A stretch of DNA of 64,000 nucleotides from Castor canadensis. Lineage: Eukaryota; Chordata; Mammalia; Rodentia; Castoridae. The notes under the pieces are model-generated. The model made no database searches. It saw only the letters and a list, made by a program, of their open reading frames with translations, and was not told the origin of the DNA. A program made the translations under genes and the position numbers. Positions 1 through 64,000 of this stretch are shown here, piece by piece; within the stretch, counting starts at the first letter, position 1, and every line of letters begins with the position of its first letter. Location: the NCBI RefSeq assembly GCF_047511655.1, contig NC_133403.1, positions 13,203,014 to 13,267,013 of the forward strand, written 5' to 3'.

Positions 1-319
1 TTGGTGGTCATGGTTTCAGGGTGGGGAGCAAGTGATGGGGAGACTTAAGGTGCTTGGGGGGAAGAGGCAGCACAGCCCCATCCATTGTCAGTATTGTACT
101 CTGAGAGACTGAGGATGTCAGAGCTGCTGTGGATGGGGAGGGGCTTGCTTGGATCTTGGATGCCCACTCTGACAGGCCTTCAAGGACAGTGGTCCTCTCT
201 CTCTTCCTCACCGGGCTGCCCATATCAGAACCCCAGCTTTGCTCTGAGGAGGAGAGGTGTTTCCAGCCCCAACCAGCTGAGGAGAGCCCCCCTGATGATA
301 GCTTTTCTGCTTGTTCCAG

Positions 320-422
320 CACAAACAGGGCAAGGTGGGCCCTGACGGCAAGGAGCTCATCCCTCAGGAGTCCCCTCGAGTGGGCGGATTTGGATTTGTT
401 GCCACCCCTTCTCCTGCCCCTG
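320..422 (+). CDS. ESS2: ESS2 coding exon (fourth from last)
   Basis: The acceptor is ttgttccag before 320 and the donor is gtgaga from 423. The exon enters at codon phase 0 and leaves at phase 1. It encodes the segment HKQGKVGPDGKELIPQ through ATPSPAP. Confidence 0.94.
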
Positions 423-3400
423 GTGAGAAATGGGCCAGATACACAGACTGGTTAGGGCTGTGGGTGGGCTCAGCAGACCTGACCTGAGATGTCCCATGGT
501 GCCATTTCCTGTTCTGGTCCTGCCTGTGATGTCAGCAGGCAGGGTGCTGTGTGTGCAGTGTCTACATATCAAAATGCAGAGAGGACTGCAGGGAGGGAGG
601 GCTCTGGACACCAAGCCTGCAACTTCCTCACTAGGGAGGCGGGGGAGACTGTGGGGATCCCTTGTTGTACTAGGGTGTCCTTTGCCATCCCACATGCTGG
701 CCTCTGTGTATTCAGTGCTGGTTGCTGTGATGTGGGCTGTGACTTGTGCAGGCAACTCAGGTTTGCCCTGAGTTCTAGAAGGTTTGGGGGCCCTGGAAGT
801 CCAGAGCATCTCCTCCCTTGATAGTAGGGGAGGAAGTTTCTGAGGGCTTCCCTGGCCCTGTGTTAGGATGGGGCCCATCTGACCCAGCTTCCTCAGGTTC
901 AGCACCTCTGTCCTGTTATGGGGCCATAGTGACCTTGGCATTTCCCTCTCAGAAGATGGGAGTCCCAGGGTTCTAGAGTCCTGGGGAAGGAGAGAGGCTA
1001 GCTGTTGGCTTTGATGTTATCTGGGGCAGCACTGGGATTCACTGGCCTGAGATGACTGTGGACTCTCCATCTGTAGGTGTGAATGAGTCTCCGCTGATGA
1101 CCTGGGGGGAGGTTGAGAACACACCACTGAGAATTGAAGGGTCAGAGACGCCTTATGTGGACAGGACACCAGGACCATCTTTCAAGGTGGGTTATGGTGA
1201 GAGGGAGGCCGGGTTGGGACTCAGTGTGAATGCCTAGGAGTCCTGAGTCTCTGCTGCCCAAAATTGAGCACAGGCAACTGAACTCTGATCTGTCAGTGGT
1301 CAAAGTAGGACCGCCTGATGGGGCTGAACACTGGCGCTTCTGAATTCCAGGGCACTGAAGATAGAGATGGGTGGGACTTTCAAGGAGGGATTTGGGAGAG
1401 TGGAGGCCAAGGCACCAAGGCAGGGAGTGACCTGGAGGCCCAGGGGCTGTTCACAGAGGAGGCAAATTGATCAGAGAGCAGGAACTCCAACTGCAGTGTA
1501 AGTCTGAGAGCTATGGATATGGTTTGCATTCTCAGAAGGGTTGTATGCTGGCACAGCAAGACCTTTGGTTACAGAACACAATTAGAGACACCCTTGATTG
1601 TACTGCTGGATCCTGGCTTTGTAGGAGTGGGTGGAGTGGAGTACGCGAGAACTGCGGCAGGTCAGGAGGGCTCATCGTGGGCTGGGTCACATGCAGCTAG
1701 CAGAGGTGCATTGTGTGACCCCTGAGTGCCAGGTGGGGTAGAAAACTGAGGCTCAGGTGGCCCTGGATGGCACAGATGAGTGAGCAGGTGTGACCCTGGG
1801 AGTCATGGAGATGAGACACACTGGGCTACAGGGAGTTTGTTGGTGAGGCTGACTGACTTGATAAGAGTTTAGAGAGGGAAGGAGAGGTTGCTGAAACTTG
1901 GGGCATGTACATCCTGCTGTTGGGTTACTGGGTCCCACCTGTGCTGAATTGGTGTCAGGAGGTCACAGGAGGCAGAAGTTGGTATTATTACAGAGGTCAA
2001 GGGTGTAGATTACACCATCTTCTAAGCACGTGTTCTACCCCTGAACTATATACCCCCAGCTGCTAATTTATAAACTAAACTCTATTGTAGCTATATATAA
2101 GGAAAAACATAATGTACGTAGGGTTCGTTTGATGCCATCTGAGCTTTTGCGTATCCGGTGGGGGTCTTAGACCATATCCCCTGAAGGTAGGGTAGGAGCT
2201 AATGTATGTGAAAATGACAAACTTTAGTACATCAAAAAAGTCACAAAAGCTAGTTCCAGCCACTTGGGAGGCTGAGGCAGAAGGATCACTTGAACCCAGG
2301 AGTTGGAGACGAGCCTGGGCAACATAGTGAGACCACCTCATCTTAAAAAAAAAATGGCAGGGGGCTGGCACAGTGGCTTGTGCCTGTAATCCTAGTTACT
2401 TGGGAGGCAGAGATTGGGAGGATCAGGGTTTGATGCCAGTCTGGGAAAAACAGATGTGCTCCTGTCATCTCAGCCGTAAAGGAGGTGTAATGTAAGAGAA
2501 TCGTCTAGGCCAGCCTGGGCAAGAAAACCTAGTCCCTGTCTGAAAAATAACAAGCAAAAAGAGCTAGGGGTGTGGCTCAAGTGGTAGAGGGCTTGCCTAG
2601 CAAGTTGAGATCCTGAGTTCAAACCTCAGTACTGCCAAAAAAAGAAACAAAAGCAAATAACTGGAAAAAAAAATTGTATAGCAAAACAAATTCTTTAGTT
2701 CTTTAGTACAGAAGAAAATGTCATAAAGCTTAATTGATAGGTAAAAGATCTTATAGGTAGCAAAACAAAGACCAAGGTAAGCACATTGATGGAAAAAGAG
2801 GCCTCATTCACATGGGGAGTTCTTAAAAGAAATACAGAAGGTTAATAAAGATGGTCATTTTAGTAACCAGAGGGAAACAAATGAAAACAAGGCTCACTTT
2901 TTCCCACCCTAAAACCTTGTAAGAGCATGCCTTGGCAGTCTTTGCCTTGAGAGCCTACTGGGGATAGGTGAAGAGGTCCAGGCCCTAGGTAGCTGTGCAG
3001 TTCTGGCACAGTGGGGGCTTTTGTTTTTGACCTAGGGTTTCTCTGTATAGCCCAGGCTGGCCTCCAGTTCATAGTCCTATGGTGTGCTATCGTGCCCTAC
3101 CTTTCACTCTTTTTACTTTATACCCAAGGTCTACTGCTTACTAAGTAAGTACTCTACCATGTGAGCCATGTCCTAGTCCTTTTTGCTTTTAGTGTATTCA
3201 GATAAGGTCTTGTGCTTTTGCCCAGGGCGAGCCTCCTACCTCCACCTCTCAAGTATATGGGATTGCAAACATAGTGCCTAGTCCCTTTCACTTATTTTTT
3301 GAACCATAGGTTACTTTCAGTATTTTCCAGTTACAAATAAGGCTACAATGAACAACTTTGTGCTCACAGTGAGTTTTGTCTCTTATTCCTTTGAATTGTT

Positions 3401-4706
3401 TTGAGACAATTTCTCAGAAGTGAGATTCTGAGATATGAGCATTTATTTCATACATTGCCACAAGCAATTTGCTAAAGAATCAGTAAGTGAGGACCAATGG
3501 TACTGTGGATTAATTTTTGTTTTCTTGAAGACAGTGAAGTTTTAGCATTTTTCCAAATGCTTCTTGTCATGCTGCTTCTAGTTGAAGACCTACATTTTAT
3601 GTCACTACAGAAGTGACATTGGTGGGAACACTGGGGAGGTGGCAGTGGGTTGCAGGAACATGGCAGCTAGAGGGAAGATACTGGGACCCACATCAGTTGC
3701 TCTTCCAAGTAAGGGACTGCCTGGCTTGGTAGTAGGTCCAGCACAGACCACCCAAATGCCTGCTGCTTTGCAGATCTTGGAACCAGGCCGCAGGGAGCGG
3801 CTAGGCCTGAAGATGGCCAATGAGGCTGCTGCCAAGAACCGGGCCAAGAAGCAAGAAGCCTTGCGGAGAGTGACGGAGAACCTGGCCAGGTGAGGGGGCC
3901 AAGGGCTCAGGCCCTTGGGCCAGGGTAGGGATAGGCTGGTGTCTCTGCCCTGCCCCTGCTCTGCCCACCTGCAATACCCAGGAAGGATCCACAGGGTTCT
4001 GCAGTGGGTTCTATAGCTGCTCCTCGCCTCCAGAGTCTGTGGCCGCATATGGACCAGACTGTGGGCCCCTCTCCATCTTCTTTGCTCCATATCTTCCTTG
4101 GCCCAACTTTAAGAAGCACCTTTAGGCCCTTTGTCCCACTCTGAGCTCCTGTCAGCCCTGTGAAGACAGTGTTATCATTCACTTTGGAGAGGGGTAGGAA
4201 CTCCAACTCTCAGAGGTCTGGGATCCACCCAGCCCCACAACCAAAGGCAGCACTGCCACTAACCTCAGGTTTGGCCTGACTGTTGTGTGCCAGATTTCCT
4301 GTGTGTTCCTCTTCAGCTCAGAAAGACTGTGCCTCTTACGGGCTCTTCCTGAGGGGTTGAGGGAAGCCCTGTGTCAGGCAGCACTCCGTCCACCTAACCT
4401 CTCTCTTGCCCATCCTTCCACCCCAGCCTCACCCCCAAAGGCCTGAGCCCAGCTATGTCTCCAGCCCTACAGCGCCTCGTGAGCAGGACAACCAGCAAGT
4501 ACACGGATCGTGCCCTGCGCGCCAGCTACACACCATCTCCAGCACGCTCCACCCACCTCAAGACCCCAGCCAGTGGGCCACAGACCCCCACGAGTACACC
4601 AGCCCCTGGCTCTGCCACACGCACACCCCTCACACAGGACCCAGCTTCCATCACGGACAACCTGCTGCAGCTGCCTGCCCGGCGCAAAGCCTCAGACTTC
4701 TTTTAG
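320..4706 (+). CDS. ESS2: ESS2 (DGCR14) splicing factor homolog, C-terminal 202 codons in four exons
   Basis: ESS2 (DGCR14, Es2 family) is a nuclear protein associated with spliceosomal C complexes. The upstream exons lie before the window. Four exons, 320-422, 1077-1186, 3774-3889 and 4427-4706, have AG/GT borders and phases 0-1, 1-0, 0-2 and 2-stop that fit exactly. The product follows the remembered human protein almost residue for residue: KVGPDGKELIPQESP, then TWGEVENTPLR and SETPYVDRTPGP, then the basic stretch MANEAAAKNRAKKQEALRR, then a Ser/Thr/Pro-rich tail with TPSPARST and TPTSTPAPGS, ending in ASDFF. About 200 of roughly 476 residues are present. The many TP and SP sites suggest a phosphorylated, disordered tail (inference). 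The gene converges on TSSK2. Identity is near certain. Confidence 0.96.
423..1076 (+). other. ESS2: ESS2 intron
   Basis: A 654-bp GT-AG intron without recognisable repeats or other genes. Open frames here are short and have no coding character. Confidence 0.85.
1077..1186 (+). CDS. ESS2: ESS2 coding exon (third from last)
   Basis: The acceptor is ccatctgtag and the donor is AAG|gtgggt. The exon enters in phase 1 and leaves in phase 0. It encodes VNESPLMTWGEVENTPLR and SETPYVDRTPGPSFK. Confidence 0.95.
2005..2062 (-). repeat. ID-type tRNA-derived SINE fragment
   Basis: Reverse complement of the ID core: the plus strand reads taagcacgtgttctacccct and then ends in cccccagct, matching the tRNA-Ala-like head of ID elements. 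Confidence 0.5.
2251..2352 (+). repeat. B1/Alu-like (7SL-derived) SINE
   Basis: Typical 7SL-derived body: cacttgggaggctgaggcag, then a gatcacttgaaccc block and a cagcctgggcaacat-type block, followed by an A-run near 2345. The 5' end is missing. Confidence 0.75.
2358..2650 (+). repeat. Three-module composite SINE (two Alu-like units plus ID-like unit)
   Basis: Two successive 7SL-like modules (tgtaatcctagttacttggg; then a decayed copy ending in cagcctgggcaag) are followed by an ID-like module with box A tgtggctcaagtggtagag and box B gagttcaaacc, then an A-rich tail. The same order recurs elsewhere in the window. Confidence 0.7.
3020..3300 (-). repeat. Decayed minus-strand SINEs (B1-like and ID-like composite)
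   Basis: 3020-3100 reads as an antisense B1 (ctgtatagcccaggctggcc). 3110-3290 reads as an antisense ID-like head (tactctaccatgtgagccat) followed by Alu-like modules. Both are strongly diverged. Confidence 0.5.
3774..3889 (+). CDS. ESS2: ESS2 coding exon (second from last)
   Basis: The acceptor is tgctgctttgcag and the donor is gccag|gtgagg. The exon enters in phase 0 and leaves in phase 2. It encodes ILEPGRRERLGLK and the lysine/alanine-rich MANEAAAKNRAKKQEALRR. Confidence 0.96.
3890..4426 (+). other. ESS2: Last ESS2 intron
   Basis: A 537-bp GT-AG intron of unique sequence, ending in a pyrimidine tract and ccccag. No other feature seen. Confidence 0.85.
4427..4706 (+). CDS. ESS2: ESS2 last coding exon
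   Basis: Starts in phase 2 (AG|C gives Ser) and reads LTPKGLSPAMSPALQRLV through LLQLPARRKASDFF to the TAG stop at 4704-4706. Other long frames across this exon are shadows. Confidence 0.97.
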
Positions 4707-4990
4707 AGCCAAGCCCGGGCTGGGCCTGTGGACACTTGTGGAGACTGCTGGGCAGTTTTCTGGACACCCAGCAGAGGACTCAGCCCTGGGGACCCAGGCC
4801 CGGGCCAGAGGCGATTGCTCATCCCAGGAACCACAGATGAAAAGTGCCGTGCCATGCCATGCTGGCTCAGGACACACATCTCCTCCCCTTGGAGTGCAGC
4901 ACCATGCTGTCCCCAGGGCCTTGCTGAAACTGTTTTCTATTTAATCCCCCAATCTAAACCATTATTAAAGAATAGGTGGCACAGTCAGGC
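4707..4990 (+). promoter_or_regulatory. ESS2: ESS2 3' UTR and poly(A) signal
   Basis: The untranslated tail after the stop contains an ATTAAA hexamer at 4964-4969, placing the cleavage site near 4985. No second signal is seen nearby. Confidence 0.7.
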
Positions 4991-6570
4991 CAGGCTGCCT
5001 GTCCATCCTTATCCCTGAACTGGCTCTGGTGCACCTGGGGGCCTACGTCAGTCCTAGGACTTCAAGGTTGGAGGCTGGCATTCTGTGGGGAAGCTCAGTG
5101 GCTCCCAGAACTGCCTTCTGAGCTCACACATGCCCTTTACCCTCCGCCCCCCAGGTCTTTCTGCTCCTCTGAGAAATCATGCTCAGGGTACCTGGGGCTC
5201 TGTGCCAGCCAGGCCTGGCCGGCTTGCTTTACTAGGCCCATGCATATTGTGCGTCTCAGGCCCCGTCATGAGTCACTTTCTTGGTGGCCTCAGCTGTAAC
5301 CTCGCAGAGCAGCTTCCAGCTCTGGTGGGACTAAGCCGTCTACTCTGTCCTGCTTTTTGCTCTCCCCCTGCTCTTGACACTGCCCACTGGGCTCTGCTGA
5401 GACACCAGCCTCACCCCAGCCTGGGCCACAGTGTTAAAAAAGAGGCCAGGTTCTATGCAGACCACAAGTATCATGCATTGTGGTTCAGCATGTGCCTGTT
5501 GGCTGAGGGGGTACAGAGGATGTAGGTGCCTGGCCCTTAGGTGGCTGGCAGCCAGCTGAGCCCATGAGCCTGCTGCCTACAGAGTTGAAAGGCCTCTCTA
5601 GGCCCAGGTGGGTCCAAGACCATGGTGTAGCTCCCAAGTCAATGTCTTCAGGCATCACCAGGGGTCATAGGTGGTACCCTCTGGGGGCCTGGGAGCTTTT
5701 GATACTCAGAGACTCAGGGCACACTTGACTGCTCAGACCCAGGTACTGCTTTGAGCCCTGTGTGTGCTGTCTTCATTCAGTCTTCCTGCATTGGTTCTCT
5801 CCTTCTCTGAGCACTGATGTTCTCTGGAGGCTAGTCTGGGGCCAAACACCTGGCACCAGCCTAGGACCTCTGTTGATCTCTACAGTGAGTTCTGTGAACT
5901 CCTGGGGTGGCTGCCCTGGGACCTGCTGGGGCTGGAGCTTTGGATCCTTTTGCTTCACAGGGAAGGTTGAGTTTTAACCCAAGAGAGCCCCCACCACCAC
6001 CAGGAAATGGGGTAGGGAGAGTAGGGGCACTTTTTGGTGCTGTCCACTTTAAGCATTTGGTCAGCAGGGGAGCATGCTTTGGGGAGGTATGGTAACAAGC
6101 AGGAAACATGAGAGATGGGACAGCATCATCACCAGGCTGCTGCCTGGGGCTTGCAGGTCTGCAGAGTGGGGAGGGTGCCAGCAATGGTCTCCGTGATGCT
6201 GCCTCTAGGGGATGATGTGGGGGGGGGGCGGTGAGCAGCTGAGGTCACCAATCTCAAATTACCCCTGGGGTTAGAGGAGGACATTGAGTAAGGAGCCATG
6301 TGAGGGAGCGAGACAGGGTCAGTGTGAGCTGCACTGCATATGGCGAGGGAGGAGTATGGAGCTGTTCAGCCCTGCAGGCCTTAGGGATGGGGGCAGGCCA
6401 GAGGCAGACAATGTGGTCTTGGCAGGTGGACTGCAGCAGAGGTCCTCTCCTTGCCACAGGGCTCACTCTTGAGTCTGTCTATGTCTGAGCACCTGTCCCT
6501 GGACCCCTAACACTGGAGACCCCTGCGCCGGTTGAGTCCTAGAGAAAAAGATTCCTCACTGGGCACTCGG
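4991..6570. other. Intergenic region between ESS2 and TSSK2 3' ends
   Basis: About 1.6 kb of unique, GC-rich sequence between two convergent genes. Several frames of 60-146 codons are open, but none has splice support, a recognisable domain or conserved character. No SINE is recognised. Confidence 0.6.
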
Positions 6571-6592
6571 GATGCTTGTATACACTTTGTGG

Positions 6593-6598
6593 TTTATT
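6593..6598 (-). promoter_or_regulatory. TSSK2: TSSK2 poly(A) signal
   Basis: TTTATT on the plus strand (AATAAA on the minus strand), about 185 bp after the TSSK2 stop codon. This gives a short 3' UTR. Confidence 0.6.
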
Positions 6599-6782
6599 TG
6601 GTGGTCAGTAATTAACGTCTTTGCTACTAAGTGGAAGAAAGCTAATAGAACGTAATCAAAATAGTGGTTTAATTGACGAATTTTACTTGTTCCTTGCACC
6701 TGTGCCTTCTTCAGCTCCTACCTGCCTACTTCATGTCAGTGCAAACCGTATCACGTCCCCCCACCCAGGGCCCTCTCCACCA

Positions 6783-7883
6783 CTAGGTGCTTGCTTTCCC
6801 CACCTCTGCTCCTGAGATGTGATGGTCTTTAGCTCTGGAGGTCTCGGCCAGCCTATCCTCCATTCTGTCCTCATTCTCAGGCACAACCAGCAGCCGGTGC
6901 TGGGTTTTGGCCCCCAGTTTGTGGTCAGGTCGGTGTTCAGGTCGGTGTTCAGGCCGGTGTTCAGGTCTTGAGCCTGACCGGGCATCTAGTTTGCACTCGG
7001 TCCGGTATTTGCCCTCCCCCTCCCTTTTGAAGGAACCAGAAGACATGACTTTGGGCTTGGGGGGCTGCAGCCACGAGTGGCTGAGGATCTCGTCAATGTG
7101 CAGCCGCCGGTTGACGTCCGGCTGCAGGATGCGGTAGATGAGGTCTTTGCACTCACCCGTCAGGTTCTTGGAGCGCGGAAAGTCCACACGGTGCTCCTTC
7201 TGGATGCGCAGCATCTTTTTGATGTCGGAATCATCATAGGGCATGGAGCCACAGACCATGATGTACAGGATCACGCCCAGGCTCCAGATGTCGTACACCT
7301 TGGGCTGGTAGGGGATGCCCTGCAGCACCTCGGGGGCTGCATAAGCCGCTGACCCACAGAAGGTCTTGCTGAGGACAATACGACCACTGCCATCCCTCAG
7401 GCAGTGCTTGGAGAAGCCGAAGTCGGACAGCTTGATGTTGAAGTCCTTGTCGAGGAGAAGGTTCTCGCATTTCAGGTCTCGGTGGACGACGTCCAGGTCA
7501 TGGCAGTACTTGACAGCTGAGGAGAGCTGGCGGAACATCTTGCGTGCCACATCTTCGTGCAGGGCTCCCTGGCACTTGATGAATTCAAGGAGGTCACCCT
7601 GGACGCCCAGCTCCATGATGATGTAGATGCGCCCATCAGAAGTCTCAAAGATCTCATAGGTCTTGATGATGGAGCGGTGGTTGACAGTTGCCAAGATGTC
7701 CATCTCCCGAGGAAGGAATCTCTCCACAAAGTCAGTGGGTGTTTTCTTGCGGTCGATGATCTTGACTGCTACATTGAACTTTAGGCGCTCAGAGTAGGCA
7801 GATTTCACTTTTGCGTAGGAGCCCTTGCCTAGATTGATTCCCACGATGTAACCCTTCTTCCTTAGGACTGCAGCATCGTCCAT
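6783..7883 (-). CDS. TSSK2: Testis-specific serine/threonine kinase 2, intact and intronless
   Basis: A single-exon, 366-residue protein kinase of the CAMK-like TSSK family, which phosphorylates TSKS and is needed late in spermiogenesis (family knowledge). Visible kinase parts: glycine loop GKGSYAKV (19-26), VAVK Lys41, HRDLKCEN with catalytic Asp136, DFG Asp154, activation-loop Thr174 in SKTFCGS, and APE near 183-185. The start [20 protein letters not shown] matches remembered human TSSK2 closely. The C-tail ends in [20 protein letters not shown] as in human, but is about 8 residues longer through an RPEH repeat. TSSK1 lies 4.6 kb upstream on the same strand, and ESS2 converges from the other side. 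Residue 192 is in LQGIPYQPK, where remembered human TSSK2 has LQSIPYQPK; this falls in a stretch identical to TSSK1. Confidence 0.98.
6921..6968 (-). repeat. TSSK2: In-frame 12-bp tandem repeat in TSSK2 tail (RPEH/RPDH)
   Basis: Four 12-bp units (6921-6932, 6933-6944, 6945-6956, 6957-6968) encode RPEH three times and RPDH once. Remembered human TSSK2 has two such units. Period 12 keeps the frame. Confidence 0.9.
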
Positions 7884-8029
7884 GGTGCCTGGAGCGGCTG
7901 GTGCCGCTGCCGTCTACATCCCCTCCCCACAGGGGCCAGCAGGCATTGTCTTCATTTCCACTGTGGGGAGGCGTCTGGCTAAGCTGGGCCTGGACTTGGA
8001 GGGGTGGAATGCTCAGCATTGTCGCCAGG

Positions 8030-8050
8030 TGACTTCAGCGAATGAAGTCA
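8030..8050. promoter_or_regulatory. TSSK2: CRE-like inverted repeat upstream of TSSK2
   Basis: TGACTTCA (8030-8037), spacer gcgaa, TGAAGTCA (8043-8050): two CRE-like octamers (one mismatch from TGACGTCA) in inverted orientation, 147 bp before the TSSK2 ATG. The same arrangement with the same spacing precedes TSSK1. A CREM/CREB-type site is inferred. It could also serve a divergent plus-strand transcript. Confidence 0.55.
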
Positions 8051-8469
8051 TAAAGCCAGGCTGCCAGGAGTGAGGACTGGGCTGGAGGGAATGAGGCCTC
8101 TGGAACCCTGGAAGCCAGGCTGGCCTGGAAGGAGTGCTCCCCTCCCTGCCCACTGGAATGAAGCTGGCACCCAGGCCTGGGATAGCCCACCTCTGCTCCT
8201 CTTTATTGTTGTGGCTTCCCCCTCACAAGTCAGGCCCAAGGGGAAGTGGCCCCATGCCTTTTCCCCCTCCCCTGGCATGGGAACTTACTTCACCAGGACC
8301 AATTTTTTATAGCTTCTTTGGGGTGTAGTGAGAACACCCTGTAGAGTGTATCCTTGGAACCAGTGGTGTCTGCCCCAGTCTAGCCAGGCCAGTGGTGGCT
8401 CCAAGCCCGGTGGAGTAAAGCAATTCTGCTTGGGATGATGCTAGCTCCTTGGGCTATTGAGCTGGACGG
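8051..8469. other. Region between TSSK2 promoter and candidate plus-strand exon
   Basis: Unique sequence without repeats or coding signals. It would be the divergent promoter and 5' UTR if the candidate gene starting at 8470 is real. Confidence 0.4.
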
Positions 8470-8503
8470 ATGAGCTGCTGCTGCTGCTTCTGCTTCTGCT
8501 GTG
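8470..8503 (+). CDS. Candidate gene exon 1 (cysteine string)
   Basis: ATG at 8470 is followed by a TGC-rich tract encoding [11 protein letters not shown], then a consensus gtgagt donor at 8504 (leaves in phase 1). A chance microsatellite is the alternative reading. Confidence 0.28.
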
Positions 8504-11500
8504 GTGAGTGAAGGCGTGTGTGGGCGCGGGAGGGCAGGCAGTGCTCTGGGATGTGCTTGAGTGTCTAGCTAGATGACTGGCTAGATGGCTAGATGGCCAG
8601 AGCTACAGGCAGATGCATATTCTGAGAACCAGAACAGGCTTAGAGGATGGGTTGGGCTTCACCCATGTAGAAGAGGTGATAAGGTACCCAGACAGGAGAG
8701 GGCTTCTGAGTATGGCTGAGTGACACAAGTCAGGAAGAGGGAAGAGGAGAAAAAATTTGGGCTTATTTAAGTGATGGGCAATCACTGCACAGTCCAACTC
8801 CTGTTTTAAGGTGGTCACTGGCAGAAAAAAGATAATCGGCTCTGGGGTGAGTATTTAGGCCAGTGCCTTGGGCCAGGTCTGAGGAGGCTAGGGGGCAGGA
8901 CTTTGTGGGTCAGAGAGAGCTGAAGAAAAGCCAGCCTAGATCTGTTCAGTGGGGGTGCAGGCAGTGGCAGGGGGATCTGGAGGTTGGCTGGTGGGGGCGG
9001 GGCGCTGGGAATTGGCAGCCCTCAGAGCATTGCCCATGAAGAGCAAGCTTTGAGTGTATGCGTGGGTCCACAATTCCATCATTTTGGATGTTTGTGAGCA
9101 GAGGGCAAGGGTTGCCTGGTGGAATCCTGGCATTGCTCATTATTTGCATCTCAGACTGTCTTTTGTACCCGGTGCATGACTATTTGCTTTGGAAACTGGC
9201 ATCCCGTATGCATCTCCTTGGCCACTTCAGAAGCACTGACATCCAATCGTCATCCATCACAGGACCCTGTGCCCACAGGGAGCTGCCAGGACAGGTGAGC
9301 CAGGGCTGCTGTGTTCAGGAGAGCAAGGAAGACTGGTTTCTATAGGGTGTGTGCAGTGGCGGGGGTGGGGGGCGGTTAGGGAGTGACAGAAGGTTTCAAA
9401 GAGGAAGTGATGTAGGAGCTTAGGTACGGAAGATCAGCAGGGCTCCACCAGGTGGACAAGAAGGACAGGATGTGCCAGGATGTGACCTCTTGGCTAAAAG
9501 TACAACTGTGTGGACACATCTGTAGGGAACACCTTGTGTGATGCCAGGCTGAGAGGATGGGAAGGGTGGGTTGATGCTTCCAAGATGACACCCTGCCAGC
9601 AGTGCTGAGTTCCACTGGCTCTGTAGCACAGTGGCTAGTAGCTCTAGCTTGATGCATTCCTTTTTCCTGGGTGTAGTTTTTGGCTGAAGAGACCATAACT
9701 TCACTCCTTTGTGTCCTAGAAGGGGTTGGCTGTAAAATTTACAGGTCAAGAGCCAGATCATGACACTTCTCTCTTACCCCACATCCCTTGTACCCCCAAG
9801 TTCTCTGTTTGTGGGGCAGCTCTCTGAATATGTGCCTTGTTGGCCAACTCCATCACCTCATTCTCTCTTTTTTTGTGGAATCTGTTCCCTCACTTCCTAC
9901 TGTTGCCCAGGATCATGTGGTCTCTCTGGTTACTAGAAGACATGTCAGAGGAGGCAGCAGTTGGCTTGGCACAAGCAGAGCTGCTGGAACATGCAGCAGG
10001 CAGCTTCATCCAGGATGTGTATGAGGTGCTGGGGTACCTGGTGTATTCCAGGAAGAGGTCAGATCAGACTGGGGACCTCCAGGGTTACTGCAGTGTTGCA
10101 GTCCTATGGGTCAGGGATCTGCACACTGGGAAAGACTCCCCCACCCTGGGCTTCACTAGTGCACTGACCTATTTATCCTGCAGGTATTGAGGATCTGCTT
10201 TAGGTGTGGAGGAACACTGATGAACTAGAGACAGCCATACCTTCCTGGAGCCCAGAGGCCAGGGAACCTCAATGTCATACCAGCCTGTGTGAGTGCACCG
10301 TGGTGACTCTGCCATGACACAAGGTCAAGGAGCTATGAGGACAGAGAACTGGGAACTGTGCTTAGGGAGGCTGAGGATGGCTGAAGTCTGAGGAGTCAGG
10401 GAGGTGGGAGAAGGATGAGTATGGGTAATGCCCGCGATGGCCTAAGGGTCACTGTGTGGAGGGAACATGAACAGATGATGGGGGTCACCTTTAAGTCCTA
10501 GAGTCTCTGAGGGTCACTGAAGGTGATGGAGCCAGGGTTGAGCAACCCACAGTAGTAGTCCAACAGGGTGAGGCCATCTGTGGAGGAACCACAGATGGAC
10601 CTGCTGCACCAGTGCTGTCCTTTCGCACGGTCACCAACCCTTTCTGAGTTGTTTCTCCATCTATAAAACACAGAGCAAGTATTCCTCCCGCAGCCCCTCC
10701 CACCCAGGCTACCTCCCTGGATGGGTTGCAAGTTGCCCCCAGGTCTTCTTGGTGTCTTCTATCCAGAGGACCACAGTAGGCCTACAGGGATGGAGGAGGG
10801 GGCACTCATGAGCTTCTCAACACCTCTGCACCCATGTGCCCCATGTACCCAGCGGTCCTGCTCCACTACTAGTTTCTTCAGGGGAAGAAACGGTGCCTCC
10901 AGTGTTCCTCGGGACCTCTTCTGTTCCTAGACCCTGGGTACTCAGGTCTCCTCAGCAGAATTCACAGGAACAGACTACAGAACACTGGCAGGGATCCCCA
11001 GAAGGCTTTGTGGAGGCCAAGGCCCCTTGGCTGAGCCTGGGGAGGTGGGGAATCTTTGGGGATGAGTCTACAAGTATGACTGTGGTATGTATGTGTGATG
11101 AGGGCATGGGGATGAGGAAGGACAATATGAAAAGGCCAGGTCTGGGAAGACCTCAGTGGCCAGGTCCTGGAATCCTTCCTGCAGACAGTGGGAGCCTATA
11201 CTGGGTGTAGGAGGGGGGCTGTGGCCATTGTGGGAGGTGACAAGAGTAGGGGCCCTGGGTGGAGATAGACTGGATGTGGGGAAAGGTACAGGAAGGGCAG
11301 GTTCAGGATCTCATCATACTTCTTTTCTCAGGGGAATGGAGTTGGGATCTTCCCAAGGTGGAGATGCAGGAGGCAAGGTGAGTCTGAATACCCTTGTTTT
11401 TGTATGTTTTAAACCCTCAGGCCCCCATAAGGTGAAGAATGAGGTGAAGAGAAAGAGGCCAGCACAGCCAGGTGAGGACTGCTTGGGATGTGGTGCAGGC

Positions 11501-14500
11501 AGGGTATGCAGCCCTACATGGTAGCCAGTAGTGCCAAATGTAGGCCATGGATACTGGTGGCTGCCTTCCCTGTGCACAGGGTCCGGGCATGCTTTGTGAG
11601 GATGCCTATCCTAATTGCTGGTGTTAGCTTCCAAGCTTTGGTGGGATATCACCCCGGGGGATAGGCTGGGATTGGAAGTGAAAGGAGTGTGGTCACGGTC
11701 ACAGAGGATTGGGGGACACGTTGGGCCATCCAGTGGAGTCCCTGGGCTGGTGAATGACCACAGGGTAGGGTAACTCAGGGCACTGTTGAGAACTGGGTGC
11801 TGGCTGGACATAGGGGAACATGACCCATGGTAGACAGTAGAAACATCAGTTGCCCAAAGGTTAAAGAGCGCAAGAGGACCTGCAAGGCTGGTCCACCTGC
11901 CTTCTGTAGTTTCCCCAACCCCTGCTGGCAGGCTTGTGCATCTGGGTGCCCTAAATGCAGACAGGGCCAGTTCTCCCAGAGTGATGTTGCCCTAAGTTTG
12001 TCCTCTCCTTCCATCTCCCCACCCCCACTCTGCACTCGTGCACTTTCTTCTGGATGCAACATCTTCCTTACTCAGCTCTTTGCCCTGGCCTCTGCCCTTC
12101 CAGGGTTTTCACCCTTATCCCAGCCTTTGGCTAGTGCAGCTGCCTCAGCCTGAGGTCACAGTATAGATTGGACACTCTGGGATGTGTTTTCCCATGAGTG
12201 ATGATTCGCAATCCAAGTAGGAAACCAGGGGGAGTCCAGGACTACAGTCAATTGGGCAAAGACATTCACCTTGGGGTCTGCACTAATGTAGTGATTTATT
12301 GCTTCTTTAGCCATATGAGCTATCAAGTTCAAAGGGAGGGAGAAGAGACATGAAAATAGTAGCTCATCCAGTACTGGCTCGTCTCTTGACTTCTAAGCTC
12401 AGGCTTCAAGCCATGAGCTCTGTCTCATTCCTTACCGGCCCCATGGGCCGCAAGAGGCTCATTAGGTGTGTGTCTCTGGAGGCTGTTGGGGGGTCCCTGC
12501 CTCTGTCTCTTTGGTCAGCTGCTCGTTGCTGATGCTCACCGTCTCTGACTGCCTAGCCACTTGCACTGTGTCCTCCTTGGGTTTGGTCTTGGGCTGGGCC
12601 TCTTCCTGAGGCTCTACCTTGGTGGCAGATTTTTTTTCAGAGCCAGGTTCAAGGGTCCATGAGGGCTCAGTGGCCCGGGAGCTCTCCCCTTCCTTGTTGA
12701 CGGCTGCAGAGGACAGACCCCATGCCTTGGGCTGCACCCAGCAATGACTGAGGATCTCGTCAATGTGCAACCGCCGGTTGACGTCCGGCTGTAGCATGCG
12801 GGAGATGAGGTCTTTGCACTCTCCCGTCAGGTGCTTGGAGCGTGGGAAGTTGAGGCGGTGCTCCTTCTGGATGCACAGCATCTTTTTGATGTTGGAGTCA
12901 TCAAAGGGCATGGAGCCACAGACCATGATGTACAGGATCACGCCCAGGCTCCAGATGTCGTACACCTTGGGCTGGTAGGGGATGCCCTGCAGCACCTCGG
13001 GGGCTGCATAAGCCGCTGACCCACAGAAGGTCTTGCTTAATGTCAGGCGGCCGCTGTCATCTCTCAGGCAGCGCTTGGAGAAGCCGAAGTCAGTCAGCTT
13101 GATGTTGAAATCTTTGTCGAGCAGAAGGTTCTCACACTTGAGGTCTCGGTGGACGACGTCCAGGTCATGGCAATACTTGATGGCTGAGGAGAGCTGGTGG
13201 AACTTCTTGCGAGCATCATCCTCTTTCAAGGCTCCTCGGGTTTTGATGAATTCTAGGAGGTCGCCCTGGACCCCAAGCTCCATGACGATGTAGACCTTGC
13301 CATCAGATGTCTCAAAGATCTCGTAGGTCTTGATGATGGAGCGGTGGTTTAGCATGGCCAGAATCTCAATTTCCCGGGGAAGGAATTTCTCCACAAAGTC
13401 CGTGGGGGCTTTCTTGCGGTCGATGATCTTGACTGCCACATTGAATTTTAGGCGCTCAGAGTAGGCAGATTTGACTTTTGCATATGAGCCCTCTCCTAAA
13501 TTTATCCCCATGATGTAGCCTCGTCGTTTAAGGATGGCAGTGTCATCCATAGTGCAGGGAGCAACCAGTGCCTCTGAGGCTGCCTTCTACATCCCTGCAG
13601 GCCAGCAGCGTCCTCATTTACACTGTGGACAGAGTCCTCTGGGCTGGCTGGGCCTGCTGTCCCTGCCTCCTAAGAGGCCAAGACTCTAGGATGGAACATT
13701 CAGCACTGTCTCCCAGGTGACTTCAGTGGGTGAAGTCACAAAGGAGCGCCCTGGGGAAATGAGGCTCTGCCTTGAGCCACTTGGACTTAGAACCTTGGAA
13801 GGTCTGCCATTGGGCTGGAGCAGACTGAAGGCCTGCAGAGTGGCCTTGTGGCTGGGACCTGAGGTAGGAAGGGGTTATGGAGGACATGGAGTCTAACTAT
13901 GTTCCTAAACCCATAGTCAGGGCTGCTTGTGGAGTGGTGAGGCTGATTGTTATAATCCAGGGGAACGTAGAGTGGGTGGTCCTATCAGTCAGGGCCCCAG
14001 CAGGAAACAAGACACATTGAATTTAGGATAATCTGAGGAATGATTTACAAAGGTGGGAGCAGAATGGAGAGAATCCCAAATGCAATGTCCTAAGGTTGAC
14101 ATAGACCCCTGGCCTGCATAAAAGAGGGAAAGAATGGAGAGAGAAGTATAGAGAGGGCAGTGACCCTGAGAGAGGCAGTGACCTTTGGTTGAGGTAAAGA
14201 GCCAGGCTTCCATGACTACATGAGCTATTATCAGAGGACATCCCTGACCTCTTTTCCTTCCTTTCAGCTCTTGATGCTGTCCACACAGGCAGCATGCAGA
14301 CACAGAGCAAGGCCAAAAAGGGTAGAGGTGAATCAGGAAGGGCAAAGAGCCTTGATGTAGCAGGTGCTATAATTTGGGAAACCAGGACTGTGCCCCTTTG
14401 CTGCATGGCTTGGCTAGCCTTTTCACCTCCCTGCACTTCTATTTCCTCATCTGAACCTTTGTTGGCATGCTGCTCTTACAGTGGCTCTGCAGGAGGGACA

Positions 14501-15203
14501 ACTGGCAGGAATTGTGCTCTTGGCTGTGAGTTCCCTCCTAGGGACCTGCCCAGCCCATGAACCTGGCTAGGCTCCCATGGCAGATCTAGGGCTGGAGGTG
14601 AGGGCTGGAAGACTGTATGCTGGGCCTGGATCCTGAGCTAAGCACTAGCAGCTGCTCCTGGCAGACTGCACAAATGCCAAAGGAAGCATGGACAGACAGC
14701 TTTGTTTCTGCTGGCAGGGCCCCCCCCCCACACCCTGTTGTGACAGGACCCTTTGTCCAGCTCCTCTCTGGTCCAAGTCTTGGGAGAGTAGGAGGCCTTG
14801 AATGTCTGGCCTAACCTTGGGTTTGACCTTAGCCTTATCCACTTACAGGAAATAAGTGCCCCTCTCTCATATGACCCCGTGCATTACAAGGATGGAATCC
14901 TGAAGACACTCAGGAGTGAGTCAGGAGAGATGGACGTGAGTGAGGTTGGGGTGGGTTCCCACTAGCTTTGGCCCTTTCCACCTTTTCTCTGTTTCTCATC
15001 TTCACCTTCTTCCCCAGCCCTGACCAGCCACTACCAGTCCTGTAAGCCACAGCTTGTGGTCCTTCCCCTGGACAGCTTGTTTTTCCTCTTTAGAGGACAC
15101 TTCATCTGCTGTCTCTCCCACGTTCATGATGACAGGTTCAAGGTCAGCACTTGCAACTTCATGATGACAGGTTTGAGATCAGTACTTGTAACTTTTTCTC
15201 AGA
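8470..15203 (+). CDS. Candidate undescribed gene of about nine small exons, TSSK1 nested in antisense
   Basis: Not recognised as any known family. The candidate coding exons are 8470-8503, 9937-10057, 10853-11044, 11332-11377, 11432-11471, 14268-14321, 14482-14525, 14849-14915 and 15018-15203. All have AG/GT borders, each is open in the used frame, and the phases (1,2,2,0,1,1,0,1) agree at every junction. The predicted product is about 260 residues: cysteine-string start [11 protein letters not shown], an acidic/amphipathic segment [20 protein letters not shown], a Pro/Ser/Gln-rich middle ([19 protein letters not shown]), a basic stretch [12 protein letters not shown], then [17 protein letters not shown] and [24 protein letters not shown]1 lies in the 2.8-kb fifth intron on the opposite strand. 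Weak points: two acceptors were chosen from alternatives (before 9937 and 11432), the donor gtcaga after 10057 is poor, the 8470 ATG has a weak context and sits in a CTG-like repeat, and the 3' end is unclear. It could be a decayed gene or a lncRNA. Confidence 0.4.
9937..10057 (+). CDS. Candidate gene exon 2 (amphipathic helix)
   Basis: Acceptor ggttactag before 9937 (an alternative cccag lies before 9911); donor AG|gtcaga is weak. Encodes [12 protein letters not shown], then [20 protein letters not shown] and YLVYSRK. The helix resembles a PKA-RII anchoring helix in its spacing of A, F/I, V/Y and L residues. An in-frame ATG at 9942 is a possible alternative start. Confidence 0.4.
10853..11044 (+). 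CDS. Candidate gene exon 3
   Basis: The longest open exon of the set (64 codons, phase 2 in and out), with acceptor catgtacccag and donor AG|gtgggg. Encodes [20 protein letters not shown], then [20 protein letters not shown] and [18 protein letters not shown]. The composition suggests a disordered segment. Confidence 0.42.
11332..11377 (+). CDS. Candidate gene exon 4
   Basis: A strong acceptor (ttcttttctcag) and donor (AAG|gtgagt). Enters in phase 2 and leaves in phase 0. Encodes [15 protein letters not shown]. Confidence 0.42.
11432..11471 (+). CDS. Candidate gene exon 5 (basic)
   Basis: Encodes [13 protein letters not shown] and leaves in phase 1 at a gtgagg donor. The better-looking acceptor (accctcag before 11421) would give a stop after exon 4, so the weaker ataag acceptor before 11432 is needed. 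This is the main phase weakness of the model. Confidence 0.33.
12295..12300 (-). promoter_or_regulatory. TSSK1: TSSK1 poly(A) signal
   Basis: TTTATT on the plus strand (AATAAA on the minus), about 162 bp past the TSSK1 stop, matching the spacing seen for TSSK2. Confidence 0.6.
12462..13550 (-). CDS. TSSK1: Testis-specific serine/threonine kinase 1, intact at the ancestral locus
   Basis: A 362-residue intronless protein kinase, paralogous to the neighbouring TSSK2 and aligned with it without gaps through the kinase domain. Motifs: GEGSYAKV loop (19-26), Lys41, HRDLKCEN with Asp136, DFG Asp154, Thr174 in SKTFCGS. The C-tail (from about 280) differs from TSSK2 and matches TSSK1: [13 protein letters not shown], then acidic/glutamine-rich repeats and QQPPETHT at the end. 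The family acts in late spermatids with TSSK2 and TSKS. In human the copy at this locus (TSSK1A) is a pseudogene and the functional gene TSSK1B is elsewhere; here the syntenic copy has a full frame and a canonical DFG. A poly(A) signal follows, and a CRE-like inverted repeat lies upstream. Confidence 0.96.
13719..13739. promoter_or_regulatory. TSSK1: CRE-like inverted repeat upstream of TSSK1
   Basis: TGACTTCA (13719-13726), spacer gtggg, TGAAGTCA (13732-13739), 169 bp before the TSSK1 ATG. Octamers and spacer length equal those upstream of TSSK2, although the spacer bases differ. Confidence 0.55.
13740..14267. other. Region upstream of TSSK1
   Basis: Mostly unique sequence. 13985-14170 resembles an old interspersed repeat (cagtcagggccccagcagga near its start), but the family could not be named. 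No gene seen apart from the candidate intron that spans it. Confidence 0.4.
14268..14321 (+). CDS. Candidate gene exon 6
   Basis: A strong acceptor with long pyrimidine tract (cttttccttcctttcag). Phase 1 in and out. Encodes [17 protein letters not shown]; donor G|gtagag. Confidence 0.4.
14482..14525 (+). CDS. Candidate gene exon 7
   Basis: Acceptor tgctcttacag and consensus donor gtgagt at 14526. Phase 1 in, phase 0 out. Encodes [14 protein letters not shown]. Confidence 0.4.
14849..14915 (+). CDS. Candidate gene exon 8
   Basis: Acceptor atccacttacag; donor A|gtgagt at 14916, with a second consensus donor 36-40 bp further on. Encodes [15 protein letters not shown] and GILKTLR. Confidence 0.4.
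15018..15203 (+). CDS. Candidate gene last exon
   Basis: Acceptor ccttcttccccag. Phase 1 entry gives [18 protein letters not shown] and runs to a TAG near 15203. The last part crosses a 35-bp tandem duplication, and a gtaagc donor at about 15041 would allow a shorter exon. No poly(A) signal is seen close by. Confidence 0.28.
15123..15192 (+). repeat. 35-bp tandem duplication
   Basis: Two adjacent 35-bp copies (15123-15157 and 15158-15192), each starting ttcatgatgacaggtt and ending acttgyaac, differing at a handful of bases. Confidence 0.9.
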
Positions 15204-16185
15204 GAGCTTAGCTCCATCTTTGCCCAGGCTGACCTCCATGCAGATGTGGCCTTTCCTTCCTTCTCCAGCATGTAGACAAGTCCTTCCTCCACGGAAGGCC
15301 AGCTGTGCTCCAGTCTCTAGGATCTGGGCTTCCTTGTTATCTCTCCTCTCTCTTAGGTCATTTCCTCAGCTGTTGACACATTTTCAATTTTGTGTGCCGG
15401 TAAATCCACACTTGTCTGTTCCTTACCAGGTTGTACATTCCTTCCCCATTCTCAGAGCCTCCCAGCCCTCCAGTTTTCTTCCTCTTCTACAGCAGTTCAG
15501 CCTTTTAAAAGATCACTTTAGGATGCATCGTTGAACACTGGACCAGACAGGTGTAAAGACCCTCCGAGTCCTAGGGTTCTACTTTGCCCTGTGAGTTCCC
15601 GACGACCGCGGCCCCACCCTGCCCCCAGGCTGCACCTCGTACAGTGTCCGTCCTTGTGGTCCTGTGCCCTTTGCCCCTCCCCCACTGCTCTTGCCCCGCC
15701 CTGAGACCCTACCTTGCCCCTAGGCTCCGCCCCTGAGCCCCACCCCTCTGCTTAGCCAATGGCACGCTTCACTCCTTATAGTCCCGCCCTCCTCTCAGGT
15801 CCACCCCTCAGTCGCCGCCCTCTGCCATCCCGCCCTTAGGCCTCGCCCCACGCTTAGCCGATGAGCCGCAAGCAGCTGGGTGCTCGCGGCTCCGCCCACC
15901 GCCTCCACGCTCATTGGCCGGCGCTGGAGTCGCGGGCGGGAGGCGGGGCGGTGCGGGCCCAGGCAGGACGGCAGCCATCTTGCGCGGAGCCGGAATCGGA
16001 GCCCCGAGTCTGTGGCCTAGAGCGCGCGCGAGCTCGCGACCTTGTCCTGCCGCGGGCGCGCCTCACGGCAGCCCCGCCGGACTCCTCGTTCTTCGCCTCT
16101 CCGTGCCTGGCCCCGGCTTGGCCCTCAGACCTCAGCCCGGCCCGGTCCGGCCTCTCCGCGGGGTCACGCGGCCGCCCCGGAGACG

Positions 16186-16200
16186 ATGAACGGAGGATAA
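16186..16200 (+). promoter_or_regulatory. DGCR2: Four-codon upstream ORF abutting the DGCR2 start
   Basis: ATG AAC GGA GGA TAA, with its stop ending at 16200 directly before the DGCR2 ATG at 16201. It is the only ATG seen in the likely 5' UTR. It has A at -3, whereas the DGCR2 ATG has T at -3. This points to termination-reinitiation or leaky scanning (inference). Confidence 0.8.
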
Positions 16201-16279
16201 ATGGTGCCCAAGGCAGACAGCGGTGCTTTCCTGCTGCTTTTCCTGCTCGTGCTCACCGTCACCGAGCCGCTGCGGCCAG
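16201..16279 (+). CDS. DGCR2: DGCR2 exon 1 (signal peptide)
   Basis: Encodes [20 protein letters not shown] and TEPLRP, leaving in phase 1 at CCAG|gtgcgc. Identical in remembered human DGCR2. The start follows the short upstream ORF directly. Confidence 0.96.
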
Positions 16280-19200
16280 GTGCGCGCCGCGGTGGGGAGG
16301 ATGGGGGCGCGGTCGGGGGCGGGGCGGGTGGCCGGGGGTGGGGCTCGGGCTGCGAATCTGGCCGGGGTCCTGCCGGGACCTCCTTCCGCCCCCCACCCCA
16401 TCCCCACCCCCTGACCTCCAGCGGGCGCTGCGGTGCCCCGGGGAAGGGGCAGGCGACGTCGGACGCGCGGACCGCCGGGCGCCCTGCACCTGGGTTCGTA
16501 GTGCTTCGCACCCTGCGCCGCTCCGTCCTCGAGGAAGTCGCTTCTGGGCCCAAGTCCACGAAGCACTGCGTGCTCTGAGAGCCACTGGCCAGGAGCTTTG
16601 CCGCGTCCTCCTGCTGGCCCGGCGTCGGGATCGAGTGGAGGGCTGGACGGGGGGGGAGGCGGGGGCGGCTCGCGGAGGCACCTGGCTTCCCAGGCGTCCG
16701 CCCAGCTGTGGCCTCATGCCAACCTTTCAGCCTTGGACAGCGGTGACTGGGTGGTTTATTGTCACTAGATGAGGCGCTGCTCCAGAGACGCCCTCAGCCC
16801 AGAGCCCGGCCCAGAGGAGGTACTAGGAGTTCGTCAAGTACTGTGTGCAGAGGCAGAGACCACGCGGAGGTGCCAAACACTTAGTAGTGCTCCATTTACG
16901 TGACGTAATTAAATGCTTTTGGAACTCCCCTTGAAAGTTTTTGTGTCTGTGTCTCTGGTGGGGAACCAGAGGGCCGGTTTCTACCTAGTTTAGATAGCAC
17001 TGAACTGCGCCAAGAAAACATAACAATCGGGCTGGAGGAGTGGCTCAAGTGGTAAAGCACCTGCTTTGCAAGCATGTAAGCCCTGAGTTCAAACCCCAGT
17101 CCCACAAAAAAAAGAAAACATTACAGTCCCCAAAAGCCAGCTTGGTTTTTCTGTTAGGCACGGGAGAACCAGTGCCACATGCACTGTACTTTCAGGGGCA
17201 GGCAGAACACTTTACAATAAGAAAAAAATGAAATTTAATATATTTACGTCAAACACAGCCATCTTTATGCCAGTATAGTGGAAAGTACAGTTCTTAATAT
17301 TTTTTAACGAAGGAAGGTTCCCTTGAAGGCTGAAGTGCCCAAGGCCATCTTTTATGAGTGACAACAAGAGTGGGTGTGGGAGAACAAGAGGTGTGCACCC
17401 CTCTGTAGTGCGTAGCCAGGCTGTCACTCTAGACCCTCTGTCCCTTTTGGCTCTGTGCCTTTGTCATCTTTGTAGAATGTCTGCACTCCCCTCATGTCTA
17501 CTTGATCGCCAAGGCCATGGGCCCACGCTCAACCTGAATAGACTCAGCTGGGCTCCCGGTGTGTAGCTAGTTACTACACCTGATTGCTTTCTGTCTAGTG
17601 GAGTGACTGGTGGTGAAGTGGCTTTGGTAGGAACATAAGCCAAGAAAAAGAGTCATCTGTGGATGTTTTGCATGGGGATTCTTGAGGATCACAGTCAAAG
17701 GGTTTGTGAGTTCTTGTGATTAAATTCTTTGTAAACATGTGTATACCTGTAGAGAGGTGAAATGTCATCCTGTTCTGATTCCTGGGTCCCAGTTTTGCAG
17801 ATGAAGTCACTGAGCACATGTAGAGAGATGAAGTCACACATGCCTGTCTTCCTTGTGCTTCTGGTTCCAGGTCTGGGCTCTTCTTCCTGGATCACAGAGG
17901 TGGCCTAATTTCTTTTCTCTTGCCAGTCTGTTCACATATGCTGTCAGCTAGCCAGGAGTAGTTTAGAAAGTATATGTGAGCTCCTGCCTGCTCATCACCA
18001 AGAATGTACAAATGCAGAGAACACACCTCTCTAGGAGTGCCCAATGTGGAAGAAGAGTCTGAGTGTAAATCAGTCAGTATACTCCTGTGTGTTAAGTACC
18101 CTTGAATGTGAGAGGCCAGAGGCAAGTGACAGATGGCCATCCATTTGAACCTTTGTAATAGGGGAAATCTTCATGGGAGACCTTATGCTGAGATCTGAGT
18201 GGGACATCGTGTGAGGGTGGCTCTGTAGAGGGAGCAAAGTTACCCTTTAATTCCATGGCTCTCCAGACCAGAACTTTGCAGCAGCCCCTGATGTTGTCTT
18301 AAGTTGCCCTCCAAAACGTGGGGCACTCCAACTGGCTCCCTGACTTTCTTGGGCAGCAAGGGCAGGTCTTGCTCTGGGTCAGATGTTTTCCCTGTGTGCT
18401 GGTTGGGGTGCCTTTTTACATATTCACTCTGTCCTTCCCGAGCATGCCAGATGGGTCTTGTTGGCTGATGCTTTTAAGAAGAAGGTGTTTCTTTGGTCTT
18501 GGTCTGCATGCTTTCTGTCAAGTCTTGGCTTTGAACCATACTTGGGTCTGAGGAGGGAGAAAACCCGCCTTTTGGGATGGAGGCAGGTAAAGAGGGTGTC
18601 TTCTAACTCCTGCATCAAGTACAAGTCAAGCCACTTGGGGCTCCTCTTTAGTACAGGGCAGGGCCTTTCAGAGTTGGGGGTATGGCAGCATGTGCATGCA
18701 GAACTTGACTTTGTTGAAGTTTCTTTTTAAGTGCACATTTGATCTTTGTTGATTAAGGATGTGTTGTTACATGTCAGGTACTGTTGTAAGAACTAACTTA
18801 TGTATTGACTTAACTTTCAGATGGTCCCTGGTGGACCATTATTAGCCGCATTTTACAGATGGAGAAGCTGAGATACAGAGCATTCATACAGCTGAATGGC
18901 TCAAGATTAGATTTTAGTCCTATGAGTCTGGCTGGTTCTGTCATTATGCACCCTTGACTGAGTCCCTCTAGCTGTGTCTTTCTAGTCCTGGCCTCATGAG
19001 AATCTCAGGTTATGCTTTGAACTGTTTTCTTAACCCTAGCTGTGGAGCTGGACAGTTGAGGAGCCTGCACTGCTCTTCCTGAATGCCTCCTGAGTTTCGA
19101 GTGCTTTCTTCTACAACCCACTGTTGTTTTGCACTTTGTAGAATTTGTCATGATGGCACATTTGACTTTTGGGTTAGCAATTTCATTCTTTTTGGTTGGA

Positions 19201-22200
19201 GTGTGATGTAACATGCTTTCTAAGTTCATTAGCTAATGAATTTTTTTTTAACTTTTAGTCGAAAAACTAAAAGTTAAACTCATAGAAAAGTTGCAAGAAA
19301 AAATTAATGCAAAAACATTATTTTTTTTGTACTCAGATTTATCTGTTAGTAGCATTATACATTATTTGCCTTATCCCCCACCACCACATCTGCACATAGG
19401 TATGTACCAAAACACAGTGTTTTTTTTCTGAACTCTTTGAGAGTAAGTTGCATGGATACATGATCACATGGGCTGCAGGAAGCAGGAGGTGGCTCCTACT
19501 TAGCCTAACCCCAGTGCCCTAACACCTGCTTTGTGCCAAGCACTGCATCATGTCAAATACAAAGATCTCCAGGGCACAGGAAGACTTGTGGTTAAAGCTT
19601 AAGTTGGTCCAGGTGAAGGCAAATAGGCATCAGTGCACTTTAGAGTTATTGTTTGAATTGATGGTTCTGATCTTAGGAATGATGGCTGCTGCTTTTGAAC
19701 ATATGTGCTTTTGTTAGGCTGTGCTTTCCTATCCTTTCCTGGTCTGCTTCCCAGGCATATGTCGTGGGTATTTTCCTCACCTGGCATTTCCTGAGGTACT
19801 GGATAATTATGTCCTCTTAGCACTGGTGGAAGTCAATCTGGATGTATGTATGTCCTCCTAGCAGTGAATGAGGTAATCTAGTGGGGCTCGTGTCCTTTTT
19901 TTGGTGGGAGGTAATCTCGCTGTGTATGTCCTCCTAGCAGTGATGGCAGATGTTCTAGCTGTGTGCGTCCTCTTAGTGCTGGTGGTGGTCTAGTAATTGA
20001 TCTGCTATACCTGAGCCTTTAACTACTGGAGAGTTCCTTTGCCCCTCTCTTTTTTTTTTTGTGGTACTGGGTCTTAAACTCAGGGCCTTCACCTTGAGCC
20101 ACTTTACCAGCCCTTTTTGTGATGGGTATTTTCGAGATAAGGTCTCTCAAACTATTTGCCCAGGTTGGCTTCACACTGCAATCCTCCTGATCTTTGCCTC
20201 CTGAGTAGCTAGGATTACGGGTATGAGCCACTGGCTCCCGGCCCTTTGCCTCTCTTGATCTTTGGCTTCAGGAGACTTTTCCTAGTTTTTTAATTCTCAG
20301 TGTAACGTGTCAGTATAACACTTAGAGCTCAGTAGAGAGCCTGTGACTGATTAAAAGTCTTCTTGGTGTGCTGCTGGGTCTTTTGCTCATCACATGCTTT
20401 TTAGTCTGGGTGCTAAGCAGGTCAGTAATCCCAAAAGCCCAGTTTTGGGACAACAGTTGGCTGAGCAGAGGGATGTGTAGGCTTCTGTTGTGTTTATTAC
20501 ATGACAGCTGGGTTTTTGTTTCCAGCTTGATTTACCAATTGTCTGGGGGGGTTTAGTAGAAGCTAGTCGCATCTCATTCTGCCTTTCTTTGTTGGGCTGT
20601 GTGTCCTGTCAGTATGAACGTAATAGGCCTTGGCGGGGCAGGTCTAGGCTAGAGGTGAATGGCTTGGGGGGCCTGTAGTTACAGTGCAGTGGGATGTGGG
20701 TCCAGATGTCCTAGGACTTAAGTCTGTCCCACAGCTCGCTCCATGACTTTCCTGACCTGGAACATGGACATCATCATAGGGCTTTGTGGAGATGTGGGAT
20801 TAAAATGGGTAAGTGTAAAGTTCCAAAGAATATCTGATACAAAGCAAATGCTTCATATAGGCCAGCTGTTGGTTTTATCCACAGATGGACTTCAAGGAAC
20901 CCCCGAATCTGTGCCAGATGGTGTGTGCATGTGGGCAGTATCTCTAGAACAGGGCTCCCTCTGGGAGGCAGCAGAGCACAGTGCAGTGGTTTTGAGTTCT
21001 GTCTGCTACACAGCCAGTGTTGTAGGAGTCTTAGCTGTTCCAGTGATATTAGAGGAGCATGTGTGACTTGATGAGAGGCCCCAAAACAGCCACCATGCTC
21101 TTTGCACAGTGCTAGGATTGTTTACACTAACAGATTTTGCTTGTTGTCACATTCCCAGTGTGTCCCCTGGGTCTGGTCAGGCACAGAGTGGGCACTCAGA
21201 AATCAGTTACTGAGCAAATGCACGAAAGAGCCACAGCTCCTTTGGCGAGCCAGCCTTGCAGCTGCCCTGGTTGGGGGTGGCAAGGAAGATGAAGGCTTTG
21301 TGGCCATCCTGCAGGAATGCAGTGCGATGGGGCGGGGGTAGGGGGGTGGGGGGGGAAGGACATAGAGCCAGCTGGCTGGGCCTCACACTGGGTGGAGCTT
21401 TCTCCTCAGCTGTCAGTGGGGCCAAGAGGTGAAAGAGGTAGGGCTTCTTGCCAACATGGATCCTCCCTGAAGTTCAGTCACTCAGGCTGGGGTGGGTGGG
21501 TCTCCCAGAGAGGGGAGCCCTGAGAAGCTAGTAGGAGGATGGAGCTGCCACTCTGAACTTGTCTAGCACCTGGGCTTCGGAACAGGACTGCCCCTGTGTG
21601 AGGCCTTGGCTGGCTTTTCCTGGGCAGCTCATGTTGCAGGCCATGGTTGAGAGATGGCTGGGTGTGAGGGCTGCACATATATACTCTTGGCCTTCTCTTC
21701 CTCTTTAGTTTGCCAGAGTTGCTGCCTCAGTTAATCTGGGCTGGTTATTGACCTTCATCAATGCCCCTGTCTGTGCTCCCCTTCTGGCCCCTCAGCATAG
21801 ACTGACTTCTGCTGATCTCTTGACAGCCAGCCATCAGTTTGTTCAGCTTGTTACCTGTCTCTCTCAGCTGTGGGCTTCCTATGGGACAGGACAGTGCTAG
21901 AGTCTCCCCTTCCCCTTCCAGGTAGATTTCTTGCTTACCCCATGCCTGGGAAGTCTTGTTCCCCTCAGGAGCCTGCCTTAGAAGTTTATAGCTATTAGCT
22001 TTTTTTTTTCACCATTTTTAAAATTTTATTATTCATATGTGCATACAAGGCTTGCTATTAGCCTTTTAGTCACCACACATTTGCATGTGTGTTGTCTCTA
22101 TATATGTATGCACACTATATATATTTTGCAGAATTCTTTGAAACTATGTTGCAGACATGCTGACCTTTCATTTTAAATCCCCCAACCTACATTTCCTAAG

Positions 22201-25200
22201 AATAAGTTCATTTTCCTATACCCATAGCACAGTTATCAAATCTAGGATGTTTAATAGCTATATTATGATTTTTATTGTTGTTTGAAACAGGCTCTCACTT
22301 TGTAGACCACATTGGCCTCACACTTGGTGTGTGACTGGCAGAGTGGCTCAAGTGGTAAAGAGTGCCTGCTTATCAAGTGTGAGGCCCTGAGTTCAAACCC
22401 AGTGCCACTAAAAACCAACAGACAAATAAACTAACAAAAAACTTGCTCTGTAGCCCAGGCTGGCCTCGAAATCTTGATCCTTCTGCCTCAGCTTTCCAAG
22501 TGCTGGAATTATAGATGTGTGTCACCTACTCTTATAAAATTCTTATTACTTATCTTGGTATTCTACCAAATAGAGCTTCCCTTCCTTCCCTTTTTATCTT
22601 TTAGTATCTGTATGGATTCATGCATTCTTTTTATTCAGTATGTAATAACTGGTTGCTGTCATTCCTTTTTTTTGTTCTTAAGCGTTTTTTTTTTTTTTTT
22701 TGTGATACTGGGGTTTAAACTCAAGGCTTCTTGCTTGCTATGATGGCACCCTTACCGTGTGAGCCACTCCCCAGCCTGACATCATTCCTTTTGATGCTTA
22801 TAATTGGTTTGGCAAGTACAACCCCTTCAGGGTGACTTCTGTGTCCTTCTGACATGTTCCCATCCATTTAAACAGCCCTTGTTATTGTACTTATTTTGTA
22901 CCTTTCTTGCCCTTAGCCTGGAGTGTGGGGCAGTTTTTAATGAGGCACTGATTCCTTTTAGTGGAAAATGGCTTTGGCCATGTTCGTTGCTCTTAGGATG
23001 TTGCTGCTGATAGATCTAGAAGTATGTGCGTGTACACCCCTTGTGTGCATGTACACATGCATTTGTGAGTTCATACTGTTAAATCTTTGAGTTCTAATGC
23101 AGCATCACTGGTCTCTTGCTTTCCCTGGTTCATATTTGTATCTCCTTTTTCTCAACAATGAAAAAAAGCTCTCAATGCATTGATAGTTACTCATTTGCTT
23201 AAACCTATATATAGTGCACATAGAGTAGCTTCTTAAGTGCTACACCCATGCCAGTACCAACAACAGACTTGCTAAATGGTGTTTAAGGTTTTTATTGCTG
23301 TTTTTGTCTTTAGAATGATGGTATGTATGCATAGTATTAGGTTCCAAAGCTACATGAGTCAGGAAGGTGGCACCTGTCTGTAATCCCAGAGAACTACAGA
23401 CTCAGGAGGCTGAGGTAGGAGGATAGTGAGTTTGAGGTCAGCCTGGGCTATATAATGAGATCATGTCTCCAAAAAAAAAACCAAAACCCCAAACTACTTG
23501 GGTTCTCTCCTATATTTCTTATCCAATTAGGTTCAAAACTAGGTTGATTTGAAACTCCTTTTATCACATTGAATTTTTGAATAGGTTATATTATTTTCCT
23601 GGTGAGTTTTTTGAAAGTCACTTTTAGGAGTAGCTATTAATAGGGCTTTTTGTTTGTTTTTGGCAATACTGGGATTTTGAACTCAGGGCCTTGCACTTGC
23701 TAGCAAGAGCTCTACCATTTGAGTCACACCTCCAGCCTTTGGTTGTTGCTTTTAAGAGATGGAGTCTTTTGGGCTTGGGGTATGGCTTAAATGGTAGAGT
23801 ACCTGCCTAACAAGCTCAAGATCCAGATCCAGAGTTCAAACCTCAGTATCACCCACACAAAAAAAGAGTGAGCAAGAGAGATGGAGTCTTTCTGTATTCC
23901 TGTGTTGCCCAGGTAGGCCCTGAATTCCTAGGCTCAAGTGATCCTTTTGCCTTGGCCTTCTTAATAGCTGGGATTATAGGCATGTGATAAGCCTGGCTTT
24001 CAATATTTATAGTTTTTGTTCCTCCAGTGCTAGAGTTTGAACTCAGGGCCTTGCTCTGGCTAGGCAAGTGCTCTACCACTTGAACCACATTCCAGACCTT
24101 TTTACTTTAGTTATTTTTTAGGTAAAGTCTCGAGTTTTTGCCTGGGGCTGGCCTCACCCTGCAGTCCTTCTACCTACAACCAGGGGAGTAGCTGGGATCA
24201 TCGATGTGTACCACGAAGCCCAGTTTATAGATTGAGAAGGGGGGGAGGATCTTGCTTTTTGCCTAGTCTGATCTTGAAACTTTATCCTCCCCATCTCTGC
24301 CTCCTGAGTAGTTGGCATTACAGGGATGAGCCATCACGCCCAGGTCCATATTTATAGTTTTAACATGTCAACTCTTAATAATATACATTGCTATTTGCTT
24401 AAAATATTTTTTTCTGTTATTTCTATTCTGTAATGTGAAGAGAATTATGGATGTTGAGTAAATGATAACTCAGCATTAATAAAAAGGAAGGACAAATAAA
24501 ATTTATGTCATTAAATTTTAGCATCAATAAGTGCTATTTTTTTATTTTGTTAACTTTAAAATATTTTGATGGGATTTTATTAGAAACTTCTTTGTAATAC
24601 TAATTGCAGTGGGGAATCCCAAATGGATCCTGGAAGAACAAGAGTATTAGCTAGCAGAATTCAGGTGATAGAAATGTGCTAGCATTGTGGTATAAAGTGC
24701 CAATAGAGAATACCAGATAAAGTAGGGACTTTGCTATAAATCTGATATTATTTAAGCATTAAAAAATTTGAGCCTGGCATGATGGCACAAATCTGTGATC
24801 CCAGCATTTGGGAGAGAGATGCAGGAGGATGGCAAATTGAAGGCCAGCCTGGGCTACACAGCAAGACTCTTATCTAAAAAAACAAAAATAAATGAAAGTT
24901 TTGTTTTAACACATTTGTGGTAATAATTGAATATTTTAAAAAAGAAAGTAGTATTTGGATTTCTAAGAGCCCTGAGACCTTGTTGACCTAGTTTTGTCAT
25001 TGATTTGCCAAACTCTTGGCAAATGACTGGTTTTTTTGGGTTTCACTTTCTTCTTGTAGATAAAAAATAAAAACAAACAAAAAACAAAGGGCTTAGATGT
25101 GTCAGGGTCATTTGGACTCAAGTTCTGATATTCTCTCTAGACTTGTTGGTTTAGTAAGCTGTGGACTCCATCATGTATAGCCATTTGTATTTCCTGTCTG

Positions 25201-28200
25201 TCCAGTGGTGGTAGACAGGGCTCTGAGAGTATGGAGCCCAAACTCTATTGTGGTGTGGGAGAGCTGGCTGAAACAGGGAGTCATGTGTGGCTCAGGAATT
25301 TGGGTGTAATTGTGCCAGTTGTTGCTCAGTGAGGCAGATGGTAGGTGGCCCATTTTTAGATTCAGGTGTTGAGGCCCAGATGGTAATGAACTTGCCTGGT
25401 GACATCACTTAGCTTTTAAGCAGAAATAGAAACAGAATATTCAGGACCATTATGGTGAATACATGCTTCACCTGCACCACACTGTGGCTGGGGAGCTAAG
25501 TGGAGAGTCCTCCTATTGGAGGAGGGGCACCTTTTCATTGAGTCAGGGCCCTTAGTGGTCACAGTGTCCAGCTCTACCAGCATCTTTGTGGACATTGATG
25601 CTTTTACAACTCTTTGGATCTGGTTGACCAGTTCAGGCCTCTCCTGTGATCAAAGGGAAAAATGTGTGTTTCCAGAAGCTTGGGAGGCTTATTAACGATC
25701 TTAACTTTGCTGCCACCTCCTTTCATGTGGACTTTATAGATTTTAGAAGCACGTGTTTCTGTTGCCTCTTAAGAAATGTCCACGAAGACTGAGGGTGGTG
25801 GCATATACTTGTGTTCCCATTTACACATGTAATTGTGTTCCCAGTGGAGGTCCAAGGCCAGCCTGAGCAAAGTTAGCATGGAACACTAACAGAGGGGAGT
25901 AGTCATGAAGGTAAAAGAGCAGAGCGTGGTCTTCTATCCAGTACTACTGCATAGATTGGCGCTCGCATCTGGTACTGTGCAGCTACAGTAGTACTTCACT
26001 ATCCTTAGCTCTTTTTTCCCTCTGCCTGTTTCTTTCTCCTCCTGCCTCCTCACCTGGAACCTCAGCCCTCTCTTCCCCTGTATATACTGCTCTTCTTCCT
26101 CCAGCCATGGCTACCAGGACCACAGTACTAGCTTCCTAGTCTCACCTGCCCCTTCCCACTGTTCTATTGATGCCGCCCTTCAGGAAGCCTCATACTCAAC
26201 CTTCCAGGAGCTGCCTGAAGCTCCCCTCCCTGCCTGTTCGTACAGTCCTAGCCTTGGTGCTTTGCTGTTGCTGCCCTTGTCATCTTGACCCCAGCGTCAT
26301 GCGCTCTGCTAAGTATTTGGTGTGCAATAGCTTAGGTAACATTAAATTATAATCTTCCTTCTCAGGTAGACTTTTTGATATGGTGGATGCTACACACTGT
26401 AAGGTTTCCAGTAAGTGTAATGAAGTAAAGCTTTTAGGCTGTGTTATCCTTGAACAACTATGGAGAGCCCAGAGTGATAAAGATGTGTGTTTTTGTGAGT
26501 GTAACTCTGTGGTGATTCCAGTGCACACTAGTGTTTTAGCTCTAGCCCAAGGGAGGAGTTGAGGCAAAGCTTCCAGCCATGGCTTGACCTTAGGGTCATC
26601 TCCTTTTAGGAAGTCTCAGAATTCCAGTCCAGCTTTCCTGCAGGAGTTGCGTTGTTCAGTCAATTTCGTTTTTACCCTTGGGTGGGGCTCATTGTGCAGC
26701 TCAGTGACAGAGCACTTGCCTAGCATAGTCAGAAAGAGAGAGAGAGAGAGAGAGAGAAAGGAAAGAAGGTGAATTTTGTAAGGTCAGCCTGGACTGGAAC
26801 ATAGCAAGACTTCAATCTCAAAAAAAAAAAAAAAAAGTTAGCCTTAGGATTTATTTTATATGTGCTTTTGAATCCTTCAGTCCATTTAGAAACTAAGCCC
26901 TGAGAGGTACACGAACAAATTTCATTTCTTTTTCTCTAAATAGGGATAATACTAGAATTGACTTGAAATGATTATTGACTAGATCCAGAGAAATAAGGTT
27001 TAGGGTTTTGTTTTTTGTTTGTGTTTTAATTGTGGTAAAAAAATTTTTTTAATTAAACAATAACATAAGCCATCATAACCATTTTGAAGTGTACAGTTTC
27101 GTCATGTCATCTGTATGCCCCTTGTGTGCAACAGATCTCTAGAATGTTTTCATCTTACAAAACCAAAACTCTCTGCCTATTGAACAACTGGCCCCCATTC
27201 CCATCCCTCCAACTCCTGGCAACCACCATTCTACCTCCTGTTTCTGAGCACCTACTTTAGCTGCTTCACAAAGTGGAATTACGTAGTATTTATCTTTTTG
27301 TCTCTAGCTTATTTCACTGAGCATAATGTCCTCAAGTTTCAACCACATTGCAGCAGAATCAGAAATTATTTTTTAAAGGTTAGTAATATTTCATTGTGTG
27401 TATATATCACATTTTGTTTATCCAGTTCACTTATTGGTGAACACTTGGGTTGCTTCCATCTATTAGCCACTGTCAACAGGAGTATGCACATTTGAAGGAG
27501 TTCCACGCTATTTTTTCATAGCGGCAGCACCATTTCACACCCGTACCAGCAGTGCACAAAGGTTTCAGTTTATCCATATCTACACTTGTTTCTGCTCTTT
27601 ATTTATCTATTTTTTAGCAGTGGTCACCTTAGTGGATGTGAGGTAATATCTTGTGGTTTTTACTTGAATTTCCCTGATGATTGAGGTTCCATTTTTGATA
27701 TAGAAAGTCCAGTTGTCTTAGCACTGTTTGCTGGAATGTTATCCTTTCTCCATTGAATTATCTTTGTACCTTTGTCAAAAATTCATTGACTGTATTTATG
27801 TAGGTCTATTCCTGGGACCTGTATTCTGTTCTGTCGATCTGTGTGTCTGTACTGAGGTTTTGGTCAAAGAGGTTAATGGTTGTCCCCCTGGCCAAGAGGC
27901 AGAACAGAGAAAGGAAGGAGTAGTACAGTCCCCTTGACGGGCACACCCCCCAGTGACCTCCCACTAGGTCCCACCTTTTATTTTTTAAAATAATTTTTAT
28001 TATTATCGATGTGCTGGAGGAACATTGTGACATTTACAAAAGTTTTTACAATAGATCAGTTGAATTCACACCTTCCATCATTCTCCTTTATCCCCTTTCC
28101 CCCCAAGGCCCCACTTTTCAAGGTTCCACTGCCTCCCAGTAGTGCCACCCTGGGTACCAAGCCGTAGCACATTTAAAATCCAAATTATATTAGTTATGTT

Positions 28201-31200
28201 TCTTATCTTTCTCCTAGAAATCTGTACTTTTAGTTCTTTTCACTTGTTATCATAGAGGCATAGTGCCTGATCCCTATGAGGTGTAGGGTGGCGTACATTG
28301 AATGAGTGAGTGGGTTTAGCTTAAGGATTTAGAATAATGTTTTCCAAGTACTCAGTACACTGCTGGAGCACAAAATGAACATTCAAGAATCTGGTTTTGC
28401 TGCAACTGTCATTCTTCTTGAGATGAGTGGGTCATGTACTAATGGCTGTTATCAAGCTGTGCTGTGAGTGTTGGATCAAACTGCTAGTAGATGTTACATC
28501 AGAGGCAAGTTATCTCTTCCATTTCTACCTCATCCTCTTGCCCTAGCTTTTTCCTGAGTTTTCAAACTCAGGAAAATAAACTCCCTTTCCTCCCTAGCCT
28601 GCCCCCACAAAATAATAGACTGTTTGCAGGTTGATTTTTTTTTTTTTTCTTGAAAGTGTCATTCAGTTAATGGATGTGACTAGAGTACTTGCCTCTCTCC
28701 TCTTTCACCTTCTAAGGTCACATCCTTCTTTTTAGGGAAAGTTCAGGAAAAAGTAGAACTTTTTTTTTTTTTTTTTAGGTGGGACTGCAGTTTGAACTAA
28801 GGGCTCTTTGCTTGCAAACCAGGTGCTCTTCCACTTGAGCCAAACGTCCAGTACATTTTACTCTGGTTATTTTGGAGATCGAGTCTCATGAGCTACTTGC
28901 CTGGGCTGACCTCGAACCTCGCTCCTCCCATTCTCAGCCTCCCAAGTGGCGAGGATTACAGGCGTGAGGCACCTGTGCTAGGCAAAAGGGGAACTTATTT
29001 TAAGCAGGGTCTTCTTCCCCAAACATCTGCCTAAGGAGAAGCCACAGAGCAATGTAGGGCAAATGAATAAATATCCTGGTTGAACAATATCTATGAATAG
29101 ATGGTAACAAGTGATGGTTGCTTCATCCTTCAGATGTAGAAGATGCTTGTTATTTATGAGAAAATTGCTGTTTGGCCTTGTCACGTTGTTCTGGTGCAGC
29201 ATTCTCCAATGTCAGCCTTATGACTCCTTGGCCTGCTAGGAAAAGTGACTGACACTTCCCTGTGCTCCACTGTCATAGCAGAGCTGCTGGGTCTCCAGTG
29301 ACAAGAGAATGGAGAACACTGTGGTCCCTCTGGAGTAGTGACAGGGTAGAGCCATTAGTCAGGATTCCACTTGCCCCCAGGATATCTGAAAATGGGTTTG
29401 GATCAGAATGGAGTGATTGGAGGCTACTGCAGTTTAGGGAGTCATGTTAAGGGTGCTGTAGACATTTCAAAATTGTAGACAATTCATGAGAGAATGAATT
29501 CATGAGAGAATGTTTACAATATTTTGGTACATCCCTGGCTCTGTTGTCCCAAACTGGTGATCAGGCACCTGCACTTCCTGGTTCCCCTGAGCTTTGTCCA
29601 GCCATACTCCATGGAGGGCATAGTCTCTCTTCTTTATCAATAAAGAAAATACGTCAACTGGAAAATTTGAACATGGCCTTCTGTGAAAGAGTCAGAACAT
29701 GGAACATCCTAGCTGGAGAGTTCTGCTAGCTTTGAGAATAGGGATTTGGGTGAGAGAGTCTGGTTTCTAGTGCCCATTCTGCTGTCAACTCCTTGTGGGA
29801 CATTGAGCCAGGCAGGCAGCTCTTCTGTGAGGTAAGCTGGCTAGACCAAATGGTCATTTTTGATAAGTAAAAGAGCTTCAGGCCCTCTTCAGTTCTGCTA
29901 ATGAAACTTCCAGTACTTTCATTTTCATAAGTCATGTATATCTCTTTCTCTTTTTTTTTTTTTTTTTCCCCAAACTCTGGGCCCTTCTGGGTGACAGTCA
30001 TCTGGCCATTTGGTCTCTGAGCTCCTTTAGGTTGAGGTTCAGGTGCTGGCATCCTTGGGGCTGCAACTTGGCAAGAATGCCAAGGCCTCCAGGTAGAAGC
30101 AGCCTTAACTGTGGAGACTAGGCAGTAGATCAACCTGTGCAAAGCCCCTGGCCTCAACTTCCTGCCTCCAATCTATCCTTTGCCTGTGTGGGACCTTCTT
30201 AGAGCATATTCTCTTCAGGGACCTCCAGGGATCATTCCTAAGGATGATCAGTTACTTCAGTAACTGAGCACTGTCTGAATAATTTTTCTCCTTTGGGCTG
30301 CAAGACTGGTAGGGAAGTCAGGAAGGCGAGCAGGGATGGATCCATGTTTTCCAAATGAAGGAATGGACTCCTACAAAGCCAAATAGTCATGCGCTTCAGG
30401 CACTAAGGCCTGTCATTTGTCTTATCATGGGTCTCTGTGGCCTTTTCCAAGCTGATCTCCCTATACATCATTCCAGGAAGATGCAGGGGCTAGGTGGTTA
30501 CCTATAGGCCTACCGGTACAGAGAAATGGCAGTGTGGCAATGACTAGGAAGAAATTAGAGGTATTGCAGGGGAAGAGTTGCAGAGACTGCCAAACCAGGA
30601 CAGAAAAAGATGGGGACCTCGAGGAAAGGCTGGAGATGGAAGCACAAATCCAGCCCTCATGAAAAGCACAAATAGTATAGCACTGTTGAGATGGTGGGGA
30701 GTTAGTAATATGATTGCATTTGATTCTAGAATGGTTTCCTGTGCACTGTTTCTAATGCCTGGTTATGTGTTGGCCCCACTATCTAGTTCTGCTCTCCTCA
30801 TCTGCATATGGTAGGCAAGCTCTCTAATGCCTCTCCTATTGGCTGCAGGGTGCACTCTATTTTGTGTTTTAGGTCACTGTCTTTTTGCAGTGCTGGGAAT
30901 TAAACTTGGGGTCTTGTGTATGCTAGGAAAGTGCTCTACACAGAGCCATAACTCTAGTCCTGTGTTTCATGTTTTAGTTGTCTGTGTTGTTGACATTAGT
31001 CTTTGTCCCCTCTTGAAGGTGTCTGGAGGAGAGACTGCTGGCCCAGGTTTCCACAATGTTGGGTGCAATTCTGTGTCCATAGGAGCCAGTCTCCTGGAGC
31101 TGTGTGGCCACTTGAATGGGAGGCTCAGCCAGCCCTGTTTTCAGATCCTTTCCATTCTGCCACTGGTTTGGGCAGTGGTGCTGGATATGTATCGCTTTCC

Positions 31201-34200
31201 TAGAAGTACCTTGGGTAGAGAGGGCAGATTGAAAAGCAGCTGCTAGCTCTGTCCAAGGCAGAATGTCTGAGTGATAGAAGCTACACTGCTCAGCTGTGAA
31301 CGGGCCTGCCAAGGTCCTGGGGCATTCCTGCAGAGTGTGGAAGCCACTGCTCCAAGTGTGGAGGGCTGCAGCCAAAGAAGGTCATTCCATGCTGGCGAAG
31401 CCCGAGCTGAGCTAAAATTTTCCCCTGGATTTCCTTGCTAGAAATCTTTTTTCTCTGTGCTAGGAATGTGGACATGTGTACTTCTGTTAAAACTCTGTCT
31501 TCCCCTTGAGCTTTGTGGGCAAATGTTGAAGAGAAATCAATTCCAGACAATTCAGGTAGCACACTAAATTTCACACAGTAATTTGAGACAGCTTAGTTTA
31601 CATATTTAAAATGAGGCCAAGGCTTGCTGGCCAAGAAGAAAGGAATCTAGAGGAAGAATCTGTATTGCAGAAACGCCTGAATTTCTACAGGGTATGAATC
31701 CTCCAGTTCCCACACATTCATCATGTAAAGCAGTAGCTCTTCTTGTGTCCAGAGCCTCCTGGGCATCCCTGGCCTTTTCAGGGGATCCTTGAGGAAAATT
31801 ACTGTCTTCATAATAACATAAAAGTGTCCTTTAACACTCTTCCATTCTCTCATAAGTGTAGGTTGCATTTCCAGAGATGACATGTGATGACATCCTTGCT
31901 CTCACAGCTGCTGATGTATGCTTAAGAGTCTCTCTTTTTAAGGATTAAAAAAACTGGTAAAATACATATAACATACACTTTATCATTTTAACCTTTGTGT
32001 GTGTGTGTGGGACTTGAGTTGAACTTGGATTGGTATTTGGGAAGCAGACGCTTTACCTCTGCAGTCCATCTTGCTCTGGGTATTTTGGAGATGGGAGTCT
32101 CTAGAACTATTTGCGACCCTCCCGATCTTAGCCTCCGAATTATCTAGGATTACAGGCGTGAGCCATCAGAGCCTGGTCCATTTTAACCATTTTTATTTTC
32201 AGTTTTTATTTTGCAGTCGAACCTGAGGTTTACACATGTTGAGTAAGCACTCTGCCACTGAACTTCCTTCCCAGCCCTTAACCATTTTTAAGCATGCAGT
32301 TCAGTGGTGTTAAGTCAGAATGTTGTGCAACCGTCAGCACTGCCCATTTCCAGAACTTTTTCATCATCCCAAACAAACTGTATACCCATTAGACAAAACA
32401 ACTTCTCTTCTTCCTCCAGCCCCTAGCAAGGCCTAATCTACTTCCGTTTATATAGATTTACCTATTGTGTACATTTTGTGTAAATGTAATCAACAGTGGT
32501 CTCTCATAAGTGGCTTCTTTCACTTAACATAATGTTTTCCAGTTCATCCATGTTGTATGCATAAGTACACCATTCCTTTTTATATCCAAGGAATATTCTG
32601 TTTTGTGGTTATACCACATTTTGTTTACTCTTCAATGATGGACACACGTTGTTTTCCATCTTTGGCTATCATAAATAGTGTTGCTGTGAACATTAGTGTA
32701 CAATTATCTGTTTGAGTCTCTGCTTTCAGTTCTCTTGAGTGAAATTGCTACTTTGTGTGGTAATTCTATGTTTAACTTTTTGAAGAAGTGCCAAACTGTT
32801 TTCCACAATAACTGAACCATTTTACATTCCCACCAGCAGTGCCCTAAGGTTCCAGTTTCTCTACATCCTTGCCATCCTTGCCAGTACTTATTTTCAGTTT
32901 AAAATAGTCATTCTGATGGATCTGAGGTGGTTAGTATTTCATTGTAGTTTTGATTTGCATTTTTCTAATCACTCTATTGTTGAGCATCTTTATGTTTATT
33001 TAGTCTTTTGCCCATTTTTGTTTAGGGTAGTTTTGGGTTTTTTATTGTTAAGTTGTAGGTATTTTTCAATACATTCTGAATATTAACATCTTATTTCTTA
33101 TTGCATATATGATTTGCAGATATTTTCTCCCACTCTGGGTTGTTTTTTTTTTTCACTCTGTGATAGTGTCCTGAGAGGCCCAAAGTGTTTATTTTTCATG
33201 AAGTCTACATTGTCTTCTTCTTTTTTTTTTTTTTTTGCTGCTATACTTTTGATATCATATCCAAAAAACTCATCAGGTCCATTGTCAGAAAGTTTTTTCC
33301 TTATGTTTGTCTAAGAGTTTTATAGTTTTAGCTCTTACATTAGGTCTTTGATCCATTTAGAGTTAATTTTTATGTATGGTGTTAGGTGAGGGGCATTTTC
33401 CTTCATTTGCAGGTGAATATCCAGTTGTCTCAGCATCATTTGTTAGAAAGACTCTTTTCCCTTTGAGGGAATCAACTGTAGGAGGGAAGATTTATTTTGG
33501 CTTACAGTTTCAGAGGTTCCAGTCTAAGGTGGGCAAGCTCCATTGCTTTGGGCCTGAGACAAGGCAGAGTGTCATGGCGGTGAGAGTGTGTGGCAGAGGA
33601 GACTGCTCACCTCATGGCAGTGGGGAAATGAATCAATCACACCCTCAAGATCTAGTCACCTCTCAATAGTGCCATTATCTGAGGACTAAGCCTTCAATAC
33701 ATGAGCCCTTGGGGGCCAAGGAGGAAGGTGGGACACACTGCATATCCAAACCAGGTATACATCTATAAGTGAAATTGCTAGGTCATATAATAATTCTGTG
33801 TTTAATCTTTTGAGCATATGCTTGAGATTCTTGCGTTTATATTATTTTTGCTTTAATTTCTGATACTGTAAATATTGATAGACATAACTCACTTAACAAA
33901 AGCTCTTTGGAATCCTCAGTAATTTTAGCATATAAAGAAGCCTTAGATTAAAGTATGCAAAGGAATTGTGGCATGAAGAACTTCGAGAACTGCCATTGTG
34001 GTAGAATTTCTTATTTTGGTAGAATTTCTTATTTTGGTACTTGGATGAAGAGGGCATGGATTATTTCCTAAAGTATTAAGGATCCATTGGCTGGGAAGAG
34101 CTGGCCTGCCTCTTCTATGTATAGCAAGGAGACAGTCCTCAGAAGAAAGCCTGGGACAGATAGGGCATTGGTAAAGCCAAGAGAGAAGGGTGCCTTTTTT

Positions 34201-36266
34201 TGGATAGCTGCTTGGAGTGGCTGTTCAGCCTGGCTCCCTGCATCCTCCTCTTCGTGCATCAGCCTACAGAATCTCTGATTTGCCCAGCCTAGAGCAGGTT
34301 GGCTGTCCTTGGTCCAGTCAATTGTATTGTCCTCTATGGACTTCTAAAATGCAGTTCTCAAAGGAGCATGGGATGGGGAGGTTGGCTGGGTCTCGGGAGC
34401 CTTACCTGATATGCATGGATTGGATTTAGACACAACCTGAGCTCTCGGGTGAAAACACACACACACACACACACACGATAAACACTAAGAAGCAAACAAG
34501 GCAGGGTGAATGCGGGTATGAGGGAAGGAGCTGTTTTCCAGAGCAAGCCTGCTGATCCCAGAACATTTGCTTTTGGAGGAGATAGGGGTATGGAGAAAGA
34601 AAATGCCTGTGTTGTTATAACAAGTGTTTAGGGCATGCAGACCCTTAATCTTGGACTTCCCAGCCTCTAAAATTGTGAGCCAAATGAACTATTATTTGCA
34701 ATTTACCTGGCCTGTGGTATTCTGTTACAGTAGCAGAAAATGAACTAAGACAACATGGTATATCTTTATCCATTCTTTCATTTTCAGCTATTTGTATCCT
34801 TACATGAAACGAGTTCCTTTTAGACAACATAGACACTCCTTAATTCATTAACCTGCCAGACATTCTAGCTTAGCAGTATAGTATACTGTAGTGTATCAGT
34901 TGTGACTATGTGACTGAGTAGGAGCTGTGGCATGCTGCCACTACCCAGCATCATGATATACCACCTTTGGCTAACCCTGGAAAAGATCAAAATCCGAAAT
35001 TCAACTTATAATGAATATGAATTTCCCCCTTTTTTGGGGGGCGACATTGGAATTTGAACTCATGTCCTCATTCTTGCTAGGCATGTGCTCTTACACTTGA
35101 GCCACTCCACCAACCCTTATTTTGTTACGAACTTTTTTGAGGTAGGGTCTTGTGAACTATTTGCCTGGGACTTGCTTCATCTGTGATCTTTCTGATTTCT
35201 GCCTCCTGAGTAGCTAGGATTATAGGTGTGAGCCACTGGTGCCTGGTATGAATCACTTTTTCACCTTTGTAAAGTTGAAAAGTCCTAAGTTACAAATTGC
35301 AAATTTGGGATCATATATAGTATATATGTATATAGTGAAGCTTTGTTGCTTTTTTAACCTACACAAAAATTCTGCCTTTCATTTAGGGTGTTTAGATCAC
35401 GCCATGTTTATCGATGGGGCAGGTTTAATTAAAATCTATCATGTTGTCATTTGTTTTGTTTGTACCATCTGTTGTTTGTTTCATTTTTCCAATTTTTCTG
35501 TCCTTTTTTTGGATCTTTTAGTTCCATTTTGTCTTTGTTGGCTTATTTGCTATAAGTCCTGTTGTGTTACCTTAGTACTATTCATCTTTAACTTGATATA
35601 ATCTGCCATTAAGTGATAGACCCCTATACCAATAGTTTGAGCCTTCAAACAGTATGCTTGTGTTTATCTTCATAGCTTTTATGGTGATGTCAAAATTTGA
35701 CTTATACATATGTTGTAGCTCCGACAATACATTGCACACATTTTTGCTTTAAATAATTCTAGGTTGGCTACTTTTTTTTCTTCTTCCTTTCTGGAGTTAA
35801 AACTATTACTGTACTGCTTCTAGCTCCCTAATGTTTTGTTAAGCCTTACCTTTTCTGGAGCACTGTTCCTACTACATCATATGTGACTTCTGATACCATC
35901 GTCTTTCTTGGAAAATCTACAAATCTCACCAGGTGTTTTGTTTGTTTGTGGGTTTTTGTTTTTGGTGGTACTGTGGCACTCTACCACTTGAGCCACCCCC
36001 CAGCTCTTTTTGCTTTAAACATTTTTGAATAGGGTCTCACATTGTTGCCTAGGCCAGCCTCAAACTGCAATCCTCTTGATCTGTGCCACCTGAGTAACTG
36101 GGGTTGTAGGCATAAGCCTCTGCACTAAGCAGATCACACCTTTTTAAAGAAGTATTCCAGAGCCCCTGGGTTGGAGATCGTTCTCTCCTTCACACTTCAC
36201 ATTATTTTGGCATGCTGTGTGAGTGTTCCTATTGGCCATTTGCTCTTTGTGAGAAACATAGTGAGT

Positions 36267-36302
<36 letters not shown>

Positions 36303-39300
36303 ACCCCTCCTGTTGCCCTAGACTCCCTTAGGAGGTGAGCAGTGTATCCTCTCATCTCGTCTCCTTTGCAGTCAGTACAGAGCTTTCTCTTTCTATACAT
36401 GCTAAGCAAACTCTTAACCACTGAGCTACATCACCACCCCAGTACAAAGCTTTACTAGTCAGCTTCTCCTCACCATTTCACAATGAAATGCTTCACCCAG
36501 GCTACTTATGAAGTAACAGAGGTTTGTCTTGATTCATGATTTGGGAGGTTCAGGTCACTGGTTTGGGCCTCTGATGAGGACAGCACGTCATGACAAGAGC
36601 ATGTGTCAGAGTGAGTGCTCACAGCTCAAGCCAGGAAGGGGAGCAAGCAAGTGAGGGTGCACAGTCTCTTGAGGTCATGCTCCTAGTGACCTGAGGACCT
36701 TCTGCCACCTCTTAAAGGTCCACAGTACCTCCCACACTGAACATCTAGATGATGTTTGATGACAACTCAGGGTCTGTTTGAAGTGACACACAACATTGAT
36801 TGTCTTGGGAGGAGTATTGCTCTCTGCCCTGCCGCAGTTGAGCTTGCAGTATTATAACCATTCTTGACCCTTCCTTTGGGAATGAGTGTCTGTGCCCTCC
36901 CAAGGAAGTGGGTTATGGGCAGCTGTCTGGTCTCTGGCTCATCCTTCCAGGGCTTATTGGTGGCAGGGACTTGCTGCTCCAGGTCTCTGCTCCTACTGCT
37001 ACTTCCTCAATAGTCTCTTGCCCTTTGGTTCTATAGAACTCCGGTGCAACCCTGGACAGTTTGCCTGTCGCAGTGGCGCCATCCATTGCATACCCCTCCC
37101 CTGGCAGTGTGACGGCTGGGCAACCTGTGAAGATGAGAGTGATGAAGCCGACTGTCCAGGTGAGTGTGTGGAGCATGTGTAATGCACATGGACCACTTCT
37201 TCGTCATAGCTGGGTGATTGTGCCTCCCATGAGTGGTGGAAAAGTGTGATCTAATAATCTGTTCTGTCTCCACACATTGCAAAGATAGAGTGAGCCAATT
37301 CCTACCCCTCTATTTCTCTTTTAAATAAAATAGTTTCCTGGTATGGACAGACCCAGAACTAGCAAGCTGACAAGGCCAGAGAGGGGAGGCAGTGAGGTAC
37401 TACCAGTCCTGGGCTTGCATGACGCCTCCTTGGAGGGGTGTGCTCTCAGTGCTTCTCTGGCCTCACCCTTGCCCTGGCTCTGGATGTATGTGCCTCTTGA
37501 TTTGTTCTTTTTGTTTGTTTATTTTGGTGGTACTGAGGTTTGAACATAGGGCTTCACACTTGCTAGGCATGCACTCTACCACTGAGCCACTCCCATCAGC
37601 CCTGTAGGTGCCTTTTGAGACCTGGCCAGAATCCTGACGAATGTGTTTTTGGAGACTGACCTTGGCATTACCTATTCCTCTTGCCCACTCATTTTCTAGC
37701 AACTGGGTGCTCATGGGTTTTCTCATCCTAAAGAGGCCACAAAAATTCTAAATTGCTGGCTTTCCACCTGGTTTCTATTGCAGCATCTTCAAGGAATAGA
37801 AAGCAACCCCATGAACCACAGTTCACTGCATCTGCCATTCTCAACTTAGGATAGGTAGGAGGTGTAGCATCTCATGCATGCCTCCATATAAGCGGGTGTA
37901 TGTGAGACACACACATACATGCACACGCTGACCTAAGACCCTTCGTGGTTCTTAGATCATAGGACAAGCTGGGTACAATGGCTTATGCCTATAACTCCAG
38001 CTACTTGAGAGACAGAGATCAGGAGGACTGCAGTTTGAGGCCAGCCCTGGCAAAAAGTTAGCAAGATTCCCATCTCAATAAACAAGCAGGATGTGGTGAT
38101 GTGCACCTTGACTCCAGCTATTCAGGAAGCTAAAGATAAGAGGATCACAGTCTGAAGCCAGTCCTGGGCAAAAATGCTAGACCCTGTCCAAAAAATAGCT
38201 AAAGGAAAGGGGTTGGGGGGCGTGGCTTCAGTAGTAGAGTGTCTACCTAGCAAGCACAAAGCCCTGAGTTCACATCCTGGTACCACCCCTCCCAACCCCC
38301 CCCCCCGCCCCCAACAAAGAATCCCAGGGTTGAACTCAGGTCTGACATTTTAGATTCCTTATGAGCTGGCATAATTCTTCTTTGCCAACCTGATATATCA
38401 CTATTTTCCCTTCAGTAGTTCAGCTGAACTGTTTCCTATACCTAGTCCATTAACAATTTTGTAGTTGCATGCTTCCTTTATTTCTTTTTGTTTTCCTGGA
38501 ATTCCCTTGTTCTGTTTCTACTTAAATAAACTCTGCCATGCTTCAAGACTTGGCTCACATGCTGCTGCTACAGTGCAAGGGTGTCTGTCTTACTCTGGCT
38601 GAGTCACCTGCCAACACCCGATAGGTCCTCCTACATGACTTCTAGAGCCGCTGGTTAATTCTCACCATTTCTCTCCTTCCAGTCCATGAACTTCCAAGTG
38701 CAAGAGACTTTCTCCTTCCTTGGTGGGACCTGGCCTAGGATGTAGAAGGTGTGCTGTAATTCCTAGAGGCCAGGTGCTAAAGGAGAACAGATTCATTCCA
38801 CCGGGGCATCAGGGAGTATGTCCAATAGAAGGTAACAGTTGAGCTTGGCCCAGTTCCTTGAGGGGGTTCCAAAATAAGATCCAGAGCTTGTTGTGGTGTG
38901 GTGGGATGCACCTGTAGTCCCAGCTACTCAGAAGGCTAAGGCAAGAGGATCACTTGGGCCCAAGAGTTTGAGGCGTCTTTTTCTTTTTCCCTCTCTAATC
39001 CCCTCCTCCTGCCCCTCTCCCTCTCCTCCTTTTCTTCTTTTTTTTTTTCCTTTTTCCTTTTCCTTTCCCCTTTCTCCTTTTCCTCTGCCTGCCTGCCTTC
39101 CCCTCTCCCCCCAACCACCTCTTTCTTTGTCGTTTTTTGTTTTGGTGGGACTGGAATTTGAACTCAGGGCTTTGTATTTGCAAAGCAGGCACTCTACCAC
39201 TTGAACCACATCTCCATTCTATTTTGCTGTGATTATTTTGGAGATGGGGTCTCATGAACTATTTGCTGGCCTCAAACTGCCATCCTCCCCATCTTAGCCT

Positions 39301-42300
39301 CCCAAGTTTCTAGGATTACAGGTGTGAGCCACTGACACCCAGCAAGACCCCATCTCTTAAAAAACAGGAGAGATGGCCTGGTCCATGTAGTTAAGAGGGG
39401 GACCTCCTGATCATCTCCTGAGCTTTTTTTCCATCATCAGGTCATTGTCTCTGGTGGAATTGTCTGCCTTTTCAAAGGAAGCATTTGAATGATGGCCTGG
39501 TCAGGACCCTCTGGGACCAGCCTATGTCTATGACTGGTTCCTTGAGTCAAAGCCCACAGACAGTAGACTTCCCAGCAGATGGGATGCAAAGGCTTTATGA
39601 CTGGTCATCCCAGGGAGGACCAAAGACCCTGAGTGAAGCTTCCCCAGGGCTGCTCTTAGGGTGAGACCTTATATCCAACTTTTTGGAAAATTTTCTGAAC
39701 AAAGAACCAAAGACCTAGTTCTTGACTTCCTTTTAGATGGAAACACTGCTTATTTGTTGTTCTCAAAGTGCCATTTGGCTTCACTTTAACTTTACAGATA
39801 CTGTTGTAGATGCTGCAAAAAATAGTAGCCACACTTTTGCTTGTCATCTTGTTCTGTGCACTGTGGTCTTGTTGAAGGGAAGGGCTAGCTAGGTCTGATT
39901 TCTCTTCCATACCACATGGCCTGGCACAGAGGTGGCATCAGCTCTTCACTTGTGTGGAGGTTGCTATATATTTTCCCCAGACAGAAAAATAAAATGCATC
40001 TCATAGAAGCCCAATGTTGTGAATGGGTGGCCTGCTCCAGGATCTAAGCAATGGGTACACAGCAACCAGGAATGGTGTGTACAGAGGCACTGAGAATGCC
40101 AGGGCCTGGGTGTGGTTGAGGAGGGCCAAGACTCTGGCCAGCGTGTTGGGTTTCACCTGGCTTCCCCTTTATTCCTGTGTCTGTGCTTGTGTTGTGGTGC
40201 CAGCTCACAATCTGTGAGGGAGCTGATTGATTTCTCATAGTTCTTTTCAAACCCCAGTACTGCCCCACCCCCAACACATACACGTACACACAAAGAATAC
40301 ACGGTACTTATTTTCTCACTTCCTTGAAGTAATAACTGTTAGAAATTTCATCATTTTTTTCTAATTTATTTTAAAATAAATTTAAAAGAAAAAACACATT
40401 ATGGAGTCAAGGCCTCATTAATATTCCCTCCACACGCACCTCCAAGAAAAAAAAAAAAAAAAGAAGAAAGTCCTTTTATGGGAGGGAGTAGGAGTTAGTG
40501 GATAACTGCTTGTGTTCTAAAAGGTGTGGCCTTCTATGTGTAGGGAGAGTTTAAACAGCCCAGTGGAAAGCCCTAGCCATGCTCAGTCTTTGAATGTAGA
40601 CTTCAAGGCTTCTGGAACAAACATACGAGCTTACTTCATTGCTCTTCTCAAAACATGCTAAAAAAAAAAGTTTTATAAATATATAAAACCTCAGAAACAA
40701 AGAAAATGAGAGAACATCAGTAATTTCAGTAAGAGACCAGTAATTTCAGCATGTTTTCTTTTGTGCTCTACCACTTGAGTCATGCCCCCAGCCCTTTTTC
40801 CTTTAGTTATTTTTTGAATAGGGTCTTGAGTTTTTGCCCGGGGCCAGCCTTGGGCTGCAGTCCTCCTATCTATGCCTTTCACCTAGCTGGGATCACAGGT
40901 ATGAACCCCATTACACCCAGTTAGTTTGTTGAGATTGGGGCGGGGCGGGGGGTCTTCCCAACTTTTTTCCCATACTGGCCTTAAACAGTGATCTTTCCAC
41001 ACTCTGCCTCCCAAGTAGCTGGCATTATGGGCACCACTGCACCCTGCTCAACATGTTTTTAAAGATGAGAAATGAGTGGTAGGAGTCACACCTCACAGCA
41101 CACACCTGTAATCCCAGCATTCAGGAGGCTAAAACAGGAGGATGGCTTCAAGGTCAGCTACTTAAGAAAATTGTCTTTAAAACAAACAAACAAAAAACCA
41201 TGGTGGGTGGTGGAGAAAATGCATTGTGTGTCTTCCCACTCCCTTCTGGGCTCTTTCTATATTTCAGAGGCTAATAAGCTAGAGCCATAGCACTCAGAAT
41301 TCCCTGCCATCAAAGTTTTGGCCAAGGAGATGCATCTCAGGAAAGGTAGAAAGCTTTCTTCCTCTGGCAGTGCTGTGGGGCATGGGTTAGATGAGTTTTT
41401 GCAGGGGCTTCCATATTCCCCCACTGATGAGCTGTCTCAGTGCTGTAGAGCACCTGTGTTGTTGCCAGCAATTTCATGCATCCCAGAAGCAATAGTGGCT
41501 TCAGAGGTGCAGAAGGTTAGTGGTAGCCTACTTTATTTTTATTCTCACAGTAGCCTTTCCTTCTGTTTTAAAAGCATCTAATTTCCTGTAGTAAACCACT
41601 TTGTGTTTGAAATGCCTAGCATGGGACTGGTGGGGTGGCTCAAGTGGTAAGAACACCTGCTTAGCAAGCGTGAGGCCCTGAGTTCAAACCCCAGTGCTGC
41701 CAGAAAATAAATAAATAAAGTGAAATGCCTGGCATGGTTTCTGTTTTCCTAATGGAACCATCTTTGATATAAATAGGAATTAAAAATGTGTAAATTTGTT
41801 GTTCTTCATTAGTGCTAGGGTTAGAACCCAGGGCCTCACACATGCTAATTACATCTTCTATCACCATACTATATCCCAACCTAAAATTTTTGATGGAGAA
41901 AAATTTACAGTTTTATTAAGAAGTATTAAAGAAGTCTCAAATAAGTAGTGTTTTTGGCTAGGAAGACTCTATAAGGTTTTTATGGGGAATGTGACAAGTC
42001 AGTTCTAAACTGTTGGGAAGAATAAAGGCCTGATGAGTGGAGAACATTTACCCTATCAGTGTTAAGGCTTACTTTAAAGTTGTCTTAGGAAGACACTGAC
42101 TGTGAGATACATGATACATGTCACTGGGCACAGTGCAGACTCCTCATACACAGTGCTGTGACAGCTGGAAAAGAATGAAATTGGATCCCTAACTCACAAC
42201 ATACAGAAAAATCAGTTTTGGGATAAATTAAAGAAAAAAAATTAATGATTGGGGGGGTGGATAAAGGAGAATGATAGAGGGGGTGAATTCAAATATGATA

Positions 42301-45300
42301 CATTTGATATGTTGTAAGAACTTTTGTAAATGCCACAATGTATTCCCAGCACAACAATAAAAAAAATTTAGAAGACAATCTTCAGAAAATATTTTTTATG
42401 ACTTTGGTAAGGAAAGTGCTTGTTTTTTAATCTCCCAAAAATGTTAATTGTAAAATAAAAGCAACCAATTTTACTAGATTAAAATTAAGATCTTCCCTTC
42501 ATCAAAAGATACCAGCAAAAAATGAAAAGACCAGCTACAGGATGAAGAGATGATGTTTATGATATTTATAGCATTATTATAACCCAGCATATATAATAAA
42601 CTCTTATAGGTAGACAAAAAAAAAAAACAACAAAATTTTTCTAAGAATGGTGATACTCAGCCCCATTAATGTTCTAAACTATAGTAAGATGCCATTTTAC
42701 AGGGCAAAACTTAAGGTATCTGCCAAAACGAAGTGTTAAAGAGGATATAGATGGCTTGGAAATCTTATGTGGTGCTGGACGAATTGATCGGCTTACTTTA
42801 GAAAACAGGTACTATCTTTCAAAACTGAACATTCTTATATTCTATGATTCAGGGTTCTTACTTAGAAAACCTTTGGAGAAATTGTTGCAACATTGTTTGT
42901 ACTAACATACATCTTGGAGCAACCCACATGATAAATGTGTGCCCCAGTGACAGTGAGTGACTGTCATGCTTACACAGCAGCATGGATGAATCTTAAAAAC
43001 AGAATGTCAACTGACAAAAGCAGAATGTATCATTCTGTTATTTAACATATGAGGTAAAGTAAAAAATAAAGCACAATGAAAAATTCTGGCTCCTACTTCC
43101 TCCCTGGTGGTGAAACAGAGTATGGAGAATGGGAGAAGTAAACATGCAAGTTCAACCCTACAGGTGTTTTCTGAGTAGATGAATAGAATTATTATAAGGC
43201 TTGCATTTTACATATTATGTCATTAGGTCATTCTTTGGGATGTTGCAGATACTATGTAGCTCTTTTTTTTTTTTTTTTTTTTTTTTTAGACAAAGCCTCT
43301 CAATGCTTCCCAGGCTTGTCTGAACTCTTGAGCCCATGTTGATCCTTTTGCCTCAGCCTCCCAAGTGTTGTGCATAGCTTTTGAAAAGAAAAGCCAATAT
43401 GAAAAGAGTGATAACTGATTTAGTATAGCAGAGCAGCTGTAACATGGGCCTAATCCTAACCATGACTCTGCTTAAGCGAGGGAACAGGAGGGAAATAAGC
43501 CAGGTTGCCCAGCATGACCCTGAAAGTTTCAGTGTGTGATGGCTCTGAATATGGAGGAGGTGGACATCTGGGAGGAGAATGGGATGGGGTTGGTGAAATT
43601 CTCTCTTCACTGTGCATAGCTCAGTGACTCTTCTCCCAAGAAGATACAAATCTTACTTTCTAGACCTGTGCAATCCAGTGGTAGTGATGAGTCCCATGTA
43701 GCTGTCACGGATCTGAAATATGAGTGTTTTGAGTGAAAATGTCCTGCAAGTACAAAGTACACACCAAGTAGCAAAAACTTACTACAGCAGCTCAGCAGCA
43801 CAGCTCCAGGAAAACTCTCACATGCTTCAGATCAAAGCAGTGTTTCTCCACCCCCACCTCCCACCCCTACAGCACCACAGTGTCCAAGAGGAAGGTCAGC
43901 CCCACAAAAGGGGTGGCAAAGGAGGAACCCTAAGAGGAGATCTGCGAGGTTGTCAGTTAAGCCTGTGCCTGCAAATGTCGAAACGAAGCCCAAAAAGGCA
44001 GAGGGGAAAGATAAGTCTTCAGACAAGAAAATCTGAACAAAAGGAAACAAAGGGAACAAAGGGAAAACAAGCTGAGTGGCCAACCAAGAAACTAAAGGAG
44101 ATTTACCTGCAGAAAACAGAAACTAAAAACCAGGAGAGAGCGGCCTCTGATGAAGCAGAAGAGAAAGAAGCCACGTCTGACTAATCATGCACCACCTCTC
44201 ACCAGTGCTCCCTGTCTTTCTCGTGCAATCCAGAGGAATATTTCATCAACTATTTTGTAAATACAAGTTTTTTGGTAGCTGTAGCAACATTTTTAAAAAG
44301 GAAAGAATCCCACCTCATCCCATTTTTCTAAACTGTGATTTTTTTTAAAGAAGTGAAATCATTTCACTGGTTGTTTATTTTTTGGTGCAATCAGTAATAG
44401 TGGGATAGGAATTGTGGAGGCTTTGGCTGTCCAGGGTGTTGGTTAATATTCCATAGGTGGGGGTTAGTTTTATATCCTATAATACAAAGCATACTACCTG
44501 GCAGTTTGGGTCACAGTTGTTCATTTAATGTCTTGAATATTTTAAACTCTAGCCTGTGTTGTTTTCTAATAGAACTATTCCCTAAGGGAAACCACTCCTT
44601 TATCTTTGTGTGTGCTCTGTATCATTTAGTTGTGGTAGCCCAGTTTTCTTAATTTGTTCATATGTGGTGAAAGATGGAAAACTTGAGCCTGTGGTATACA
44701 TGATATAAAATTGTGAATCAGTGGAAGTTAAGTACCAGATGATCAGCATTTGAAGATATGGTAGGTGATGTCCTCAAGGAAAATTTGCCTCCAGGTTTGG
44801 AGCTGGAATGTCAATGGAATAACTGTTTAAAAAAGAAACACAATACATGGCTTTAGATTTTTGGTATGTGCATGGAAAGTTGTATACAAATCAAAATGTC
44901 TGTGTGCTGATCCTCAACATAATAAAACCTCAATTGTGAAAAAAAAAATCTTGTGAATGTTCCTTTATAGCAATTGTGTGTCAGAATGATAGTATTTTTT
45001 TTTAATATATTGGATTAAGGTACTAAAATTTAATGTTTCTTTTTACTCATTGAAAGTGGTTTGCATTATATTTCTGTTAGGCAGCACCTGGACTTAAAGT
45101 CTACAGAATAGGAGCCATCAACCCCACAAAGGGGAATTATGGAGGTTGAAATAGAGCAATTAGGAAAAGTTGTCTGTGGTAACAGGTGGAACCCTCAGCC
45201 CTGTTTTCTGCCATGCACTCTGAATGCCAACAGCCACATCTGCATCCCAGGCAGGAGATCAGGGGGTCTTTCCTGTAGATACTGTGTTCATAGGAGAAAC

Positions 45301-48300
45301 AGGAGGGAAGTTACAGCTGGGAGAACGTTCCTCAGCTAAAAAGCTAAGTCTCCATTATGGCCTCCACTTCAAGGCTCACCTGATCCATGACCAGGACCTG
45401 AACCACCTATGCTCACTGAGCCTGTGGCTATCCAGACCACTCTTCCCCTAAACACAAAAGAGTCTGTGCTTTCCAGGCTCTGGAAGAAAATTCCACTGTG
45501 AATGTTCAATAGACTTTTTTTTTTTTTTTTTTTTTTTGCTTTCTTTCTTTTGGCAGCACTGGGGTTTGAACTCAGGGCCTCGTGCTTGCTAAGCAAGCAT
45601 TCTGTCACTTGAACCACACTGCCAGCCCTCAACAAATTCTTGACATAGCATCCTTCATTAGAAGGGTCAGAACAGAGTGGCTAGAGGTAGGTGACTGTAG
45701 CATGTAAAACAGAGGTTACATGTGGGGGCTTGGAAGCAGGCTGCTATGACTAGCTGGCTGGCCTGTACCACTTAGTGGCTGTGGTCCTTCGGGCAAGTAA
45801 AGCAGGGACAAGAATAGTGCCTGCCTTTCAAAAGGAGGGGAGGGGATTTAAGAGAAATAGAGGGGGTGAATATGCATGTATGGAAATATCAATGAAACCC
45901 TTTGTACAATTAATATATGCTAATAAAGTTATTCTTAGTTTAGCAGAGAAAAAAAAAAGAATAGTGCCTGCCTCTTTGACTGTTGTGAGGATTAAGTGAC
46001 AAGATACATGGTGCATAGCAAGTGCTTCGAAAAAATGGTACACAGTAATTAATTCCTCGATGTATATTAGCAGTTACTGTTACCTTATTAATTCAGGGAG
46101 CAAAAGAAAAGTTTAAAGATATATTCTGACAGCAAATGGCAGTCTAGGAAGTTCCAAGTTGTTATTCTACCTTAGAAACATTAAAAAACAACAAGAGCCT
46201 GGGTAAAATAACTGTACAGAAGCTCTGGAAAACAGAGGTCTTTGAGCCAAGCAAACACCTAATCAGGAAAAACGCATCCAGCCAGGTATGGTGACATACA
46301 TGGGAGCACTTGGGAGTTTATGTGTGAGGATCAAGAATTTGAGGCCAGCCTGGGCTATGTAGCAAGAGCCTTTTTTTTTTTTTCTTTAAGCCATATTCAC
46401 AACAGTAGGAAGTTCTGTAGCATTTTTATTTCCTCCCCAGTGACACAGCTTGGTCTCAGGGAAGTAACGTACTAATTCCCTCCTCCAATCTTCTGTGCAG
46501 CATTCTAGTCCTGTCTGGGGCTGCCTCACGGTCTGCTATCTGTTTCTCCTGACTTGGAGCTGAGATGAAGAAAAGTAGCAGAGCTTGATTGCATCTGGGA
46601 GAAGCTGTGGAAAGTGGCATGCAGTCTTTGTGAAAACTGCAGGGGGAGTACACATTTGGAGATGGCTGGGGCAAGGGACTATGGGTGAGGAATCCAGTCG
46701 AGCATTTGGAGGCTGCAGGTAGAACTCTGGGAAATTAAGACATTAAAAGGCAGCCCTGTTGATGTGGGAGTGAAGAAAAGCTCCCACACAGACTCAGACA
46801 AGATGCATGCACAGAAAAGACCTGAGACAACCTACAAAATCTTCACTTTGGGCTGGTCCCTTGGCTCAGACCAGCCTTACTAATTAGTGATGATCCAGTC
46901 TTCCAAGACTGGGAAAGGTGACTGATTTTGTACAAAGAAAGAAGAAAATATGGCCCATCTAGGGAAAGAAAAGAGCTGGGATATAGCCAGTGGTAGAGTG
47001 CTTGCCTGGCATTAAACAGTATCTTAAGTGTACTCAGGGAACTAGAGGAAAACATGGACAAGGAAATCAGAAAGTGACATATGAACAAAATGAGAATGTC
47101 AACAGAGAAATGATAAAAAGGAACAAAACAAAAACTCTTGGCCTGAAAAATACAATAACTGAATTAAAAAGTCACTAGATGGGTTTGAACAAGCAGGAGG
47201 AGGACCAGGCAAACTTCAAAATAGGACATTTGAAATCACTGACTCTCTGGGAACAAAAAGGAGAAAGATAAACAGAGCTTCCTCAAGCGCATATGGAATA
47301 CCTTCCAGGATAGATCATGTGTTAGCCCCCAAAACAAGTGTTAACAAGCTGGGCGCCAGTGGCTCACGCCTATAATCCTAACTACTTGGGAGGCTGACAT
47401 TGGAAGGATCACAGTTTGAGGCAAATAGTTTGAGAGACACCATCTCCAAAATAACCAGAGCAAGACAAATTGGAGGTGTGGCTCAAGTGGTAGAACACCT
47501 GCTTTGCTAGTACCTGCTTTGGAAGTTCAAAGCCACAAAAAAGTGTTAAATTTAAAAGATTAAGATCATACAAAGAATCCTTTTCTTTCAGTACTGGGGT
47601 TTGAACTCGGGGTCTTTTGCTTACTAGGCAAGTACTCTACCCCTTGAAGCATGCCCCCAGCCCTTTTTGCTTTAGTTATATTTTACATAAGAGTGTCATT
47701 TTTTTCCTGGGCCCACCTGGACTGCAACCTAATCCTGTCTTGCTGGGATTACAGGTCTGTGACCAGCTCTTTTTTTTTTTTGTGCCTACTGCAATCCTCC
47801 TGATCTGTGCTGGATGTCAGGCATGCACCACAGTACTCAGCCACAAAGCATCCTTTCTGATTACTATGGAATGAAACTAGAAATCTGTAATAGAAGGGAA
47901 ACTGGAAAATTCATAAATAGTACAGTTAAGCAATACTCTTAAATAATGATGGGTCAAAGAAAATCAGAAGGGAGCCGGCTGCTGGTGGCTCTCTCCTGTA
48001 AAGCTACTTGGGAGGCTGAGATCAGGAGGATCGCAGTTCAAGACCAGCCCAGGCAAATAGTTCTCGAGACCCCCCACATCTCCAAAATAGCCAGAGCATA
48101 GTGAAGAGGTCTGGTGGAGATGAACTAGTGTGGGTTGTAATACACATGTGCATGGAAGCAACCCTAGGAATCTCTGTACAGCTACCTTTATCTCAAACTA
48201 GCAAAAATGCTGTCTTATTATCTCATGTTTTCTTTTCAACAAAATTGGAGAAGAGGGCAGAACAGGTTCTGTCTGGAAGGAAGGGGTGTGTGGGGATGAG

Positions 48301-51300
48301 GATGAGGGGAATGGGGGGGGGGCAGTGGGGAAGAGATGGCCCAGACAATGTATACACATATGAATAAATGTAAAAACAATAAAAAAAACAGTAGAATGGA
48401 TTGGTTGCAATGAGCAAATTAAGGATTTATGGCTATATATTCTTCTCTTACAGTTGTCTCTCCTTATCTGCTGGGTCCACATCTGGATCAAAAATATTAC
48501 ACCTGTGCTGAAATGAAAAGACTTTTTACTTATTCCTTAAACAATACACTGTAACAACTATTTACGTAGCATTTACATTGTACTAGGTGTGTGAGTCATC
48601 TAGAGGTGATTTCTAAGTGCACAGAAGGATGTGTGTAGGTCATATGCAAATTCTATGTCATTTTATAGAAGGGACTTGAGGGCTCTTGCACTTGGGTATA
48701 CTGGACTTGGGTGGGGGTACTGGAACACTCCCCCGTAGACATGGGGGAGTGTCTTACAACTCCTATACCAGTACCCATACATAACAAACCTGCTAAGTTA
48801 GTTCGGAGGGATTCTTTGTAGTTCTTTATGCTGTTAGCCTGTTTTCCACCGGAAGTGTACAGTTAAGATGTTCTTTAGTCAGAAGTCACTGGGACTTAAC
48901 TTTTTCCTCTATGTGGTTATGTTCACATTTAAGTCTCATTTGTATTTGGTCTTAGGGCTTTGCCTCCTATCTTATTGATTTAATTTTAATTTTTAATTGA
49001 GATATAATTCACTTACCATGAATTTCACCACTTTAAAGTACACGGTTACATGGTTTTTAGTATATTCACAAGGTTGTGTAGTAATTTAATTTTATTTCTA
49101 GAATATGTAAAATATAAGGGTGGGCAGCTGCTTTGGCAGTGGAGATCAGGAGAGTCACAGCTTATTTCTATCCTTGGCAAAATGTCACTGAGACCTCCAT
49201 CTCAACAAACAGGCTGGGCATGATGGTGCATATCTGTAATCCCAACTGTGTGGGAAGTATAAGTAGGAAGATCATGGCCTGACACCAGCCCTGGAAAAAC
49301 TGGAGACCTTATCCGAAAAATAATTAAAAGTAAAAAGGGTTAGGAGCATGGCTCAAGTGGTAGAGCACCTGCCTAGCAAGCATGAGGCCCTGAGTTCAAA
49401 CCTCATTACCACAAAAAAGAAGAATATGTAAAATATAAACAAGATTGAAAAGTCTTAACTACCAGCCTCCCTTTCATTTTTTATTTATTTAAACTTCTCT
49501 GAACTAATCTTTTTTTCCAAATATTGTCAATTGCACAATAGCTTCTTTTCTACAAAAAACATATTAAAATGTATTCTGCAAAAAAGTCATAACTATATGA
49601 CTTTCTTAGAATTTCTGTTGCCTATATAGAAATACCACAATGCAACCCTTTGTATAATTAATGTATTCTAATAAAAATATGAAATAAAGGAGCAAGTCAT
49701 GAGAAAAAGAATTTGTTTCCTTTCTTGCCCCTTTACCACGCGCCTGCTCACGGCATAAGGTAACTAATTCTATTAGTTTCTAAGCTTATCTTTCCGGTTT
49801 TCTGTCCAAGGAAGCATGTGCTCACACACATAAACACACAAATTTTTTCTTTCATAAGAAAATCTTACAGGCTAAGAGTGTAGTTTAGCGATGCAACAGT
49901 TATTCGGATGGGCAAGTCCCCAGCACATAAACAGAAAAATTCGTACAGTGCATATACTTTTTGTCCTGTGATTTTCTTCTTTTCTAATTAGCAAAACATC
50001 TGTAAGATCTGTGTTAATTCATAGAGCTCCTTCTCCTTTTCCATAGCTGTCTTGAACTCTCCCTGAAGGACCTGTCATACTTTAGTGAGTCTCCTGTATG
50101 TTGGCCTTTCAGTTGTTGCCGTTATTTTGCTGTTAAAAATGATGCCACAATAATAACCTGTGCATATGATCATCACCCTCCACACTGAATTTGGGAAATA
50201 ATTTTTCCTATAAATTCTGAAATGTGTGGATTGCTGGGTCAAAAGGTAAATGTTATATAATTTTGCTCAATATTGCCAAATTCCTTATTTTTCTACTTTC
50301 CCAGCTGTTGGCCCAAGATTTAGTTTCCTGGACTCAAATAAGTGTAGAATAATTTACAATTCAAAGGCTGACAAATGCTAAAACTGGATGGGGTACTGAG
50401 ACAGCAGGCATAAACTAGGATTATCCTTATTCAGGATCCTGGGCATGACTGCCCTCTCCAGTCAATTATTGTCTGTTCCACTGGCCAGTTTGTAGAACTT
50501 TGTCATCCTCTTTGATGTTCTGTTTGTCCTTGTGATCATGTGCCTTTTAAAAAAAATAATCTCAATGTCTTTTTACTAGGTGTCACAGGCGAGATACATG
50601 AATGTTTTTTGATCTGATATCTTTAACCAGAAGCTTCAAAAATGTTACTGATCTGGGACTTTAACATGGGTGAGATAGGATAGAATAAAGACTCAGAACA
50701 GTCTGAGCCAGACGAGAAGGTAAGATCTTGTAAAAGGAGCGAACAAAGCAAGAGAGATGATGGGCCCAGAGAGCCACAAGGGCAGCCTGGAACAAGATGG
50801 AGGGCTGTGGGAAGGGGGCTTCCAGGCAGCAGCATGAAGTGTGAGATGCAGAGTTTAAGTGTTTCCCAGTCTTAGTACTTGCCTTTATCTACTGTAGGAT
50901 CTGTAAGAGTTAGTGGTAGAAATGCAGAAAGCAATTACTATTTTGACCCTGTTTTTGTTGTTGCTAGTGGTGTTTTTGGTTCTGAGGATCATGCCCAGCA
51001 TACTAGGCGAGCACTCCACAACTGAGCTACCTCCCCAGTCCTATTATACTCACTTTCAATTATGAAATAAACTCTGCTTTATTGAGAGGTATGGTAAAAG
51101 TTTAAGTGAGCTGCACCTTATTCTGTCCCAACAGTAAATCAGTAGGTAACATTTAAAATGAATGCAACTAGCAATAGCAGTGTGAACCTATTGTATGGAA
51201 GTATTAATATAAATACCAGAAGAAATGAGTGCAAAGGGTGTCCCTGGGGAGTGGGATTGGGCACAGGAGACTGGGGACAGGGGAGGCAGGGTTTTCTGTT

Positions 51301-54300
51301 TCATCTTTTGATGTTGCATATATATATATCATGATGGAGTTTTTGAGATAGGGTCTCGAGAACGATTTGCCCAAGGCTAGCTTTGAGCAGAGATCCTTCT
51401 TATCTCTGCCTCCAGAGTAGCTAGTATTGCAGGCATGCACCACTAGTGCCTGGCTGATGTACCATATTTAAGAATTGAAAAGACCTTGGATAAGGATTTC
51501 TCCTCAAGCCATGTCATGTTTCTGCTGACAAGTCCCTAGGTCACAGCTTGCATGTGTCATAGGCCTGTGGTGACTTCAACCTCTGCTATTGGTGATAGCA
51601 GAAAATAAGACCTTCCCTCTCTCTTTCTCCTTTGTGCCGGAAATGTTCATGAACCCTCTAGCAGTTGTAGGGAGACAGATTTTGAAGTTGGAAATCACAG
51701 GCTGAATGGAGTTGTTTTGTGGTGTGGGAGTTTGAACTAGAGCCTTGCACTTGCTAGGCAGGCACTCCTATCACTTGAGCCGAGCCCCCAGCCTGTTTTT
51801 TGCTTTATTTTTGCCTGGGGCCAGTCTCAGACCATGATCCTCCTTGACCTCTTTCCTCTGCTTCCCAAGTCACTGGGATCACAGGCTTGGGCAACCATGC
51901 CAACTTGTCACTTGAGATGGGTCTCACTAGTTTTCTGCCTGGGGTTGTGATCCTCCTAATGTCTACCTCTTGAGTAGCTGGGATCACAGGTATAAGCCAC
52001 TCCACTTGGCTCTGGCATGTTTTTTTTTCTTGGCTTGTTTTTTGAGATAGGGTTTCACTAACTTTTCTTTGCCTGAACTGGCTTCTAACTGCAATCCTCC
52101 CATCTCTTCAATCCCCCAAGTACCTGGGATTACAGGTGTGCAACACCATACCCACGCTGATTGGGTTGTACATTATCTACATGGGTATAAAGTGGAAAAA
52201 CAAAAAAGTGCTCATACTGATTTTTTTGGGTTTTTTTTTTTCAGTCCTAGAGTTTGAACTCAGGGCCTCCCACTGGCTAGGCAGGTGCTGCACCATTTGA
52301 GCCACTCCACCAGCCTTTGGGATTTTGAAGGCCTGAAAATCCTGGTAGAACAGAGACAGATGGCAAGTCTCAGTAATAAGCAAGGCAGCCCCTGGGCCTG
52401 GCTGAGTGAGAGAGTAATCAGTTTAAAGAACTTGCGCTGCATAATGGTAATGCTATTATCAGCCTTACATTTTCTGGTTTTAGAAATTGTGTTTTGGTAA
52501 GCAAGAGTTATTTGACTCACTGACATTAGACTTTTGCCTATGATTCTAGACTTGCCTTGGTATAAGCAGGAAAAGGACGTCTTCTTGACGACTGGCCCAA
52601 GCTCTTTTACTAGCTCCTTTATCTGGGGAGAGGGCGCTTGCGTATATGCTAATGCTCTGCGTGAGCAGCCTTTAAGCTTTCTGAATCACAAGTTACAATC
52701 ACACTTGTTCTTAATTTGAAAATACTTCTCCTGGGTTGTTTTCTGAATTTAATAAAGAATAGTTTAGGTATAACAGGGTCATTGTTAGGGGCAGTATTGG
52801 AGCTGGGCTTAATGCTACATACCTATAATCTCAGCTGCTTGGAAGGTGGAGTCAGGAGGATCTGGGCAAAGTTAGAGAGCCTTTGTCTCAAACAAAATAC
52901 AAATAAAAGGGCTGGAGGGGGGGCATAGATTTCAAGGCCCTGGGGTCAGTCCCAAGTATTGCCAAACATGGGGAGTGTCTGGCAGAATTGGTATTAAAAG
53001 ACAGAAAAGTAAAATGGAAAGTCCTTTTATGGTGAACCTCTCTCTACCCCACTCAGCAAACTTCAGCAGTGCCTTCTGTTTTTCAAATCATTAGTCTTGG
53101 CTCCTATTTCTCTCTGCCTCCATGGCGAGCCCATCTGCCTTCAAGGCCTCAGCCAGTCTCCTGCTGATTTTCTTCTCCTTCCACATCTGTCTTCTGATGT
53201 CCACAGAAGTTATCCGTTGGCTGTAGAAAGACAGTAAAAGATAAAGACCTCCTGGGATCATCTCTCTCCAATATGGAGACTGGCCAGAAGAAGCGCTTGG
53301 CAAGTGTGCAGATCCTCAGCACCAACTTGACCCAGGGATTCACCCTGCATTCCCATTGCAGTTATTTTTGAGACATTTGCAAAATTCAGCAGACTTAAAA
53401 GTTCTGCTTCACTGCCTGTGGATCTGGAGTCCCTGCAGTTTCCCAAGTGCACAGAGCTGCTGGGGTTTCTTCAGTTTCTCCCTCTGTTGTCTGTGCCTGG
53501 TCTCATTGCCAGGGTGGGAAGGTACTCTGGTCACTGCCCTCTTGAAGGTGCAGCAGGTTATTCTTACAGGGAGTGCAGAACCTACATCAGCTCTCTACTT
53601 GGCCTTAGTGACATAAACTCTTTTCTTCCTCTATAAAGTCTGAGATATCATATTTCTTTCGAGCTTCCCAAGGAAAAGTTGGCTTAGTTAAGAGGTTTTT
53701 TGCGGGTTCCCCCATGATCATATGGATTGTCCTGCTGGCTCTACTCCTAAGGTGTAGATAGGTGAAGCTTTCTCTAAAATGCTTTTGTTTGTTTGTGTGT
53801 TTGTTTGTTTTTTGAGACAAGTTCTCACTGTGTGGCCCAGGCTGGCCTCAAATTCATAATCCTCCTGCCTCAGTCTCCCAAGTGCTGGGATTACAGCTTT
53901 GTACTGCAGTGTCTGGTTTAATAATTCTTACTGGCCGAATGCTGTTCCAAAGCAAGTGTGCCATGGACTGTCCTCTTTACTTGTTGGCTTAAGGTATCCC
54001 AGGACCTGCCCCAGCTCTCACTGTGACGGTCTCTGCTGGGGAAGAGGAAGCTCTGCATACCAGGTGCTGCCAGTGATGCTGCAGGCTGGAGGAGAGGCCG
54101 CAGGGCTTCGGGTGGGGGACACAGGTGACTAGTAGCTGTGCAGCCAGGCTGTGCAAGGCAGAGAGGTGTAGGACCCATGGCCCTGGAGGAGGAAGAGGGC
54201 TTGACCTTACTAACCCTGCTGAGCCTGGCTGTTTGTGGAACATTTTTCTTTCCCTTGTATTTCCAGTTTCAAGGCAGCCACACCTTGCTTCTGGGCTTCC

Positions 54301-57300
54301 TTTCACCCTTTGGCACCCAGTACTACTGTGTAGTCTTGGCAAGGATGTCTGAACAGGGAAGAGCTGTTCTTGAAAGCACCAAAAGCAGCCTGCCATGTGT
54401 CCCCAAGTCAGGGGTAGCCTTAGTGTTGAGTTATACACTTGGACTGGACCACGTCCCAATTATAGGGCTCCTGTTCAGTTGCTGTATGGAAGAGTAGGAC
54501 TGGGAAGTGTGTGGCCTCTTACTGAGGGGAACAGGATTGTCAGCTGTTTGTTCACCAGAACATTTCCTATGCCAAGGACAGTGAAGAAAGAAAGAGCAGG
54601 GCGGGGGTGTGGGCAGAACTTTGGGGTATCTGTCCTGAAGCTTTTGCTCTGGGGTGAGAGCCAGGCGTGGTGTCTAGCTACGCACACACAAGCTGGCCCT
54701 CGGGGAAGATGTACACTTGTTTTTGTCAGAGGTAGTCCTAAGAGGTCTGTAAGGATGTTAATCCCATATGCTCTGCCCATCCCCAGCTCTCCCTGGACAC
54801 TTGTGAGTCCCCATCTGGCAGTCACCAACATCATCACTTTCCCCTTCTTGCTGGTAAAGGCATGTATCAGTGCTCTGGCGCATGTGATGGGTATTTAATA
54901 AATGAGTAAGGGACAAATGTGTTTGAATATGAAGAGAACCAGTAGGAAAGAAAGGGTTCATATTGCCCCTGAGCCCCAGACAAGCCTGCTCAGCACAGAG
55001 AAGCATCCTTTATCATCATTTGGCTTTCTGGTTACTTACCTTCAATATTCCACCTGGTCCCCACTCCAGGCTACAGATGGCTTTACCCTGACAGTCAGCA
55101 TCCACATACCGGGTCTTCAGTTCCCATGTGGCCAAGCAGCACTCTCGCTGAGTAACCTTTTCCTTTTCTTCTCCTCCCTCTGTCCTAGATTCATCATGTC
55201 TTTTCTGTGAGCAGTTTACCAAGTACTTGGCTTGGTTTGGGGAAGAGGCTAAAACGCAGAGTGGAATCACAGGTCTTGCTTGTTCGAACAGATGGAAGGG
55301 AGATGTGAAATTTAGGTACAGTGAAATACGCTTTAGCTACACCCAGGCTCGTCCCCAAACTTGTCCCACATGTGCTCACTTTTGCCCAAATTCTTTTCTG
55401 TGTTGCAGAGCCCTCTATTCCCTCCTTCCTCAGCTTCCTGTCTCAAGTCCAGCCATGGCTCAGAAGGGGGGCTCTTCCTTTCTCCAGCCAGTGCTTACAT
55501 GCCCTATGCCAGTGGCCCCCCTTTGTACTGGGCATTGCCCCTCTGTCAGGACTGGGTGCTGCATTACAAGGGATAGGGCACTCAGTTACAGAGAACTGAT
55601 GTGCTAGGCATTTGTAGAGAGCAGTGACGGCTGCAAAGCCTTAAAGATTCTTATCCTTTTAGGTCTTTGCTTTGGGCTGAATTTAGCACAGTGATTTCCA
55701 ATCTAATAGCAAGTGATCCCCAGCCATCACATGGCTAAGAGAAGCATGAAAACACTCTTGTTGATTAATATTTAGTGAGTGAGGGAAGCAAAGGTATATA
55801 TTTTGCCCAGAATCTATAAAGAAAGCAATGGGAGAAAGGCCAGGCAAAGTTTTACATGCCTGTCATCCCAGCTCCTTGGGAGGCAGAGTTGTGAGGAGGA
55901 TTGCAGCTCAAGGCCAGCTGTGTTAAAAAGTGAGGACCCCCCCCCATCTCAACCTGTAATTTGGGTGTGTTAGCACACCTGTGATGCCAGGCGTGCAAGG
56001 AGGCCAAAGATAGGTCGAAGGATCATGGTCCAAGGCCAGCCCTGGGCAAAAACCCAAGACCCTATCCAAAAAATAACCATAAAGACAAAAAGGACTGGGT
56101 TGGGGGGTGTGACTCAAGTGATATAGTACCTGCTTAGCAAGTGTTGAGACCCTGAATTCAAACTCCAGTCCCACCAAAAGAGTGCAGCCAAGCAGACCAA
56201 GTTTGTTGATTATCTGACTTTACCTTGCCCCAGGTGCAAGGTACACTGTGCATCAAGGTACATCTGTGTGGTTGGTGCATCACCTCTGACTTTCCTGTTC
56301 TGGGGTCTTGGGTAAATCATGTCGCTTCTTTGAGTCTGTTCCTTGCCTTTGAGATGGGAGGAGAATGGTTCTCACAAGGGGTTGGAGGACCCCAAAAGAG
56401 ACTGTGTGGAAGGATCTACCTACAAATTATTATTAGATCATACTACATAAAACTAGAATGCTTCTCCATTCCTCAGCTTCCTGTCCACACCTTTCCACCA
56501 TACATTGAAGCCTGGTGTATAACAGAGCTTAAGCCAGGTGCCAGGTACATCCCGAGGCTCTGGACTGTAGGCTCCCACAGCCTCAAGGGACCTGTAGGCA
56601 GGTAGACAGACAAGTGACTCAGACCCAGTAATGGTCAATGAGGAGGGGCACACATGGTGGGTCCCCGAGCTCACTATAAGAGAGGCTCCCAGCCTGGTGA
56701 GAGTGGGGAGAAGGCAGCATGTGCTGTGGAAGGGGCTCCTCAAAAAGCATTCCTTTGCAACTGGTACTGCTGAGGAGTGTTAAGCAGGAATGGGGACTGG
56801 TGTGTGGCTCGAGAGGTACAGTGCCTGCCTGACAAGCACAGGGCCCTGTGCTGTTCAAACTCCAGTACCGACAAAAAAAAAAAAAAAAAAAAAAAGAATG
56901 ACAGACCATTTTGATAGCAGTACTGTTAGAAATTGCAATGAGAACCCCATTTCGTAAGAGCAATTAAAAAAAGAAAAAGGAATTCTGCCAAGGTGTAATT
57001 CTCAAGAAGCACATGTGACCCATTTGATGAAGAAAACCAGAATAAATGAACTCTGCTGCCATAACTCCCCCTACCCTGCGCCATGCAAAAAAAAAAAAAA
57101 AAAATCTGGCCTTTCCAGCCCTGAGTAGTTCAACTTGGCACTGGCCAGAGACCTCCAGGTTGTGCCCTGGCTACCATGCAAGGGGGACTTACAGCACACT
57201 TCTTTTGCTTTCAGAAGTAACCGGGGAGGCACGTCCTTACCATGGAAAGGAGGCTGTGGATCCGCGGCAGGGGCGGGCCAGAAGTGACCCCACACACTTC

Positions 57301-60300
57301 CATGCAGTGAATGTGGCACAGCCTGTCCGCTTCAGCAGTAAGTTGCAGACCTGCCCTAACCATGCTGCCCACTAATATGTAGGCCTAAGACTCAGCCCCT
57401 GGCTCTGTGTGCAACTGCTGGGGAGGTGAGATTGTTTCCTAAACTCCAGCCCTTGGAGATTTTGGAGAGGCAGGGGGAGAGCACGAATCAGGCTGTATGG
57501 TGACCTGTGCAAGGTCATCCAGATCCCAAGTGGTAAAGCAAGACTTGTACCTAGACTCCCTAGCCAGGTTACATGTTTTCACAATGCAGCCACCTTCAGA
57601 GCAGGACAGCACTGGCCCTAAGAAATCTTATAGTTGCATTGTTCCCTTTTATACAGGGAGAAATAGGCACTAGATTAGGTACAGCTGATAGCATGGGCAG
57701 ACTCCTTCAATTAAAAAAAAATTAAGTGATTGGTTAATAAGTAACTTATGACATTAATTTTTAAAAGCAGCATAACGAGGTTAAGAAAGGTTGAAAGGAG
57801 GGCTGGTGGAGTGGCTCAAGTGACACAATGCCTACCTAGAAAGCATGAGGCCTTGAGTTCAAACCTCAGTACTGAAAAAAAAAAAAAAAAAAAGCAAACA
57901 CGTGTACTGTGGCACTGTAGATGAACTGGGGATAGTGAAGTGGCTCAAGAGGTAGAGCACCTGCCTAGAAAGGGTGAAAGGAGGAAAAGCCACAGCTAAA
58001 ATGCCCACGCTGAGCAGACATGCATACAACTTAGATACAAAGAGCAACCAGAGTCAAGGAAGGAAGAATTGACAGTTGATGTGCCTGCTACGGAGCACTG
58101 GGGTCCCTCTGCTTGTACTAACACTCAGCTCACAGACTCAGTGTTGGGGAGCATCTTGGAGACTCCTTGAAGCCCTGGGCTGGGCCACTGAACCACAGTG
58201 GCTCTACCGGAGACCAATACTGTCAGTGCTGAGGAGGCCCTGGAAAATCACCCATCTGCCGGTCCCCAGTGATGACCCTGCATGGATCTGCACTTCTTTG
58301 ATACTGAGGGAAAGTGTGTGGTCAGACAGAATGCATCTTTGCGGGCACATAGGAAACTTGAAGTAAATGCCACCCTATTTTCCCCCTCAGTGGCGTGTGC
58401 TATACACTCTGCATCACACTGTCTCTTCCAGGGTTGGCTCCATGTCCCTGCACACTCAGCTGTTCTTAGCCAGGCCTAAGCAGTTGTGCTGTTTAGTTTG
58501 CTGTCCTTACAAACAGTGCTGTGGACATTCCTCAGCCACTCAGAAGCCCAATTTGCCATTTCTTTCCTGTGATCTCTGTGCCTTTGTTAAGTAACACACA
58601 TGTGCTTTAAATATTAAAACAGCATAAATTCCTAAGAAATTTTACAAGTTCCACAGCACATAGATGCATTTAAAAATAGCGTTTTTTTTTTTTTTACAAC
58701 TGGCTTTGCTAAAAGTTGTTACTTTTCAGTGTACTAATAGGAGGTACTCCAGAAGTTGAAGGTTATACGTTCTATAAAGCATGCCAATGATAGTACCTCT
58801 ATAAATTGTAAAGTCCCAGCACTTCCTGTCCTGAGGGACAAGTGGACAGGCTGACAAAGTGAGAAGATACCAGCTGCTTTCAGGGAGACAGAGCTCCAGC
58901 TGGTTCCTTGGCTTCCTGAGATGTGGATGTACCCAGTCTCTTTTTCTCATTTGTAGGAGGCAGGAATTGGTCCCATAATCTCATGGTTATCAGATTTTTC
59001 TACAGAAGGCCACCATCCTCCTGAAAGTGCCCATGTGAACAGAGAAGAGGGGCAGGGACTCATCTCAGAAAGCAGTGGGCTTGGTGGCAGCAGAGGCTAG
59101 GATGCTAGACATCAAGAATATTCCCTGCTCACACCCAGCTGGGCCTCACAGTGTGACTATGTAGGAAATTATGCTGTCTTATAAATCAGAGATTGAAATT
59201 CAGCAGCAGTTGGTGAGTACTAGATAGATTTAAAAACCTTATAGACATGGGAGGAATCACTGAATATACCTGCCTCATAGGTTAAATTTGTAATTGAGAG
59301 AAACGCAAGCATTTCTACATCGTGTGATCTTAGGAGGCACTTGTCTCCTTGAGCCTCAGTTTCCCTGTTTCTCTAGCATGGTTTCTGAGGGTTGTTTGTC
59401 CCTGATGCAACACATATAATTTCATTTTTGAAGTTAGGATCCTAATTTGGGGGACAACTCCCCTTCTGTCCTTCATGTTTCCTAGGAAAGTGCCCGACAG
59501 GGTGGCACCACTATGAAGGCACAGCCAGCTGCTACAGGGTCTACCTGAGTGGGGAGAACTACTGGGATGCCGCACAGACCTGCCAGCGTGTGAATGGTTC
59601 CCTTGCTACCTTCTCCACTGACCAGGAGCTACGTTTTGTCCTGGCCCAGGAATGGGACCAGCCCGAGCGGAGCTTTGGTTGGAAGGATCAGCGCAAGTGA
59701 GTCCTGGGGGTTGGAGTCTGGTCACCTGTGAACCTGAGCAAATACCTGGCAGCTAGCATTTGGAGAGGGCAGATCCCCACTCTCTGGAAGCAAATAGCGA
59801 TTCAGGGGCTTCTTGTGGACATCAGGGTGGAGTTGGGGGCTTGTGAAGGGGGAGGGATTCCTAGGCCCTGTTGCTGCCTTGTGGGGACTCTGACTAGCTC
59901 CTTTCATTATTCCACCTCTGTGGGTACAACTGCAGTTGATAAGCATGGCCCAGGTGTGCCGGCCTGTATCTCAAGAGGCTGGTCCTGATGTGAGGGGTGT
60001 ACCGTGGGTGGGGATTCCTTTTGAGAAGTAAGTCCTGCTGGCTCTGTGCTCAGTACTTTCGTTTATTCCTCCCAGAAACCTCAGGGGCTCATGGTGGGCA
60101 CACATGTGACTGTGGACATAGGCTCAGTGGGCACATGCCAGGAATCAAGCCCAGGCAGTCTTCCAGAGCCTGACTCCCAAACCCCAGGCTGTGTGCATTA
60201 AGGGGAAGTTTGAGGATGTTAGTGACCACACATCCTCCGCTAGGCCCAGCATTTGGGAGATGTGGGGGTTTGTTCGGGAGATAGGATGTACTGAGGCCTG

Positions 60301-61566
60301 CAGTGTGCCACCTTTGAAAATTGTATCATGCTGTCCCATCCATGCTGTTGGGGTTGAGGGTTGGCTAATGGCAGCCAGTTACTGTCCTTTTTCCAGAGTG
60401 CAGCATAGCTCTGTGGGGTCGAAAAGATAGCCATTGCTCCCTGTCAGTTGTCTGCTGCCTCCCCACGATAGCATAACTGCCACACTGCTTGGCTAGGTGG
60501 AAAAGGGCTATTTCAAGACAATCTTGGTTTCAGCTCCACAGTTACATCCTGTGTGTTGTTGGCAAATCAGAAGACTAAGCTATTGATCTTAATGCAGCAG
60601 CAATGTGAGAAAAAGAACTCTTCACTCAGGTTGTTTTACCAAACCCATGAGGAAATGCCTGGGAGTCCAGTGAAGAGGCAGGAGAGCATCAGCCAGTGAA
60701 TGAAAAGCCCCATCTCCTTGCCAGCCACATGTGTGCACAGTGCAGGCTGAGGGCATAGCAGCACCATGCCCGGGCTCAAAACATGGCAAGCAGGCAGGCC
60801 TGCTGATGAGTATCTCCAGAGCTGAGGCTGGAACGCTGGAGCAGGGGACTCAAACTTGGAAGATGCTTATAGCAGTCAGCCTGGTCCCTGTACAGGATCC
60901 CTCAGTGTTGAGCAGTATGCACTTGCAAACACACTGCACAGGAGGCTGGCTGTGAACAGAAAGCTGTGCACGTCTTTACCCTGCTTGGTACTGTGTATTC
61001 ATAGGTCCTTGTTTTGTCATTGAGGTATAATTCACACACAACAAAATTCATCCCTTTAGGGTGTACTGTTCAGTGGTTTTAACACATTTAGAGTTGTGCT
61101 CCTGGGACTTTTGACTACCAAGAATAAGGTTGTCCTGGCTTAAAATGTGACGGCTTCATGGGATTAGCTAATAAGAACAGACTTGGCAGGATTTACCAGA
61201 AGTAGACCTTTTTCTCACCTGTGAATTTATTGCTTAGAATTTTAGCTAAAACTTAAGTCATTCATGTTTTAGAAGTTCAGTTTTCTAGAGGTCGATAGAA
61301 CTGTTAAAGCAGATACACAGCAGATCTACAACGTTACTCAGCGTTGGTCAGTGGTACAGCACTCACCTAATGTCCCAGGATTTGTCCTCAGGATCAAAAA
61401 GCATACACACAAACAGATAAATATCCTCAGCACCACTAAATAAATAAATAAAGCACATGTGCTGAGGTCTCTCTTTCTGTCACCTGCAGGCTGTGGGTTG
61501 GCTATCAGTATGTCATTACTGGCCGGAACCGCTCCTTAGAAGGCCGTTGGGAGGTAGCATTCAAAG
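16201..61566 (+). CDS. DGCR2: DGCR2 (IDD) membrane protein, exons 1-5 of the gene
   Basis: DGCR2 is a type I membrane glycoprotein deleted in DiGeorge/22q11.2 syndrome, proposed as an adhesion receptor. Coding exons here: 16201-16279, 37037-37159, 57215-57337, 59486-59696, 61490-61566. The phases (1,1,1,2,1) agree throughout. Together they encode about 204 of some 550 residues: signal peptide ([20 protein letters not shown]), LDL-receptor class A module with six cysteines and the [16 protein letters not shown] calcium site, a linker ([12 protein letters not shown]), then a C-type lectin domain starting [10 protein letters not shown], with [15 protein letters not shown] and [13 protein letters not shown]. 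Putative N-glycosylation sites are NGS and NRS. The rest of the lectin domain, the transmembrane segment and cytoplasmic tail lie beyond the window. The gene reads away from TSSK1. Confidence 0.96.
17032..17118 (+). repeat. ID-like tRNA-derived SINE
   Basis: A near-complete head with box A gagtggctcaagtggtaaag, box B gagttcaaacc, then cccagtcccac and an A-run. Confidence 0.85.
19811..19993 (+). repeat. Degenerate 36-41-bp minisatellite, five units
   Basis: Units start with gtcct at 19811, 19852, 19892, 19928 and 19967. A typical unit reads gtcctcctagcagtgatgg and then a ttctagctgtgt-like end. Spacing is 41, 40, 36 and 39 bp. Confidence 0.75.
20055..20245 (-). repeat. ID-like plus Alu-like composite SINE
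   Basis: Antisense copy: a T-run, then tactgggtcttaaactcagg, ccttgagccactttaccagc, and an Alu-like part ending gggtatgagccactggctcc. Confidence 0.75.
22265..22530 (-). repeat. Antisense B1 split by a plus-strand ID-like SINE
   Basis: The B1 halves lie at about 22265-22330 and 22443-22530 (tagcccaggctggcctcgaa). The insert at about 22334-22440 reads gagtggctcaagtggtaaag and then the box B gagttcaaacc with an A-rich end. Confidence 0.65.
22688..22785 (-). repeat. ID-like SINE
   Basis: A T-run, then gatactggggtttaaactca and a ccgtgtgagccactccccag-type head in antisense. Confidence 0.7.
23366..23482 (+). repeat. B1/Alu-like SINE
   Basis: Body with gtaatcccagagaactacag, caggaggctgaggtaggagg and cagcctgggctatataatg, then an A-run with caaaacccc. 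Confidence 0.75.
23645..24000 (-). repeat. Antisense composite SINE interrupted by a plus-strand insertion
   Basis: Outer element: antisense ID-like head at 23650-23745, then Alu-like module resuming after 23891 (gttgcccaggtaggccctga). The inner insertion is at 23770-23876. Confidence 0.75.
23770..23876 (+). repeat. ID-like SINE with perfect 15-bp target duplication
   Basis: The insert reads atggcttaaatggtagagta, box B gagttcaaacc, then an A-rich tail. It is flanked by agagatggagtcttt at 23755-23769 and again at 23877-23891. Confidence 0.88.
24015..24350 (-). repeat. Three-module composite SINE
   Basis: In antisense: ID-like head (tctaccacttgaaccacatt), an Alu-like module with the extension tttgcctggggctggcctca, then a second Alu-like module ending gggatgagccatcacgccca. 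Confidence 0.75.
24773..24890 (+). repeat. B1 SINE
   Basis: gcctggcatgatggcacaaa at the start, then a B1 body with ccagcctgggctacacagca and an A-rich tail with caaaaataaa. Confidence 0.75.
26731..26760 (+). repeat. (GA)n microsatellite after a partial ID SINE
   Basis: An ID-like head at about 26690-26730 (cagctcagtgacagagcact) runs into a GA tract, the usual fate of a SINE tail. Confidence 0.7.
27030..27870 (-). repeat. Old L1 3' region
   Basis: Antisense of the conserved L1 3' part: cattttgaagtgtacagttt near the start, tgtttatccagttcacttat mid-way, ttgggttgcttccatctatt after it. Strongly diverged and truncated. Confidence 0.65.
27880..28190. mobile_element. Old MaLR-type LTR fragment with an L1 3'-end insertion
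   Basis: The outer pieces (ccagtgacctcccactaggt; ctgcctcccagtagtgccac) belong to the same LTR-like family as copies near 33.5 and 36.6 kb. The middle, about 27980-28105, is an antisense L1 3' end. It is an old, fragmentary fossil. Confidence 0.4.
28750..28985 (-). repeat. ID-like plus Alu-like composite SINE
   Basis: Antisense copy with a long T-run, ID-like head (cttccacttgagccaaacgt) and Alu-like module ending ttacaggcgtgaggcacctg. Confidence 0.75.
30880..30962 (-). repeat. ID SINE, near-canonical
   Basis: The antisense head cagtgctgggaattaaactt, then atgctaggaaagtgctctac and ccataactctagtcct: closer to classic rodent ID than to the abundant ID-like family here. Confidence 0.65.
31940..33475 (-). 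repeat. Old L1 3' region with SINE insertions
   Basis: A long antisense L1 segment: ggctatcataaatagtgttg, cattcccaccagcagtgccc and gtccattgtcagaaag are recognisable L1 words. Two diverged SINE pieces (about 31998-32180 and 32195-32280) interrupt its 3' end. It is interrupted and truncated; no intact ORF2 frame. Confidence 0.75.
33478..33750 (-). mobile_element. Old MaLR-type LTR fragment
   Basis: tttattttggcttacagttt near the start and ctgctcacctcatggcagtg in the middle match an antisense MaLR-type LTR pattern. Family assignment is from memory and tentative. A fragment, probably old. Confidence 0.4.
34000..34035 (+). repeat. Perfect 18-bp tandem duplication
   Basis: ggtagaatttcttatttt occurs at 34000-34017 and again at 34018-34035 without a mismatch. 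Confidence 0.95.
34455..34476 (+). repeat. (CA)n microsatellite
   Basis: About eleven CA units. Confidence 0.95.
34600..34762 (+). mobile_element. MaLR LTR 3' end (THE1/MST/MLT1 group)
   Basis: cttggacttcccagcctcta, then a gtgagccaaat block and gtggtattctgttacagtag and ctaagacaa at the end: the typical end of ERVL-MaLR LTRs. A solitary old fragment. Confidence 0.7.
34855..35330. mobile_element. Possible old DNA transposon split by a SINE
   Basis: The flanks 34855-35020 (gtatactgtagtgtatcagt) and 35258-35330 (cctttgtaaagttgaaaagt) resemble a Tigger-like element from memory. An antisense ID-like plus Alu-like SINE occupies 35025-35255. Confidence 0.35.
35955..36135 (-). repeat. ID-like plus Alu-like composite SINE
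   Basis: Antisense head ctctaccacttgagccaccc and an Alu-like module with cttgatctgtgccacctgag. Confidence 0.7.
36269..36300 (+). repeat. (GT)n microsatellite
   Basis: About sixteen GT units. Confidence 0.95.
36490..36790. mobile_element. Old MaLR-type LTR fragment
   Basis: Shares words with the 27.9 and 33.5 kb copies: ttgggaggttcaggtcactg, tgacaagagcatgtgtcaga, gccacctcttaaaggtccac. Fragmentary; the family name is tentative. Confidence 0.4.
37037..37159 (+). CDS. DGCR2: DGCR2 exon 2 (LDL-receptor class A module)
   Basis: Acceptor ggttctatag, donor CCAG|gtgagt, phase 1 in and out, so the exon is a symmetric cassette that could be skipped without a frameshift. Encodes [16 protein letters not shown], then [11 protein letters not shown] and EDESDEADC. 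Confidence 0.96.
37520..37610 (-). repeat. ID-like SINE
   Basis: Antisense: tttgaacatagggcttcaca, then gcactctaccactgagccac. Confidence 0.75.
37970..38325 (+). repeat. Three-module composite SINE
   Basis: Alu-like module 1 (ataactccagctacttgaga), module 2 (ttgactccagctattcagga), then an ID-like module (box B gagttcacatcc) and a C-rich and A-rich end. Confidence 0.75.
38885..39370. repeat. Alu-like SINE split by an antisense composite with a long pyrimidine tail
   Basis: The plus-strand Alu-like element starts at 38885 (tgcacctgtagtcccagcta) and resumes at about 39343 (gcaagaccccatctctta). Between them lies an antisense ID-like/Alu-like SINE (39135-39340), whose expanded tail forms the pyrimidine tract at 38976-39117. 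Confidence 0.7.
40765..41050 (-). repeat. Three-module composite SINE
   Basis: Antisense ID-like head (ctctaccacttgagtcatgc), Alu-like module with tttgcccggggccagccttg, then a second module ending near gggcaccactgcaccctg. Confidence 0.75.
41075..41190 (+). repeat. B1/Alu-like SINE
   Basis: cacctgtaatcccagcattc and a following B1 body, ending in a caaacaaacaaa tail. Confidence 0.7.
41630..41720 (+). repeat. ID-like SINE
   Basis: gtggctcaagtggtaagaac, agcaagcgtgaggccctgag, then box B and an A-rich taaataaataaa tail. Confidence 0.85.
42170..43070 (+). repeat. Old L1 3' end, plus strand
   Basis: Recognisable L1 words: ctaactcacaacatacag near 42190, catcaaaagataccagca and ggatgaagagatgatgttt at about 42500-42560, and a terminal part with gatgaatcttaaaaacagaa near 42990. 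An L1 3'-end-like stretch also ends near 42370 in caataaaaaaa. Heavily mutated, no open frame. Confidence 0.6.
43262..43375 (-). repeat. B1 SINE, antisense
   Basis: A T-run of about 27, then an antisense B1 body (tgcctcagcctcccaagtgt). Confidence 0.7.
43845..44948 (+). pseudogene. HMGN1: HMGN1 processed pseudogene
   Basis: An intronless copy of the HMGN1 (HMG-14) mRNA. The coding part is about 43880-44184: the start codon position is GTG, then SKRKVS, degraded middle segments, and at the end [14 protein letters not shown] and [13 protein letters not shown], where remembered HMGN1 has KGKQAEVANQETKE and ASDEAGEKEAKSD. The 3' UTR follows HMGN1 closely (atccagaggaatatttcatc; ggttgtttattttttggtgc) to an AATAAA at 44921-44926 and an A-tail at 44939-44948. 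The start codon is lost and there are several frame changes, so it is not expected to make a protein. Confidence 0.92.
45515..45632 (-). repeat. ID-like SINE with long tail
   Basis: A T-run of about 23, then ggggtttgaactcagggcct and cttgaaccacactgccagcc. Confidence 0.85.
45845..45958 (+). repeat. L1 3' end, lineage-specific
   Basis: gaatatgcatgtatggaaat, then tacaattaatatatgctaat and an A-rich end. The same words appear near 42.3, 49.65 and 62.35 kb. Confidence 0.65.
46280..46385 (+). repeat. B1 SINE
   Basis: agccaggtatggtgacatac and ggccagcctgggctatgtag in order. Confidence 0.7.
47345..47545 (+). repeat. Two-module composite SINE (Alu-like plus ID-like)
   Basis: gtggctcacgcctataatcc and gggaggctgacattggaagg form the Alu-like part. 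aggtgtggctcaagtggtag follows as the ID-like part, with a degraded end. Confidence 0.75.
47590..47845 (-). repeat. Composite SINE, antisense
   Basis: ID-like head (ggggtttgaactcggggtct), then Alu-like modules with ttgctgggattacaggtctg and cctgatctgtgctggatgtc. Confidence 0.65.
47970..48100 (+). repeat. Composite SINE 5' part
   Basis: ctgctggtggctctctcctg, then acttgggaggctgagatcag and aagaccagcccaggcaaata; truncated before the ID-like part. Confidence 0.65.
48120..48390 (+). repeat. L1 3' UTR, lineage-specific
   Basis: Ends in atggcccagacaatgtatac, acatatgaataaatg and an A-rich run. A purine-rich G tract near 48290-48330 precedes the end, as in mammalian L1 3' UTRs. Confidence 0.5.
49115..49425 (+). 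repeat. Three-module composite SINE
   Basis: A decayed Alu-like module, a second Alu-like module (ctgggcatgatggtgcatat), then an intact ID-like module (gagcacctgcctagcaagca; gagttcaaacc). Confidence 0.75.
50970..51042 (-). repeat. ID SINE, antisense
   Basis: atcatgcccagcatactagg, then caactgagctacctccccag. Confidence 0.6.
51335..51460 (-). repeat. Alu-like SINE module, antisense
   Basis: gagatagggtctcgagaacg, then ttatctctgcctccagagta and gcaccactagtgcctggct. Confidence 0.65.
51720..52160 (-). repeat. Composite SINEs, antisense, three or more modules
   Basis: An ID-like head (cctatcacttgagccgagcc), two Alu-like modules (gtcactgggatcacaggctt; gtagctgggatcacaggtat), then a further Alu-like copy (acctgggattacaggtgtgc). 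Confidence 0.7.
52230..52318 (-). repeat. ID-like SINE
   Basis: A T-run, then agagtttgaactcagggcct and ccatttgagccactccacca. Confidence 0.8.
52805..52980 (+). repeat. Alu-like plus decayed ID-like SINE
   Basis: tacctataatctcagctgct, then a degraded tail and an ID-like end (ccctggggtcagtcccaagt). Confidence 0.55.
53091..53660 (-). pseudogene. MBD3L2: MBD3L2-like pseudogene
   Basis: Minus-strand remnant of an MBD3-like gene (testis/germline-associated relatives of MBD3 lacking the methyl-CpG domain). A frame from about 53630 reads [10 protein letters not shown], one stop, then [18 protein letters not shown] and [20 protein letters not shown], aligning to remembered MBD3L2 words ALPMRLTSCIFRRPVTRI and EKPQQLCAYRRLQALQ. 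After a second stop the match moves frame: [12 protein letters not shown] against GESLDRAGAERV. It moves again for [15 protein letters not shown] and [16 protein letters not shown] (VTPADIRRQARRVKK, RLAKALQADRLARQAE), ending SQD and TAA at 53091. At least two stops and two frame changes: a pseudogene. No introns or poly(A) tail seen, so retroposition is likely but unproven. Confidence 0.82.
53790..53920 (-). repeat. B1 SINE, antisense
   Basis: (gttt)n-rich tail, then tgtggcccaggctggcctca, tgcctcagtctcccaagtgc and tgggattacagc. Confidence 0.8.
55835..56180 (+). repeat. Three-module composite SINE
   Basis: Alu-like module 1 (ctccttgggaggcagagttg), module 2 (cacctgtgatgccaggcgtg), then ID-like module (gtgtgactcaagtgatatag) and cccagtcccacc-type end. 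Confidence 0.75.
56790..56895 (+). repeat. ID-like SINE with A-run
   Basis: ggtgtgtggctcgagaggta, then gacaagcacagggccctgtg and an A-run of about 24. Confidence 0.8.
57215..57337 (+). CDS. DGCR2: DGCR2 exon 3 (linker)
   Basis: Acceptor cttttgctttcag, donor CA|gtaagt, phase 1 in and out. Encodes [20 protein letters not shown], then [20 protein letters not shown]. It has RARSDPT where remembered human has RARGGDPS, one residue shorter. Confidence 0.95.
57338..59485 (+). other. DGCR2: DGCR2 intron 3
   Basis: A 2.1-kb intron with two adjacent plus-strand ID-like SINEs (about 57798-57893 and 57928-57975). The remainder is unique with no gene seen. Confidence 0.85.
57798..57893 (+). repeat. ID-like SINE
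   Basis: gctggtggagtggctcaagt, box B gagttcaaacc, then an A-run of about 20. A second truncated head follows at about 57928 (gaagtggctcaagaggtaga). Confidence 0.8.
59486..59696 (+). CDS. DGCR2: DGCR2 exon 4 (C-type lectin domain, first part)
   Basis: Acceptor catgtttcctag, donor gcgcaa|gtgagt. Enters in phase 1, leaves in phase 2. Encodes [20 protein letters not shown] through FGWKDQR. N-linked site NGS in [11 protein letters not shown]. With the visible acceptor the junction reads FS-R-KC; remembered human is FSSFLGKC. Confidence 0.95.
59697..61489 (+). other. DGCR2: DGCR2 intron 4
   Basis: A 1.8-kb intron, mainly unique. 61010-61090 is an antisense old L1 3' end (tgaggtataattcacacaca). 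An ID-derived fragment lies at about 61345-61440 ahead of a taaa tract. Confidence 0.8.
61490..61566 (+). CDS. DGCR2: DGCR2 exon 5 (C-type lectin domain, middle part)
   Basis: Acceptor tgtcacctgcag, donor AAAG|gtaagt. Enters in phase 2, leaves in phase 1. Encodes [20 protein letters not shown] and EVAFK. N-linked site NRS. Confidence 0.96.
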
Positions 61567-61589
61567 GTAAGTCTTTGTGGCTATTTGAG

Positions 61590-62403
61590 CGTAATGGTAT
61601 CATTCCTGTGTATATACCCAAACAAATCAAGGTTAGCTTACTAGAGAGATTCCTGATTAACTATATTTATCACAGCACTGTTTCACAATAGCCAAATTAT
61701 GGAATCAGTCTAGGTGCCCATCAGCAGAGTACTGGATAAAGAAATTGTGGCTTAGGGCAGATGGAGTGGCTCAAGTGATAAGAGCTCCTGTCTAGCAAGC
61801 ATAAGACCCTGAATTCAAACCCCAGTGCTGCAAAAGAAAGAAATAAATTGTGATTACACATCATGGAGTTTTACTCAGCCATTAAGAATGAAATTATTTC
61901 ATTTATTGGAAAATGGATGGAGCTATAGATCATCATGTTAAGTGAAATAAGCCATTCCCACAAAGGCAAGTATCACATGTTTACTCTCATTTGTACAAGT
62001 TAGGGGAAACAACAGAACAAAAACAAGGTCATAAAAGTTAAAGAGGGACTAGTAGAAAAATGGGAAGGGAAAAGGGGAATGGAGAAGGGGATAAGGCCTG
62101 GTAATAGAAGCCAGGCATGTTGTTTCCCGCCTGTAATCCCAACTACTCAGGAGACAGAGGCAGGAGAATCTCAGATTCAAGGCCAGCCCTGAACTCGCAA
62201 AAACAAAATACAAACAAAGGGCTGAGGTGTGGCTCAAGTGGTGGAACACTCGCCTAGCATGCATAAGATGTCCTGGGTTCGATCTCCAGTACCAGGAAAA
62301 AAAAAAAAGAAGAATGTGATCAAAGTACATCATATAAATATATGGAATGCCATGATGAAACCCCTTACTATATGCTATTTAATATACTCCAAATAAAAAA
62401 GGA
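61590..62403 (+). repeat. L1 3' end carrying two SINE insertions
   Basis: L1 words in order: cagcactgtttcacaatagc, taggtgcccatcagcagagt, then (after a SINE) ggagttttactcagccatta, catcatgttaagtgaaataa, a gggaaaagg purine tract, then (after a second SINE) gtgatcaaagtacatcatat and an A-rich end. SINEs at about 61755-61848 (ID-like) and 62110-62310 (B1-like plus ID-like). Confidence 0.75.
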
Positions 62404-62959
62404 AATTATTCTAAGTCAGAGTGTCACTAGGTTGTCCCCTCCTCCCTCCCACTCTTCCTTCTGCACCCCAATCCCATCCCCCAGCCTGCAGGGGACATGG
62501 AGAGGAGGGTGCCCAAGATTTCAGGATGATACTCTGGGGCTACTGCACAGCCCACTGTTCAGGCTCCATGTGGGACTGAGGCCTTCTCTGTAATCTGTTG
62601 TTATTTCTCACTGGCTACACTGTCAGTCCTCCCTTTGGCCAAAGAGGGTAGCGGGGAGAGGGATGGAGAGAAGTTAACCCACTGGGAATTAAGTTACAGT
62701 TACATAAGAGAAAGACGTTGTGGTGCGCTGTTGCACAGCAAGATGACCATAGATAACACTAATGTATCATGCTAGAAGAAAGGATATAGGATGTTTTCAT
62801 CACAAAGAAATGATAAATGTTTGAAGAGTTGGATATGTTTAACCTGATTTAAACATTAGACAGTGTATCGTACCCCATTAGTATGTATAGTCTTTATGTT
62901 TTTTATGTATTAGCTAAGTAAATTTATTTAATTTTGTATTAAATTTAATAATAAATTAA

Positions 62960-63055
62960 GCAATAGGTATAACTCAGTGATAGAGCTGTTGCTTGGCATT
63001 CACAAGGCACCCTGGGTTCAATTCCCAGGCCCCCCCCTTTAAAAAAAAAAAGAAT
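62960..63055 (+). repeat. ID SINE, near-canonical
   Basis: ggtataactcagtgatagag, then ccctgggttcaattcccagg and an A-run: closest to classic ID in this window. Confidence 0.75.
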
Positions 63056-64000
63056 AAAAAGTTGAATTAATAGTTAAGGACTTTGGGGCATATAAATGAG
63101 CATAGAAAGTGGGCCACTGATAATGAACCAAAGAGGAAAGGACAAACTTTCTTAGTCAGAGAGGTTGAGAATTAGATTCCAAAACCTGAAGGAAACTATC
63201 AGGTAGATAGAGTTGTTTCAAAGATTTTATGTCAAGTTGCTTGGAAATACCAAGGAACAGAAAGAAAACATAGGTACTATAGGCAGTGGAGTCCCCCTGG
63301 CCTTTCCCTCTCCTATTGCCCTATTGCCCTGGATCTTTGGAGTTCTGCCTGGGAGCCATCATTGTACCTGCTGTACTTGCCACCCAAGCCATATTCCTCT
63401 AGACTGCCCTTTGTTAGTTCTTGCCTATTGGGTTTGTCTTTAGGCCTCTGGCTTGAGCTCAGGTCCCTGAGACACATCTCAGTCCTGCTGCTTATGGCTT
63501 CAGTGTCTCTGAGAAACACAGTAAAGAGTGGTGGGCTCTAAAACAAGGTTGCAAATAGTCAGGACCTCAGGCAGCCAGCTTCCTAGAGAGAGGCAGGGCT
63601 CCAGAGAGGCTGTCACTATGCCTGGCAGCTGGGCCAGGACAGGGAAGAGAACTAGAGGCTGAGGGCCACACCCACTGATCTCTGTTCCTACTAAGAACAT
63701 CCTCCCATTCTTGTGTCTTCTGATTCCTTACTGAAAACACCACCCACATTTGCATTTCCATACTTTGTGTATGTGTGTGAATTAGATGGCTTTTGACCTT
63801 CTAGGCCCCAAAGTCATGATGTGCCTTGTAGAGGACCATTCTACTAACTTTTCACCTGCTCTCATCTCAGCTGTTGGAGGTGAATCTTTTAAATGCTGTA
63901 GTTCAGGCCAGCCTTCAGGACAGTATTGACACTAGTGAGTATGGCTGTCTTCTGGATACTGACAGGTAAAGAGGGAAGGCATCTGTGTGCATGGCATGAC

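Follow-up and report, generated by a model that had tools for sequence, protein, structure and literature searches.

We tentatively favour a reading in which the DNA between TSSK2 and DGCR2 yields a spliced plus-strand transcript that diverges from the spermatid promoter of TSSK2, and perhaps also from that of TSSK1, and that carries a marginal reading frame. That the region gives rise to some spliced plus-strand transcript, taken over all the readings considered below, is probable. Three features are directly observed in the 64-kb window (the whole stretch of DNA that was analysed): the strengths of the splice sites, a frame that stays open across them, and an element present at both TSSK promoters.

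The TSSK promoters and a proposed divergent transcript

The gene order in the window is ESS2 (plus strand), TSSK2 (minus), TSSK1 (minus) and DGCR2 (plus), and these genes and strands bear out an earlier note on this DNA, which had placed the region in the ESS2–DGCR2 interval. The plus-strand ESS2 frame terminates at about 4.7 kb. TSSK2 (6783–7883) and TSSK1 (12462–13550) both have intact ORFs on the minus strand, that of TSSK1 being 362 codons long and lying within a large candidate intron of the opposite strand. On the plus strand again, DGCR2 begins at 16201, and more of its exons lie near 37.0, 57.2, 59.5 and 61.5 kb. The TSSK2 ORF contains a short tandem peptide repeat in its C-terminal tail.

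In humans, TSSK2 and DGCR2 lie inside the 22q11.2 deletion (PMC6554986). Earlier mapping of the minimal DiGeorge region gave at least 11 transcription units (PMC12071946), so the candidate transcript may already be catalogued. The texts returned by our literature search name no transcript in the TSSK1–TSSK2 or the TSSK2–DGCR2 interval, which is no proof of absence from print.

Upstream of TSSK2 we identified a symmetric CRE-like pair, TGACTTCA-N5-TGAAGTCA, at 8030–8050, and a second TGACTTCA-N5-TGAAGTCA pair is located upstream of TSSK1 at 13718–13738. When spacers of 3 to 8 nt are allowed, these are the only such pairs in the 64-kb window, one per TSSK promoter, which favours the divergent reading; TGACGTCA has zero occurrences in the same window, a point against it. 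The 31-nt block that holds the pair (8025–8055 and 13713–13743) is 87% alike between the two promoters. We propose that the pair acts as a two-way promoter element and that CREM may be relevant to its use. The text of a review on CREM counts Tssk1 and Tssk2 among the direct CREM targets, and in the table of that review Tssk2 is entered as bound and Tssk1 as unbound, with the expression of both lower in the mutant (PMC10454534); the entry for Tssk1 counts against the divergent reading. An origin in the TSSK tandem duplication was considered and rejected: beyond weak matches at E 0.1 to 0.4, alignment is confined to the promoters and reaches about 8055 and 13743.

Given this arrangement, we hypothesize that the symmetric pair at each TSSK promoter fires in both directions. 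A plus-strand RNA would leave at about 8.1 kb, reach the donor at 8503 and continue through strong sites towards DGCR2, with TSSK1 enclosed on the opposite strand. Its splicing would use a few very strong sites: the donors 8503, 11377 and 11471 and the acceptors 11332 and 14268. As read from sequence alone, the geometry would fit a divergent lncRNA, which may have a promoter region in common with TSSK2 and the opposite direction of transcription, and the symmetric element is in place. From the DNA we infer promoter use, transcription and tissue, and we lean towards a non-coding product; the marginal frame would then be either a fortuitous open frame in a non-coding transcript or the frame of a young or decaying small gene. 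Equally well, two separate divergent RNAs, one per TSSK promoter, would account for the groups of segments at 8.5–11.5 and 14.3–15.2 kb with no need for one continuous gene, and the pair at 13718 is a possible separate start for the downstream segments.

The proposed divergent transcript resembles known systems in part. In mouse testis the Catsper1 promoter drives a divergent lncRNA, Catsper1au, which likewise leaves the promoter of a male-germ-cell gene in the opposite direction (PMC5645346). Whereas Catsper1au is described there as intronless, polyadenylated and experimentally shown, our candidate would be spliced, is without a canonical poly(A) signal and is known as a stretch of DNA. Cabs1 and AntiCabs1 provide another likeness, an opposite-strand transcript at a spermatid gene (PMC7827751), but differ in that the candidate unit would hold a kinase in an intron of the opposite-strand unit.

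Splice sites and the possible chance assembly of in-phase chains

The earlier note had drawn nine short plus-strand segments as the exons of one small gene, and its description of their borders and frame was accurate. All eight acceptors are AG and all eight donors GT, each segment has one or more open frames, and the joined 784 nt give 261 codons with no stop, a common frame remaining open over all eight junctions. In the last segment (15018–15203) this frame continues to a TAG directly after 15208. Counted by hand, the nine segments have 2, 2, 1, 3, 1, 2, 3, 1 and 1 open frames. The prior chance of phase agreement at eight junctions is about 0.5%, or 1.6% if the junction 11377/11432 is left out, in both cases before any choice of sites. 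Agreement at that junction is automatic, since its 54-nt gap amounts to 18 codons within a single open ORF (11102–11521). The chain requires this gap to be an intron, and 54 nt is below ordinary mammalian intron length. Weak and strong sites are mixed in the chain. Among all AGs of the window acceptor 11432 reaches only the 62nd percentile, and among all GTs donor 14321 reaches the 82nd; percentiles of about 99.9 are seen for acceptors 11332 and 14268 and for donors 11377 and 11471.

Such a chain had been called unlikely by chance, and this claim does not hold, the literal chain scoring like many shuffles and control regions. Within 6120 nt, 176 acceptors and 85 donors match or exceed in strength the weakest that the nine-segment chain employs, and up to 25 open in-phase segments (40–200 nt each, with gaps of at least 54 nt) can be chained with sites of this kind. 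With so large a choice of sites, an open frame over spliced segments is easily met. Chains were scored on splice sites plus codon usage, with hand-entered splice matrices, a hand-entered human codon table and no hexamer model; the exon cost was set by hand, with several values tried and 15 used in most comparisons. At exon cost 15 the literal chain, its last exon extended to the stop, reaches 8.8 bits. A best chain of at least 8.8 is found in 84/400 order-1, 253/400 order-2, 265/400 order-3 and 142/400 local shuffles, and in 35 of 92 genome strand-windows. The number of chainable segments and the ordinary score of the literal chain favour the reading that there is no gene here, the chain having been assembled from the abundant AG and GT sites of an intergenic stretch with 53% G+C. 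On balance we regard this reading as somewhat unlikely. Should the signal be due to chance, it would usefully show how cheaply long in-phase chains can be put together from G+C-rich intergenic DNA.

Evidence against chance assembly comes from redrawing. A redrawn six-exon chain (9915–10057, 10853–11044, 11332–11471, 14268–14327, 14482–14525 and 14849–14965) is open over 231 codons and ends in an in-frame TAG. When a dynamic programme chose the chain, with TSSK1 cut out of the region and an exon cost of 15, the plus strand reached 37.1 as its best gene-model score vs 0.7 on its own minus strand. This score is counted in favour of the divergent transcript, and its strand specificity stands against chance assembly, as does the presence of several sites within about the top 0.1% of the window. 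On the same scale, ESS2 scores 69.0 and DGCR2 exons 3–5 score 46.7. The redrawn score lies above all 40 strand-windows from DGCR2 introns (maximum 18.8), these being twenty windows that overlap one another, taken on both strands. It also lies above 400/400 order-1, 400/400 order-2, 400/400 local and 398/400 order-3 shuffles; the 2 of 1600 shuffles that reach 37.1 are thus both order-3.

The genome controls comprise 92 strand-windows from 27 of 28 stretches, the remaining one (L014; 2 windows, 4 strands) having been dropped for Ns. The redrawn score exceeds 84 of the 92, and the other 8 lie in loci L005, L022 and L024, which were set aside after the scores were known, their genes being recognised by eye after scoring. 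We take L022, which adjoins the window, to contain ESS2 by its translation, and L024 to contain RANBP1; L005 has the look of a promoter region with possible zinc-finger sequence, an assumption less sure than the other two. Without these loci, 37.1 tops all 82 strand-windows (maximum 26.4). It is also above the retained control strands matched in G+C (48–58%), which number only 12 and again have a maximum of 26.4, a further point against chance assembly.

Composition, however, speaks for it. The G+C content of the candidate region is 0.531 vs 0.43 in the intron controls, and scores of at least 37.1 occur where no gene can be named on the scoring strand, at L005 0–6160 on both strands (46.8 and 56.8) and at L022 0–6160 on the minus strand (138.0). 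The score is therefore not specific in G+C-rich DNA. Compared with its own order-2 shuffles (25 each), the candidate has a z of 3.1 and ranks 26 of 98 strand-windows, so a margin this large over its own shuffles is common in real genomic DNA; this ordinary rank fits the absence of a gene and also weighs against the divergent transcript and against a protein-coding gene. The redrawn-chain signal is suggestive, standing above gene-free DNA in raw score and being unremarkable after correction for local composition.

On splice sites alone, the plus strand exceeds the 40 intron strand-windows at 6 of 6 settings and is equalled by 0–3 of 150 shuffles, which speaks for the divergent transcript. At 5 of these 6 settings, none of the three frames of the splice-only optimum is free of stops. 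Together with a strong donor that breaks the frame (11377, discussed below), these stops point the favoured divergent transcript towards an RNA rather than a protein.

Coding potential of the candidate exons

The open redrawn chain could also be an undescribed protein-coding gene of about 231 codons and six exons, made in spermatids with the TSSK kinases, which we consider unlikely. Its product would open with a long helix and continue into a basic and probably disordered middle. Codon scores of the candidate exons were compared with those of stop-free stretches, local and from introns; the stretches overlap.

The protein reading draws most on the codon usage of two segments, which is rare among stop-free non-coding stretches. 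The best candidate coding exon is 9911–10057 on the plus strand (9937–10057 in the earlier note), with its acceptor 9911 at the 97.5th and its donor at the 94.9th percentile and an ATG at 9915 or 9942. It scores 9.2 bits over 48 codons; none of the 348 local stretches scores as well, and 0.21% of the 1865 from introns do. The candidate last coding exon is 14849–14965 (TAG at 14963–14965), or alternatively an internal exon to 14915, with acceptor and donor 14915 at the 98.1 and 94.6 percentiles. Over 14849–14962 it scores 6.6 bits in 38 codons, which 0.1% of the 722 local stretches and 0.56% of the 3048 from introns equal. The two segments reach 0.17 to 0.19 bits per codon vs 0.16 to 0.39 for five known exons or ORFs taken from the same window. 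Modelling without alignment predicts 9911–10057 as one long helix, with a best pLDDT of 90.6 (74.8 to 90.6 over five models), and a single stop-free control stretch of equal length gave a poorer model at 68.9. The prediction is in favour of a protein, but a helix from a short stretch rich in Ala, Leu and Glu is weak evidence, such helices being common and the comparison having one control only.

Two of the exons between them count against a protein by their ordinary codon usage. The acceptor of 10853–11044 is uncertain (percentiles 82.8 at 10853, 98.8 at 10882 and 97.6 at 10931; donor 97.7), and the segment scores −0.1 bits, equalled by 20% of local stretches, or 2.4 bits, equalled by 7%, when begun at 10931. 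In 11332–11471, which the earlier note had split into 11332–11377 and 11432–11471 around the 54-nt gap, the acceptor and the rival donors 11377 and 11471 are all at about the 99.9th percentile, and the codon score is 0.5 bits, equalled by 24% of local stretches. Among the variants tried, only donor 11471 with the start at 11332 keeps the frame; donor 11377 leads to downstream stops. That a donor among the two strongest breaks the redrawn frame weighs against a protein gene, as does the better score of 11332–11377 in another frame; in 8470–8503, too, the best-scoring frame differs from that of the chain.

Two further segments are borderline. The codon score of 14268–14327, which ended at 14321 in the earlier note (acceptor 99.9; donor 14327 98.2 vs donor 14321 81.9), is matched by 11% of local stretches, or by 4% when the segment ends at 14321. 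That of 14482–14525 (acceptor 95.1, donor 94.2), which is open in three frames, is equalled in 9%.

The outermost segments were rejected as coding exons on their codon scores. Segment 8470–8503 has a donor at the 99.6th percentile and scores −2.9 bits in the claimed frame; it could be no more than the end part of a 5′ untranslated exon, and a coding reading of it is not supported. Segment 15018–15203 (acceptor 99.2) is probably non-coding, with a codon score of −4.0 that 73% of local stretches equal when it is taken to 15208. The earlier note had itself ranked these first and last segments weakest, rightly, as neither has a coding signal in the claimed frame. Its view that the middle exons (10853–14915) are the most convincing holds unevenly, given the ordinary codon usage of 10853–11044, and the best coding segment lies outside that range. 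Of the small gene it proposed, a gene-like signal on the plus strand survives, which belongs to the redrawn chain at about 9911–14965 and not to the nine segments.

Some local features accompany these segments. The stretch 15018–15493 is crowded with acceptors, nine of them at or above the 98.8th percentile, and within the last segment a 35-nt unit forms a tandem duplicate at 15123–15194, 86% alike. Unused plus-strand donors in the top 0.7% are found at 8846, 9294, 10567 and 14597, and the scoring programme favoured a 32-nt segment at 9263–9294.

Homology searches gave no relative to a protein. Pfam had no family at E up to 1 for the nine-segment and redrawn chains; PDB at E up to 10 had nothing for the former and, for the latter, one meaningless match to a ribosomal protein (E 5.3). 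A known protein family was rejected on these results. In the animal's own genome (2.81 Gb, 181 contigs) only the locus itself matched, with no paralogue seen and, by protein or DNA search, no retrocopy of the kind that would prove splicing; scans of viral and prokaryote contigs found no relative, as expected. The lack of a family, a credible PDB match, a paralogue or a retrocopy counts against a protein gene. On the other side, a comparison at E 0.01 found no match for either flank region elsewhere in the window, which favours a protein gene and led us to set repeat-derived exons aside. Orphan small testis protein genes, as a general kind, are likewise small, without recognisable family and situated among sperm genes; they differ in that coding here would be a candidate property.

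The plus strand has no AATAAA or ATTAAA between 8000 and 16300, and of ten rarer poly(A) variants just CATAAA at 14117 and GATAAA at 16196 occur after 13560. Downstream of both TSSK ORFs, poly(A) signals are present on the minus strand. The missing canonical signal speaks for the absence of a gene and against a protein-coding one, to which it is nevertheless not fatal, because other poly(A) signals are in commoner use in male germ cells. RNA signals in these cells have been described as different (PMC3482194). A protein gene is further disfavoured by a 2015 table of human coding genes, in which DGCR2, DGCR14 (ESS2) and TSSK2 stand for the region with none further among them (PMC4487986).

The candidate bears on work in mouse, where Tssk1 and Tssk2, with a 3.1-kb intergenic region between them, were deleted together, and where the resulting sterile phenotype is described as hard to attribute to either gene (PMC7401350). 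If mouse has a further transcript or protein encoded between the two genes and the deletions took it out, the double knockout would be confounded. It is decidedly doubtful that an undescribed sperm-cell protein gene lies around TSSK1 and between TSSK1 and TSSK2, so that the deletions could have taken part of it along and the sterility attributed to the kinases might in part be its own.

Very improbably, the segments are alternative upstream exons of DGCR2, with transcripts past 14915 splicing into exon 2 to give a form that lacks the signal peptide encoded by exon 1: this would explain the missing canonical poly(A) signal up to 16300, and the phase after 14915 in the nine-segment chain equals that after DGCR2 exon 1 (both 1), but such agreement is a one-in-three chance and loss of the signal peptide would misplace the disulfide-rich extracellular domains of DGCR2.

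A structured RNA was rejected as well, Rfam having no match at gathering score in 8.4–15.2 kb; in the whole window it has two tRNA matches, at 45.6 and 49.3 kb. Altogether, tRNA-like matches are located at 17033–17107, 37524–37598, 41628–41703, 45550–45624 and 49348–49407. Four are called tRNA-Ala by ARAGORN and two are found by Rfam, one being common to both, and they are probably SINE-derived.
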